This document shows positions 1 through 47,729 of a stretch of 47,729 bases of DNA, piece after piece. This DNA comes from a virus, in the IMG/VR virus record IMGVR_UViG_3300025674_000069, positions 1 to 47,729 of that record; one strand, 5' to 3'. The notes beneath the pieces are model-generated. The model did not search any database. It saw nothing but the letters and a program-made list of their open reading frames with translations, and was not told the DNA's origin. The position numbers and the translations under genes are program-made. How positions within the stretch are numbered: the stretch's first letter is position 1; the number at the start of each line of letters is the position of its first letter.

Positions 1-2062
1 CGCGGCTTTGCGGCGCAACATCGACAGCGCGTCCAACATCGCCAGTTGACGCCCCATCAAAATCGCCTCGTTCAATTCCTCGTCTGACAGCATCGGCGAA
101 GTTTCGGGCTGCTTCTGCATAGTTTCCTGTTTCTCTAGCTGTTCTTGCTGCCGCTGAGAGGTCATCGCTGAGGACGCCTTTTCGGTTTGCAAGCGCTTGG
201 AGGAGCGTGATCGCTTGGGCATCTTGGTCGGCCCTCCTTTGGTTTTGCTCTTTGGCAAGCTTATTGCCTTCTGCTTCAATACGTTCAGCGTTTTTACTTA
301 GGCTTTCAAACGCCGCCTTATCACCACGCAAAAGCTTAGTTGTTCTATCAAGAACCCGTGCGCGTTCTGTAAACAAACTATCTGTGATAATCTCTTCGCC
401 AAACAAAGACACTTGCGTTTCTTGCACAGTGTCCATTTCCCGCACCTGGCGAACTATTGCCTCTGCTTGGAAAAGGTTTGCCGGATCTGACTTTGCCAAA
501 ACCGCAATAGCAGCATCTTGCAAATCAGGATCATCAATCAACCGACCAACTATCGCACCATAGTTTGCTGGGATAACCTCATTTACAACAGCACCAAATG
601 CTTTGTTATTTAGATTGACCAGATCTCTAGCCTGTCTTACCAAAACAGATTGAGGCGGTAACTCTGCAATGCGCCCAGGCTCCACACGAAGCACTTTAGC
701 GGCATCAATTGCTGTGCCAGTGCCTTGTGCGATATTTGTCATTGCCGCTATTACACGGGCCTTCTCTGCGCTTACACCGTCTGTTTCACGCAATTTATAA
801 CCAATGATTTCTATTTTCTCATCGGGCTTCTGTGCTTGGATACGCCGGGCTAAACCAACACGCTGATGGCCATCGGCCACAAATATCTTACTATCAACAT
901 CTTCCCAGAAGATAACAGTCCCAGCTTTAATAGGATCCCACTCAGTTACACCTTGCAACCGCTCAGTGACACCATACTCATCGCCGCCTTCTTTAAACTG
1001 AAAGCGTTTAGCATCAACATTCACATCTCTTGGATTTACAGAAAACATAACGCCATTAAGATTATCGGTAGCGGCTTCAATCATCTCAGGCGTTGGCTGA
1101 ATAGTAGCCTCATTTGGTATCATAGGCGCAGTATTATTTTCAACCGCCGCTTCTGCGCTTACTGTTCTGGAAGTATGTTCTGCCTGTGCCGGGGGCAAAT
1201 TTGCATCTGTAAATGGATTATCAGCTTCTAACTCTTCTCTTGCTTCTGCCGCATCTGCTAAAGCTTGACTGTCTTTATTTGCCTTGCCGGAGTTACTAAT
1301 TGCATTCCAGCCGCTTTTTGCGGCATCCGCTGATACTCGAATACCCACGCCAAATGCTGCACTGCCAACCGTATTATATGCGACATTGCGAAGAAAATCT
1401 TGATATGTATAATCATATCCTAATTCTTCATACCAATCTGCAACACCGGCCTCTGCTATTGCGCCAGTACCCGCACCAATCGCAGCTTCGGTAAATGCCA
1501 ATCTCCATAAATTTTTTGCACTTGAACCCATAAGACCAAACGCATTAACCGGATCATCAATTAGACCACTAACACCACCAGTAAATTGACCAAGTGTTCC
1601 GCTAAACGTAAAGTTTCTTGCACCAACTTCTTCAGCATATTTTCTTGCAGCTTGCGCACGTTCCTTTGCAATATCTTCTAAGCTTTGAACCGTAATTCCT
1701 TTTAAATGATCCGGTAAGCTTTCCTGATTTTCGTTCATAAAATTCAGGAGAGTATTTACAGCAAAGTTATATCTGTCCTGTGGACCACCGGCTGAACTAT
1801 AAACACCTAGTCCGATCCCTAAGAAGTCTGCCGGGTTTTCAAAATCACGACCACCAAATCCTTGGTTGGGAAATGTCTCGCGCATCTCTTCAACGATAGG
1901 TGTCCACAAATCTTTAAGAATAAGCTCTTTACTTTGAGACTGATCGTTAAGACGCATATTATCTTGTGCAGCAAAAAAGTTTTCTGCAAAGTCAGATACC
2001 GGCTCAGAAATACCAACCATGCCAGGAAAATCATATACATCTGATCGATCAAACTGTATCAT
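1..2062 (-). CDS. Large internal/ejected virion protein with ParB-like domain, version A (3' end missing)
   Basis: The frame is open from an ATG at 2062 to the window edge, giving 687 codons with no stop; the C-terminus is outside the window. The ATG overlaps the TGA of the upstream 859-aa gene (ATGA), which indicates translational coupling. Residues about 160-240 are Gly/Ala-rich and partly hydrophobic. Around residues 345-420 there is a ParB/sulfiredoxin-like block with the motif DGHQR (about 397-401), followed by a long helical region. The site is the one T7-like phages use for the large gp16-type protein ejected into the cell. ParB-type domains are known in phage polyvalent proteins delivered with DNA (established family knowledge). 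The polyvalent assignment is inference. The protein is unrelated over most of its length to the version B protein at the same site (32312-34171). Confidence 0.75.
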   Translation of the reverse strand, partial: MIQFDRSDVYDFPGMVGISEPVSDFAENFFAAQDNMRLNDQSQSKELILKDLWTPIVEEMRETFPNQGFGGRDFENPADFLGIGLGVYSSAGGPQDRYNFAVNTLLNFMNENQESLPDHLKGITVQSLEDIAKERAQAARKYAEEVGARNFTFSGTLGQFTGGVSGLIDDPVNAFGLMGSSAKNLWRLAFTEAAIGAGTGAIAEAGVADWYEELGYDYTYQDFLRNVAYNTVGSAAFGVGIRVSADAAKSGWNAISNSGKANKDSQALADAAEAREELEADNPFTDANLPPAQAEHTSRTVSAEAAVENNTAPMIPNEATIQPTPEMIEAATDNLNGVMFSVNPRDVNVDAKRFQFKEGGDEYGVTERLQGVTEWDPIKAGTVIFWEDVDSKIFVADGHQRVGLARRIQAQKPDEKIEIIGYKLRETDGVSAEKARVIAAMTNIAQGTGTAIDAAKVLRVEPGRIAELPPQSVLVRQARDLVNLNNKAFGAVVNEVIPANYGAIVGRLIDDPDLQDAAIAVLAKSDPANLFQAEAIVRQVREMDTVQETQVSLFGEEIITDSLFTERARVLDRTTKLLRGDKAAFESLSKNAERIEAEGNKLAKEQNQRRADQDAQAITLLQALANRKGVLSDDLSAAARTARETGNYAEAARNFADAVRRGIERGDFDGASTGDVGRAVDVAPQSR

Positions 2063-4638
2063 TGTGTTTTTAACCAATCATCATAAGACATAAAGAATGT
2101 TGGGTTTTTAGCCATTTTTCTGCGTATCATTTCCTTATATTCTTTAACGCTTTTTCTATTTCTAACTCCTTCAACTGAATCCAACATTCTTTCAATGTTT
2201 TTAATCATTATTTCTTTTCTAGGGCTTTCAGAAATGCCTGAGATTGTTCTTTTCAATTCACGGGTTTCTTTAGACCCAGGCACAAATTCAAGCTCTTCTG
2301 GAAGATCCTCTAGGATTTGACCAGGAGGCGCTGGGGCTGCTGCCGGAGATATTTCAGTGATCTGTTCTAAGCCTGTTTTTCTAAGTTTTCTTTTGAAAGA
2401 AAGTTCTTCACTTATTATACCAAAAATCCTTTCAGTTGATTTAGTTTCCGTTGTCATTGCACCAACATCTGGCAGCATTAAACCAAAAGATTTTTGTAAT
2501 TGTGTAATATCAATAATAACTGGCCGACCATCTGCATCCGAAACAAATGCCTCACCCTTATCGCCATATTCTATTGAGTATTTATTGCCGCCAACATTAC
2601 GGAAATTGTAATTATCATTTTCTTTAATTTGTTCAGCTAAGTCGCCACTAATTTGTTGACCCGTTGCCAATTGAATAACATCAACATTTATTTCATTTAA
2701 AAATGTTTCTAAATCATTAGCAGTCATTTCCGGCATTACAAAGGTTTGTATGCCGCGAACCTCTTGAATACCGCCATATACTTTACCATTGCGCGTAGTT
2801 TGACCCGCCGCCATTTGATAGGCTTGCTCATAAAGTTCATCACTCCATGCAAAAACACCCTTACTTGCAGCCATTTCTGTATAAATTGCTTTAGCAACAT
2901 CTTTGATTGCCGCATGATGTTTTGGCGTTGTAATTGCTCTGCCAAATCGATTATGAACCAATTCTATATTTGTTGGAGTAAAATCAATAGGCTTTTCACC
3001 CGCCTTAATTCGGTCCATACCCTGCACGGCAAGCAATGCTGTTTCTGTATTTCCAGCATTTACCAATGCACCAACCAATGCCATTTCAGGATTATATTCT
3101 GCAATATCTTCTAAGACCTGACCCGCTGCCGCATCGAACGATGATAAAGCACCAAGGATGTCTAATTTAGCAGCACCCTCTGCTTGATTTAATAACAACC
3201 CAATCCGCCGGGCTTCATCAGCAAATAAAAATTTAGGCGTTTGCAATCCATACTGAGCAGCAACTTGCATAGCTTGCTTTTGTCTTTTTTGTAAAGCATT
3301 TTGATTAACTTGTATTTTATTATCTTCATCAACCGATAATATGGATTGTCTTTGAATTATGCCCTGACGATCAGCATATCCCATAGGATCCTGGCTAATT
3401 TGTGTTTTCATGTTTGTCAAAAATTTCTGAGCGCGATCTAATCGATCAACCTCAAGTGTTGTATCAATGCCCTCTTTACCAGCGCCTTTAATACCATTTT
3501 GCAAACTTAGAACATTTTCTTCCATGTCTGATAAAGAAGTTCCGCGCATAGAAGCATAAAAGCCTTCTAATTCTGATAAATCGTTGACCGCTTTAACTGC
3601 CGGTGATCCAATTGTTCCATCTTGCTCTGAAACATCTACCGCTGCGCTGCGTAAAGTTTCCAAGTCCTCAGCAGATATACGACCACCGCTTTCTAAAATA
3701 TCTTCTAATTCATCAACTTTATTTACTAAAAAGTCAGCTTCGGCCTTCACTGCCGTTACACTTCGATTATATTCTGGCCGCAACAATCCATTTACAAATC
3801 GAATACTATCTTCAAAATCCATACCTGGTAAACTCTCTTTACCAGATAGAATGGCTTCAATTTGTTCTTTTTGTTCTGTTATTGGTTTTTGATAAAAATC
3901 AAATACCGTTTTTTCCTTAATAGCTTTTTCACGAACACCTTTAGCCCATGCCGTAATATTCTCTGCTTTTACACCAAGATCCTCTAAATTCGTAGAAGCT
4001 TTTTCAATATCTGATTCTATTGCTTCTATAGTGTAGCCAGCAACAGTTGCATTGCCGATAATAATCTCAGCTTCATTGGCCGATACACGATTTTGTTTTT
4101 CTTTGCGCAATCCAGCCTGGTAAGTAGTATACCATTTAGAATAACGCATTTCCGCCTTACCAGTTGTTTCGGTAAGTCTGGCGCGAAGCAATCCAGCTGA
4201 TACGGGATCGATGTCAGACAAAGATGCGGCAAAGCCATCTGTTATATCTTTCAGTTGCGTTTGCACTGTAGAAAACGATGTTTTATTATTTTGCCCTTGT
4301 GTCAGTATTTTGGTAATTTCTAAATCAGCTTCACTTTGCAATTCAGCAACAGCAATACGATTAGCTGCTTCATATGCTGTCTTTTCTTCAATGCCTCTAG
4401 GACCGCCCTGCATACGCAGTTCTTCCAAAATAGGTTGCGCACCCTCTGTGCGAACACGCTCAAGACCGCGTTGCTGCGCTTCTTCTCCGGCACGCTCATA
4501 TAGAAACTTAGACATCTGATCGAATGTTTGAGACATCGCCATCCCAACATTCGCTTCTTCTCTAAATCCAGCAAAATCTATGCTTCGAGGTTGTCGCGCT
4601 GTAACACCAAGTCTTTGATATCTAGGAAGTCTTGCCAT
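2059..4638 (-). CDS. Internal virion protein, T7 gp15-like position (version A)
   Basis: An 859-aa, mostly helical, polar protein that starts MARLPRYQR and ends SYDDWLKTQ. It has no signal peptide or clear membrane span. It lies between the small gp14-like gene (4639) and the large ejected protein, which is where T7 and relatives encode the gp15 internal core protein (747 aa in T7). The divergent counterpart at 34175-36724 (849 aa) has the same N- and C-terminal signatures (MARLPRYQR, SYDDWLK), so both ends are under constraint. The function is inferred from position and architecture; no catalytic motif was seen. Confidence 0.7.
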   Translation of the reverse strand: MARLPRYQRLGVTARQPRSIDFAGFREEANVGMAMSQTFDQMSKFLYERAGEEAQQRGLERVRTEGAQPILEELRMQGGPRGIEEKTAYEAANRIAVAELQSEADLEITKILTQGQNNKTSFSTVQTQLKDITDGFAASLSDIDPVSAGLLRARLTETTGKAEMRYSKWYTTYQAGLRKEKQNRVSANEAEIIIGNATVAGYTIEAIESDIEKASTNLEDLGVKAENITAWAKGVREKAIKEKTVFDFYQKPITEQKEQIEAILSGKESLPGMDFEDSIRFVNGLLRPEYNRSVTAVKAEADFLVNKVDELEDILESGGRISAEDLETLRSAAVDVSEQDGTIGSPAVKAVNDLSELEGFYASMRGTSLSDMEENVLSLQNGIKGAGKEGIDTTLEVDRLDRAQKFLTNMKTQISQDPMGYADRQGIIQRQSILSVDEDNKIQVNQNALQKRQKQAMQVAAQYGLQTPKFLFADEARRIGLLLNQAEGAAKLDILGALSSFDAAAGQVLEDIAEYNPEMALVGALVNAGNTETALLAVQGMDRIKAGEKPIDFTPTNIELVHNRFGRAITTPKHHAAIKDVAKAIYTEMAASKGVFAWSDELYEQAYQMAAGQTTRNGKVYGGIQEVRGIQTFVMPEMTANDLETFLNEINVDVIQLATGQQISGDLAEQIKENDNYNFRNVGGNKYSIEYGDKGEAFVSDADGRPVIIDITQLQKSFGLMLPDVGAMTTETKSTERIFGIISEELSFKRKLRKTGLEQITEISPAAAPAPPGQILEDLPEELEFVPGSKETRELKRTISGISESPRKEIMIKNIERMLDSVEGVRNRKSVKEYKEMIRRKMAKNPTFFMSYDDWLKTQ

Positions 4639-5112
4639 TTATAAGCTCCCCATGCGGAATAAGCCTGTGGTAATCGTTCCGAATGCTTGCATATTTGCAG
4701 CACGACGAGCGTTATCACCAGCTAATCTATATTGATATGCTTGTGTTGCGGCCTGACCCTCTGCTAAAATAGAATTGTCAGCTGCAATATTTTTCTCACG
4801 CAAACCTTCACTCATTGCATATACTTGCATCACAGCAGCAGATCCGCTTGTTGGGTCAACACCTCCGGCTCCGGCCCTAGCAATAATTGCAGCCAAGTTT
4901 TCATTTAAGTTTCTAAGAACGTCAGCGCCTTGTTGTCTATATGCTAATGCTTCAGACCGGCCCCGCATTTCTTCTTGCGCAGCTTTTGCATCATATTCTT
5001 GTTCTCTAGCGCGACCGGCTTGCATCTGTCCCATTGCACTCATTGCCGTAGACGCAACCATCAAACCCGTTGACATCCCGCCGCCCATTGCTGCCCCTGC
5101 TAATGCTGCCAT
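4639..5112 (-). CDS. Small internal virion protein, T7 gp14-like (version A)
   Basis: A 157-aa protein with a Gly/Ala/Met-rich hydrophobic N-terminus (residues 1-30), then a long helical, Gln/Ala-rich section containing RGRSEALAYRQQGADVLRNL. Small internal core proteins of podoviruses (gp14 type) share this pattern of a hydrophobic start followed by a helical body, and sit between tail tubular protein B and the gp15-like gene, as here. It is believed to join the ejectosome in the outer membrane (family knowledge). The counterpart is 36735-37190. It starts just upstream of the gp15-like ATG with no gap. Confidence 0.65.
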   Translation of the reverse strand: MAALAGAAMGGGMSTGLMVASTAMSAMGQMQAGRAREQEYDAKAAQEEMRGRSEALAYRQQGADVLRNLNENLAAIIARAGAGGVDPTSGSAAVMQVYAMSEGLREKNIAADNSILAEGQAATQAYQYRLAGDNARRAANMQAFGTITTGLFRMGSL

Positions 5113-5113
5113 A

Positions 5114-7312
5114 TCAAGACCCCACGCTTAATTTATATTCCAAGCCCAAGACTGTCATCGAGAGCGGAACGGTTTGACCAATTGTGATTTGCCCGGTTGC
5201 ACTATAACCAAGTATCCCGTGCGCTGTTTTTACACCGGTAAATGGTTGGACCGCAGTATCCAGAACACTTTCACCAAAGTTTCTAAACGAAATTTGTTTG
5301 CCATTGATTGTCAGATCTTTTGTTTCAGAAACAATTGCATCAACCTGAACAATTCGTTTCTTTACGCCTTGAACACTACCAGAAGCAAGCACCGGTTCAG
5401 TTGGCATTGTTTTTGCCTGGACCGTATAATTCAAACCAACCTGATAGCTTGAAGTTGCCGCAGTTTCAAATGTTATAGTATATGGAGACGCTCCGACCGT
5501 CTGAGAAGGCTCCACAACACCATCTCGCACAATCTCGACCTCTTTACCCTCAAGGTGCGACATAGCCACTGACGATGCCGCTGTGCCGCTCTTAGCACTA
5601 TCCAGCGTCAAAGAATTATCAAATTTCTCAAGATAGTACACAGTCGCAGAATTTACTGTACGCTTTACAATAGCGTACACATCCGCAATCTCTACAGCTA
5701 TAGCTAAAAATTCACCGTCCGTTGTGAACTTACTAGGCGCAATTACGTTCTGACCGACCAATATAGAATACACTGATATTGATCCATCATCACCATTTAC
5801 AACAAATAATCGATCTGCTTCATCAGTTGACGTTGATCGACGTGCCGCTAGGTCAACGGGATTTTTAATTAAGTGAGATGATAAAACAGAGATCTGTTGG
5901 ATCTGATATGATGAAGTTGTATTTCCAAATTGAAACGCATTAAGGGATTTACCTTGGCGTTGCACAAATACTGACGCGCCATTTAAATCTTCAATAGGAA
6001 CACCGGGTTTTGATCCAAGTCGAGTTTGTGGGCGTATTAAGAAATTATTAGGGGTTATTGGTGTATCTTCTGATTGAACAACAACGAACTCACCTCCGGT
6101 TGAGAAGATCCGCATATCTGCACCAGATATAACATTCACAATACTATTTAATTGATTTGTGTTGATCGTTGCTTCAACGCTTTCATCATCCAATCCAGTA
6201 CCAGGATCAAAGTTGAAATAATCAATTACACGGGATCCCCATATTGTATTGGGTCTGGATTTTGATCCACCAAAATATAAACGACCTTCATGGAAAGTTG
6301 CAGATCGAGGCCATCCTCTAGTGCTAGACCAAACATCTTCATAACCATGTTCACTTTCCCAATTACCAGCAACAACCGCGCTAGTATCAAAGAAAGGAAC
6401 TTCCACATATGCTTTCATTTGTGTGGCGCTTACATATTCAACATATCGCGCCCGGCCAAATGTACTTGTAACCTGAAGATATTCACCAACGGCTGCGGGA
6501 GCATATGCTTCAACTTTATATCCAGTAGTGTTATTGGGCTGAGTATCCCATGCTGGATAAACTGTAAGAACCTTTGTAGATGCAACATAATCTTCAACGT
6601 GTCGAGTTTGGCCAGAGCCAGCGCCAGATGTTAAAGTAATGAACATTCCATTTGGATCATCATCAGATGTAAAGCTACTAGCCGCTTTTAAAGTAATTGT
6701 ATCGCTGCCACCGGCTTGAGCCGTACCAGTATCAGTTGTTACACTAGATGCTGTAACAGTAATATTTCCAGATGTTGCGCTGGGCGTAATATCAAAATTA
6801 GGACTATGCGTATCAAAAGCATAGGCATACTTTGGAAGATTAGTGATGGGCAAATTCTCAAGTGTCCAAGACGTATCTGTATTTCTTACAAGTCTTTTAG
6901 TTTGCAAATCTTCATGGCAAAGAATTAAAGTATCTACCGCTTGAGTATATTGCAATTCGTCCAGCATAGCAGCCGTGATAGCCGATGCTGTAATATAATC
7001 ATTACCGGAACCATTTATATTTGTTTGAAGCGTCCCATCTTTAAAAACATAAATACGTCCAGAAACAATTACCAATATATAACTATCATTCACACTGAAC
7101 TCAAAAGGTATAAGTTTAAAGTCTGTGAATGAAGATCCAAAGTTATGGATAAACTTTAGTCCATCTCTGCGCTTAATTCCGCCTTGTGGTTGCACAAGTA
7201 CATTTGTCGCTTCCTCAAGCGCGTTCTGATATTGCTGAAGATCTGTTCTAGCCCTGAGTAAAGGATCCAACTCTCCGACAGAAAAGTTAGTTTGGAACTG
7301 CGTAATTCTCAT
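5114..7312 (-). CDS. Tail tubular protein B-like nozzle protein (version A)
   Basis: A 732-aa, beta-rich protein starting MRITQFQTNFSVGELDPLL. This N-terminus, together with QNALEEATNVLVQPQGG and RRDGLKF, is typical of the podovirus stabilization or nozzle protein family (T7 gp12 is 794 aa). Its ATG shares its last base with the stop of the tail tubular A gene at 7312, as is usual for this pair. It forms the hexameric tail nozzle (family knowledge). The version B homologue (37192-39732, 846 aa) is longer because of an extra C-terminal domain between the shared motifs FETAATSSYQVGLNY and its upstream block. Confidence 0.85.
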   Translation of the reverse strand: MRITQFQTNFSVGELDPLLRARTDLQQYQNALEEATNVLVQPQGGIKRRDGLKFIHNFGSSFTDFKLIPFEFSVNDSYILVIVSGRIYVFKDGTLQTNINGSGNDYITASAITAAMLDELQYTQAVDTLILCHEDLQTKRLVRNTDTSWTLENLPITNLPKYAYAFDTHSPNFDITPSATSGNITVTASSVTTDTGTAQAGGSDTITLKAASSFTSDDDPNGMFITLTSGAGSGQTRHVEDYVASTKVLTVYPAWDTQPNNTTGYKVEAYAPAAVGEYLQVTSTFGRARYVEYVSATQMKAYVEVPFFDTSAVVAGNWESEHGYEDVWSSTRGWPRSATFHEGRLYFGGSKSRPNTIWGSRVIDYFNFDPGTGLDDESVEATINTNQLNSIVNVISGADMRIFSTGGEFVVVQSEDTPITPNNFLIRPQTRLGSKPGVPIEDLNGASVFVQRQGKSLNAFQFGNTTSSYQIQQISVLSSHLIKNPVDLAARRSTSTDEADRLFVVNGDDGSISVYSILVGQNVIAPSKFTTDGEFLAIAVEIADVYAIVKRTVNSATVYYLEKFDNSLTLDSAKSGTAASSVAMSHLEGKEVEIVRDGVVEPSQTVGASPYTITFETAATSSYQVGLNYTVQAKTMPTEPVLASGSVQGVKKRIVQVDAIVSETKDLTINGKQISFRNFGESVLDTAVQPFTGVKTAHGILGYSATGQITIGQTVPLSMTVLGLEYKLSVGS

Positions 7313-7929
7313 CAGTACCTCGCCTGTATAAGCGCGTAATCCTCTATTACCTGACTTGATTGGCCACGACCGTCAATATTCATTGCCTTGCGCATTTCAC
7401 CACCTCGACCGTTTTCAGCCGGGGATCCAAATGCTAAAGCATGAAAAAAATCTGCCTTCGCCGCTTGGTCTGTAATAACTATTGCAAGCTCTGCCGCCAA
7501 AGCCAAACGAAGCAATCTCACAAAGTATGATGGCATTTTACTTTCAGAAACAGTTGCCTGATAATCAATGTATAATGTTTCAAGGTTGGTATATATTTGA
7601 TCTCCATAAATCTCCCATCCATATCGCAATGGACGCTCTGTCGTACCACTTGTTTCAAAAACCGCTAAAACACCGGAAAGCATATCGCCGGGAAGTTGAT
7701 ACGCATATTTCCACTCATTTACAGGATTTGTTGATAACCTAGCCAGCTGCAACTTTTTTAAAGTCCAAGACCATTGATAGGTGCTAAGAATTGTATCTCT
7801 GAGATCAGGATAAAGTCGATCACATGCCTGGGCGCTATCCGTTCCCTCTGTAAACGACGAAAGAGGCGCAGCCCCTAAGAGGATTAACGCATCCGAACAA
7901 ATAGATAGATCCGTATCGCCAGCAGCCAT
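7312..7929 (-). CDS. Tail tubular protein A-like adaptor (version A)
   Basis: A 205-aa protein. The pattern SICSDALILLGA, then ACDRLYPDLRDTIL and STYQWSWTLKK, is the hallmark of phage tail tubular protein A/gp11-type adaptors (T7 gp11 is 196 aa). It sits between the portal and nozzle in the tail. The downstream neighbour is the nozzle gene (shared base at 7312). Upstream is a terminator hairpin and then the capsid genes, the same order as T7 genes 10, 11 and 12. The counterpart 39732-40349 has the same length. Confidence 0.85.
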   Translation of the reverse strand: MAAGDTDLSICSDALILLGAAPLSSFTEGTDSAQACDRLYPDLRDTILSTYQWSWTLKKLQLARLSTNPVNEWKYAYQLPGDMLSGVLAVFETSGTTERPLRYGWEIYGDQIYTNLETLYIDYQATVSESKMPSYFVRLLRLALAAELAIVITDQAAKADFFHALAFGSPAENGRGGEMRKAMNIDGRGQSSQVIEDYALIQARY

Positions 7930-7952
7930 GATAACCCTCCAATGTGATTAAA

Positions 7953-7972
7953 GGGGCCAGTTACCCAGCCCC
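7953..7972 (-). terminator. Terminator-like hairpin after the capsid genes (version A side)
   Basis: On the minus strand, GGGGCUGGGUAACUGGCCCC folds into an 8-pair stem (two G-U pairs) closed by a GUAA tetraloop (GNRA type), followed by UUUAAU. It lies between the capsid/decoration genes and the tail genes, where T7 has its T-phi terminator. It probably lowers transcription of tail genes relative to capsid. The U-tract is short, so read-through is expected. Confidence 0.6.
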
Positions 7973-7980
7973 TCATTATT

Positions 7981-8259
7981 TTAGTCACCGTCCGTTGCGG
8001 CCAGTGTCGTACCGTCTGCAACGTCAACAACACCGCCAGTATTGGACAGAACTTGCGTAAGTGTGCTTACGCGAGTGCCGCCAGTAGATGACACAACATA
8101 AATCAAATCGCCAACCGCCAGAGTATCTGACAAGCTGTTGAAATAGCCTTCTGTGTTTACAGTCGCTATCGTATCTGCGGTTTGATATGTATAGATAACA
8201 GGGGCATTGCCTTTTTTGCCTGGACCCCCATCACCGAAACCTGTTTTATCAAAAGCCAT
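7981..8259 (-). CDS. Small head decoration-like protein
   Basis: A 92-aa, beta-rich, Thr/Val/Gly-rich protein. It follows the capsid gene after 12 bases and ends with an acidic ATDGD. Small beta proteins directly downstream of the capsid gene in phages are often head decoration or stabilization proteins, and that is the only basis for the role. The residues GFGDGGPGKKGNAPVIYTY near the start suggest a flexible arm followed by a compact beta fold. The identical second copy is at 40404. Confidence 0.5.
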   Translation of the reverse strand: MAFDKTGFGDGGPGKKGNAPVIYTYQTADTIATVNTEGYFNSLSDTLAVGDLIYVVSSTGGTRVSTLTQVLSNTGGVVDVADGTTLAATDGD

Positions 8260-8271
8260 ATGTCAGTCTCC

Positions 8272-9105
8272 TTATTCAGTACAGCTGATTTTAACGATGC
8301 CCTCATCGTCAATAGCAACCGCACCAGCAGAGAACATAGAACTTACGAGGAACGATGTTTTCTCTGGGATGTAGTTTACTTCTGACTTCTGAGAGATGCT
8401 TTCAGCATAACCCATGCTGTCTTGATGCCAAGCAAAGCATGTGCGGGTTGATGGCTTGGGAACACCGCCTTCATCACGATCACCCATTGTGATAATGTTG
8501 AAGCCCATGAACGAAGTGATCTCACCGCGAACAAGTGCTTTTACGGAAGCAAAGTCGCTTGAAGTAACTTCTGTTTCACCGAGCAACGCATCAAGCTGAG
8601 AAGAGTGCATCAGCAAGTGACGACCTTCGGCTGGTACGTTGTTATCGTTCAGCGCTTTCGCAGCCGCACGAAGTTTTTCGATGTTCATGTTTGAAGACGC
8701 ACCACCCACAGATGTCGCAACAGTTGATGGAGATGCAGCCGCATCAAGTGCATCAATGCAAAGCTGGTCCATACGGCGAGCAATCGCTTTTGAAACAACC
8801 TGCACCAATTCACGGCGCTCATCAAAGTTGACGTGTGATTGATGAAAGATGTCTGAATATTCTGCTGCGATATAATCAGACATTGTGGCGGTAACCTGGC
8901 TATAGGTTACGTTCAATGGAGTTACGTCAGTTTGTGGAACACGAACTGTTGCAACACCTTTACCGATTTTTGGGAACTTTACTGTGTTGCCCTGGACACC
9001 GGTACGTGTCCGCATTGTGCCGCGAAGCAACGCTTCGCCTTGGTATGCCTGTTTAACTTCCTCATCGAAAAGCGTTACAAAGGCATTAGTAATACTCTGC
9101 GCCAT
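8272..9105 (-). CDS. Major capsid protein
   Basis: A 277-aa protein starting MAQSITNAFVTLFDEEVKQ, with a GNTVKFPKIG segment, then MDQLCIDALDA and a C-terminal domain containing SFMGFNIITMGDRDE. This arrangement (N-arm, beta segment, spine helix, A-domain sheet) fits a HK97-fold capsid of small podovirus type. The start is supported by a very strong ribosome site, UAGGAGG, about 9 bases upstream. The gene lies downstream of the scaffold with a 176-base leader, which suggests separate control of its expression. A second identical copy is at 40695-41528. Confidence 0.85.
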   Translation of the reverse strand: MAQSITNAFVTLFDEEVKQAYQGEALLRGTMRTRTGVQGNTVKFPKIGKGVATVRVPQTDVTPLNVTYSQVTATMSDYIAAEYSDIFHQSHVNFDERRELVQVVSKAIARRMDQLCIDALDAAASPSTVATSVGGASSNMNIEKLRAAAKALNDNNVPAEGRHLLMHSSQLDALLGETEVTSSDFASVKALVRGEITSFMGFNIITMGDRDEGGVPKPSTRTCFAWHQDSMGYAESISQKSEVNYIPEKTSFLVSSMFSAGAVAIDDEGIVKISCTE

Positions 9106-9281
9106 AGCAGAAGCCTCCTATTAGGTTTCAACTCAAAACGCTTACTGTTAGCCGATGTAAACCGGGCAGTCGCTTGCGCGAAAGTGGCCGCGCCCACCAG
9201 TGGATTACCACATCAAGGGGCCGCGCAGCGGTTAGCCCTTAATCTGCCTATACACCCAAAATGTAGTGATTGCAACAAAAT
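9106..9281 (-). promoter_or_regulatory. Structured leader before the capsid gene
   Basis: 176 bases without a gene. On the minus strand there is a hairpin GTGG-ATTA(or TAAT)-CCAC at 9200-9211. There is also a GC-rich nested stem near 9217-9240, in which CCGC and GCGG pair inside GGGC/GCCC. Next to the scaffold stop, TTGCAA and TATAGG are 17 bases apart, a weak sigma70-like match. The region may hold a capsid promoter and a structured 5' leader, possibly stabilizing the mRNA. The same sequence is in the second copy (41529-41704). Confidence 0.35.
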
Positions 9282-10049
9282 CTAGCTATTTGCCGCCGCC
9301 CATTGCTTTTCAATCTTTGTTCGCCATGCTGCATCGGTCTGCCAACGTGGGTCTGCAATCGCTGAAGCAAGATCTTCTCTGGTCATTTCAGGCGTGTCCA
9401 CAACCGGCGTTGTCGGTATGCCTTCGTTCGTATAACCCTGAATAAACTTGGTCATTGCATTGATTGCATCAGCACTGTTCAGGCTGTAGGCCAAAGCCTC
9501 GCGCTCTGAGTTTGTCAGTGATGCACGGGTGATATGACGCTCAAGATACGCAATTTTTTCTTGGCCTCGCTCGCCAAGCTTCTGCATTTCTTGTCGCCGA
9601 TCATATTCTATGGCCTCTTGGCTACTTTGAGAAAACTCTAGGACTTGCCCCGCAAGCTCTTCAAAAGCTTGTTGCGAGATACCATATTTTTTAGACCAAT
9701 CTTGAAACGCCTGGACTGAAGGATCTTCCAAGTCCAAACCCTTATCCACCAGATCTTTAGTGTCATAATCGCCATCCGGCGCTTTGTGTTTACCTGCTTT
9801 AAAAGCCTTTTCAAGCTCTGCATAGCTTTTTGCCAACTTCTCAACATCAGGGCCATCATCATCCCAAAATTTTTCTGGATAAAAGTCAGGACGTTCCAGC
9901 GGTTCACCATCATCAATATCAACCTCTTCATTTTCTTCTGGCCGTAATTGAAACGGTTGTTCTTGTTCTTGCGGCTGTTCTTCTGGCTTTTGAAAATTAA
10001 CCAGAGGAGCCTCCTCAGAGACTTCAATTGTTTCTGCTTGTTCAGACAT
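9282..10049 (-). CDS. Scaffolding (capsid assembly) protein
   Basis: A 255-aa protein read from the ATG at 10049, which has AAGGAG eight bases upstream; a longer start at 10076 lacks such a site. It is strongly acidic in the first 75 residues (Glu/Gln-rich), then has FYPEKFWDDDGPDVEKLAKSY, a motif I recognise from T7-like capsid assembly proteins. The C-terminal half is helical and more basic at the end. It lies between the Bbp19-like gene and the capsid gene, the usual scaffold position. It should help shell assembly and be absent from mature virions. Confidence 0.75.
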   Translation of the reverse strand: MSEQAETIEVSEEAPLVNFQKPEEQPQEQEQPFQLRPEENEEVDIDDGEPLERPDFYPEKFWDDDGPDVEKLAKSYAELEKAFKAGKHKAPDGDYDTKDLVDKGLDLEDPSVQAFQDWSKKYGISQQAFEELAGQVLEFSQSSQEAIEYDRRQEMQKLGERGQEKIAYLERHITRASLTNSEREALAYSLNSADAINAMTKFIQGYTNEGIPTTPVVDTPEMTREDLASAIADPRWQTDAAWRTKIEKQWAAANS

Positions 10050-10299
10050 TATTGCTCCTTCCCACCCTGCGCTCAATCAGACGCACAAGCTCAGTCATGC
10101 CTGTTCTCACAAAACCGTGACTAGGATCTTCGCCTGGATACCAAGATGGTTGTTCTATAGTTATCTGTCTCAGGTGATGTAACACCTTCTGACCTTCCTC
10201 AGATTTAAAGACCCGTCCATAAAGTATGTCCAGATCATCCGCCTTTGGCGGCTCGACAAACGCTTGACTTATTCCTTCCCAACCGTCTGGCGAACTCAT
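10042..10299 (-). CDS. Bbp19-like small phage protein
   Basis: An 85-aa protein with GRVFKSEEGQKVLHHLRQ near residues 28-45. This resembles the small Bbp19-type domain found next to portal genes in podoviruses; the role of the family is unknown. The stop overlaps the scaffold start by 8 bases, and its ATG overlaps the portal TGA (ATGA). It is therefore part of a tightly coupled head-gene series. Confidence 0.6.
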   Translation of the reverse strand: MSSPDGWEGISQAFVEPPKADDLDILYGRVFKSEEGQKVLHHLRQITIEQPSWYPGEDPSHGFVRTGMTELVRLIERRVGRSNNV

Positions 10300-11852
10300 T
10301 GCATGGCCTCTGCTACTGTTTCATCAGTGGGCATAGGTTGCTGCTGTTCTATCATAGCTTGCTGCATTTGCTGCATCATCATTTGTTGCTCTTCCGGTGT
10401 ATTCAATACACGTTGATCGATTCCCATTTTTTCCGCAATGAACGAAATACTTTCTGGGATGTTAATAATTGCTTGTCCCATTGGTCCCATAGAATTGGCA
10501 ATCTGCATAAAGCTGAGAAGCTGATTGACCTCTTCCATCTTGGGAGCCTCGGCAAGAGGCGATACCGGCGTGACTTTGATCTGCACACCATTGACCTTGA
10601 GGGGCATATTAATCAAGCCCTGACGGTCCAGAACGAATAGGATACGCGAAACTAGAGGCGTCATAATCTCGGTCATCAAGCGACCAAATGCCGATCCAAG
10701 ATTAGAAGCTAATTCACGTTGACGCTGTGCTATCTCTGTAGCGGATCGCGCAGACATGGTATCGGGCGGGAGCGTATCATCCATCAAGATCTTTTTGATG
10801 TTTACTCTGAGATCCTGAATAACGATCTGGCTTGTGTTAAAGTCCCCAGCCTTGGGCAGAGGGGCCAGGGACGCGCCTTGTGGACCACCGTTTCGGGCAA
10901 CAGGAATAATCGCACCAGGCTGTATTTTGATGCTTTGAGGATTTAGAACACCGTCATCTGCGGCGAGATATACGCCTGAAATAGACAAGCTTGCATTCTT
11001 GAGAACAAGCTCCAAGGTTTTGTTTAGCGTTTTGATATCTGCAATTGCATCAACCAAAGGACCGCGCCCATATATTTCACCGGCTGTTTTGCTGAACCGG
11101 GCAACAATGAAGGGACTGGATGGCATTTCACGATAAACAATCTCTTGCGCTTTGGCTGGCCAAATAACGTGATAATGATATCGGCCTGTCTCTTGGTCAA
11201 AGATAACCGCATCAAACAGATCAAGCTCCTCAGAACCACGACGATCTATTGCGTCCTGCAATTCCGTTGTGATCTGAACGTCTGGGAACTCTCTTGTGAT
11301 GGATTCCGCCTTGATACGCAGCTTGCGATAGACGTTATCAACCATGCCATATGCGCCTTCCTCAATGGCCACTAGGTATTGTGGTATCGCAAGAAAACGA
11401 ATGGGGGTAACTTCATCGCCGGGCGTTACCATCATAACCGCCGTACCCACGCAGAGATCCAGCAAAAATTCACCCATAGCCAGATCGAAACTTGTCTGAC
11501 GTAGCTGGTCAAACATAATATCAACGTAAGCATCAAGTATTTGCTGCGCTCTTGGCTGATCTTGCTCAGGTACAGCCGAGCCGGGTTCTAAACGGCACCA
11601 ATGCCGATTAGGGGGGAACAACCCGGATTGAAGTCTGTTGGCGAAACGCTTGGTTGAGGACATGGCCGTGGAATCAAATACACGCTGCATCTTGCCTTTG
11701 CCGGGCGTTTTGCCTTCGTAATAGCCGTTGTATAAGTTTCGTTGCGGCAGAGCAAATTCATAGCAATCTTCGTAGATTGTACGCCATTCATCTTTGCGAG
11801 CTTGTGCTTTTGCCTCTCGCGCAATGACTTCTCTCGTTGATAGCTTAGGCAT
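10296..11852 (-). CDS. Portal protein (T7-type head-tail connector)
   Basis: A 518-aa protein (T7 gp8 is 536 aa). The N-terminus has DEWRTIYEDCYEFALPQRN and a RVFDSTAMSSTKRFANRLQS block, both characteristic of podovirus head-to-tail connector proteins. The centre includes GRGPLVDAIADIKTLNKTLE and LPPDTMSARSATEIAQRQRE. The C-terminus is Met/Gln-rich (QQMMMQQMQQAM), likely a crown or barrel helix. It forms the dodecameric DNA gate at the vertex. It lies between the small basic genes and the scaffold. The second copy is at 42719-44275. Confidence 0.93.
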   Translation of the reverse strand: MPKLSTREVIAREAKAQARKDEWRTIYEDCYEFALPQRNLYNGYYEGKTPGKGKMQRVFDSTAMSSTKRFANRLQSGLFPPNRHWCRLEPGSAVPEQDQPRAQQILDAYVDIMFDQLRQTSFDLAMGEFLLDLCVGTAVMMVTPGDEVTPIRFLAIPQYLVAIEEGAYGMVDNVYRKLRIKAESITREFPDVQITTELQDAIDRRGSEELDLFDAVIFDQETGRYHYHVIWPAKAQEIVYREMPSSPFIVARFSKTAGEIYGRGPLVDAIADIKTLNKTLELVLKNASLSISGVYLAADDGVLNPQSIKIQPGAIIPVARNGGPQGASLAPLPKAGDFNTSQIVIQDLRVNIKKILMDDTLPPDTMSARSATEIAQRQRELASNLGSAFGRLMTEIMTPLVSRILFVLDRQGLINMPLKVNGVQIKVTPVSPLAEAPKMEEVNQLLSFMQIANSMGPMGQAIINIPESISFIAEKMGIDQRVLNTPEEQQMMMQQMQQAMIEQQQPMPTDETVAEAMQ

Positions 11853-12198
11853 TTGCCTTGTTCCTCTTGCTTATAGCGGCAGCTTTACGTTTAGCATCCG
11901 CTGTAGATGAAGCGCCCCAGGCGCGGAGCGACAACAATTTCCGTGTCGGTCGGCCCTTGCTGTCACGATCCGGCCCGGGGTTCCCCGCCATTCGAGCCAG
12001 GAAGGACGCTCTGCGGGGATTGTCGCCGGATTTGACAGGGGCTTTTAAATTAGATCCCTCTTTGCGCTTGAAGTAAGCGCGACCGGCAGCGTTCAATCCG
12101 CCCTTAGGATTTTGATACGCTTTTTTTACCACTACTTGTTGCCTTTTTCTTTGGGGCGGCTTTTTTCTTTGGAGCCTTCCCGCCTTCCCAAGCTTCAT
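11845..12198 (-). CDS. Basic phage protein, DUF6321-like; start uncertain
   Basis: The ORF is 117 aa. The segment from about residue 27 on (KAYQNPKGGLNAAGRAYFKR, later RRASFLARMAGNPGP and LSLRAWG) resembles a conserved family of small phage proteins known as DUF6321, of unknown function. The first 26 residues overlap the 69-aa gene (12104-12313) out of frame for 95 bases and are unlike the family. The true product may therefore start at an internal GTG near 12133, or arise by frameshifting from the 69-aa gene at the A7 run (12121-12127). It is very basic. Its stop overlaps the portal start. Confidence 0.6.
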   Translation of the reverse strand: MKLGKAGRLQRKKPPQRKRQQVVVKKAYQNPKGGLNAAGRAYFKRKEGSNLKAPVKSGDNPRRASFLARMAGNPGPDRDSKGRPTRKLLSLRAWGASSTADAKRKAAAISKRNKANA

Positions 12199-12313
12199 TC
12201 ACGTCTGGGGTAGATGGATCATCTGAAACCAACTGCCCCTTTTCATTTCTTGCGCGTTGTGGCTGGGGATCAGCTTTTTGGTAAACGCGAGAATCTTCTT
12301 TGATTTTTGTCAT
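12104..12313 (-). CDS. Lys/Ala-rich small protein
   Basis: A 69-aa protein with an AGGAAG ribosome site five bases before its ATG. It has a charged N-terminus and a histone-like tail, KAPKKKAAPKKKATSSGKK. The tail is encoded over an A7 run (12121-12127), after which the +1 frame continues into the DUF6321-like reading frame. It could be a stand-alone DNA-binding peptide or the N-terminal half of a frameshift product. It lies in the series of small basic proteins between terminase and portal. Confidence 0.55.
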   Translation of the reverse strand: MTKIKEDSRVYQKADPQPQRARNEKGQLVSDDPSTPDVNEAWEGGKAPKKKAAPKKKATSSGKKSVSKS

Positions 12314-12324
12314 ACTGCTTCCTA

Positions 12325-12669
12325 TCAGATATTCATTAGCAACCGGCGGCGACGAGCGGTTTCTTCACCCCTCTTCTTTTCAAACGCCTTACGCTTTTTT
12401 TGTCCTTCGGCCCGTTCTTCTGCCAGTTTTGCGGCTTTCTCTTGCTCGAAAAGCATTTGCGCAGATGGGCGTTTACTTCTCCGCTTCTCGCGCTTCTTTT
12501 CGTTTCTTCTTGACCGCTCCAGCATTTCCTCATGTTTTTTTCGACTTACTGCGGAACGCGCCCGAAAGCTTGGTGACTTTGGCTCAAGGCCAAGACCCAT
12601 GCGAATATCAGATCCAAGCGTTTCTTTTTTTGCTTGTGCCTTTAATGGCTGAGTCCCGCCCTTCGGCAT
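12325..12669 (-). CDS. Highly charged coiled-coil-like protein
   Basis: A 114-aa protein read from the ATG at 12669, which has GGGGGA eight bases upstream; an alternative GTG lies at 12684. Residues 40-114 are almost entirely Arg, Lys, Glu and Gln, in a heptad-like helical pattern (KKHEEMLERSRRNEKKREKR). It is likely a nucleic-acid-binding or scaffold-associated helix. The function is unknown. It starts 2 bases after the stop of the 82-aa gene. Confidence 0.55.
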   Translation of the reverse strand: MPKGGTQPLKAQAKKETLGSDIRMGLGLEPKSPSFRARSAVSRKKHEEMLERSRRNEKKREKRRSKRPSAQMLFEQEKAAKLAEERAEGQKKRKAFEKKRGEETARRRRLLMNI

Positions 12670-12670
12670 A

Positions 12671-12919
12671 TCAAGATCCCCCACCCAACATTCTGGTCGT
12701 TGCCATTCCCGGCCCCTCTTGACGTGCTGGGGAGAATAATAATCTTAAACCACCGCGACGAAGTAATCTTCTTCTGGCTTGTGCGCCCTGCATCTCTGTG
12801 CGTTCTTGGGTCGTCGCACGTTCTTCAGCCCGTTCTTGCGCCGCTGTTGCCTGCTCTTGAGCGCGAACTTCTTCAACGCTTGGCTCTCTTCTACGTCTGC
12901 CACCACCTAGTCCAGCCAT
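12671..12919 (-). CDS. Small Arg/Glu/Gln-rich protein
   Basis: An 82-aa protein with a Gly/Arg-rich start (MAGLGGGRRRREPS), a long charged helix rich in AQERAEERATTQE, and a Gly-rich end. The start codon overlaps the stop of the acetyltransferase-like gene (TAATG), so translation is coupled. Short proteins of this kind with no recognisable domain are common between terminase and portal in marine podoviruses. Function unknown. Confidence 0.5.
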   Translation of the reverse strand: MAGLGGGRRRREPSVEEVRAQEQATAAQERAEERATTQERTEMQGAQARRRLLRRGGLRLLFSPARQEGPGMATTRMLGGGS

Positions 12920-13401
12920 TACTCAAACCTCGCCATCGCATAGTAGTCAGCCCCCTCTGGGCCAAACTTTCTTAATATGCACTCTACCTCAAAATGTAGT
13001 GCCTTAGCAAACCTTAATGCGCGGGTATTGTCCACTTTTACGAAGATTTGCATGCGTCTGATATCTGTATCAGACATCACTTCACGCAAAAGCGCCCTTG
13101 CACCGATCAAAGTTGACCTTGCATGACGATCCAAGCCCTCGCCCGGAATGAACCAAGCCTCGACCAAACCGGGCCATATATCTCTTACTCCGAAGATAGC
13201 AATGACCTTGCCGCGCCCGATAGCGGTCCATGACCAGCCCAGCACAGAATAGTCCCAAACATAATCTCTGTAGTGCGGTATATGTCTGGCGTATTCCTCC
13301 TCATGCGGCCCCAGCTTAATATTATAAACATGGCTGAGTGTGAGCGGAACGATTTGCTCATCGGTTCGCATTTGAAAAGTTGGTAGCTGGATCAGTCCCA
13401 T
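12919..13401 (-). CDS. GNAT-like acetyltransferase or gp13-like virion protein
   Basis: A 160-aa protein. The order of a beta-strand core (WSWTAIGRGKVIAIFGVRDI), then WPGLVEAWFIPGEGL, a helix (RSTLIGARALLREVM) and the final IQVKVDNTRALRFAKALHFE-like segment with NTRALRFAKALHF is typical of GNAT proteins. The canonical Q/RxxGxG/A acetyl-CoA loop is degenerate (DRHARSTL), so activity is uncertain. T7 gp13 is a small GNAT-like protein needed for virion assembly, and this gene lies within the structural block directly after terminase. A role in assembly is therefore as likely as catalysis. Confidence 0.55.
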   Translation of the reverse strand: MGLIQLPTFQMRTDEQIVPLTLSHVYNIKLGPHEEEYARHIPHYRDYVWDYSVLGWSWTAIGRGKVIAIFGVRDIWPGLVEAWFIPGEGLDRHARSTLIGARALLREVMSDTDIRRMQIFVKVDNTRALRFAKALHFEVECILRKFGPEGADYYAMARFE

Positions 13402-14921
13402 CAGAACACGTTAAATTCTGTTTCCGCAGAATAGCTTTGTGCTGCGAAGGAATTGCCATAGCTACCCCTGCGCAATCGACGTTGTTCACCACCGCCCAGC
13501 ATAAGATATCCAAACGCATCCCCGCAGTGTGAATGATCGTTCTTCACGGGCGTATCTTTAAATCGATCTTGCCCAGCGCCCATGCTTTGACGCTTGAAAA
13601 AGTATCCACCGCTTAGAGATTTGCGCAATCTCAGGCATTTCTTATCCACCATCAGCCCAGGTTTGCCATTTATCAGCCGCCCCATAGGACTAGCCCCAGC
13701 CTCTCGTCTGACTTGAAACGCATTGCTTTCTGTTGGTTGTGCTTTGAAACCAAGTGATCTGAGATGGTCAAAGGCTGTAACCTCGTAAATCTCATCCCGT
13801 TTATTCCCCGCCGGATCGCCCCAAATCAGAATATCATGCTTAGAATATTTCTGAGCAATCAGTGCCATCATTTCTTGACCAAACCGCTCAAGGCCCATGT
13901 CAAACGTCACAAGCTCATCGCAGATCCGCCACGCCCCCGCTTGTGTTCTCTGCCCAAAGATCGCCGCCGGTGTTAATCCGAAGTCAACGCCAATCTGCAT
14001 TGGATAATACGGATCGACCTCAACATCCCCGCTCATCAATTCATCGTCATACTCCGGCCAGACCGGACGCCCTTCTTGCACAAACGTGTACATTCCCTGC
14101 GCATAACATCTAATCCAATCCGCATTCTTTCCGCCGAGAAGCTGCTGATAATATCCGGGCGGCAGATTGTTTCTATTCTCCGCATCCTCATTGGTTTTCC
14201 ACCATTTGCCCCCAGAAAACACATGGCCCTGCGCCTCTGGATTCTCAGGAACATCTTTCCCATCCACTGCCAAAACACCGCCGGGTTGTCTGAAGAACGT
14301 CCACGGATAGGCACCACCAATCGGATTTTTCTCTGCCAATTCATGCCACCAATGGTCATTGTCAGGCGGGTTCGTATCCATCCAAATGCCGTACCATGTC
14401 GGAGAACCATCCGCTTTTGTCGGATATCGCCCAACTCTGTGCGTCAAACCATCAATAACAGCTTTCGGCAACTCTCTGGCCTCATTCACCCAAGCCCCCG
14501 TAAGCTCCAATGACAGCAATTTCCGTACATCTTGCGGAGAAGAAAGGGCCATGAAGATCACTTCGCAATCAATGCCCGGAATATCCTCTCTCGTCGGAAT
14601 CCGAATATGGTGCGAAATAGGCGGTTGCCAGCGCATACCACCCCAAACATCCTCTGGAAACAACTCTTGCCACGTCTTAATCGTCGTTGTTCTCAATTCA
14701 GGATAAGTATTTCTAACAATCACAAACCGAGAATATCTGATCCCATCTCTGGGGCTGGGCCTTTGACGCACCGCCCGTAACATAATCTCAGCCGCACACC
14801 CGTAAGACTTCCCAGATCCAACCGGGCCCATTAATCCCCGAACAAAACTGTCATCATGCAGAAACTTCCAAACAGTCGGACTGTTCTCAAAGTTTAAATC
14901 AAGGCTGGGTATCGCGCTCAT
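13401..14921 (-). CDS. terL: Terminase large subunit
   Basis: A 506-aa protein. The Walker A motif GPVGSGKS is at 32-39 and a Walker B-type strand with acidic partner (GAWVNEARE) at about 142-150. A C-terminal RNase H-like nuclease follows, with Asp residues in GVDFGL (D313), IWGDPAG (D369) and HCGDAFGYL (D468). It is an ATP-driven motor and DNA-cleaving subunit that packages DNA through the portal. The start overlaps the small subunit stop (ATGA at 14918-14921). The second copy is at 45824-47344. Confidence 0.95.
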   Translation of the reverse strand: MSAIPSLDLNFENSPTVWKFLHDDSFVRGLMGPVGSGKSYGCAAEIMLRAVRQRPSPRDGIRYSRFVIVRNTYPELRTTTIKTWQELFPEDVWGGMRWQPPISHHIRIPTREDIPGIDCEVIFMALSSPQDVRKLLSLELTGAWVNEARELPKAVIDGLTHRVGRYPTKADGSPTWYGIWMDTNPPDNDHWWHELAEKNPIGGAYPWTFFRQPGGVLAVDGKDVPENPEAQGHVFSGGKWWKTNEDAENRNNLPPGYYQQLLGGKNADWIRCYAQGMYTFVQEGRPVWPEYDDELMSGDVEVDPYYPMQIGVDFGLTPAAIFGQRTQAGAWRICDELVTFDMGLERFGQEMMALIAQKYSKHDILIWGDPAGNKRDEIYEVTAFDHLRSLGFKAQPTESNAFQVRREAGASPMGRLINGKPGLMVDKKCLRLRKSLSGGYFFKRQSMGAGQDRFKDTPVKNDHSHCGDAFGYLMLGGGEQRRLRRGSYGNSFAAQSYSAETEFNVF

Positions 14922-15331
14922 TTTTCATCATCCACCACCTCAGCATACTCTGTCGTTGCCGCCGGTCCACGCATATTAATCCCAACAATCGATGGCTTAT
15001 CATTCTCTTTCTCAGGATTATCTAAGAAACCCGCTGCCTTCGCCAAGATGCGCAAAACACTTACCTTATCATGCAACTCAATCGATACACGACCATCTGG
15101 CATCGGAACAATCTTCTTTATCGCCCGTAACGCATAATCCGGTATTTCATCCAACGGACGCATAGAACCATCAAGATTCATAATCTCAGTAATCGAAGTG
15201 GTCCCAAGAGCAATCAACTCCTGGGCAACCGCTTCCTTGTTATTCTCCAATGTCTCACTGGTCCGAATACGCCGCTGTGCTAAACGTACACCACCAAATC
15301 TACCAATCGGAGTCTGTCTAGTCCTGGCCAT
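14918..15331 (-). CDS. Terminase small subunit-like protein
   Basis: A 137-aa protein. The central and C-terminal part (DYALRAIKKI, then VSIELHDKVSVLRILAKAAGFL) is the pattern seen in the distal part of many small terminase subunits, where the helix recognises that region of the ring. It is directly upstream of, and overlaps, the large subunit, the standard arrangement. The N-terminus is basic (MARTRQTPIGRFGGVRLAQRR). It should recognise the packaging site, which is often within or just next to this gene. Confidence 0.75.
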   Translation of the reverse strand: MARTRQTPIGRFGGVRLAQRRIRTSETLENNKEAVAQELIALGTTSITEIMNLDGSMRPLDEIPDYALRAIKKIVPMPDGRVSIELHDKVSVLRILAKAAGFLDNPEKENDKPSIVGINMRGPAATTEYAEVVDDEK

Positions 15332-15473
15332 AGAAATCCTTGAGGTTTTTTGTCGCCATCCTCAAGTGCCGCTCGTATTGCTGCTTCCGCCAAGCCGCAT
15401 AACCTTCCTTATCAAGCTTAACCCGCTCTAGGTAAGGAATACGACCTTCAGGCTTTTCTAAATCCGTATCCAT
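15318..15473 (-). CDS. 51-aa hypothetical protein
   Basis: An ORF from ATG 15473 to TAG 15318, too short for many gene finders. AGGGG lies about 8 bases before the ATG. It overlaps the small terminase start by 14 bases and begins 10 bases after the stop of the 79-aa gene, so it fills an otherwise empty slot in a tightly packed operon. The protein is charged, starts MDTDLEKPEGRIPYLERVK and has an aromatic/basic helix (AAWRKQQYERHLRM). Function unknown. Confidence 0.6.
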   Translation of the reverse strand: MDTDLEKPEGRIPYLERVKLDKEGYAAWRKQQYERHLRMATKNLKDFYGQD

Positions 15474-15482
15474 AACCAACCC

Positions 15483-15722
15483 CTAAAACGGTATAGCGTC
15501 TTCTGTCTGAGAAGATCTCTGCATCTGTTGACCGCCAGACTTCGGCTCGTCCTCAAACAAGTTTAACCAAATCTCCCCATTCTCATCAGGCAATGGCAAC
15601 GCATTCAACTTAACTCGCATCCCGTTACTGTCGCTGAACGCAATACCCAATCTCACCCAATCCTTCTTCTCAGGATCATTCCGCCGCTTCTGGCCCTGAA
15701 CAACTCGATACATCTTCTTCAT
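15483..15722 (-). CDS. Small protein with SSB-like acidic tail
   Basis: A 79-aa protein with a GGAAGGA ribosome site seven bases before the ATG. The beta-rich body (MYRVVQG, WVRLGIAFSDSNG, VKLNALPLPDENGEIWLNLF) resembles small mobile-element proteins of unknown function. The C-terminus EDAIPF mimics the DDDIPF tail by which bacterial SSB recruits repair and replication proteins (known for SSB). Whether it binds DNA is not shown. It is the first gene after the 237-base gap, so it may open the late operon. Confidence 0.5.
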   Translation of the reverse strand: MKKMYRVVQGQKRRNDPEKKDWVRLGIAFSDSNGMRVKLNALPLPDENGEIWLNLFEDEPKSGGQQMQRSSQTEDAIPF

Positions 15723-15959
15723 AACTCAATCCTTCCTAATTGATAAAAATAGGTATCGCACACAATCCAGAAAAAAACCAGAAAATATTTATGTGGGGGT
15801 ATGCAGCAAGAGGCGCGGGGGTGGGGGGGCAAGGGGGTCGGTCGTGCGCAAACGTGCGCTGGCCGTGCTGCGAAAAGGCTCGCGTGATGCTGGCATTGCC
15901 CGAACTAAATCGATTACAGCGCATAATACGTATTATGTTAAATGACTTATCGTTTAATA
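15723..15959. promoter_or_regulatory. 237-base intergenic region: G-rich tract and palindrome, possible late promoter/packaging site
   Basis: There is no gene. It contains a run of plus-strand G-tracts at about 15817-15840 (G5, G7 and G5 tracts, able to form a quadruplex) and a perfect 16-bp palindrome at 15922-15937. It lies directly upstream of the late operon and near the small terminase, so promoter, operator or packaging-site functions are all possible. I found no confident -35/-10 pair. Confidence 0.4.
15922..15937. repeat. Perfect 16-bp palindrome (operator candidate)
   Basis: CATAATACGTATTATG is its own reverse complement. It sits in an AT-rich stretch between the replication protein gene and the late operon. 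A dimeric repressor or activator site is the usual reading of such a site. The TAATACG core resembles part of a T7 promoter, but only 7 bases match. Confidence 0.6.
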
Positions 15960-16802
15960 TCAAGGTCTTAGCTTTTTTACTACCGCTCCGATTGTATTCT
16001 TGCTGCGTTTTGGTGCGCTTCCCAGCTTCTTTTGCACTGGAACCGTGAACCAAGCCAGCCCTCGCGGATAGTCGCGGCGGTTATCATGGCACCATTTCGC
16101 GTGTCCTTTGAGGATATCGCCCCATATCTCCACTGTCAGCCCATCCTTGACCCAACTTTCCATAACTTGATAATCTCTGTCATTGACTTGTCTTGGCGTT
16201 CCATAACTTTCAGCAATTCTTAAAAACAAAGAACAACACTGTCTACTGACATCACTTATACTGTTATATATACTGTTAAATGGTCTGTTTAGTGAAACTT
16301 CTGGGGTTTCAGGGGGTGAAACTTCTGAGGTTGCACCCTGTGAAACTTCTGAGGTTGACACGTTAGACTTATCCACAGGCAAATTAATGACTTCTGCTGG
16401 CTTCTTTTCCATCTGTTGTCTTAGCTTTTCTCTGCGTTCTTCTAAGCCTATTCTCTCTGCTGGTGATAGGTTTGCAAGTGCTTCCTCTTCTGTTTTTACG
16501 TCGTCATAGATGACCTTGTATGTTGTGGTTGTTTGTCCTTTGTAACGCCGCTTGGCTCTGACAATGTATTCTAAGTCTCTCAGTTTTCTTAGCTGCTTGT
16601 TGACTGCCTGGCGTGAGATGCCGAGATCGCTTGCCAACCGAGCCTGGCTAACGAACGTACAGCCCGTTTCATCGCAATAAGAACAGAGAGCCGCCAGCAC
16701 AGAGAGAGCCGTGGTTCTTGTGACCTGGGGATCGGTGATTGCTTTGATAGGTAAGATCGCAAACTTTCTGAGATCCTTTGCCCTGATCGTTACTGGTTTC
16801 AT
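15960..16802 (-). CDS. Winged-helix replication initiator-like protein
   Basis: A 280-aa protein read from the ATG at 16802, which overlaps the upstream TGA (ATGA) and is preceded by AAGGGGG; an upstream start at 16835 would overlap more. Residues 49-100 form a winged helix-turn-helix (SQARLASDLGISRQAVNKQL, then a basic wing). A linker follows, with three copies of the SEVS-type motif encoded by 24-bp repeats, then a C-terminal domain with YPRGLAWFTVP. This layout (N-terminal HTH, repeat-bearing linker with iterons in the gene, C-terminal helicase-contact domain) matches lambda O-type initiators. The C-terminal role is inferred. Confidence 0.6.
   Translation of the reverse strand: MKPVTIRAKDLRKFAILPIKAITDPQVTRTTALSVLAALCSYCDETGCTFVSQARLASDLGISRQAVNKQLRKLRDLEYIVRAKRRYKGQTTTTYKVIYDDVKTEEEALANLSPAERIGLEERREKLRQQMEKKPAEVINLPVDKSNVSTSEVSQGATSEVSPPETPEVSLNRPFNSIYNSISDVSRQCCSLFLRIAESYGTPRQVNDRDYQVMESWVKDGLTVEIWGDILKGHAKWCHDNRRDYPRGLAWFTVPVQKKLGSAPKRSKNTIGAVVKKLRP
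16292..16356. repeat. Three 24-bp-spaced iterons
   Basis: GTGAAACTTCTGNGGTT occurs at 16292, 16316 and 16340, spaced exactly 24 bases. The spacing is both eight codons and a little over two helical turns, so protein repeats and DNA-binding iterons are not separable by frame alone. The first copy differs by one base (GGGG in place of GAGG). Confidence 0.75.
16369..16377 (+). promoter_or_regulatory. DnaA box
   Basis: TTATCCACA exactly matches the high-affinity bacterial DnaA site. It lies 12 bases after the last iteron. Confidence 0.55.
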
Positions 16803-17422
16803 ATCTCCCCCTTCTTGGATAGCGATGATCCCCACTGAGCCGCCATTGCGTCAGCGATGCCTTGATATGTCATTGAGCGTATTTTCCACCTGTCTTTGCT
16901 TGGCGGCAAGTAATGCAGTCTTTGCCTCTCATTGTCGGGCAGCAAAAGCATTTCTTCTTTTACGTTGTTTGTTGGCGTCAGGTTCGGCAATCCTTTAAGC
17001 CAGAGACACGTTGCCTTTTGCTCCATATGGCCAAACATCCAAGGCTGGACAACTTGGCTTTGCTTAACACCACCAATGCGCTCTTTGCCGTATTTGTGCA
17101 TGATTGGGTTTTCTACGCATATTTTTGCTATTGGCGCGTTCAGCAGAAGCTTGAAAAACTGTGCGGCCTCATCAAGCAAAGCCCATCTTTCTGGATCTCG
17201 ATGCAACCAAGTCACACCAGCATTTGTTAAATAAGTACAAGGCGGGTGCGCTACCATTAAATCCCATTCTTCGTGCAGTAACGCAGCAACGTCACCTTGC
17301 CGATGGAATCGTGAACCGTCATCCGCTGGCAATAAATCGCAAGACCATGCGTCATGCCCAGCAGCGCGGAAAGCTTCACGCACACGACCAGAAAACTCGC
17401 AGGCCACAAGCACGCGCATCAT
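16799..17422 (-). CDS. Cytosine-C5 methyltransferase-like protein (short)
   Basis: A 207-aa protein. It starts VLVACEFSGRVREAFRAAGH (degenerate motif I) and DAWSCDLLP, then has HPPCTYLT (59-66, the Pro-Cys catalytic motif IV) and ENPIMHKYG (from 104, motif VI). These are the hallmarks of C5 methylases. It is much shorter than typical full enzymes, with no obvious target-recognition domain. The start overlaps the RusA stop and its stop overlaps the initiator ATG. It may protect phage DNA or modify it in an unusual way; activity is not proven. Confidence 0.65.
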   Translation of the reverse strand: MMRVLVACEFSGRVREAFRAAGHDAWSCDLLPADDGSRFHRQGDVAALLHEEWDLMVAHPPCTYLTNAGVTWLHRDPERWALLDEAAQFFKLLLNAPIAKICVENPIMHKYGKERIGGVKQSQVVQPWMFGHMEQKATCLWLKGLPNLTPTNNVKEEMLLLPDNERQRLHYLPPSKDRWKIRSMTYQGIADAMAAQWGSSLSKKGEI

Positions 17423-17844
17423 GTTTCTGCCTCCACTTGCACCAATAACAACGGCTGGCCGTACTTCTTGGTGATCTTTAACGTCTGAACAAGTTTATCA
17501 TCCTCAAAGCAAACGCCGTTGAGAGCGTCCAAAACGAGCTTTGCCACATTATCGATGTCCGGCTTGCCGGGGACCACTTCCCCGCGTGTGGCGGCTTCTA
17601 CGCGCTTCTTGGGCCATGATTTAGGAATCGGGAACTGTGCCAAGATATAAACCTTGCACGGAACGGTAAACGGATCAATGCCCAGAGACACCATTTCATC
17701 CGATGCCTTGGCCGCGATTTTCATTTCAAAGTCTTTTGTTTTCTTTGGCGTAAAGACACGGCCCGTTCTGGTAAACCGTGGGCGGCCCTTGCCGATCGGT
17801 GTATCAGCCAGCCAGAAACTTACCTTGTGAATGCTTTTACTCAT
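17419..17844 (-). CDS. rusA: RusA-type Holliday junction resolvase
   Basis: A 141-aa protein. The motif KPDIDN (94-99) with D96 and D98, followed by DALNG (106-110) and FEDDKLV (D115, D116), is the RusA catalytic signature. E. coli RusA is 120 aa. It cuts branched recombination or replication intermediates before packaging. It overlaps the methyltransferase start by 4 bases (ATGA) and follows the RHH gene with an 8-base overlap. Confidence 0.93.
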   Translation of the reverse strand: MSKSIHKVSFWLADTPIGKGRPRFTRTGRVFTPKKTKDFEMKIAAKASDEMVSLGIDPFTVPCKVYILAQFPIPKSWPKKRVEAATRGEVVPGKPDIDNVAKLVLDALNGVCFEDDKLVQTLKITKKYGQPLLLVQVEAET

Positions 17845-18064
17845 GATTGCGGAGCCATGTTTCTAAGTCCACTTGCTCATCATTTTCTGTGAAAGTGACC
17901 GCCGGTTTAGTGCTTGGCAGGTGCTGATCGACCAGATTTGATAAGACCCTGGCCGCACTTTCGCCCATCTTATCTGCATAAAGATCCAACTTTTCCTTTG
18001 TTTCTGCGGGCATTCGAGTGTGAAAAACTACAATGTTTTCAGCAACTAAGCGTTTTTTTGACAT
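17837..18064 (-). CDS. Ribbon-helix-helix-like regulator
   Basis: A 75-aa protein read from the ATG at 18064, which has AAGGAA about 7 bases upstream; a longer ATG at 18124 would put the coding sequence across the divergent promoter. The N-terminal part (VVFHTRMPAETKEKLDLYADKMGESAARVLSNLV) fits a beta strand and two helices as in Arc/MetJ-type repressors. The C-terminus is acidic. As first gene of the leftward unit and beside paired GATATC sites, it is a good candidate for the switch regulator. Confidence 0.6.
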   Translation of the reverse strand: MSKKRLVAENIVVFHTRMPAETKEKLDLYADKMGESAARVLSNLVDQHLPSTKPAVTFTENDEQVDLETWLRNHE

Positions 18065-18084
18065 TTTTTTTCCTTTTTCTTTCC

Positions 18085-18120
18085 GATATCGCTTGACACT
18101 ATTAGAGATATCTTTATATT
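18085..18120 (+). promoter_or_regulatory. Rightward early promoter with paired GATATC operator candidates
   Basis: TTGACA (18093-18098, perfect -35), a 16-base spacer and TATATT (18115-18120, 5 of 6 for -10) point to a strong sigma70-type promoter for the rightward genes. GATATC occurs at 18085-18090 and 18107-18112, 22 bases apart (about two turns), flanking and overlapping the promoter. TATAAA on the other strand (18113-18118) could be a -10 for the leftward genes, but I see no matching -35. Confidence 0.65.
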
Positions 18121-18159
18121 GCAAGTTGTGATTTGTTTTTTACAGGAAGGACTAGACAA

Positions 18160-18477
18160 ATGCTTAACGACGATACACTGACACAATACTGCAACGCCAT
18201 TGCGGACGAGATTGCTTCGCAGTCTGAGGACATGGACGCGGCCCTTGATTTGGTCTGGCAGTATGCAGACGGTTCCGAGCATGTGATCTATTATGCAAAG
18301 GCGCACGAACTGTGCCGCAACTGTGACACAGAGAACGGCGAAGCATTCATTCAAGATTGTTTCTCAGATGTGCCAATGACGTATGACGATATGGCGTGTC
18401 GGATTGCTTACGGTGAAATTGAGAGCCGTATCAATCACAAGCTTTATGAAATCTTCGAAGCAAAAGAGGCAGCATAA
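18160..18477 (+). CDS. Early hypothetical protein
   Basis: A 105-aa protein from ATG 18160, preceded by AGGAAGGA at 8 bases spacing; an upstream in-frame start at 18133 has no such site. It is acidic and helical, with Cys at CRNC and several aromatic residues (DEIASQSEDMDAALDLVWQY). No recognised domain. It is the first gene after the rightward promoter, so probably early, perhaps acting on the host. Confidence 0.65.
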   Translation: MLNDDTLTQYCNAIADEIASQSEDMDAALDLVWQYADGSEHVIYYAKAHELCRNCDTENGEAFIQDCFSDVPMTYDDMACRIAYGEIESRINHKLYEIFEAKEAA

Positions 18478-18566
18478 TGAAAGACTTTATTGGTGATATA
18501 GTGGGTGCGGTTTGTTTGTTTGCAATCTTTTATGGTTGCATGGTGATTGCGGGGATCTTGCAATGA
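18477..18566 (+). CDS. 29-aa single-span membrane peptide
   Basis: A 29-aa ORF too short for usual gene calling. ATG at 18477 overlaps the preceding TAA stop (TAATG). The ORF ends at 18566 where the next ATG overlaps its TGA (ATGA). Coupling on both sides supports it. Residues 8-27 are hydrophobic, forming one probable membrane helix. It may be a small early membrane effector; function unknown. Confidence 0.55.
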   Translation: MKDFIGDIVGAVCLFAIFYGCMVIAGILQ

Positions 18567-18733
18567 TCTGCCCATACTGCGACGGGGACGGCCAGGTTGA
18601 ATACGAAATCCCCCGGCCCCAAAGCTTCACACGGGATATCGGGTATATCGATACAAAGTGGGATGATTGTTTGATCTGTAAGGGAAGCGGAGAAATTGAA
18701 ACTGACAGAAAGGAAGGAAAAAATGCCAGTTAA
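18563..18733 (+). CDS. Small DnaJ-like zinc-ribbon protein
   Basis: A 56-aa protein from ATG 18563 (ATGA overlap). It has two CxxCxGxG-type motifs, CPYCDGDG (C3, C6) and CLICKGSG (C36, C39), which is the pairing used for a zinc site in DnaJ-type modules. It is often seen in small phage proteins of unknown role. Its 3' end overlaps the start of the RAMP-like gene by 11 bases. Confidence 0.7.
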   Translation: MICPYCDGDGQVEYEIPRPQSFTRDIGYIDTKWDDCLICKGSGEIETDRKEGKNAS

Positions 18734-19490
18734 AAAGTCCACGGAAGGCGCGTTAGTTACCGCGTTAAAACATGGTGAAATTAAGTTGCGACTTATCGGA
18801 GCAACCCCATTTTACTACAATTCAATGAGCATCAAAGCCAAGCGCGATTTGCTCATAGGCGGTACGCCAAAAACCACAGCGGAAAAGCGCGAGATAAAAC
18901 ACAATCCAGAAGAAGAGTTTCGGGATTCCGTGTATAAAAAAAGCCATGGGAACACGCACCTGTATTTTCCCCCGGCGGCAATCAAGCAAGCAATGTCTAC
19001 AGCGGCCATTGAAACAAAGGGAGTTGCGAGAACAAATGCACAGCGCCTTCTGTTTTTGCCACAATTGCAAACAGAAATCTATGGCAAGCCATATCTGAAG
19101 ATTGATACTGTGCGAATGGCAAACATAAACAAAACGCCAGACATGCGAACGAGGGCTTACTTGCCGGAATGGTGTGCAGAAATTGACATCAAGTTTGTGA
19201 TGCCTACGCTTTCGGCCTCAGATGTTTTCACTCTTCTACAGAATGCGGGTTCTATCATTGGACTTGGAGACTTTCGACAAGAGAAGGGACGCGGAGCATA
19301 TGGTTGCTTTACAGTAACCGGCGAAGAGTTGCCCAATTGGAAAGATTACAAGGACGATTGGAAGCGCATTACCAAGTTTGGAATGGAAGAACAAAAGTAT
19401 GCGTTGGATTATCCAGAGTATGCGGATGAAATGACAGCAGAGTTAATGGGCTTCTTGGATGAAGAACGCGCTCGCAGAATGGCAGCATAA
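18723..19490 (+). CDS. RAMP/Cas7-like phage protein next to the pentamer array
   Basis: A 255-aa protein; the ATG at 18723 has AGGAAGG at about 5 bases spacing, so an upstream in-frame start (18696) is rejected. Motifs include KLRLIGATPFYYNS (21-34), YFPPAAIKQAM (81-91), MRTRAYLPEW (141-150) and a Gly-rich loop GLGDFRQEKGRGAYG (180-194). I recognise this set from an uncharacterised family widespread in phages. The basic Gly-rich loop after a strand-helix-strand pattern resembles RAMP/Cas7-type RNA-binding proteins, but this fold call is inference. Immediately downstream (61 bases) begins the GGYNN array, so it may bind that nucleic acid. There are no catalytic residues I can name. Confidence 0.6.
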   Translation: MPVKKSTEGALVTALKHGEIKLRLIGATPFYYNSMSIKAKRDLLIGGTPKTTAEKREIKHNPEEEFRDSVYKKSHGNTHLYFPPAAIKQAMSTAAIETKGVARTNAQRLLFLPQLQTEIYGKPYLKIDTVRMANINKTPDMRTRAYLPEWCAEIDIKFVMPTLSASDVFTLLQNAGSIIGLGDFRQEKGRGAYGCFTVTGEELPNWKDYKDDWKRITKFGMEEQKYALDYPEYADEMTAELMGFLDEERARRMAA

Positions 19491-19513
19491 GGAGATGTTA
19501 TTGGCAAGCAATA

Positions 19514-19542
19514 CGGGTGGATACTTTGCCGTTGTTTACCCG
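19514..19542 (+). other. Hairpin just before the pentamer array
   Basis: CGGGT (19514-19518) pairs with ACCCG (19538-19542). A competing 7-pair stem with one G-U joins TTGCCGT (19527-19533) and ACGGTAA (19549-19555), which overlaps the first pentamer. Two alternative folds at the array's 5' edge could mark a processing point. Confidence 0.4.
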
Positions 19543-19550
19543 AACGACAC

Positions 19551-19880
19551 GGTAAGGCAAGGCGGTCGTGGCTCGGCTCGGTATTTCGTGGCGGGGTATG
19601 GTTTCGCAAGATGTGGTTTGGTCAGGCGGTCGAGGTATGGTGCGGACTGGCGGGGCAGGGCGAGGCTGGGACAGATATGGTCAGGCTCGGTACGGTTCGG
19701 CGGTCATGGCACGGACTGGCGAGACAAGGTTTGGTCCGGCTTGGCGGGGCAAGGCTTGGTCCGGTTGGGTCCGTTCAGGCAAGGCGGTCACGGAGTGGCG
19801 TGGCTGGGTGCGGTCTGTTTGGGTCAGGCGGTCGGGGTCCGGTGTGGCGCGGCCCGGTGTGATGCGGTCCGGTGTGGCAA
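19551..19880 (+). repeat. GGYNN pentanucleotide array with five GGCGGTC punctuation marks
   Basis: The plus strand has GG every 5 bases from 19551. At 19561, 19625, 19699, 19783 and 19827 there is GGCGGTC followed by two variable bases, which resets the phase by 9. Then come 11, 13, 15, 7 and 9 pentamers. Of these 55 pentamers, 47 begin GG, 53 begin with G and 51 have C or T in third place; the last two bases vary freely. The last unit also contains a 15-base repeat (GGTCC, GGTGT, GGCGC-like) three times. Three forward frames are open over it only because the composition lacks stops. The period of 5 argues against coding. Possible roles are a structured or protein-coated RNA, two-layer G-quadruplexes, or a DNA-binding landing pad. 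Confidence 0.9.
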
Positions 19881-19896
19881 CCAAAGCTAAAACCAA

Positions 19897-19923
19897 GGTG
19901 GGGGGTCGTGCTGATCCCTCACC
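19897..19923 (+). other. Hairpin just after the pentamer array
   Basis: GGTGGGGG (19897-19904) pairs with CCCTCACC (19916-19923), 8 pairs with one G-U, with an 11-base loop. No U-run follows, so it is not a classical terminator. It could protect or define the 3' end of an array RNA, or shield the ribosome site of the next gene at about 19935. Confidence 0.5.
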
Positions 19924-19947
19924 ATCCAACAAAAGGAAGGAAGAAAA

Positions 19948-20472
19948 ATGGAAGAAAGAATAGACAGAATATGGAACAAGGATGAGCGTCAAGAGATAGT
20001 TGATAGCTACCTCACAGAAACTCGGCGCAATATGTTCAAGGTTGATGAGTTTACAGAATGGCTTGAAGATAAACCAGACCATCCTTGCTATGAAAGGTTC
20101 TTTGGAACCGGCGACAAAGAAGCAGCGCGTCAATATCGCATGGCTTTGGCTCGTCAATTGGTCAGCGGATTGCGGATACAAATTCACATCCCACCTGTTG
20201 AAAAGGTAGATATCAGCAAGCTTGCGACAGTTATCAGCTACGAAGCGCCAGCTTTCATCAGCCCAATGTCAAACAGACGCAAAGGCGGTGGCTATGTTCC
20301 GTATGATCCAGAAGATGAGACATCAAGGGCTGAATTAAGGCGGCAAGCCGCAGCAGATTTGACCCGTTGGCTTAGTCGGTATCGCGGATGCGCCGAGGCT
20401 TTCGGTGTAAACCTACAGCCGATTGAAGAGATAGCCTCAAAGCTGCGAGGCGATCAGGAGGACGCAGCATGA
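19948..20472 (+). CDS. Hypothetical protein following the array
   Basis: A 174-aa protein with a strong AGGAAGGA ribosome site about 5 bases upstream. It is mostly helical, with RRNMFKVDEFTEWLEDKPDHP and YERFFGTGDKEAARQYRMAL, and a basic, Gly-rich middle (NRRKGGGYVPYDPEDE). It appears to be a conserved phage protein of unknown function. Its position directly after the array makes it a possible third member of the same unit. Its stop overlaps the next ATG. Confidence 0.65.
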   Translation: MEERIDRIWNKDERQEIVDSYLTETRRNMFKVDEFTEWLEDKPDHPCYERFFGTGDKEAARQYRMALARQLVSGLRIQIHIPPVEKVDISKLATVISYEAPAFISPMSNRRKGGGYVPYDPEDETSRAELRRQAAADLTRWLSRYRGCAEAFGVNLQPIEEIASKLRGDQEDAA

Positions 20473-20813
20473 AAACCCGATACGAAGAGATCGAAGAAGC
20501 TGCAATCCAGTTTCACAAGGAAAACCCCAAAGTTTGGGAGTATTTTGTAAAATTCACGTCCGAGGTAATCGGGCGTGGGTTCAATAACTATTCCGCAAAG
20601 GGAGTCTTTGAGCGGATTCGGTGGGAAACAGACCAGGCAGACGACGAAGGGAGGTCTACGTTTAAGATAAATAACAACTTCAGCGCACTCTATGCCCGGT
20701 GGTTCATGGATATATACCCAGAACATCTTGGTTTCTTTCGCCTAAGATCACAGCCGAGCGAGTTGCAGCTTGCAAGAAACCTGCCCGAATTGGGGCCAGA
20801 AGATTTTGACTAG
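20469..20813 (+). CDS. Conserved phage hypothetical protein
   Basis: A 114-aa protein coupled by ATGA to the previous gene. It has FHKENPKVWEYFVKFTSEVIGRGFNNYSAKGVFERIRWET, then KINNNFSALYARWFMDIYP and GFFRLRSQPS. These spaced aromatic motifs recur in a phage family found near recombination genes; its role is unknown to me. Followed by about 200 bases of structured non-coding DNA. Confidence 0.65.
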   Translation: MKTRYEEIEEAAIQFHKENPKVWEYFVKFTSEVIGRGFNNYSAKGVFERIRWETDQADDEGRSTFKINNNFSALYARWFMDIYPEHLGFFRLRSQPSELQLARNLPELGPEDFD

Positions 20814-20822
20814 GATGCAAAA

Positions 20823-20975
20823 AAGATGCGCCGCTGCGGGGAACAGGAGAATGAAAACACAACGGCGCATAAGGTGGCCCGGCGCGTGTCAGGGAGGAGA
20901 TTGCAGGTACTCAGTGCGCTGTTCTCCTTGAGGCAGTATGGGACCAGCGATAACATAAGCACCTGCACCGGGCTT
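20823..20975 (+). ncRNA. Structured non-coding region (possible small RNA or leader)
   Basis: Positions 20814-21018 hold no gene. ATGCGCCG (20826-20833) pairs with CGGCGCAT (20863-20870). A second domain has GCCCGG (20877-20882) with CCGGGC (20968-20973), enclosing TGCAGGT (20902-20908) with ACCTGCA (20961-20967). The two 3' arms are directly adjacent. AGGAGA (20895-20900) and TCTCCT (20923-20928) could add a pseudoknot. No U-run follows. It may be an RNA gene or a long structured leader of the Gp157-like gene. Confidence 0.45.
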
Positions 20976-21018
20976 CGCACATTCAGTGTAAATTCAATGC
21001 TGTAAAAAAGGAAGGAAA

Positions 21019-21504
21019 ATGTACATCAACTTTGAAGAAATTAAACGCATGTCCGACAGTATCCGGGAGATATGCGGCGATGATGAGGACACGCTTCTGG
21101 ACACACTGGACGGTGAGACAGACGCAATGGACGTCTTGGGCAAGCTGATTGAACAAAGACAGTGGGCCAAGGCAAGTCAGCAAGCAGCCAAGGAGATGGC
21201 CGCACAGTACACGGAGCGAGCAAAGCGATACGATGCCAGAGCAGACGCCACAACGCAAGTCATAGGGCATTTGCTGGACGCTATGGGCGTAAAGAAAGCA
21301 GATCATCCGCTCGGTACAGTCTCGCGCACCAAACCCAGACAGAAAGTTGTCATTGAAGATCCGAGCGAGATACCTTCTCAGCTTATGAGGATCACAGAGA
21401 CGCCGGATCTGACAGCAATCAAACAGCAATTAGAGGCCGGTGAGTTTGTGCCGGGCGCAACCGTAGAAGTCGGTAATCCCGGCGTAACAGTGAGGATAAA
21501 ATGA
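21019..21504 (+). CDS. Gp157-like phage protein
   Basis: A 161-aa protein with AAGGAAGGA before the ATG. The architecture matches the Siphovirus Gp157 family: an N-terminal helical coiled region with EDTLLDTLDGETDAMD, then GHLLDAMGVKKADHPLGTVSRTKPRQKVVIEDPSEIP. In that family the LxxTLxxxExE and KVVIxDxxxIP elements are typical. Gp157 was linked to phage resistance in streptococcal phages and commonly flanks recombination proteins (family knowledge). Its stop overlaps the next ATG. Confidence 0.8.
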   Translation: MYINFEEIKRMSDSIREICGDDEDTLLDTLDGETDAMDVLGKLIEQRQWAKASQQAAKEMAAQYTERAKRYDARADATTQVIGHLLDAMGVKKADHPLGTVSRTKPRQKVVIEDPSEIPSQLMRITETPDLTAIKQQLEAGEFVPGATVEVGNPGVTVRIK

Positions 21505-22202
21505 GTAATCTAATCGATGCAATGAAAGCCGTGAACGATCTGAACAGAACGCACGGCGTCACCCAGCGCGGCGGCAAGAAATATACAGAGGTTTTTGTGC
21601 GCGTTGAACAATTTCGCATGGCCTTTGGTGAGCATATGGGGATCGATACCGAGATATTGGTGGACGATGGGAAGCGTGTGGTTGTGAAGGCTATCGTAAC
21701 GCACAAAGGCCAGACAATCGGAAGCGGTATGGCTGAGGAAATCAGAGGTTCCAGCAACGTCAACAAAACATCGGCGCTAGAAAACTGTGAAACATCTGCG
21801 ATCGGTCGTGCCCTGGCGTCACTTGGTTTGCATGGTGGATCTTACGCAAGTGCCAATGAAATCGCGGCAGTTTCTCGGAAAGAAAAAGCAATGGAAGAAC
21901 AGAAAGCCACGCCGGATATCAGCGTTCAGCCTCTTGAGCCGGAGAATGTTTCACATGAAACAGAGATATCACAAGTGCCACCTTGGACAGTATTCTATCA
22001 CAACGGCACAGAGAAACAGAAATGCCAGACGGATGAAGAATACCGTGAAGCCGTTATCAATCTTGCCCGGTCATATGGAGCGCAGAAGAGATCTAAGAAA
22101 CAGTTTGAGGAACTGTGGGAAGCCAACTTCGCGCACATCGATATGCTATCAGATGAAAGCATGAAGCAGGTTGAGAAAACATTCAGGTTACAATCACAAT
22201 GA
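21501..22202 (+). CDS. ERF/Rad52-like single-strand annealing protein (putative)
   Basis: A 233-aa protein. It has KKYTEVFVRVEQFRMAFG, a beta-rich middle (VVVKAIVTHKGQTIGSGMAEE) and KTSALENCETSAIGRALASL (89-108) followed by GLHGGSYASANE. The ETxAIGRALxxLG block and the following ASANE are common to ERF-like annealing proteins of phages. With the Gp157-like protein upstream and RusA across the switch, this suggests a recombination module. The C-terminal third is less conserved and charged. It could instead be a related ssDNA-binding protein. Confidence 0.6.
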   Translation: MSNLIDAMKAVNDLNRTHGVTQRGGKKYTEVFVRVEQFRMAFGEHMGIDTEILVDDGKRVVVKAIVTHKGQTIGSGMAEEIRGSSNVNKTSALENCETSAIGRALASLGLHGGSYASANEIAAVSRKEKAMEEQKATPDISVQPLEPENVSHETEISQVPPWTVFYHNGTEKQKCQTDEEYREAVINLARSYGAQKRSKKQFEELWEANFAHIDMLSDESMKQVEKTFRLQSQ

Positions 22203-22555
22203 ACTGGCAAGAGAGATGGGCAAGCATAACCGAAGATATGCACACAAAACGCGCCGCGTTGCTGCAAGAAATGATCGATAAAAGAATGAGCCGATCACAG
22301 GCGGCAATGGTTCTAGGCAAAGCAACAACCTCAATCTCAAGCATGGCGGAGCGTTATTCTCTGGATTGGCCGTTGTTCACAGATACCATACGGGGACGCA
22401 AAGGATTCAGCATAGAAGAATATGAATTATATGCGCGTCAGGGATTAACAAAGATGCAAACAGCACAAGCAATGGGCGTTACTTGGAACTCAGTTGATAA
22501 TGTAGCCCGTCATCACAAGATCAAATTCAAAGATGGGAGACGCAAGAATGATTGA
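22199..22555 (+). CDS. Protein with two helix-turn-helix-like segments
   Basis: A 118-aa protein coupled by ATGA to the annealing protein. RSQAAMVLGKATTSISSMAERY (about 32-53) and TKMQTAQAMGVTWNSVDNVARHH (about 84-106) both fit helix-turn-helix elements. The C-terminus is basic (KIKFKDGRRKND). It is probably a DNA-binding regulator or a helper in recombination. The next gene begins inside its 3' end. Confidence 0.6.
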   Translation: MNWQERWASITEDMHTKRAALLQEMIDKRMSRSQAAMVLGKATTSISSMAERYSLDWPLFTDTIRGRKGFSIEEYELYARQGLTKMQTAQAMGVTWNSVDNVARHHKIKFKDGRRKND

Positions 22556-22781
22556 GTTTTTTACTGTGTTAATGATTGACTATGAAATGGCGGCGTATGA
22601 TGCAGCGCCTCTTGCAAGCATTGTCTACGCCTCAGAAAGCCATTGTCAGCAAGTAATGGATCAGGGGTTGGCTGACCCGATCTACGATCATATCGTAAAA
22701 CTCTACGGCAATGACATCTATATGACCTGCGTGGAAACAGATGTTGTTTCCTCCGCAATCAGACCGAGGGCCAGACCATGA
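22548..22781 (+). CDS. Small hypothetical protein
   Basis: A 77-aa protein read from ATG 22548, overlapping the previous stop by 8 bases; the upstream in-frame start at 22533 is less likely. It is acidic with a hydrophobic start (MIEFFTVLMIDYEMAAYDAA) but no clear signal. No recognised domain. Its stop overlaps the next ATG (ATGA). Confidence 0.5.
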   Translation: MIEFFTVLMIDYEMAAYDAAPLASIVYASESHCQQVMDQGLADPIYDHIVKLYGNDIYMTCVETDVVSSAIRPRARP

Positions 22782-22978
22782 CTGAGAAATGTATATACTG
22801 CGACAGGGATGCTCTGCTAAAACCAGACTATGACACATATTGTGCCGAATGTTACATGCGCAGAGAGGTAGAGAATGCTAAAACTCACATCCCAAGATCA
22901 CGCACTTTTACGTCATCTAAAGCGGGAGGAAGAACGCTGTCTCCAAGCCTATCTTCGCACCGGTACAAAACATCCTAA
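22778..22978 (+). CDS. Small zinc-finger-like protein
   Basis: A 66-aa ORF. CIYCDRD (C5, C8) and YCAECYMR provide four cysteines spaced as in a small zinc ribbon, all in the first 30 residues. The last third is basic and low-complexity (PRSRTFTSSKAGGRTL). It overlaps the next gene out of frame for 104 bases, which is unusually long in this compact unit. Either both are real or the product is shorter in practice. Confidence 0.5.
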   Translation: MTEKCIYCDRDALLKPDYDTYCAECYMRREVENAKTHIPRSRTFTSSKAGGRTLSPSLSSHRYKTS

Positions 22979-23057
22979 TGTTCAGCAGAATTTATGGAGA
23001 GCGCGAAAAGAATTGGAAAAGTTTTTGCGCAGTCTGCGCGTAGAAGATAAGTCGTGA
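22875..23057 (+). CDS. Small helical hypothetical protein
   Basis: A 60-aa basic, helical protein (LLRHLKREEERCLQAYL, NLWRARKELEKFLRSLR) with a purine-rich GAGAGGTAGAG before the ATG. It overlaps the 66-aa gene out of frame. The last gene of the rightward unit. Function unknown; the helical pattern would suit protein or nucleic-acid binding. Confidence 0.5.
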   Translation: MLKLTSQDHALLRHLKREEERCLQAYLRTGTKHPNVQQNLWRARKELEKFLRSLRVEDKS

Positions 23058-23140
23058 GGGTGACGGTTACTGCGAGTAACAAAACCACAAACCCAGTGGA
23101 GCAGTTTACACAAAAAGCTTGTTAATGGAATGCCACCCTC
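23056..23140 (+). other. Nested hairpin in the 3' untranslated region of the rightward unit
   Basis: GAGGGTG (23056-23062) pairs with CACCCTC (23134-23140), and inside it GTTACT-GCG-AGTAAC forms a second stem (23066-23080). It lies before the terminator. It may protect the mRNA 3' end. Confidence 0.4.
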
Positions 23141-23159
23141 GAAAAGAATAAAGCAAATT

Positions 23160-23192
23160 AAGACCGTAACTTCAAGCGGTCTTTTTCTTTTT
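23160..23192 (+). terminator. Rho-independent terminator between convergent units
   Basis: AAGACCG (23160-23166) and CGGTCTT (23177-23183) form a 7-pair stem with a 10-base loop, followed by TTTTTCTTTTTT. It ends the rightward unit. In the other direction the same stem overlaps the stop of the 41-aa gene, but its U-tract is weak. Confidence 0.8.
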
Positions 23193-23297
23193 TGCCTTCA
23201 TTTTTTTCATAGCCATCTGTTTTAAAGTCGGGTTCATTTTATCAGCCTTTGACGGTCTGCCAACTTTAGAACCATATGTACCTTTACCGTAGGGCAT
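23172..23297 (-). CDS. 41-aa basic protein
   Basis: An ORF from ATG 23297 to TGA 23172, short and missed by length filters. It is rich in Lys and Met (MKKMKAKKKKTA end) and starts MPYGKGTYGSKVGRPSKAD. The start overlaps the TAA of the 42-aa gene (TAATG). It is the last gene of the leftward unit, and its stop lies in the loop of the terminator hairpin. It is perhaps a DNA- or capsid-associated peptide. Confidence 0.55.
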   Translation of the reverse strand: MPYGKGTYGSKVGRPSKADKMNPTLKQMAMKKMKAKKKKTA

Positions 23298-23425
23298 TAT
23301 GCTTTTCCTTTCTTCAGCATACGTTTCTTAGCAACAGCCTTGAGATCCGCCGCCGTTATCTTCTTACGATCACCGGCCATCGCCGCCAATCTCTTTTGCT
23401 TGGGAGAATACTTTTCATATGGCAT
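23297..23425 (-). CDS. 42-aa basic protein
   Basis: An ORF from ATG 23425 to TAA 23297. It starts MPYEKYSPKQKRLAAMAGD and has a Lys/Arg-rich tail. Such short basic peptides in tandem (MPYxK start) are common in marine podoviruses. The start MPY is shared with the 41-aa neighbour, suggesting an old duplication. Function unknown. Confidence 0.55.
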   Translation of the reverse strand: MPYEKYSPKQKRLAAMAGDRKKITAADLKAVAKKRMLKKGKA

Positions 23426-23429
23426 TCTA

Positions 23430-23636
23430 CTATCCTTTCAATAGATCTTTATCAGCTTTTCTTGCGCCACCCTTACCAGATACAAAAGACTTTACACGCC
23501 CCATCGCCCATTGATGAGCCGATACCTTTGGCCGGGAACCGCTACTGTAATAAGCACCAAGACCGCGCTTATAAACTTTATTCAAGGTCGCAGAGCTAAA
23601 CCGATCTGCCCCAGGTATGCCGCTAAACTTTGCCAT
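23430..23636 (-). CDS. DUF5824-like small phage protein
   Basis: A 68-aa basic protein. VYKRGLGAYYSSGSRP, SAHQWAMGRVKSF and GKGGARKADKDLL are the core features of a conserved small phage family (DUF5824 as I recall it) of unknown function. Its start overlaps the previous stop by one base at 23636. Confidence 0.65.
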   Translation of the reverse strand: MAKFSGIPGADRFSSATLNKVYKRGLGAYYSSGSRPKVSAHQWAMGRVKSFVSGKGGARKADKDLLKG

Positions 23637-23821
23637 TACCGCTTGCTCCGTTGCTTGCTGATCTTATCCATCATTTCCGGTGTAAGCTTACCCATACGAT
23701 ACAGCGCCCTGGTTCGTAGAATTTCACGCCGGGTTGCATCAGGATCTTTCGATCCCTTCACATACTTCTTGGGAATGCCAGACTTTTTATCCTTGGGAAC
23801 GGGATCAAACTTACGTTTCAT
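23636..23821 (-). CDS. Small basic hypothetical protein
   Basis: A 61-aa, Lys/Arg-rich protein (KDKKSGIPKKYVKGSKDPDATRR). It shares end bases with neighbours on both sides (23821 and 23636), so translation is coupled. It belongs to the series of small basic late proteins after the endolysin. No recognised domain. Confidence 0.55.
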   Translation of the reverse strand: MKRKFDPVPKDKKSGIPKKYVKGSKDPDATRREILRTRALYRMGKLTPEMMDKISKQRSKR

Positions 23822-24291
23822 CAGACTATCAATTCAAAATGAGGGGCATCAATAAATGCGCGTTTTTTCATATCGCGTTTTTTATCTATATATGCGTTCA
23901 TGGCATCTTCCATTGTGCCATTCCATCGCCGCATATCCATAGGGTATGGCAAAGATGCAGTTGACCAAGCAGCACCCCAGCAAATACCAACATCAATTGC
24001 TCTTGCACCCTCGGCCATTGCGTCTGCAATCTCATCATACAGATTTAATTCCCAGCGCCCACCATCTACATATGCCATCAGATCAACAGCCAATCCGTCA
24101 AGATGTTTGCTTTTCATGGTTTGACTAGCGCCCTTGGCAACCAATGCACGTTGCTCTTCGATGGTTCTCAGCCCACAGATCACAGAGAAGTCCTGTTTAG
24201 ACACAGAAATAGCATAGCGAACAACAGCCGCCATCCGTTCATCAACACCTTCCAGCTTTTCTAAGCTGCGCTTTCCTAGTTTATAACTCAT
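23821..24291 (-). CDS. Endolysin, M15-type peptidase
   Basis: A 156-aa protein. The motif SKHLDGLAVD (61-70, H63 and D70) and C-terminal DAPHFELI (H151) are the zinc ligands and catalytic pattern of VanY/M15 D-Ala or L-Ala-D-Glu peptidases. It cleaves peptidoglycan cross-links at the end of infection. It lies next to the holin-like gene and overlaps its stop by 4 bases (ATGA). It has no signal peptide, so it needs a holin. Confidence 0.92.
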   Translation of the reverse strand: MSYKLGKRSLEKLEGVDERMAAVVRYAISVSKQDFSVICGLRTIEEQRALVAKGASQTMKSKHLDGLAVDLMAYVDGGRWELNLYDEIADAMAEGARAIDVGICWGAAWSTASLPYPMDMRRWNGTMEDAMNAYIDKKRDMKKRAFIDAPHFELIV

Positions 24292-24746
24292 GGTTTCACC
24301 TTCATGTATTTGCCTACAGCCCTACCCCCAAACCAGAAACTAATTATAGCAGCAAACAGTCCAGATGTAGCATCGTCCCATATCAGAGAAAGAGAACGGC
24401 CTAAGTCATTCCCAGCATCCATCAGAGCAATAAGAGCCGTTACTTTAATGGCAACAAAAAGAGCAAAGAAAACGTAAGTAATGACAGGACGGACAGACCC
24501 TCTAAGTCCATTAATGAACCAACCAGCGTCGATACTGTCATGCTTGTACAAACCTTCTGTTTCTTTAATCTCTGCTTGCTTGTCCATGATGTTAAGCTGC
24601 AACTCATTGCGCTTTGTCATCAGGTCCATTTCAACTTTCATCCGCTCAAGATTGTGCTTATGCTCTTGCCCTGCTTTGAAGTAATTCAAAACCTCTGGCA
24701 GAAATGATGTACCAAACCCTAGCAGACTTCCAAGAAGTGTAATCAT
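24288..24746 (-). CDS. Holin-like, GTA holin type
   Basis: A 152-aa protein. A hydrophobic N-terminus is followed by a charged coiled region (QEHKHNLERMKVEMDLM), then two strong hydrophobic stretches near the end (VRPVITYVFFALFVAIKVTAL and SGLFAAIISFWFGGRAVG). The C-terminal RPVITY and FWFGGRAV resemble 3-TM holins of gene transfer agents. It would open the inner membrane for the endolysin. The start overlaps a 32-aa ORF. Confidence 0.7.
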   Translation of the reverse strand: MITLLGSLLGFGTSFLPEVLNYFKAGQEHKHNLERMKVEMDLMTKRNELQLNIMDKQAEIKETEGLYKHDSIDAGWFINGLRGSVRPVITYVFFALFVAIKVTALIALMDAGNDLGRSLSLIWDDATSGLFAAIISFWFGGRAVGKYMKVKP

Positions 24747-24841
24747 ACCATCACCGTCCCATATAAACTCATCTTGGTATTGAGCAGAAACTCAAGCGCT
24801 CTGACCATCAGGAACACCATGAAATCCTCAACGGTTGTCAT
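24743..24841 (-). CDS. 32-aa hydrophobic peptide
   Basis: An ORF from ATG 24841 to TGA 24743. The stop overlaps the holin ATG (ATGA) and the start lies inside the 3' end of the 85-aa gene. It begins MTTVEDFMVFLMVRALEFLL, which is amphipathic and hydrophobic. It may only serve translational coupling, or be a small lysis effector. Confidence 0.4.
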   Translation of the reverse strand: MTTVEDFMVFLMVRALEFLLNTKMSLYGTVMV

Positions 24842-25085
24842 ACTTTTCCTCGTGAACAACCTTGTCAGAAGTTACAGTCGTCTTGCTTTCTTTGCCCATC
24901 CAAATACCAAAACACCCTGTCAATGCACCCATGCACACAGACACCAATCCTGACTGTGCAACAGATGGATCAGGCAATGACATAAACCAATGCACCGCTT
25001 GATAAGTTAAGACGGTCACTGCCAGCATCATCAAGCGCGGCAGTATCTTGAGACTGTCAATATATTTTGCTGTGATTTGTACCAT
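24828..25085 (-). CDS. Small two-span membrane protein in lysis cassette
   Basis: An 85-aa protein with two hydrophobic segments (about 17-36 and 45-63) and a charged C-terminus (KTTVTSDKVVHEEKYDNR). This layout, inside a lysis cassette with endolysin and XhlA-like protein, suggests a second holin or an antiholin. No family motif was recognised. Confidence 0.55.
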   Translation of the reverse strand: MVQITAKYIDSLKILPRLMMLAVTVLTYQAVHWFMSLPDPSVAQSGLVSVCMGALTGCFGIWMGKESKTTVTSDKVVHEEKYDNR

Positions 25086-25316
25086 TCAGACCTCCATATC
25101 TACGATCTGGCCTTGAGGTTGAAGCCCACTATTGGACGCTCCAAACTTATCATAACTCAGCATTAAATCAAGTTGTTGTCTCTCAAGCGCCTTAGAGAGC
25201 TTGTGAGCGCGGTTATGTTCTACTTGCACCTGTTGCTGCGCTTGATGGTTTTCGATGCTCTCGCGGCTTCTCTGTGCTTCTACGGCGAAAGGAAGATTAC
25301 CAACAGGATCAAGCAT
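25086..25316 (-). CDS. Gln/Arg-rich helical protein in lysis cassette
   Basis: A 76-aa protein if read from the ATG at 25316, which overlaps the upstream stop; a longer TTG start at 25349 would add LVLLGLYGWL, a hydrophobic segment. The body is helical and polar (SRESIENHQAQQQVQVEHNR, HKLSKALERQQLDLML). With the TTG start it would resemble an inner-membrane spanin. The start choice is undecided. Confidence 0.45.
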   Translation of the reverse strand: MLDPVGNLPFAVEAQRSRESIENHQAQQQVQVEHNRAHKLSKALERQQLDLMLSYDKFGASNSGLQPQGQIVDMEV

Positions 25317-25776
25317 TAGCCAACCATACAAACCCAACAAGACCAGCAAACAAAACTAAAAACAAAACAATCCCAGCAGCCCATTCAATAATAGTTTGCT
25401 TGATTTCCATGCGACGAAACTCATGCTCTCGCTTTTGCTTTCTAATCTCAGCCTCTATTCTAAGAAACTCCTGCCAATGAGATGGGCCAAGAATAGCAGG
25501 GTGGCTAATGATCTCTCGCAATTCATCACGCATTTGTTGCGCTTTCTTTCTTGCTAAGAAAACTTCCATAGCTTGAGCCTGAGTGCCAGAGCCAAGAGCC
25601 TTATACCAAGGCGGCTTCTCAACCATCTTCTCAGCCTGATCCAACTCAGCCATGCAACCAGCCCAATCTTGTAGCTGCTTGCCCATGTCTTGAAGATCGC
25701 GCCCAACTTGAACGCCCTTCTTTAAAAAATTAAATGCTGCTGTTGCCCCTGCTATTGCGGTCACTGGGTCTATCAT
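25309..25776 (-). CDS. Helical protein with C-terminal membrane anchor
   Basis: A 155-aa protein. It starts MIDPVTAIAGATAAFNFLKKG, a start I recognise from marine podovirus genes of unknown function, followed by a long polar coiled region and a hydrophobic end (AAGIVLFLVLFAGLVGFVW). The C-terminal anchor and position in the lysis region suggest a membrane-tethered helper such as a spanin partner. Its start overlaps the 55-aa gene (ATGA). Confidence 0.55.
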   Translation of the reverse strand: MIDPVTAIAGATAAFNFLKKGVQVGRDLQDMGKQLQDWAGCMAELDQAEKMVEKPPWYKALGSGTQAQAMEVFLARKKAQQMRDELREIISHPAILGPSHWQEFLRIEAEIRKQKREHEFRRMEIKQTIIEWAAGIVLFLVLFAGLVGFVWLANA

Positions 25777-25940
25777 GTTGCATAGAACCTCGCTGGGCAG
25801 TTGTAATCAGGACGCGCTATATATGCTTTGTCATACCAAACATGGCTGGGTCTTTCTTGACCACAATCATATGCACAAACTTTATATAATCCGAAAGAAA
25901 AACTCTGGCCCCACAATACTGCGACCAGAACGCATGTCAT
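25773..25940 (-). CDS. 55-aa exported Cys-containing protein
   Basis: An ORF from ATG 25940 to TGA 25773, missed by length filters. It has overlaps with the neighbours on both sides (ATGA at 25773-25776, stop/ATG at 25937-25940). The N-terminus MTCVLVAVLWGQSFSFG is hydrophobic like a signal. Cysteines follow at CAYDC and NCPARFY. The small exported protein fits a periplasmic or outer-membrane lysis factor. Confidence 0.5.
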   Translation of the reverse strand: MTCVLVAVLWGQSFSFGLYKVCAYDCGQERPSHVWYDKAYIARPDYNCPARFYAT

Positions 25941-26119
25941 CCCATTCTCATTAGTACCGTAATCAGTAAACCAATTACCGATGCAGCCGTACCAATTAAG
26001 ATGTTCTCTACACGCTGAACACTGCGTTGAAGCGTAGACAACTCAGCCTCCAGCTTTGCTATTCTTGGCTCAATCCCATCTATTCTCTCATGGGCGCTTG
26101 CTATTGTTTGCTTACTCAT
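25937..26119 (-). CDS. XhlA-like membrane protein
   Basis: A 60-aa protein: a charged N-terminal helix with heptad pattern (RIDGIEPRIAKLEAELSTLQRSVQRVENIL) and one C-terminal membrane span (IGTAASVIGLLITVLM). This is the architecture of haemolysin XhlA, which assists phage lysis in Gram-positive and Gram-negative phages. The short length fits the family. Confidence 0.7.
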   Translation of the reverse strand: MSKQTIASAHERIDGIEPRIAKLEAELSTLQRSVQRVENILIGTAASVIGLLITVLMRMG

Positions 26120-26126
26120 GTTTCAC

Positions 26127-27764
26127 CTATGTTGAGTATTGGTAGATAGTGTCATTGGTCCATCCAACTGCATATAATTTTGAGCCATCTGTTTTAAAAT
26201 TAAATCCTCTAAGATTATTTTCTTGTGAGCTAACACTAAAGCTTACAGAGTCATAACTGATCGTTGTTATATCCCATGCAGTGCTAAGTGAATACTGAAA
26301 AACTTTATCTTGAATAGGCCCGCCAAGCCATAATTTTGTACCATCAGGATTAAATATTATTTCAGCCGCTACACCTTCTTGAGTTAAATTTCCAGAATTG
26401 CTAACATAAGAAGCAGTGCTTAAATCCCAAGCTGTAGATAGTGAATATTGATAAACTTTACCTGCAACACCAGTAAAATCACATACAAAAAACTTTGTTC
26501 CATCAGGTTTAAATGCAAGTCCATTTGCTGCTGTGGTTTGTGAGCTAACACTAAAACTTACACTGTCATATGAAGCAGTTGATAAATCCCATGCTGTTGA
26601 CAGTCCGTATTGAAAAACTGAGTTTGCATTAAAGCCAACTATATAAATTTTTGTACCGTCTGGTTTAAAATACATTTGACTTGGAGAGGTTTCTTGAGAA
26701 GAAACACTCAATGATGAACTGCTATAAGAAAGAGTGCTTAAATCCCAAGAAGTGCTTAAATCATATTCATAAACGGCGTTGTTACCATCATCAAGAAGAT
26801 ATAGCGTTGTACCATCTGGCTTAAATACCAAACTATGAGCATTAGATGCTTGTGTAGAAACACTAGCACTAACACTGTCATAAGAAGCAGTTGCTAAGTT
26901 TGGATTAGTCCAAGCAGGGGCAGCAACAGTTGAGTATTGGTAGACTGAATTATTTTGGCTTCCAACAATATACATTTTAGAACCACTTGAATTGAAAGTG
27001 ACACTTCTTGGTACATTTTCTTGCGAAGCCACACTAAAGCTAACACTAGCATATGACGCTGTGGATAAATCCCACGCTGTAGATAATGTATATTTATAAA
27101 CAGTATCATTTGCTAAACCAACAACATATATTTCTGTGCCATCACTACTTATTGCAAAATCTGTTGGCTGAGTTTCTTGTGTAGCTACACTAAAACTAAC
27201 ACTGTCATACGAAGCTGTACTTAAATCGTATGCTGTTGAAAGACTATATTGATATAAACTGTCATTATTAAACCCAACAATATACATCTTGGTTCCAGAT
27301 GAGCCAAATGCAACATCATATGGAGTTATATCTTGAGACGCAACGCTAAAGCTGACACTGTCATATGAGGCCGTACTCATATCAAAAGAAGTAGACAAGC
27401 TATATTGATAGACACTATCTCCCGTTGCACCTACCATATACATTTTGGTGCCATTATTATTAAATGTTATATTAAAACTATTTGAGTCTTGAGATGAAAC
27501 GCTAAAACTAACACTGTCATAGGATGCAGTGCTTACGTCAAAAGCGGTTGATAAACTATATTGATATACAGTATCACTAAACCCACCAAGCATATACATT
27601 TTTGTGCCGTTATTGTTAAATGCCAAACCCATTGGGAGAGTGTCTTGACTTGTAAAGAGAAAGCTTTTGCTATCGTAAGAGGCACTACTCAAATCGGCAG
27701 TCCAAGTAACGCCAGTATCAGCAGCCGCAAATCCAAGTATTGATCTCCCAAAGACTAATGGCAT
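26127..27764 (-). CDS. Ten-repeat beta-propeller-like tail protein
   Basis: A 545-aa protein made of ten repeats of about 51 residues. Each contains a YDSVSFSVSSQ-like strand, FNNNGTKMYMVG or FKPDGTKIYIVG, and VYQYSLSTAWDLST. A linker (TVAAPAWTNPNLATA) divides it into two groups of five. This is a beta-propeller-like pattern: adhesins with this layout bind host surface sugars or proteins. It lies in the tail-adhesin block with 27774 and 28612. No signal peptide. It is likely the receptor-binding element. Confidence 0.75.
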   Translation of the reverse strand: MPLVFGRSILGFAAADTGVTWTADLSSASYDSKSFLFTSQDTLPMGLAFNNNGTKMYMLGGFSDTVYQYSLSTAFDVSTASYDSVSFSVSSQDSNSFNITFNNNGTKMYMVGATGDSVYQYSLSTSFDMSTASYDSVSFSVASQDITPYDVAFGSSGTKMYIVGFNNDSLYQYSLSTAYDLSTASYDSVSFSVATQETQPTDFAISSDGTEIYVVGLANDTVYKYTLSTAWDLSTASYASVSFSVASQENVPRSVTFNSSGSKMYIVGSQNNSVYQYSTVAAPAWTNPNLATASYDSVSASVSTQASNAHSLVFKPDGTTLYLLDDGNNAVYEYDLSTSWDLSTLSYSSSSLSVSSQETSPSQMYFKPDGTKIYIVGFNANSVFQYGLSTAWDLSTASYDSVSFSVSSQTTAANGLAFKPDGTKFFVCDFTGVAGKVYQYSLSTAWDLSTASYVSNSGNLTQEGVAAEIIFNPDGTKLWLGGPIQDKVFQYSLSTAWDITTISYDSVSFSVSSQENNLRGFNFKTDGSKLYAVGWTNDTIYQYST

Positions 27765-27773
27765 TACAGTATC

Positions 27774-28601
27774 CTAGCTAAAGTTGGTTGCAAGATTCGC
27801 AAGATAGTTTGTTCCATCATAATAAATCGTAAGAACATCAATGTAATTTGAAGTCGTGGAAAGCGTCTTAGTACCACCCGCAAACTTCATCGTAGAAGTC
27901 AGGGTATAGTTGCCGCTAGATGGCTGGACAATAATCAGAGTCACACTATCACCAGCCGCAGGAGTACCACCAAGCGCGTTGATTGTTATGTTGCCCGTCA
28001 AGGTAATCTTCTGAACAGACCCATTTGCAGGATCAGGCGTCAGTGTTCCAGTTGTTCCCAAGCTGGCATACTGTACTTCATTATAAGTCAGATTTGTTGT
28101 TGCAGTTTTACCAGTACCATTTGGCGTAATAGCAATATTGCCATTTGTCACACTAACAATACTGTTTCCATTTACATCTAAGTCACCACCTAATTGCGGA
28201 GTAGCGTCTTCAATAACATTACTTATACCGCCACCAGATGCCGCTTCTAAACTAATCTTACCACCAGCATTGTCGTAAGTTAAAACATAGTTGTCTTGCC
28301 CAGCACCTACAGTCTGATCTGCATCAAACTTAAAGTTACCAATATTAACATCGCCAGTACCATTTGGATCAATCGTAACATCGCCATTGGCATCTGTGCT
28401 TGAGATTGTGTTCCCATTAATGTTAATGTTATCAACTTGCGCTTCTGTTACCGCGCTGTTTGTTCCAAGCGTAACGCCATCAATAGCACCACCATCAACA
28501 TCAATTGTGCTGATTGCGCTTGTGCCTTCTGTCTTTTGTATGGCAGTGTTTATCTTCGTTCGGATCGAAGAGCCGCTATCGCCATCATTGAATGTACCCA
28601 T
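27774..28601 (-). CDS. Tail fiber-like protein
   Basis: A 275-aa, Gly/Thr/Asn-rich beta protein with repeated DGNxTITPNGTG-like turns (VTIDPNGTGDVNIGNFKF, IAITPNGTGKTATTNLTY). Such tandem strand-turn units are common in trimeric fibre shafts. It lies between the two propeller proteins, so it probably belongs to the tail adhesin. Function beyond that is inferred. Confidence 0.6.
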   Translation of the reverse strand: MGTFNDGDSGSSIRTKINTAIQKTEGTSAISTIDVDGGAIDGVTLGTNSAVTEAQVDNININGNTISSTDANGDVTIDPNGTGDVNIGNFKFDADQTVGAGQDNYVLTYDNAGGKISLEAASGGGISNVIEDATPQLGGDLDVNGNSIVSVTNGNIAITPNGTGKTATTNLTYNEVQYASLGTTGTLTPDPANGSVQKITLTGNITINALGGTPAAGDSVTLIIVQPSSGNYTLTSTMKFAGGTKTLSTTSNYIDVLTIYYDGTNYLANLATNFS

Positions 28602-28611
28602 ATCTTAGCTC

Positions 28612-29523
28612 CTACACTGAATACTGATAAATGCTGTCTGTTGTAGAATCCATGACATACATTTTTGCACCATCTGATTTAAATGCAAGTCCGAACGGTC
28701 CTGCTGCTTGAGACGAAACAGAAAAGCTAATGCTGTCATATGATGCTGTTGATATATCCCATGCTGATGAAAGAGAATATTGGTAAACAGTTTGACCAAA
28801 ACCACCAACTATAAATACTCTTGTGCCATCTTCGTTAAAATAAAGAGCATGAGCTTGCCCTTCTTGAGAAGCAACACTAAAGTCTGTGGTCAAAGATGCA
28901 GAAGAAATATCCCACGCTGTACTTAACGAGTATTCATGTATTTTATCTATACTCAAACCAATAATGAACACTTTTGTCCCATCGTCTTTAAAGAATAGAC
29001 TTGTTGTTTGACCTTCTTCTGTAGAAACGCTTTTACTCACACTATCATAAGAAGCCGTAGAAACGTCCCAAGCCGTACTTAAACTATATTGATATATAGT
29101 ATCTGAAGCAAAACCAACTACATAAAACTTTGTTCCATCACTTTTAAAGAACAAACCAGATGGCTGAGTTTCTTCAGAAGAAACACTAAAACTTTGTGAA
29201 TAAGTTGCTGTTGCCAAATTCCATGCTGTTGAAAGATTATACTCAAACACAGAATCATTATTAAAACCTACTACATAAAATTTAGTCCCATCGGTTTTAA
29301 AGACAATTTCATGCGGGTTTGTTTCTTGAGAGGTAACACTAAAACTTACACTATCATATGATGCGGTTGTTAAATCTGGATTAGTCCAAGTTACACCATC
29401 AATCCAAACAGAAGAGTCATCCCAAACACCAGCATCATCCCAGACACCACCAGTAAGCAACCAAGCGGGGCCACCAGCGCCAAATTTAAACTGAGAGATT
29501 GATGTGCTGATTGAAATTTGCAT
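28612..29523 (-). CDS. Five-repeat beta-propeller-like tail protein
   Basis: A 303-aa protein starting with a short amphipathic N-terminus (MQISISTSISQFKFGAGGPA), then five repeats of the same unit as 26127-27764 (FKTDGTKFYVVG, VYQYSLSTAWDI, SYDSVSFSVTSQ). It shares a strong family relation with that gene, probably by duplication. One five-blade propeller here against two there. The N-terminal segment may attach to the tail. Confidence 0.75.
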   Translation of the reverse strand: MQISISTSISQFKFGAGGPAWLLTGGVWDDAGVWDDSSVWIDGVTWTNPDLTTASYDSVSFSVTSQETNPHEIVFKTDGTKFYVVGFNNDSVFEYNLSTAWNLATATYSQSFSVSSEETQPSGLFFKSDGTKFYVVGFASDTIYQYSLSTAWDVSTASYDSVSKSVSTEEGQTTSLFFKDDGTKVFIIGLSIDKIHEYSLSTAWDISSASLTTDFSVASQEGQAHALYFNEDGTRVFIVGGFGQTVYQYSLSSAWDISTASYDSISFSVSSQAAGPFGLAFKSDGAKMYVMDSTTDSIYQYSV

Positions 29524-29774
29524 CAGTATAAAGCCACAATGTTAGTTGCCGTTGTGCCAGTGCTGTAAACCCTGTTTGCTCGGATCGGCAAAACAGATCC
29601 AGCCGTTGCGCCATACAATGTTACAGTATCGCCATTAGGTGTATCGATCTTAATATTGCCAGCACCGCCAACATACAAAGCCCTTGCAACAAACGCTAAA
29701 TCCGCGCCATCGTTGGGCGTTACCGCAGCCGCACCGTCTGCCGGGTTGCTGCCTCTGAGGTTTGATTTCACCAT
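29523..29774 (-). CDS. Small beta-rich structural protein
   Basis: An 83-aa protein with AAGGAG before the ATG. It has AAAVTPNDGADLAFVARALYVGGAGNI, then TVTLYGATAGSVLPIRANRVYSTGTT. This short all-beta protein with repeated strand-turn elements sits between the internal virion proteins and the adhesins. It probably caps or attaches a tail part. No function is proven. Confidence 0.55.
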   Translation of the reverse strand: MVKSNLRGSNPADGAAAVTPNDGADLAFVARALYVGGAGNIKIDTPNGDTVTLYGATAGSVLPIRANRVYSTGTTATNIVALY

Positions 29775-29828
29775 TTTGCCACTCCTTTATAAGCCCTATA
29801 CCAGATATTGTTTCATTTTCCAAGAATC

Positions 29829-32315
29829 TTATCGAAGTCCACCACCCGTTTGAATGATACTTGTGGGTGGAAGCCAATACTGTTGATTGTTCTCTCGTTC
29901 AATTCGACGCTCCATTCTGCGAAGATAGCCGGGGTTGACTGTTTCTTGCAGTTGATACCAGATTAAATAATCCATTGCTTGCTTGGTATAAAACAAGTTT
30001 GCAAATGGAGTATTGTTTTTAATCAAACGAATAACATCGCCGGTCAAATCTTCCTCTCCCCCAGCAACAACACCTCTTGCCCTTTGAAGAAGATCAATAA
30101 CTTCGGCAAATGTGCCGATGCCCGGTCCAGCCATTGTTTCTAATGTGCCGCCGCTATATCTATTTGCTTCTCCAAAAAGAAAATCGCCATATATTCCTAT
30201 TCCGCCGCCTTGTAATGCTGCTGCGAAAAGTGTTTCCATCGTATTCGGTCTGGGTTCGCGGCCCTTGGCAACTTCTTTAAATTGCATAACGAAATATCCA
30301 AGTACAGTTGTGCCAACAATTGTATTAATAATACCCATGTTTGCACCAACACCGCGCATAAGTTGCTCGCGTTTGGTTTTAGCACCGTAACCATACATAT
30401 GCCGCCCAACACCTTTGGTTAAAGCTGTAACACCAAATGATTTGAACTGAAATAGGAATCTGATTGCCTGACCCGCAGACTCATCAGGGCGATATCCACG
30501 CCGCATGATCGCACGTTCTCTTGCGCCAGGAGAAGGAATAGAATTATCTGCTTCAGAAACCAGCAAAGCAAACACGTTTTCTCGTATTTTTACATCAGGT
30601 ATTTCTCCGGGAATAAGATACATCCGACCATCTGGGCCTTTCTTCGCACCTTTTCTTGCAAGCTCCCAACCCTTTTGATCTATGCCATATGTTCCTAGAA
30701 TGCGGCGCAAATCATCTGGCAGCTTATCAAATCGCTTTGTTGCTTCGCGGCCAAGATCATTTGCAATCATCAATGTAACGCCGCGCTTATTGCTTTCTGT
30801 CCACGGTTGCAAAAGATTTAACTTAAAAAACGTAGCCAAGTATTTTGATGTTTGACCAGGAACATCATCCGATGCGTTGAATCGGCTCATAAAATCGCCC
30901 AATTGACCCTCAAGACCAACACCAAGTCGATCCGCAAAGTCACGCATTTCACCCCTCTTCATGCCTTTGAATACAGCGGAAAATGCATCGCCCCATGCAT
31001 CCATTAGAGAACGACCCTGATAAATCCGGTTTGATGAAATAAATGCAATATCAGAAAAAGCAGATATAAAAGCTCCGCCGAGCTTTGCCATTGTTTGAAT
31101 TGATCTAATAAAATGAAATACTTTGGCCATTGTGGTATGAGAGCCAAAATTTACTTCACCAGTAACTTCAGCCAGAGCAGCTTTAAATGTAACTGGAGCG
31201 CGCTCCCGCCTAATATATTTTAATTTTGTTGCATCCCCGCGATATTTCTTTTCCAATCTACGAAGAACGCGATCAACCATTGCTTGCGGATTTGTGCCAA
31301 GAACCTCCATGAGAGCAGTAGAGCGAGCAGAGGATTGAAGGTCTTGCATAAATGCTTCGCGCAAAGATGCCCGACCAAACTTTTGATCGTAGTCATACCA
31401 ATCATTTGGGGTCTTAAATGTAAGTACGCTTTGGGCGCTTTCTTTTTTTGCAAGATTAGCTGGACCCTTAAACGCTCTGCTTATCTCATTTACCTCTGTA
31501 ATCGCTTGACCCTTTGGATCTTTGCGTACACCAGTAACGATTGCCTCATATGCGCTATCCAAGAATCCATCGATGCGCTCTGGCGCTATCCCCATTTTTT
31601 TATAGTCTAGCTTATCGCGGATATATGCCTTCCACTCATCAAGGCCAACCTTAACCATTCTGCGCTGATCGTGACTTGCCCGAACCACGCGACCTTCTTT
31701 CAAGCGTATATATGCACCCGCCTGATTAAGCCTTTGCGTTGCGGCTCTTTGATATTTGAATAGTATTTTTCCCAAAGCCTTTGCATCTGAAGAGGCGTTT
31801 GGAACACCAAGCGGATTTTTACGGTTCAAGTCACCCAAAACATTGGCAACTTGTTTCTCAAAGTCGCCCTTCATGTTATTGAATTTAACAAGTAAATTAG
31901 CTTTGCGCAGATCGGCTATCAAGCCGCCAGAATAAGAAAGAAAGACCCCATTTGTAAGAGAATCGACAGATCTGGTAGCACCCTCAAATGGCGCATTCAC
32001 TCCAACAAGTGCGGCCTCCAATCCCAAAGAGGGATTGCCCGTCATTTCATTTGCTCTCTCAGTCAAAGCCATAAGCTTTTGTTCTTTGAGGATATTCATA
32101 TACCGATTGCGCTTTTCAATCTTTCTTGCAATCTCAGCTTCTTTTGCAATCAGCAATCCTTTATCAAAAATAGCAGATTCAATCTGATCTACTTTATTTG
32201 CAGCAATCCGCTCTTTTTTTTCTGCATTTAATTCTGTGATAATCTCGTCAAGCTCATCATCTGTTAAGCGACCCTTATTAGCTGTATCAGCGATTTTTAA
32301 ACAATCTGCCATCAT
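29829..32315 (-). CDS. Large ejected virion protein, C-terminal partner (version B)
   Basis: An 828-aa protein from ATG 32315, which overlaps the TGA of the 619-aa gene (ATGA); a longer TTG start at 32330 is also possible. It is mostly helical with hydrophobic stretches (MAKLGGAFISAFSDIAFISS, GANMGIINTIVGTTVLGYF). It ends VNPGYLRRMERRIERENNQ and LPPTSI, a C-terminus I recognise from large ejected proteins of marine podoviruses. With the 619-aa gene it probably fills the role of one gp16-like protein. Version A carries a ParB-domain protein at this site. Confidence 0.6.
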   Translation of the reverse strand: MMADCLKIADTANKGRLTDDELDEIITELNAEKKERIAANKVDQIESAIFDKGLLIAKEAEIARKIEKRNRYMNILKEQKLMALTERANEMTGNPSLGLEAALVGVNAPFEGATRSVDSLTNGVFLSYSGGLIADLRKANLLVKFNNMKGDFEKQVANVLGDLNRKNPLGVPNASSDAKALGKILFKYQRAATQRLNQAGAYIRLKEGRVVRASHDQRRMVKVGLDEWKAYIRDKLDYKKMGIAPERIDGFLDSAYEAIVTGVRKDPKGQAITEVNEISRAFKGPANLAKKESAQSVLTFKTPNDWYDYDQKFGRASLREAFMQDLQSSARSTALMEVLGTNPQAMVDRVLRRLEKKYRGDATKLKYIRRERAPVTFKAALAEVTGEVNFGSHTTMAKVFHFIRSIQTMAKLGGAFISAFSDIAFISSNRIYQGRSLMDAWGDAFSAVFKGMKRGEMRDFADRLGVGLEGQLGDFMSRFNASDDVPGQTSKYLATFFKLNLLQPWTESNKRGVTLMIANDLGREATKRFDKLPDDLRRILGTYGIDQKGWELARKGAKKGPDGRMYLIPGEIPDVKIRENVFALLVSEADNSIPSPGARERAIMRRGYRPDESAGQAIRFLFQFKSFGVTALTKGVGRHMYGYGAKTKREQLMRGVGANMGIINTIVGTTVLGYFVMQFKEVAKGREPRPNTMETLFAAALQGGGIGIYGDFLFGEANRYSGGTLETMAGPGIGTFAEVIDLLQRARGVVAGGEEDLTGDVIRLIKNNTPFANLFYTKQAMDYLIWYQLQETVNPGYLRRMERRIERENNQQYWLPPTSIIQTGGGLR

Positions 32316-34171
32316 GCCCTCGCTATGCAAACAGTTACAGCTTCAGTCACTTCTATATAAGCGTCTGTTCTAGCATCAATTTGTTCAATCTCTTGAATTT
32401 CTTCTAATTGTTCTTTTGTCAATTCACCATCTTCACGCATTTGAGCAATGATAGCTTCTTGTTGAGATATGTCCCCATCAAGCTCTATTTCATCACCAAC
32501 CTCGTCAAACCTCGCGGATGCTTGGAGATCAGCAAACGGATCATTCTCAATATCCATTGCATGACGTGCGGCCAATTCAGCACGAACATCTTCAACCTTT
32601 ATTGATACGCTTTGTGCAGCATCGATTACGTCATCCCCGGTAACTGCCATTCTTTCTGAGATAAGAGCAACTTCTTCATCAGTAACATCTTTCTGACCAA
32701 AAGTTTCTAACTCAGAACGAATATCTTCACGTCTTGATATTTCCGCCTCGTAATCATTCTTAGCTGCGCTGTATGCTCTCCACGCATCAGCTTGTTCAAG
32801 ATCTTGTCTAGCAAAAGTAAAGTTACCCCGACTTTCTTCTGATAAAGTATCTATAAGTTGGTTTGGATTGCGCTCTGGCAAAAAGCCAGCTTCAAATGCC
32901 ATCTCAGCCATATCATCAAGGTTTGTATTAGTCGTTCTATTGCTGATGCCGTTGACCATATTACCTTTGCTATTGAGATATCCAGCGCGACCCTCAATCC
33001 CCAGGTTCTTTAATTCACCTCTAAATGTTGGATCTTGGTCATTTATGCCGCCATGCATACGAATAAATTCGCTTAGAGTTTGTGGTCTGGCCACGGGTTT
33101 AGGCGCAACCATTGAAACATTGACACCCTGATCCGTTACAAATTGTCGAATAGCTGTTTCATAAGTAACCCGTCCACCAGTGATATTATACATTTCACGG
33201 GTTTGCTTTACGACACGATTTGCTCTTGCTACAGCCTCCGCCTCGCTTATGCGTTCTGGAATTTGTATTGGTTGTAGATCAGAACGAACAGAAACTTCTG
33301 GCTCAGAGGCTTCAAGTACCGCTTTAACATCAACGTCTGGGCGCGTTAATACACCCGCCACAGTACCGATTGCACCGCCAAGAAAAAGCCCAGCACCGAC
33401 ATTTAGAAGTGCCTCACTCATTGAGTAATCAAGTTGCTGATCTTTTGATAGAGCATAGTACAAAGGCTCAGTCACTAATGCGCCATATAGCCCTTCTCTT
33501 GCGCCAACACTGGCCCTACCACCCACGCGACCAAATCTTGCTACAGCTTTGGCTTTTCCAGCTTGGCCGACAAAAGGAATAAACATTGTGGCAACTTCAA
33601 CTGGATCTGTTGCCATCGCCAACATACCACCGGCAAACTTTGCAACACCCGGCACAAAGCCCGTTGGACTGCGAGAAAGAATAGCGTTTCTTATTGCCTC
33701 TTCCTTTTTGCCTTCATTAAGTAAACGCGCCTCTTCTTCTGTCCCATATTCTTCAAATTTTAAACCATATTCTCCATACTTTTCATTGAGATATTCAGGC
33801 GATTTTAACCTGCCCTCGTCAATGCTTTGCTGGAATATACTGTTTCTTTGCGTTTCGCTTTCCTGATAAATAGCATCAAGCTTAGAAAACAATTGCTCAC
33901 GCAGCGCTGGATCAGTCGTGTAATCCAACTCATATTCTATTGCTGCTTGTCTATTGCGCCGATCTCTTTCACCTTGGGCAAATTCTTCGCGCTGATCTTC
34001 AGTGAGGGCAGTTGATGCAGCACCCGCTTGTTCAAAAGCCCTAGCAATCAATGTTCCGGTCATTGGCGTATCCGCCATAGCCGTTACAGCACGACCCAAA
34101 GAAACGCCAATCTCATCCGGCGCTATTACGCGAAGAATGCGATTTTCGGTTGCTAATGGCCTTGGTCGCAT
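32312..34171 (-). CDS. Ejected virion protein, N-terminal partner (version B)
   Basis: A 619-aa protein. Residues about 170-270 are Gly/Ala-rich and hydrophobic (VAKFAGGMLAMATDPVEVAT, LLNVGAGLFLGGAIGTVAGVL), followed by a charged helical end rich in Glu. The ordering DPV, then an EG/EA-GA segment, then LNVGxG resembles the membrane-interacting zone of version A's protein, although the rest differs. It probably forms part of the ejection channel. Its stop overlaps the next gene. Confidence 0.55.
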   Translation of the reverse strand: MRPRPLATENRILRVIAPDEIGVSLGRAVTAMADTPMTGTLIARAFEQAGAASTALTEDQREEFAQGERDRRNRQAAIEYELDYTTDPALREQLFSKLDAIYQESETQRNSIFQQSIDEGRLKSPEYLNEKYGEYGLKFEEYGTEEEARLLNEGKKEEAIRNAILSRSPTGFVPGVAKFAGGMLAMATDPVEVATMFIPFVGQAGKAKAVARFGRVGGRASVGAREGLYGALVTEPLYYALSKDQQLDYSMSEALLNVGAGLFLGGAIGTVAGVLTRPDVDVKAVLEASEPEVSVRSDLQPIQIPERISEAEAVARANRVVKQTREMYNITGGRVTYETAIRQFVTDQGVNVSMVAPKPVARPQTLSEFIRMHGGINDQDPTFRGELKNLGIEGRAGYLNSKGNMVNGISNRTTNTNLDDMAEMAFEAGFLPERNPNQLIDTLSEESRGNFTFARQDLEQADAWRAYSAAKNDYEAEISRREDIRSELETFGQKDVTDEEVALISERMAVTGDDVIDAAQSVSIKVEDVRAELAARHAMDIENDPFADLQASARFDEVGDEIELDGDISQQEAIIAQMREDGELTKEQLEEIQEIEQIDARTDAYIEVTEAVTVCIARA

Positions 34172-34174
34172 TAT

Positions 34175-36724
34175 CTATTGCCCCTTCAGCCAATCATCAT
34201 AAGATAAAAAGAAATCTGGATCATTAACTATTCCTTTTGATGCCTCTTCTTTATATCTATTGAGAAGCTTTCTATTCTCTAGGCTCGTCGCTTTTTGAAT
34301 TTCAAGGGGAGCCGTATCAATCATTTCTTTTACTTTTTCTTTTTGTAATTCTAATTTTGATTTTTCAATCGGCTCTTCTATTACTGGCACTTCCTCTTCT
34401 GGTGCTTCTATTTCCAGCAAGCCTTTTTGCCCTGGCGCAATGCCCAATATTGCTTCTTGATATTGACCAGGCGTAAGTATATCGGCATCTAATGCGGTTT
34501 CTTCTCGTTCTAAATTTTCTACGGCTGTATTTAGAATAGTAGACATATCCGCAAATTTTACTTCAAACTCACTCCCATCCTTTTTCAATGCGGGAATAAA
34601 GTAATCATTGATGCTATAATGCAGAACCAAACCATCTGCATTGCTGTTATTAAACCAAACACCAGTAGAGGCCAAAGAAGCCAATGAAATCGCTTCATCA
34701 ATATCACCTGGGTATTTTGCAATATCCAATGGATCAACGCCAATCTGTTCCAGTATTTTCTCATTGAGAAGCCTTGAGGCATCTGTCTCTATTGATTGAG
34801 CATTGAATTGCATCGGAACAACATATTGGCCTTGAGTGCTTAAAACGACCTGAGTAGATTCAGGAAGAATATCATTGATGGCTGACGAAACAGCATCAGC
34901 CGCAGATATGTTTTTTCTTTTCATTCTAGATAGCGCCATCTTTTCTATAACGGCGTATTGTTCATTAAATATTTTTTCTGCTACAGTATTGCCACCAGCT
35001 AGATAAGCTGTTCTGTAATCATCTAGGCTAGTTATCAATTCCGTTGTGACGTTATTAACATCGGCTGGATCAACGCCAACTTTAATATCTTTGATATCTT
35101 GACCAGAAAGTTCTAACAATTCTGTTCGAACCCCTGGCTTTGCTGCATCTACATATAGAGCTTGAACATATTCAGATGAAAGATTTGCTTTTCTTAATTC
35201 TTCAATAAATTGCCCAGAATAATCACCAAGATTAGTAATCCGCGCAAACATTTCAGGTGCAACATCAGTATCAATGCTTTGAATAATCTCAACCATTTGC
35301 GATGCAAAGGCTTTCGGCATTATGGGGTTATTTGGAGCAACGCCAAGTGTATCGAATTGCTCCTTTATGATATCCCTAAATTGTAATATTTTTTGAGAAG
35401 CGCCATCAATATTTCCACTAGAAATATCGTCCGTTATGGCATTCATCATTCCAAATGCAGATTCATTATTTTGAACAACGAATAGAGCGGCATCTTTATT
35501 GAGCGCATCACTTCTTTTTGCAACATCCTTAACCCACTCATTATACCGTGTTCCGGCTTTTGTAATATCTTCTGATATTCCACTTTGTTGAGCGGCATCA
35601 TATTCAGCTTTAAGCTCTGTTGTAATTTCCTCAGTTCTTTCTGGCGACATATAAGCCAATGCACCACGATTTAAAACGTCCTCAGATGCTTCATTCCAAG
35701 AAGATATATATTCATCGGCTTGCTCTTCTGAGAAGATTTGACGAATTTGATCTTCGTTTATTTCAAACCCAGATGGTGCTTCGCCTGTTAATTTCATTGC
35801 ATCAATAGCAGATGTAAGATCATCAAGGGCAGAAGTCCGCGCCCTGTTTATCTCAGTAGATAAATTGTTTTGTAACTGCTTATTGAATGAGCGGTTTTGC
35901 TCATATGAATGCCCAGGAAGAGGGGTTTTTTCATACTCTTCAAGTAGTGCTGTTTTTTCAGTAATCCCAGCCGCATTATCATAGAGATAAAGACGGTTTT
36001 GCCGAATAGCTGTTTTGAGCGTTGCGTCTATAACCTTCTGAGCATTTTTCTCTTGAACGCCCAATTCAAGCATATCGGCCTTAAACTTCTGCGCGGCATC
36101 TTCTAAACTTTCCTTTGTAGACCCCGGCTGTGTTGCAAGCTGAACAATCTCCTCAGATCCTATGGTCATAATCTGATTTGTTCTTTCTTTTGCCGCCGCT
36201 TGTGCTTTTCTAAAAGAAATATCGGAATAGCGACCCGTGTATGTCATTGCGCTATCGCTCAAACGCGCACTCAAAACACCAGATGCAACCGGATCTATCT
36301 CTTCAAGAGATGCAGCATATCCGTCCTGAATATCGGCCATAGAAGCCTCAAACGCAGAAAGAGGCATATTGTTTTTATCCGCCTCACGAATAAGGTTCTG
36401 CATATCTTGCTTGGCAAGAGTTTCAATCTCAACAACAGCAATTCTATTTGCCGCTTCTACCGCAGCACGCTCTGCAATCCCTCTGGGGCCGCCTCGCTCG
36501 CGTATGGCCTCTAGTGTAGGCAAAGCCCCTTCCTCGCGCACACGCTCCTCTCCGCGCCTCTCAGCCTCTTCTGCGGCACGTCTAAAGGCAAACTCAGACA
36601 TGCGGTCAAGTTGCTGGGAAATTGTTTGACCAAGTTGTGCCTCTTCACGCGCAGCCGCAAAATCCAATGAAACTGGTTGACGGGCCGTTAAGCCAATGCG
36701 CTGATATCGAGGAAGCCTAGCCAT
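34175..36724 (-). CDS. Internal virion protein, T7 gp15-like position (version B)
   Basis: An 849-aa, helical protein with start MARLPRYQRIG and end FFLSYDDWLKGQ. It shares the N- and C-terminal signatures with the 859-aa version A protein; the middle is more variable. Position and architecture suggest the core protein. No catalytic motif was seen. Confidence 0.7.
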   Translation of the reverse strand: MARLPRYQRIGLTARQPVSLDFAAAREEAQLGQTISQQLDRMSEFAFRRAAEEAERRGEERVREEGALPTLEAIRERGGPRGIAERAAVEAANRIAVVEIETLAKQDMQNLIREADKNNMPLSAFEASMADIQDGYAASLEEIDPVASGVLSARLSDSAMTYTGRYSDISFRKAQAAAKERTNQIMTIGSEEIVQLATQPGSTKESLEDAAQKFKADMLELGVQEKNAQKVIDATLKTAIRQNRLYLYDNAAGITEKTALLEEYEKTPLPGHSYEQNRSFNKQLQNNLSTEINRARTSALDDLTSAIDAMKLTGEAPSGFEINEDQIRQIFSEEQADEYISSWNEASEDVLNRGALAYMSPERTEEITTELKAEYDAAQQSGISEDITKAGTRYNEWVKDVAKRSDALNKDAALFVVQNNESAFGMMNAITDDISSGNIDGASQKILQFRDIIKEQFDTLGVAPNNPIMPKAFASQMVEIIQSIDTDVAPEMFARITNLGDYSGQFIEELRKANLSSEYVQALYVDAAKPGVRTELLELSGQDIKDIKVGVDPADVNNVTTELITSLDDYRTAYLAGGNTVAEKIFNEQYAVIEKMALSRMKRKNISAADAVSSAINDILPESTQVVLSTQGQYVVPMQFNAQSIETDASRLLNEKILEQIGVDPLDIAKYPGDIDEAISLASLASTGVWFNNSNADGLVLHYSINDYFIPALKKDGSEFEVKFADMSTILNTAVENLEREETALDADILTPGQYQEAILGIAPGQKGLLEIEAPEEEVPVIEEPIEKSKLELQKEKVKEMIDTAPLEIQKATSLENRKLLNRYKEEASKGIVNDPDFFLSYDDWLKGQ

Positions 36725-36734
36725 ATCTTAACCT

Positions 36735-37190
36735 TTAAAGTTGCCCATATTTGTATACTGCTTGACCAAATGTACCAGCAGCTTGCACATATGAGTTTAA
36801 TTGTGCCGTTTGTCCGGCTTGTTTGTAAATACCAGCCTGTTCGCTTGCTTGGCCAAGTGCCATAGCTGCATTATCAGCCGCAATGTTAAACTCTCTTACA
36901 CCCTCACCCATTGAAGCTTTCTGTATTGTTGCCGCAGATCCAGATGTAGGATCACCAACTCCGACAGCCGCCCTTGAAATAATGGTGGATAATACTTCAT
37001 TGAGATTGCGTAGAGCATCAGCACCCTTCTGCTTATAAGCAATTGCTTCAGCCCGGCCACGCAACTTTGCCTGTGCCGCTTGCTGTTCATACATTCTGCG
37101 CTGGGCTTGACCGGCTCTCATCTGACCGTATGCACTAATCGCCGATGAAGCCAACATTAAAGGTGCTGCTATAGGTGCGACTGCCGCCAT
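36735..37190 (-). CDS. Small internal virion protein, gp14-like (version B)
   Basis: A 151-aa protein with an Ala/Met/Gly-rich hydrophobic start, then LRGRAEAIAYKQKGADALRNL. It is a clear homologue of 4639-5112, including this motif. The ejectosome role is inferred from position. Confidence 0.65.
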   Translation of the reverse strand: MAAVAPIAAPLMLASSAISAYGQMRAGQAQRRMYEQQAAQAKLRGRAEAIAYKQKGADALRNLNEVLSTIISRAAVGVGDPTSGSAATIQKASMGEGVREFNIAADNAAMALGQASEQAGIYKQAGQTAQLNSYVQAAGTFGQAVYKYGQL

Positions 37191-37191
37191 G

Positions 37192-39732
37192 TTAAGACCC
37201 CGTACTCAGTTTATACTCCAAACCCAAGACCGTCATTGGTAAAGGATCTGTCTGTGTTAATGTTATTTGTCCAGTGTTAGCATATCCCAGCAAACCATGC
37301 GCCGTTTTTAATCCAGTATATTCAGCAATCACGGATGATCCGCTCTCAGTATCAAATGCAATCGTCTTGCCATTGATCTTCAGATCTTTGGTTTTGTCCA
37401 CAAGAGCATCAACCTGAACAACTCTTTTCTTCATGCCATGAATAGATCCAGACGATAGTGTTGGCTCAGTTGGCATTGTTTTTGCTTGGACCGTATAATT
37501 TAACCCGACTTGGTGAGTAGATGTTGCCGCCGTATCTAAAGTTATGCTGCCAAAAACAGCAACACCGTTCTTTACTACAATCCCATTTAAATCAACAGTT
37601 GGGCCAACCGTATCTGAAGGATCTTCAAATATAGCATCGTTGTCGCCAGATATCCCAATGTTTATAGTATATCCTGATACCGCAAAAGGCGTTCCACTTG
37701 TGTTATCTATATATATTGAGCTAACAGATTTAAAACTTCCCGTTGTTGTCCAAGAAGTTGTATTCGTATCATTAAAATTAATTGTTTCAACCAAAGCAGC
37801 ATTGGACGCATCGGTTCCGGTAAAAGTTGCCCTTAAATTTAACACAGAAGGAAATCCTGTGCCTGGCACACTGTTATTTTCTACCTCAAAAACTATTTGA
37901 TTGGTTTCAGAGCTAACTGTTTTTGCGCTTTCTGAAATACCATCTCTAATTATGTTTACTGTTTTGCCACGTAAATGACCTAATTGAACAGTTGTTATTG
38001 CTCCACCACTGACACCGCTATCTAGTGTAAAGTCAGAATTAAACACTTCTAAATAATATACAGTTGCAGAATCCACCGTCCTTTTAACAATTGCATAAAC
38101 TTCGCTTAATTCAACAGCTATAGCAATAAACTCACCGTCAGTTGTGAACTTGCTGGGCGCAATGACATTCTGTCCGGTAAGGATAGAATATACCGCCATC
38201 GATCCATCGCCACTATTCACAACAAACAGCCGATCCGCTTCATCTGTTGACGATGATCTTCTTACAGCAATATCAACCGGGGTATTCAGTAAGTGAGATG
38301 ATAGCAAAGCAATGTTCTGCACTTGATAAGAACGGGTATCGTTTCCAAACTGGAACGCATTGATAGCTTTGCCTTGACGTTGAACAAAGATCGTTGCGCC
38401 GTTTAAATCTTCAATTGGCACACCAGCCTTTGATCCAAGCCGGGTTTGTGGTCGCACCAAAAAATTACTTGGCGTAATTGGTGTATCTTCTGATTGAACA
38501 ACAATAAACTCACCGCCCGTTGAGAAAATACGCAAATCCGCACCAGACACGATATTTACAATCGAATTTAGTTGATTTGTGTTGATCGTTGTTTCAACAG
38601 CCTCATCATCAAGCCCGGTATGGGAGTCAAAGTTAAAATAATCAATAACGCGAGAACCCCAGACAGTATTCGGTCTGGACTTAGAGCCACCAAAGTATAA
38701 CCGGCCTTCGTGAAAAGTTGCCGATCTTGGCCAACCTCTAGTGCTTGACCAAACATCCTCATAGCCAAATTCACCGATCCAATTACCCGCAACAACACCG
38801 CTTGTGTCAAAGAACGGAACCTCAACAACAGCATTCATTATGGTATCGCTGACATATGAAATATACTTTACACGGCCAAAAGTGTTTTCAACTTGAGCGA
38901 AGTTATTAGCCGCAGATGGCGCAAACGCTGCAACTTTATAATTGGTTGTGTTATCTGGGGGCGTTGTCCAAGCAGGATAGACAGTTGCGACCTTTGTTGC
39001 TGCAACATAATCTGTAATATATCTTTCTTGCCCTGCACCCGTTCCACTTGTAAGCGTTATCCACATACCGTTTGGATCATCATTAGATGTATAAGATGTT
39101 GCCGCTTTAAGTGTAATTGTATTGCTAGAACCAGCCTGTGCTGATCCGTTATCAGTGGTTACAGAGGATGCAGTAATTGTAATATTGCCAGTAGTCGCGC
39201 TGGGCGTAATCGTAAAATTAGGAGAATGCTCATCAAGCGCATAAGCATATTGTGGCAAATTAGTCAGAGGCAGATTCTCAAGCGTCCAAGATGTATCAGA
39301 ATTGCGCACAAGACGTTTTGTCTGAAGATCTTCATGGCAAAGAATTAGGGTATCTACAGCTTGCGTATATTCAAGCTCATCAAGCATTGCTGCCGTAATA
39401 TCAGAGGCCGTAATATAATCATTGCCGCTTGAATTAATATCTCTTTGCAGATTTTTGTTTTTAAAAACATAAATGCGGCCAACAACAAAAACTAATAAAT
39501 AGCTGTCGTTTGTACTAAACTCGAATGGAATAATTTTAAATTCTGTAAAGCTCGATCCAAAATCAAAAACAAACTCCAAACCATCCCGACGACTAATTCC
39601 GCCTTGAGGTTGCACAACAACATTTGTCGCTTCTTCTAAAGCATTCTGATATTGCTGAAGATCTGTTCTGGCCCGTAGAAGAGGATCTATTTCTCCGGTA
39701 GAAAAGTTAGACTGATATTGCGTAATTCTCAT
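37192..39732 (-). CDS. Tail tubular protein B-like nozzle protein (version B), with insertion
   Basis: An 846-aa protein. It shares most of its length with the 732-aa version A protein (MRITQYQSNF start, QNALEEATNVV). About 115 residues are inserted in the distal part (near 37560-37905). These residues (VLNLRATFTGTD, SIYIDNTSGTPFAVSGYTIN) are beta-rich and Ig- or fibre-like, between the shared VSxE and TAATS(T/S)xQVGLNY blocks. The inserted part may be a surface domain on the nozzle. Confidence 0.85.
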   Translation of the reverse strand: MRITQYQSNFSTGEIDPLLRARTDLQQYQNALEEATNVVVQPQGGISRRDGLEFVFDFGSSFTEFKIIPFEFSTNDSYLLVFVVGRIYVFKNKNLQRDINSSGNDYITASDITAAMLDELEYTQAVDTLILCHEDLQTKRLVRNSDTSWTLENLPLTNLPQYAYALDEHSPNFTITPSATTGNITITASSVTTDNGSAQAGSSNTITLKAATSYTSNDDPNGMWITLTSGTGAGQERYITDYVAATKVATVYPAWTTPPDNTTNYKVAAFAPSAANNFAQVENTFGRVKYISYVSDTIMNAVVEVPFFDTSGVVAGNWIGEFGYEDVWSSTRGWPRSATFHEGRLYFGGSKSRPNTVWGSRVIDYFNFDSHTGLDDEAVETTINTNQLNSIVNIVSGADLRIFSTGGEFIVVQSEDTPITPSNFLVRPQTRLGSKAGVPIEDLNGATIFVQRQGKAINAFQFGNDTRSYQVQNIALLSSHLLNTPVDIAVRRSSSTDEADRLFVVNSGDGSMAVYSILTGQNVIAPSKFTTDGEFIAIAVELSEVYAIVKRTVDSATVYYLEVFNSDFTLDSGVSGGAITTVQLGHLRGKTVNIIRDGISESAKTVSSETNQIVFEVENNSVPGTGFPSVLNLRATFTGTDASNAALVETINFNDTNTTSWTTTGSFKSVSSIYIDNTSGTPFAVSGYTINIGISGDNDAIFEDPSDTVGPTVDLNGIVVKNGVAVFGSITLDTAATSTHQVGLNYTVQAKTMPTEPTLSSGSIHGMKKRVVQVDALVDKTKDLKINGKTIAFDTESGSSVIAEYTGLKTAHGLLGYANTGQITLTQTDPLPMTVLGLEYKLSTGS

Positions 39733-40349
39733 CAGTACCTCGCCTGAATAAGAGAATAGTCCTCCACAATTTGCGTACCTTGACCACGCCCATCAATGTT
39801 CATTGCCTCACGCAGCAACCCGCCACGACCAGATTCACCCGGTGAACCATATGCTTGCGCACGAAAGTAATCTGCTTTTGTTGCCTGATCGGTTACGGTA
39901 ATTGCAATCTCTGAAGCCAATGCTACGCGCAAGAACCGCACGAAATAAGCTGGCATATTAGCCTCTGTTACCGTTGCCTGATAATCAATGTAAATGGTAT
40001 CCAGATTAGTAAATAACTGAGTGCCATATATTTCCCATCCATATCGTCTTGGGCGTGTACCGCTTGCGCTGCTATCAAAAACAGCTATCGGGCTTCCAAT
40101 AAGATCCGCTGGGAAGTCAAAGGCATTATCCCATTCGTTGACGGGAGCCGTTACATTCTTGCTAAGTTGGACTTTTTTAAGACTCCAACTCCAAGGATAG
40201 ACTGTCAGAAGATGGTTTTTAAGATCTGGGTAAAGTCTATTACAAGCGTCCGCTGTATCACTTCCATCTGTCAGAGATGTAATTGCAGCCGCGCCAAGAA
40301 GGACAAGGGCATCAGAGCAAATTGTTACATCAGTATCGCCAGTTGCCAT
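39732..40349 (-). CDS. Tail tubular protein A-like adaptor (version B)
   Basis: A 205-aa homologue of 7312-7929 with ICSDALVLLGAA, ACNRLYPDLKNHLL and VYPWSWSLKK. The length is identical. It directly follows the terminator hairpin (40373) and shares its end base with the nozzle gene. Confidence 0.85.
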   Translation of the reverse strand: MATGDTDVTICSDALVLLGAAAITSLTDGSDTADACNRLYPDLKNHLLTVYPWSWSLKKVQLSKNVTAPVNEWDNAFDFPADLIGSPIAVFDSSASGTRPRRYGWEIYGTQLFTNLDTIYIDYQATVTEANMPAYFVRFLRVALASEIAITVTDQATKADYFRAQAYGSPGESGRGGLLREAMNIDGRGQGTQIVEDYSLIQARY

Positions 40350-40372
40350 TATAGCCCTCCAAGAGTTTGAAG

Positions 40373-40392
40373 GGGGCCAGTTGCCCAGCCCC
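40373..40392 (-). terminator. Terminator-like hairpin after the capsid genes (version B side)
   Basis: The same hairpin as at 7953 with a GCAA loop (GNRA) in place of GUAA, plus one more G-C pair outside (40372/40393). Flanking bases differ, so the stem and loop class are kept while the sequence drifts. Confidence 0.6.
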
Positions 40393-40403
40393 CCAGGGGA
40401 TAA

Positions 40404-40682
40404 TTAGTCACCGTCCGTTGCGGCCAGTGTCGTACCGTCTGCAACGTCAACAACACCGCCAGTATTGGACAGAACTTGCGTAAGTGTGCTTACGCGAGTG
40501 CCGCCAGTAGATGACACAACATAAATCAAATCGCCAACCGCCAGAGTATCTGACAAGCTGTTGAAATAGCCTTCTGTGTTTACAGTCGCTATCGTATCTG
40601 CGGTTTGATATGTATAGATAACAGGGGCATTGCCTTTTTTGCCTGGACCCCCATCACCGAAACCTGTTTTATCAAAAGCCAT
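40404..40682 (-). CDS. Small head decoration-like protein (second copy)
   Basis: Identical to 7981-8259. The downstream flank here is the version B tail module. Confidence 0.5.
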   Translation of the reverse strand: MAFDKTGFGDGGPGKKGNAPVIYTYQTADTIATVNTEGYFNSLSDTLAVGDLIYVVSSTGGTRVSTLTQVLSNTGGVVDVADGTTLAATDGD

Positions 40683-40694
40683 ATGTCAGTCTCC

Positions 40695-41528
40695 TTATTC
40701 AGTACAGCTGATTTTAACGATGCCCTCATCGTCAATAGCAACCGCACCAGCAGAGAACATAGAACTTACGAGGAACGATGTTTTCTCTGGGATGTAGTTT
40801 ACTTCTGACTTCTGAGAGATGCTTTCAGCATAACCCATGCTGTCTTGATGCCAAGCAAAGCATGTGCGGGTTGATGGCTTGGGAACACCGCCTTCATCAC
40901 GATCACCCATTGTGATAATGTTGAAGCCCATGAACGAAGTGATCTCACCGCGAACAAGTGCTTTTACGGAAGCAAAGTCGCTTGAAGTAACTTCTGTTTC
41001 ACCGAGCAACGCATCAAGCTGAGAAGAGTGCATCAGCAAGTGACGACCTTCGGCTGGTACGTTGTTATCGTTCAGCGCTTTCGCAGCCGCACGAAGTTTT
41101 TCGATGTTCATGTTTGAAGACGCACCACCCACAGATGTCGCAACAGTTGATGGAGATGCAGCCGCATCAAGTGCATCAATGCAAAGCTGGTCCATACGGC
41201 GAGCAATCGCTTTTGAAACAACCTGCACCAATTCACGGCGCTCATCAAAGTTGACGTGTGATTGATGAAAGATGTCTGAATATTCTGCTGCGATATAATC
41301 AGACATTGTGGCGGTAACCTGGCTATAGGTTACGTTCAATGGAGTTACGTCAGTTTGTGGAACACGAACTGTTGCAACACCTTTACCGATTTTTGGGAAC
41401 TTTACTGTGTTGCCCTGGACACCGGTACGTGTCCGCATTGTGCCGCGAAGCAACGCTTCGCCTTGGTATGCCTGTTTAACTTCCTCATCGAAAAGCGTTA
41501 CAAAGGCATTAGTAATACTCTGCGCCAT
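40695..41528 (-). CDS. Major capsid protein (second copy)
   Basis: Identical to 8272-9105, with the same strong ribosome site and leader. Confidence 0.85.
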   Translation of the reverse strand: MAQSITNAFVTLFDEEVKQAYQGEALLRGTMRTRTGVQGNTVKFPKIGKGVATVRVPQTDVTPLNVTYSQVTATMSDYIAAEYSDIFHQSHVNFDERRELVQVVSKAIARRMDQLCIDALDAAASPSTVATSVGGASSNMNIEKLRAAAKALNDNNVPAEGRHLLMHSSQLDALLGETEVTSSDFASVKALVRGEITSFMGFNIITMGDRDEGGVPKPSTRTCFAWHQDSMGYAESISQKSEVNYIPEKTSFLVSSMFSAGAVAIDDEGIVKISCTE

Positions 41529-41704
41529 AGCAGAAGCCTCCTATTAGGTTTCAACTCAAAACGCTTACTGTTAGCCGATGTAAACCGGGCAGTCGCTTGC
41601 GCGAAAGTGGCCGCGCCCACCAGTGGATTACCACATCAAGGGGCCGCGCAGCGGTTAGCCCTTAATCTGCCTATACACCCAAAATGTAGTGATTGCAACA
41701 AAAT

Positions 41705-42472
41705 CTAGCTATTTGCCGCCGCCCATTGCTTTTCAATCTTTGTTCGCCATGCTGCATCGGTCTGCCAACGTGGGTCTGCAATCGCTGAAGCAAGATCTTC
41801 TCTGGTCATTTCAGGCGTGTCCACAACCGGCGTTGTCGGTATGCCTTCGTTCGTATAACCCTGAATAAACTTGGTCATTGCATTGATTGCATCAGCACTG
41901 TTCAGGCTGTAGGCCAAAGCCTCGCGCTCTGAGTTTGTCAGTGATGCACGGGTGATATGACGCTCAAGATACGCAATTTTTTCTTGGCCTCGCTCGCCAA
42001 GCTTCTGCATTTCTTGTCGCCGATCATATTCTATGGCCTCTTGGCTACTTTGAGAAAACTCTAGGACTTGCCCCGCAAGCTCTTCAAAAGCTTGTTGCGA
42101 GATACCATATTTTTTAGACCAATCTTGAAACGCCTGGACTGAAGGATCTTCCAAGTCCAAACCCTTATCCACCAGATCTTTAGTGTCATAATCGCCATCC
42201 GGCGCTTTGTGTTTACCTGCTTTAAAAGCCTTTTCAAGCTCTGCATAGCTTTTTGCCAACTTCTCAACATCAGGGCCATCATCATCCCAAAATTTTTCTG
42301 GATAAAAGTCAGGACGTTCCAGCGGTTCACCATCATCAATATCAACCTCTTCATTTTCTTCTGGCCGTAATTGAAACGGTTGTTCTTGTTCTTGCGGCTG
42401 TTCTTCTGGCTTTTGAAAATTAACCAGAGGAGCCTCCTCAGAGACTTCAATTGTTTCTGCTTGTTCAGACAT
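41705..42472 (-). CDS. Scaffolding protein (second copy)
   Basis: Identical to 9282-10049, with the same preferred start (AAGGAG at eight bases). Confidence 0.75.
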   Translation of the reverse strand: MSEQAETIEVSEEAPLVNFQKPEEQPQEQEQPFQLRPEENEEVDIDDGEPLERPDFYPEKFWDDDGPDVEKLAKSYAELEKAFKAGKHKAPDGDYDTKDLVDKGLDLEDPSVQAFQDWSKKYGISQQAFEELAGQVLEFSQSSQEAIEYDRRQEMQKLGERGQEKIAYLERHITRASLTNSEREALAYSLNSADAINAMTKFIQGYTNEGIPTTPVVDTPEMTREDLASAIADPRWQTDAAWRTKIEKQWAAANS

Positions 42473-42722
42473 TATTGCTCCTTCCCACCCTGCGCTCAAT
42501 CAGACGCACAAGCTCAGTCATGCCTGTTCTCACAAAACCGTGACTAGGATCTTCGCCTGGATACCAAGATGGTTGTTCTATAGTTATCTGTCTCAGGTGA
42601 TGTAACACCTTCTGACCTTCCTCAGATTTAAAGACCCGTCCATAAAGTATGTCCAGATCATCCGCCTTTGGCGGCTCGACAAACGCTTGACTTATTCCTT
42701 CCCAACCGTCTGGCGAACTCAT
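42465..42722 (-). CDS. Bbp19-like protein (second copy)
   Basis: Identical to 10042-10299. Overlaps scaffold and portal as in the first copy. Confidence 0.6.
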   Translation of the reverse strand: MSSPDGWEGISQAFVEPPKADDLDILYGRVFKSEEGQKVLHHLRQITIEQPSWYPGEDPSHGFVRTGMTELVRLIERRVGRSNNV

Positions 42723-44275
42723 TGCATGGCCTCTGCTACTGTTTCATCAGTGGGCATAGGTTGCTGCTGTTCTATCATAGCTTGCTGCATTTGCTGCATC
42801 ATCATTTGTTGCTCTTCCGGTGTATTCAATACACGTTGATCGATTCCCATTTTTTCCGCAATGAACGAAATACTTTCTGGGATGTTAATAATTGCTTGTC
42901 CCATTGGTCCCATAGAATTGGCAATCTGCATAAAGCTGAGAAGCTGATTGACCTCTTCCATCTTGGGAGCCTCGGCAAGAGGCGATACCGGCGTGACTTT
43001 GATCTGCACACCATTGACCTTGAGGGGCATATTAATCAAGCCCTGACGGTCCAGAACGAATAGGATACGCGAAACTAGAGGCGTCATAATCTCGGTCATC
43101 AAGCGACCAAATGCCGATCCAAGATTAGAAGCTAATTCACGTTGACGCTGTGCTATCTCTGTAGCGGATCGCGCAGACATGGTATCGGGCGGGAGCGTAT
43201 CATCCATCAAGATCTTTTTGATGTTTACTCTGAGATCCTGAATAACGATCTGGCTTGTGTTAAAGTCCCCAGCCTTGGGCAGAGGGGCCAGGGACGCGCC
43301 TTGTGGACCACCGTTTCGGGCAACAGGAATAATCGCACCAGGCTGTATTTTGATGCTTTGAGGATTTAGAACACCGTCATCTGCGGCGAGATATACGCCT
43401 GAAATAGACAAGCTTGCATTCTTGAGAACAAGCTCCAAGGTTTTGTTTAGCGTTTTGATATCTGCAATTGCATCAACCAAAGGACCGCGCCCATATATTT
43501 CACCGGCTGTTTTGCTGAACCGGGCAACAATGAAGGGACTGGATGGCATTTCACGATAAACAATCTCTTGCGCTTTGGCTGGCCAAATAACGTGATAATG
43601 ATATCGGCCTGTCTCTTGGTCAAAGATAACCGCATCAAACAGATCAAGCTCCTCAGAACCACGACGATCTATTGCGTCCTGCAATTCCGTTGTGATCTGA
43701 ACGTCTGGGAACTCTCTTGTGATGGATTCCGCCTTGATACGCAGCTTGCGATAGACGTTATCAACCATGCCATATGCGCCTTCCTCAATGGCCACTAGGT
43801 ATTGTGGTATCGCAAGAAAACGAATGGGGGTAACTTCATCGCCGGGCGTTACCATCATAACCGCCGTACCCACGCAGAGATCCAGCAAAAATTCACCCAT
43901 AGCCAGATCGAAACTTGTCTGACGTAGCTGGTCAAACATAATATCAACGTAAGCATCAAGTATTTGCTGCGCTCTTGGCTGATCTTGCTCAGGTACAGCC
44001 GAGCCGGGTTCTAAACGGCACCAATGCCGATTAGGGGGGAACAACCCGGATTGAAGTCTGTTGGCGAAACGCTTGGTTGAGGACATGGCCGTGGAATCAA
44101 ATACACGCTGCATCTTGCCTTTGCCGGGCGTTTTGCCTTCGTAATAGCCGTTGTATAAGTTTCGTTGCGGCAGAGCAAATTCATAGCAATCTTCGTAGAT
44201 TGTACGCCATTCATCTTTGCGAGCTTGTGCTTTTGCCTCTCGCGCAATGACTTCTCTCGTTGATAGCTTAGGCAT
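42719..44275 (-). CDS. Portal protein (second copy)
   Basis: Identical to 10296-11852. Confidence 0.93.
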   Translation of the reverse strand: MPKLSTREVIAREAKAQARKDEWRTIYEDCYEFALPQRNLYNGYYEGKTPGKGKMQRVFDSTAMSSTKRFANRLQSGLFPPNRHWCRLEPGSAVPEQDQPRAQQILDAYVDIMFDQLRQTSFDLAMGEFLLDLCVGTAVMMVTPGDEVTPIRFLAIPQYLVAIEEGAYGMVDNVYRKLRIKAESITREFPDVQITTELQDAIDRRGSEELDLFDAVIFDQETGRYHYHVIWPAKAQEIVYREMPSSPFIVARFSKTAGEIYGRGPLVDAIADIKTLNKTLELVLKNASLSISGVYLAADDGVLNPQSIKIQPGAIIPVARNGGPQGASLAPLPKAGDFNTSQIVIQDLRVNIKKILMDDTLPPDTMSARSATEIAQRQRELASNLGSAFGRLMTEIMTPLVSRILFVLDRQGLINMPLKVNGVQIKVTPVSPLAEAPKMEEVNQLLSFMQIANSMGPMGQAIINIPESISFIAEKMGIDQRVLNTPEEQQMMMQQMQQAMIEQQQPMPTDETVAEAMQ

Positions 44276-44621
44276 TTGCCTTGTTCCTCTTGCTTATAGC
44301 GGCAGCTTTACGTTTAGCATCCGCTGTAGATGAAGCGCCCCAGGCGCGGAGCGACAACAATTTCCGTGTCGGTCGGCCCTTGCTGTCACGATCCGGCCCG
44401 GGGTTCCCCGCCATTCGAGCCAGGAAGGACGCTCTGCGGGGATTGTCGCCGGATTTGACAGGGGCTTTTAAATTAGATCCCTCTTTGCGCTTGAAGTAAG
44501 CGCGACCGGCAGCGTTCAATCCGCCCTTAGGATTTTGATACGCTTTTTTTACCACTACTTGTTGCCTTTTTCTTTGGGGCGGCTTTTTTCTTTGGAGCCT
44601 TCCCGCCTTCCCAAGCTTCAT
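44268..44621 (-). CDS. DUF6321-like basic protein (second copy)
   Basis: Identical to 11845-12198, including the out-of-frame overlap and the A7 run (44544-44550). Confidence 0.6.
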   Translation of the reverse strand: MKLGKAGRLQRKKPPQRKRQQVVVKKAYQNPKGGLNAAGRAYFKRKEGSNLKAPVKSGDNPRRASFLARMAGNPGPDRDSKGRPTRKLLSLRAWGASSTADAKRKAAAISKRNKANA

Positions 44622-44736
44622 TCACGTCTGGGGTAGATGGATCATCTGAAACCAACTGCCCCTTTTCATTTCTTGCGCGTTGTGGCTGGGGATCAGCTTT
44701 TTGGTAAACGCGAGAATCTTCTTTGATTTTTGTCAT
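44527..44736 (-). CDS. Lys/Ala-rich small protein (second copy)
   Basis: Identical to 12104-12313. Confidence 0.55.
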   Translation of the reverse strand: MTKIKEDSRVYQKADPQPQRARNEKGQLVSDDPSTPDVNEAWEGGKAPKKKAAPKKKATSSGKKSVSKS

Positions 44737-44747
44737 ACTGCTTCCTA

Positions 44748-45092
44748 TCAGATATTCATTAGCAACCGGCGGCGACGAGCGGTTTCTTCACCCCTCTTCT
44801 TTTCAAACGCCTTACGCTTTTTTTGTCCTTCGGCCCGTTCTTCTGCCAGTTTTGCGGCTTTCTCTTGCTCGAAAAGCATTTGCGCAGATGGGCGTTTACT
44901 TCTCCGCTTCTCGCGCTTCTTTTCGTTTCTTCTTGACCGCTCCAGCATTTCCTCATGTTTTTTTCGACTTACTGCGGAACGCGCCCGAAAGCTTGGTGAC
45001 TTTGGCTCAAGGCCAAGACCCATGCGAATATCAGATCCAAGCGTTTCTTTTTTTGCTTGTGCCTTTAATGGCTGAGTCCCGCCCTTCGGCAT
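44748..45092 (-). CDS. Highly charged coiled-coil-like protein (second copy)
   Basis: Identical to 12325-12669. Confidence 0.55.
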   Translation of the reverse strand: MPKGGTQPLKAQAKKETLGSDIRMGLGLEPKSPSFRARSAVSRKKHEEMLERSRRNEKKREKRRSKRPSAQMLFEQEKAAKLAEERAEGQKKRKAFEKKRGEETARRRRLLMNI

Positions 45093-45093
45093 A

Positions 45094-45342
45094 TCAAGAT
45101 CCCCCACCCAACATTCTGGTCGTTGCCATTCCCGGCCCCTCTTGACGTGCTGGGGAGAATAATAATCTTAAACCACCGCGACGAAGTAATCTTCTTCTGG
45201 CTTGTGCGCCCTGCATCTCTGTGCGTTCTTGGGTCGTCGCACGTTCTTCAGCCCGTTCTTGCGCCGCTGTTGCCTGCTCTTGAGCGCGAACTTCTTCAAC
45301 GCTTGGCTCTCTTCTACGTCTGCCACCACCTAGTCCAGCCAT
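45094..45342 (-). CDS. Small Arg/Glu/Gln-rich protein (second copy)
   Basis: Identical to 12671-12919. Confidence 0.5.
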   Translation of the reverse strand: MAGLGGGRRRREPSVEEVRAQEQATAAQERAEERATTQERTEMQGAQARRRLLRRGGLRLLFSPARQEGPGMATTRMLGGGS

Positions 45343-45824
45343 TACTCAAACCTCGCCATCGCATAGTAGTCAGCCCCCTCTGGGCCAAACTTTCTTAATA
45401 TGCACTCTACCTCAAAATGTAGTGCCTTAGCAAACCTTAATGCGCGGGTATTGTCCACTTTTACGAAGATTTGCATGCGTCTGATATCTGTATCAGACAT
45501 CACTTCACGCAAAAGCGCCCTTGCACCGATCAAAGTTGACCTTGCATGACGATCCAAGCCCTCGCCCGGAATGAACCAAGCCTCGACCAAACCGGGCCAT
45601 ATATCTCTTACTCCGAAGATAGCAATGACCTTGCCGCGCCCGATAGCGGTCCATGACCAGCCCAGCACAGAATAGTCCCAAACATAATCTCTGTAGTGCG
45701 GTATATGTCTGGCGTATTCCTCCTCATGCGGCCCCAGCTTAATATTATAAACATGGCTGAGTGTGAGCGGAACGATTTGCTCATCGGTTCGCATTTGAAA
45801 AGTTGGTAGCTGGATCAGTCCCAT
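45342..45824 (-). CDS. GNAT-like protein (second copy)
   Basis: Identical to 12919-13401. Confidence 0.55.
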   Translation of the reverse strand: MGLIQLPTFQMRTDEQIVPLTLSHVYNIKLGPHEEEYARHIPHYRDYVWDYSVLGWSWTAIGRGKVIAIFGVRDIWPGLVEAWFIPGEGLDRHARSTLIGARALLREVMSDTDIRRMQIFVKVDNTRALRFAKALHFEVECILRKFGPEGADYYAMARFE

Positions 45825-47344
45825 CAGAACACGTTAAATTCTGTTTCCGCAGAATAGCTTTGTGCTGCGAAGGAATTGCCATAGCTACCCCTGCGCAATC
45901 GACGTTGTTCACCACCGCCCAGCATAAGATATCCAAACGCATCCCCGCAGTGTGAATGATCGTTCTTCACGGGCGTATCTTTAAATCGATCTTGCCCAGC
46001 GCCCATGCTTTGACGCTTGAAAAAGTATCCACCGCTTAGAGATTTGCGCAATCTCAGGCATTTCTTATCCACCATCAGCCCAGGTTTGCCATTTATCAGC
46101 CGCCCCATAGGACTAGCCCCAGCCTCTCGTCTGACTTGAAACGCATTGCTTTCTGTTGGTTGTGCTTTGAAACCAAGTGATCTGAGATGGTCAAAGGCTG
46201 TAACCTCGTAAATCTCATCCCGTTTATTCCCCGCCGGATCGCCCCAAATCAGAATATCATGCTTAGAATATTTCTGAGCAATCAGTGCCATCATTTCTTG
46301 ACCAAACCGCTCAAGGCCCATGTCAAACGTCACAAGCTCATCGCAGATCCGCCACGCCCCCGCTTGTGTTCTCTGCCCAAAGATCGCCGCCGGTGTTAAT
46401 CCGAAGTCAACGCCAATCTGCATTGGATAATACGGATCGACCTCAACATCCCCGCTCATCAATTCATCGTCATACTCCGGCCAGACCGGACGCCCTTCTT
46501 GCACAAACGTGTACATTCCCTGCGCATAACATCTAATCCAATCCGCATTCTTTCCGCCGAGAAGCTGCTGATAATATCCGGGCGGCAGATTGTTTCTATT
46601 CTCCGCATCCTCATTGGTTTTCCACCATTTGCCCCCAGAAAACACATGGCCCTGCGCCTCTGGATTCTCAGGAACATCTTTCCCATCCACTGCCAAAACA
46701 CCGCCGGGTTGTCTGAAGAACGTCCACGGATAGGCACCACCAATCGGATTTTTCTCTGCCAATTCATGCCACCAATGGTCATTGTCAGGCGGGTTCGTAT
46801 CCATCCAAATGCCGTACCATGTCGGAGAACCATCCGCTTTTGTCGGATATCGCCCAACTCTGTGCGTCAAACCATCAATAACAGCTTTCGGCAACTCTCT
46901 GGCCTCATTCACCCAAGCCCCCGTAAGCTCCAATGACAGCAATTTCCGTACATCTTGCGGAGAAGAAAGGGCCATGAAGATCACTTCGCAATCAATGCCC
47001 GGAATATCCTCTCTCGTCGGAATCCGAATATGGTGCGAAATAGGCGGTTGCCAGCGCATACCACCCCAAACATCCTCTGGAAACAACTCTTGCCACGTCT
47101 TAATCGTCGTTGTTCTCAATTCAGGATAAGTATTTCTAACAATCACAAACCGAGAATATCTGATCCCATCTCTGGGGCTGGGCCTTTGACGCACCGCCCG
47201 TAACATAATCTCAGCCGCACACCCGTAAGACTTCCCAGATCCAACCGGGCCCATTAATCCCCGAACAAAACTGTCATCATGCAGAAACTTCCAAACAGTC
47301 GGACTGTTCTCAAAGTTTAAATCAAGGCTGGGTATCGCGCTCAT
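45824..47344 (-). CDS. terL: Terminase large subunit (second copy)
   Basis: Identical to 13401-14921, with the same Walker A and nuclease aspartates. Confidence 0.95.
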   Translation of the reverse strand: MSAIPSLDLNFENSPTVWKFLHDDSFVRGLMGPVGSGKSYGCAAEIMLRAVRQRPSPRDGIRYSRFVIVRNTYPELRTTTIKTWQELFPEDVWGGMRWQPPISHHIRIPTREDIPGIDCEVIFMALSSPQDVRKLLSLELTGAWVNEARELPKAVIDGLTHRVGRYPTKADGSPTWYGIWMDTNPPDNDHWWHELAEKNPIGGAYPWTFFRQPGGVLAVDGKDVPENPEAQGHVFSGGKWWKTNEDAENRNNLPPGYYQQLLGGKNADWIRCYAQGMYTFVQEGRPVWPEYDDELMSGDVEVDPYYPMQIGVDFGLTPAAIFGQRTQAGAWRICDELVTFDMGLERFGQEMMALIAQKYSKHDILIWGDPAGNKRDEIYEVTAFDHLRSLGFKAQPTESNAFQVRREAGASPMGRLINGKPGLMVDKKCLRLRKSLSGGYFFKRQSMGAGQDRFKDTPVKNDHSHCGDAFGYLMLGGGEQRRLRRGSYGNSFAAQSYSAETEFNVF

Positions 47345-47729
47345 TTTTCATCATCCACCACCTCAGCATACTCTGTCGTTGCCGCCGGTCCACGCATATT
47401 AATCCCAACAATCGATGGCTTATCATTCTCTTTCTCAGGATTATCTAAGAAACCCGCTGCCTTCGCCAAGATGCGCAAAACACTTACCTTATCATGCAAC
47501 TCAATCGATACACGACCATCTGGCATCGGAACAATCTTCTTTATCGCCCGTAACGCATAATCCGGTATTTCATCCAACGGACGCATAGAACCATCAAGAT
47601 TCATAATCTCAGTAATCGAAGTGGTCCCAAGAGCAATCAACTCCTGGGCAACCGCTTCCTTGTTATTCTCCAATGTCTCACTGGTCCGAATACGCCGCTG
47701 TGCTAAACGTACACCACCAAATCTACCAA
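47341..47729 (-). CDS. Terminase small subunit-like protein (second copy, cut by the window)
   Basis: Matches 14918-15306. The first 25 bases of the gene, including the start codon, lie outside the window. An internal ATG at 47673 is not the true start. Confidence 0.75.
   Translation of the reverse strand, partial: GRFGGVRLAQRRIRTSETLENNKEAVAQELIALGTTSITEIMNLDGSMRPLDEIPDYALRAIKKIVPMPDGRVSIELHDKVSVLRILAKAAGFLDNPEKENDKPSIVGINMRGPAATTEYAEVVDDEK

Follow-up and report, generated by a model that had tools for sequence, protein, structure and literature searches.

A period-5 GGYNN array in a podovirus-like phage as a very probable guide-RNA locus of a VIPR system

VIPR systems and the locus in the window

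Viral Interference Programmable Repeat (VIPR) systems, described in a preprint of April/June 2026 (PMC13142463; bioRxiv 2026.04.26.720920), consist of a phage RAMP protein, Vipr, and vrRNAs made of GGY/NN units, through which double-stranded DNA is read with one skipped base per unit. Specifically, the GGYNN RNA is held by Vipr and its NN positions recognise the DNA, the skipped base falls mostly at the codon wobble position, and each vrRNA comprises 9-16 repeats followed by a structured 3' tail (PMC13142463). The function ascribed to the system is the programmable repression of competing elements; the Vipr of SUSP1 was tested experimentally, and small RNAs of the array co-purify with it (PMC13142463). 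Types I-VII are told apart by the phylogeny of Vipr, the architecture of the array and the vap gene, and the published accessory genes are vap1-6 (PMC13142463).

We analysed a stretch of viral DNA of 47,729 nucleotides (IMG/VR record IMGVR_UViG_3300025674_000069), hereafter the window. The array at positions 19551-19880 very probably encodes the guide RNAs of a VIPR system in a podovirus-like phage, and it is flanked by vipr and a candidate vap gene, all three on one strand. The identification rests on the family and fold of Vipr, the adjacency of gene and array, the structure and swapping of the cassettes, and the target matches obtained with a single skipped base. The features of the locus are as follows.

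18723-19490, plus strand: vipr, a RAMP-fold protein of 255 aa (phrog_4652, family HMM, AF2/Foldseek, G-loop motif)
19546-19560, plus strand: conserved leader GACACGGTAAGGCAA, 5' of the first separator, identical or nearly so in all near relatives compared
19561-19567, 19625-19631, 19699-19705, 19783-19789 and 19827-19833, plus strand: separator GGCGGTC, five exact 7-mers; it bounds cassettes in relatives too
19568-19624, plus strand: guide cassette W1, NN = GT TC TC AT GT GG AT TT AA GT TT CA; putative target, an HK97-type major capsid gene
19632-19698, plus strand: guide cassette W2, NN = GA AT GC CT GG AG GA TG CA AT CA TC AC TC; assigned by cassette structure
19706-19782, plus strand: guide cassette W3, NN = AT AC CT GA AA TT CC TT GG AA TT CC TG CC CA AA; putative target, the N-terminus of an HMO-2011-type coat gene
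19790-19826, plus strand: guide cassette W4, short, with eight NN = AC GT GT TG GC CT TG CA; assigned by cassette structure
19834-19880, plus strand: last cassette, GGTCC GGYGT GGCGC GGCCC GGTGT GATGC GGTCC GGTGT GGCAA, nearly constant among near relatives
19881-19923, plus strand: conserved 3' tail with an 11-bp hairpin at 19897-19923 (GGTGGGGGGTC-GTGCT-GATCCCTCACC), kept in seven relatives
19948-20472, plus strand: candidate vap (VIPR accessory) gene, 174 aa, mostly helical, at a conserved position downstream of vipr

Judged by its sequence and modelled structure, the gene upstream of the array encodes Vipr, a single RAMP-fold protein of one sequence family with SUSP1 Vipr; an alternative TTG start at 18696 is possible. 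The window protein matches phrog_4652 with an E value of 5e-11, and an HMM grown from its family matches SUSP1 Vipr (about 28.47-29.06 kb of the SUSP1 record) at E 8e-46. The AF2 model (pLDDT 91.7, pTM 0.86) was compared with the PDB by Foldseek, where the best 50 matches are all Cas7/Csm3-type RAMPs (top E 4.6e-6), and VIA likewise gave Csm3/Cas7 RAMPs with Z up to 10.5. Additionally, the protein sequence contains the glycine-rich G-loop motif GLGDFRQEKG..YGCF. Padloc returned no match. On the other side of the array, the product of 19948-20472 is a candidate VIPR accessory protein, a role suggested by its position: a homologue lies downstream of vipr at 69 of 80 loci (the best 80 of 515 relatives) and at 28 of the first 120 array loci. 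Its AF2 model (pLDDT 87) is mostly helical and has no PDB match at E<=0.001, and no homologue was detected in the SUSP1 genome.

The closest described system is that of SUSP1, an Escherichia phage and the type II exemplar, with which the window shares a RAMP-fold Vipr of the same family, an adjacent GGY/NN array and a neighbouring gene that in the window is a candidate accessory gene, as well as one-base-skip matches with the skip at the codon wobble position and, for the window, putative targets in competing phages. In SUSP1, however, each guide carries a hairpin tail and arrays stand on both sides of the genes (before and after), whereas the window has GGCGGTC separators, cassettes without tails of their own and one terminal hairpin. 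The emphasis of the SUSP1 paper (PMC13142463) is on satellites and prophage regulators, while the putative targets of the window are capsid genes of other tailed phages. An architecture like that of the window, with a frame-shifting separator and no tail between guides, may be the one in S18 of the same preprint (PMC13142463). Class 1 CRISPR effectors, in which Cas7/Csm3 filaments form on crRNA, resemble the locus in the Cas7-like fold, in a constant element between guides and in modular guide turnover, but the guide bases of the window are non-contiguous, its separators measure 7 nt and, among the groups compared, turnover is internal and not leader-polarised. A class 1 CRISPR-Cas repeat-spacer array was rejected as a description of the locus: its units are period-5 GGYNN, and in a test on 100 cassettes of relatives a contiguous reading of NN (skip 0) yields no matches below two mismatches.

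Layout and distribution of the array

The autocorrelation of GGY confirms the period of five that the earlier note had read from the letters. Between 19551 and 19880 lag 5 accounts for 35 GGY pairs, where 5000 dinucleotide-preserving shuffles average 3.3 (SD 1.8, maximum 12); lag 10 gives 29 pairs, and lags 3, 4, 6 and 7 give 5, 0, 4 and 0. The punctuation perceived in the array is the exact 7-mer GGCGGTC, each copy of which moves the frame by one base. Between the separators lie four variable cassettes of 57, 67, 77 and 37 nt, each built as NN + n x (GGYNN), followed by one constant cassette and the hairpin tail. Within these four internal cassettes, strict GGY is found in 35 of 46 units and a pyrimidine in third place in 42 of 46, close to the first count of 51 in 55. 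Cassettes hold 8-16 NN in the window and mostly 7-12 across loci, and 159 of 206 distinct cassettes have a length of 2 mod 5. Cassette and separator together measure 64, 74, 84 and 44 nt, and the reading frame is not kept.

Among the seven relatives that keep the tail hairpin, pairing is retained through one-sided changes. A search of Rfam gave sub-threshold matches only; an L2-Alphaproteobacteria leader over the tail hairpin (19876-19946) scored 22.7 bits, below the cut-off of 37.8, and is probably a chance match. A BLASTN search with the array recovered nothing from phage or plasmid collections, as is expected of a pattern as opposed to a sequence.

As the earlier note had suggested, we searched other phages with a period-5 model, in the form of a gene-blind DNA search of IMG/VR for the exact pattern (GGYNN)7GGY, and recovered it from at least 120 viral contigs. 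With an HMM grown from the window gene, a vipr homologue was found at 90 of 121 array loci among the matches listed, and the array lies on the strand of the homologue in 114 cases and on the opposite strand in 3 among the array loci listed. Its position varies, the array standing directly before the vipr homologue, directly after it, or past the next gene. A gene-first search found 515 Vipr relatives; in the best 80 of these, a same-strand array lies within 1.5 kb downstream at 62 of the 75 loci with enough downstream DNA, and opposite-strand arrays occur at 0 of 80. Run on both strands of 3.9 Mb of control viral contigs, the array caller returned no arrays. Protein similarity further led to two cultured carriers of the gene and array pair, the Gordonia phages Ecliptus (L437:2599-2804) and UmaThurman (L438:2587-2897), in which a vipr homologue is followed by a GGYNN array.

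Other layouts were also observed. In many loci, for example L083, L116, L058, L437 and L438, a 4-nt unit GGCA recurs every ~8-12 units and GGCGGTC is absent; in such arrays GGCA is perhaps the equivalent separator of other VIPR types. At L040, L003 and L079, longer repeated hairpin-like tails (30-55 nt) stand between GGYNN arrays, an architecture unlike that of the window.

Putative targets decoded with one skipped base

The guides were decoded by the published one-base-skip rule, in which NN is read and every third target base is skipped. The 16-base one-skip seed of W1 has 64 matches in IMG/VR, of which 30 extend to at least 21/24 and 22 to 23/24; in these 22 viral contigs the match is 22/22, or 23/24 with the last unit, the sole mismatch being the last base. 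All 30 matches of at least 21/24 lie in one gene, in opposite-strand reading and with the skip at the wobble position. This gene encodes an HK97-type major capsid protein (PF05065, E 3e-53; phrog_10) related to those of Rhizobium and Labrenzia phages. Labrenzia phage V1 has no W1 match. A W1 decoy with its units in reversed order gave 25 seed matches and a maximum of 20/24. In bacterial genomes W1 gave two Streptococcus matches at 21/24, which lie outside any capsid gene and were judged chance.

The 24-base one-skip pattern of W3 occurs in 14 contigs, in all of them within the first codons of one coat gene, and seven of the 14 match at 28/28 over the first 14 units; the chance expectation for such matches is estimated at well under 0.01. 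The gene encodes a phrog_267 major head protein with the N-terminus MAFxxAxGHGNLPNGNFSS, and the cultured relatives of this target group are HMO-2011-type phages of Rhodobacteraceae and SAR116. The W3 guide exists in two alleles, TG in the window fitting the His form GHGNLP and TA in the relative L219 fitting the Tyr form GYGNLP, and the L219 variant matches Roseobacter phage CRP-345 at 20/20 over the first 10 units. At the level of sequence, guide alleles track target alleles.

Read under the one-skip rule, W1 and W3 match the capsid genes of two other phage groups, which are their putative natural targets in rival phages, identified at up to 28/28 bases. The view that the two free bases carry information on a fixed GGY frame is thereby upheld, the NN bases decoding as guides to capsid genes. 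The 16-base seed of W2 gave four matches, none of them extendable, and no target was found; for W4 no target was identified among the collected loci. Within the window, no self-target above chance was seen for any cassette whose own NN string was searched (W1 maximum 17/24), and tblastn detected no homologue of either target capsid. The window's own capsid protein is phrog_3437, distantly related to phrog_267 in a profile search.

The code was also applied to 100 cassettes of relatives. Against a pool of 3.46 Mb, which includes contigs fetched with the W1 and W3 seeds and is therefore enriched for two phage groups, one skip gave 10 perfect and 6 one-mismatch guides, whereas on the same pool no guide came below two mismatches with a skip of 0 or 2 or with any of three shuffled sets. 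The 8 perfect guides obtained with skip 3 are taken to be unmasked remnants of period-5 arrays in the pool, since the arrays themselves repeat every five bases. The skipped base is codon position 3 in 13 of the 16 matching guides, and the targets with a family match comprise two capsid families, a head maturation protease and a terminase large subunit.

Cassette exchange, proposed mechanism and rival explanations

Five relatives (L219, L221, L222, L223 and L235) encode a Vipr 100% identical to that of the window; in them whole cassettes are shared, dropped or replaced, while leader, last cassette and tail are unchanged. In groups of close relatives, the cassette orders show swaps that are often internal with both ends shared, and we therefore infer that recombination between separators fits better than end-polarised acquisition; leader-polarised, CRISPR-like acquisition was rejected on the same orders. 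The mode of array change thus indicated is cassette exchange among phages with identical Vipr. A wider proposal, put forward tentatively and held by us to be somewhat doubtful as a whole, is that VIPR arrays of the window's subtype serve as collections of exchangeable guides directed at the head genes (capsid, head protease, terminase) of phages that occur alongside. Recombination between phages whose Vipr is identical would move whole cassettes, bounded by GGCGGTC, from one array to another, and the guide alleles would follow those of the capsid. If true, this would amount to guide updating at the population level by a non-CRISPR route, with vrRNAs made by separators rather than tails.

By analogy with the described system, transcription, processing, RNP formation, DNA binding and silencing would be expected in the window phage. 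In the proposed mechanism, the array would be transcribed into vrRNAs of GGY-NN units. Vipr subunits, which share the RAMP fold of Cas7, would occupy the GGY positions and offer each NN for the reading of double-stranded DNA. One target base in three, the codon wobble position, would be skipped, so that synonymous changes in the target would not matter, and binding of the complex to the DNA of a rival phage would block its transcription. The guides of the window would be aimed at the HK97-type capsid gene (Rhizobium/Labrenzia phage-related) and at the HMO-2011-type coat gene of marine Rhodobacteraceae phages, and the GGCGGTC-bounded cassettes would be exchangeable modules for re-aiming the array.

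Several other explanations were weighed. Two models of the earlier note, a DNA recognition array and an RNA covered by a protein that repeats with a 5-base footprint, each come close to one side of the answer: in VIPR the GGYNN RNA is bound by a RAMP protein, and its two free bases recognise DNA (PMC13142463). Its third model, chains of two-layer G-quadruplexes, has found no supporting evidence; guide decoding explains the NN bases, which quadruplexes would not. Its remark that no named phage element has such a form has been overtaken by the 2026 VIPR preprint (PMC13142463). A sequence-nonspecific RNA scaffold or decoy, in which GGY binds the Vipr filament and NN is filler, the RNA serving for instance to titrate a host factor or to control the mRNA of the operon, would agree with the constrained GGY, the variable NN, the place of the array inside an operon and the fact that targets are known for just two of the window's guides. 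We consider it very improbable, given that NN strings of 22-28 bases fit capsid genes of other phages at one-base spacing, a fit absent with shuffles and with skips 0 and 2, and that guide variants follow target alleles.

Slightly less probable again is a period-5 array of DNA sites for a DNA-binding protein, or a recombination hotspot, in place of an RNA guide. Recombination-type genes (Gp157-like and RusA) do lie near the array and cassettes do recombine, but the strict same-strand orientation with vipr (114 versus 3; 0 of 80 loci opposite), the RAMP fold of the neighbour and the decoded targets in other phages speak for a guide. The least probable explanation, which we regard as barely credible, is a degenerate or translated repeat forming a low-complexity protein-coding region. 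Frame 1 runs through the array free of stops (open 19459-19890), frames 0 and 2 have one stop each, and gp40 of UmaThurman is a CDS that its depositors annotated over the array; against this, close relatives differ by the exchange of entire cassettes, no frame survives the cassette lengths, and period 5 is retained across unrelated phages. The array is therefore non-coding, as originally claimed, and neither of the observations that had been named as contrary, a locus conserved as a protein frame or a period-5 signal no higher than in shuffles, was made. With uncultured marine phages as its source, the preferred VIPR reading adds computational evidence for an RNA-guided, non-contiguous code so far known from a single preprint.

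The genome of the window phage measures about 32 kb. The window contains a 9.7-kb direct repeat (5612-15306 and 38035-47729, offset 32423), whose copies share 93% identity over their full length and 100% over roughly the last 7.3 kb. It appears that the contig covers a circular genome of ~32.4 kb about 1.5 times and that one of its ends is a strain chimera; the contigs of the relatives L222, L225 and L249 measure ~31.8 kb. A 24-bp tandem repeat of 2.8 copies (16292-16357) lies within a replication-initiator-like gene (15963-16835).
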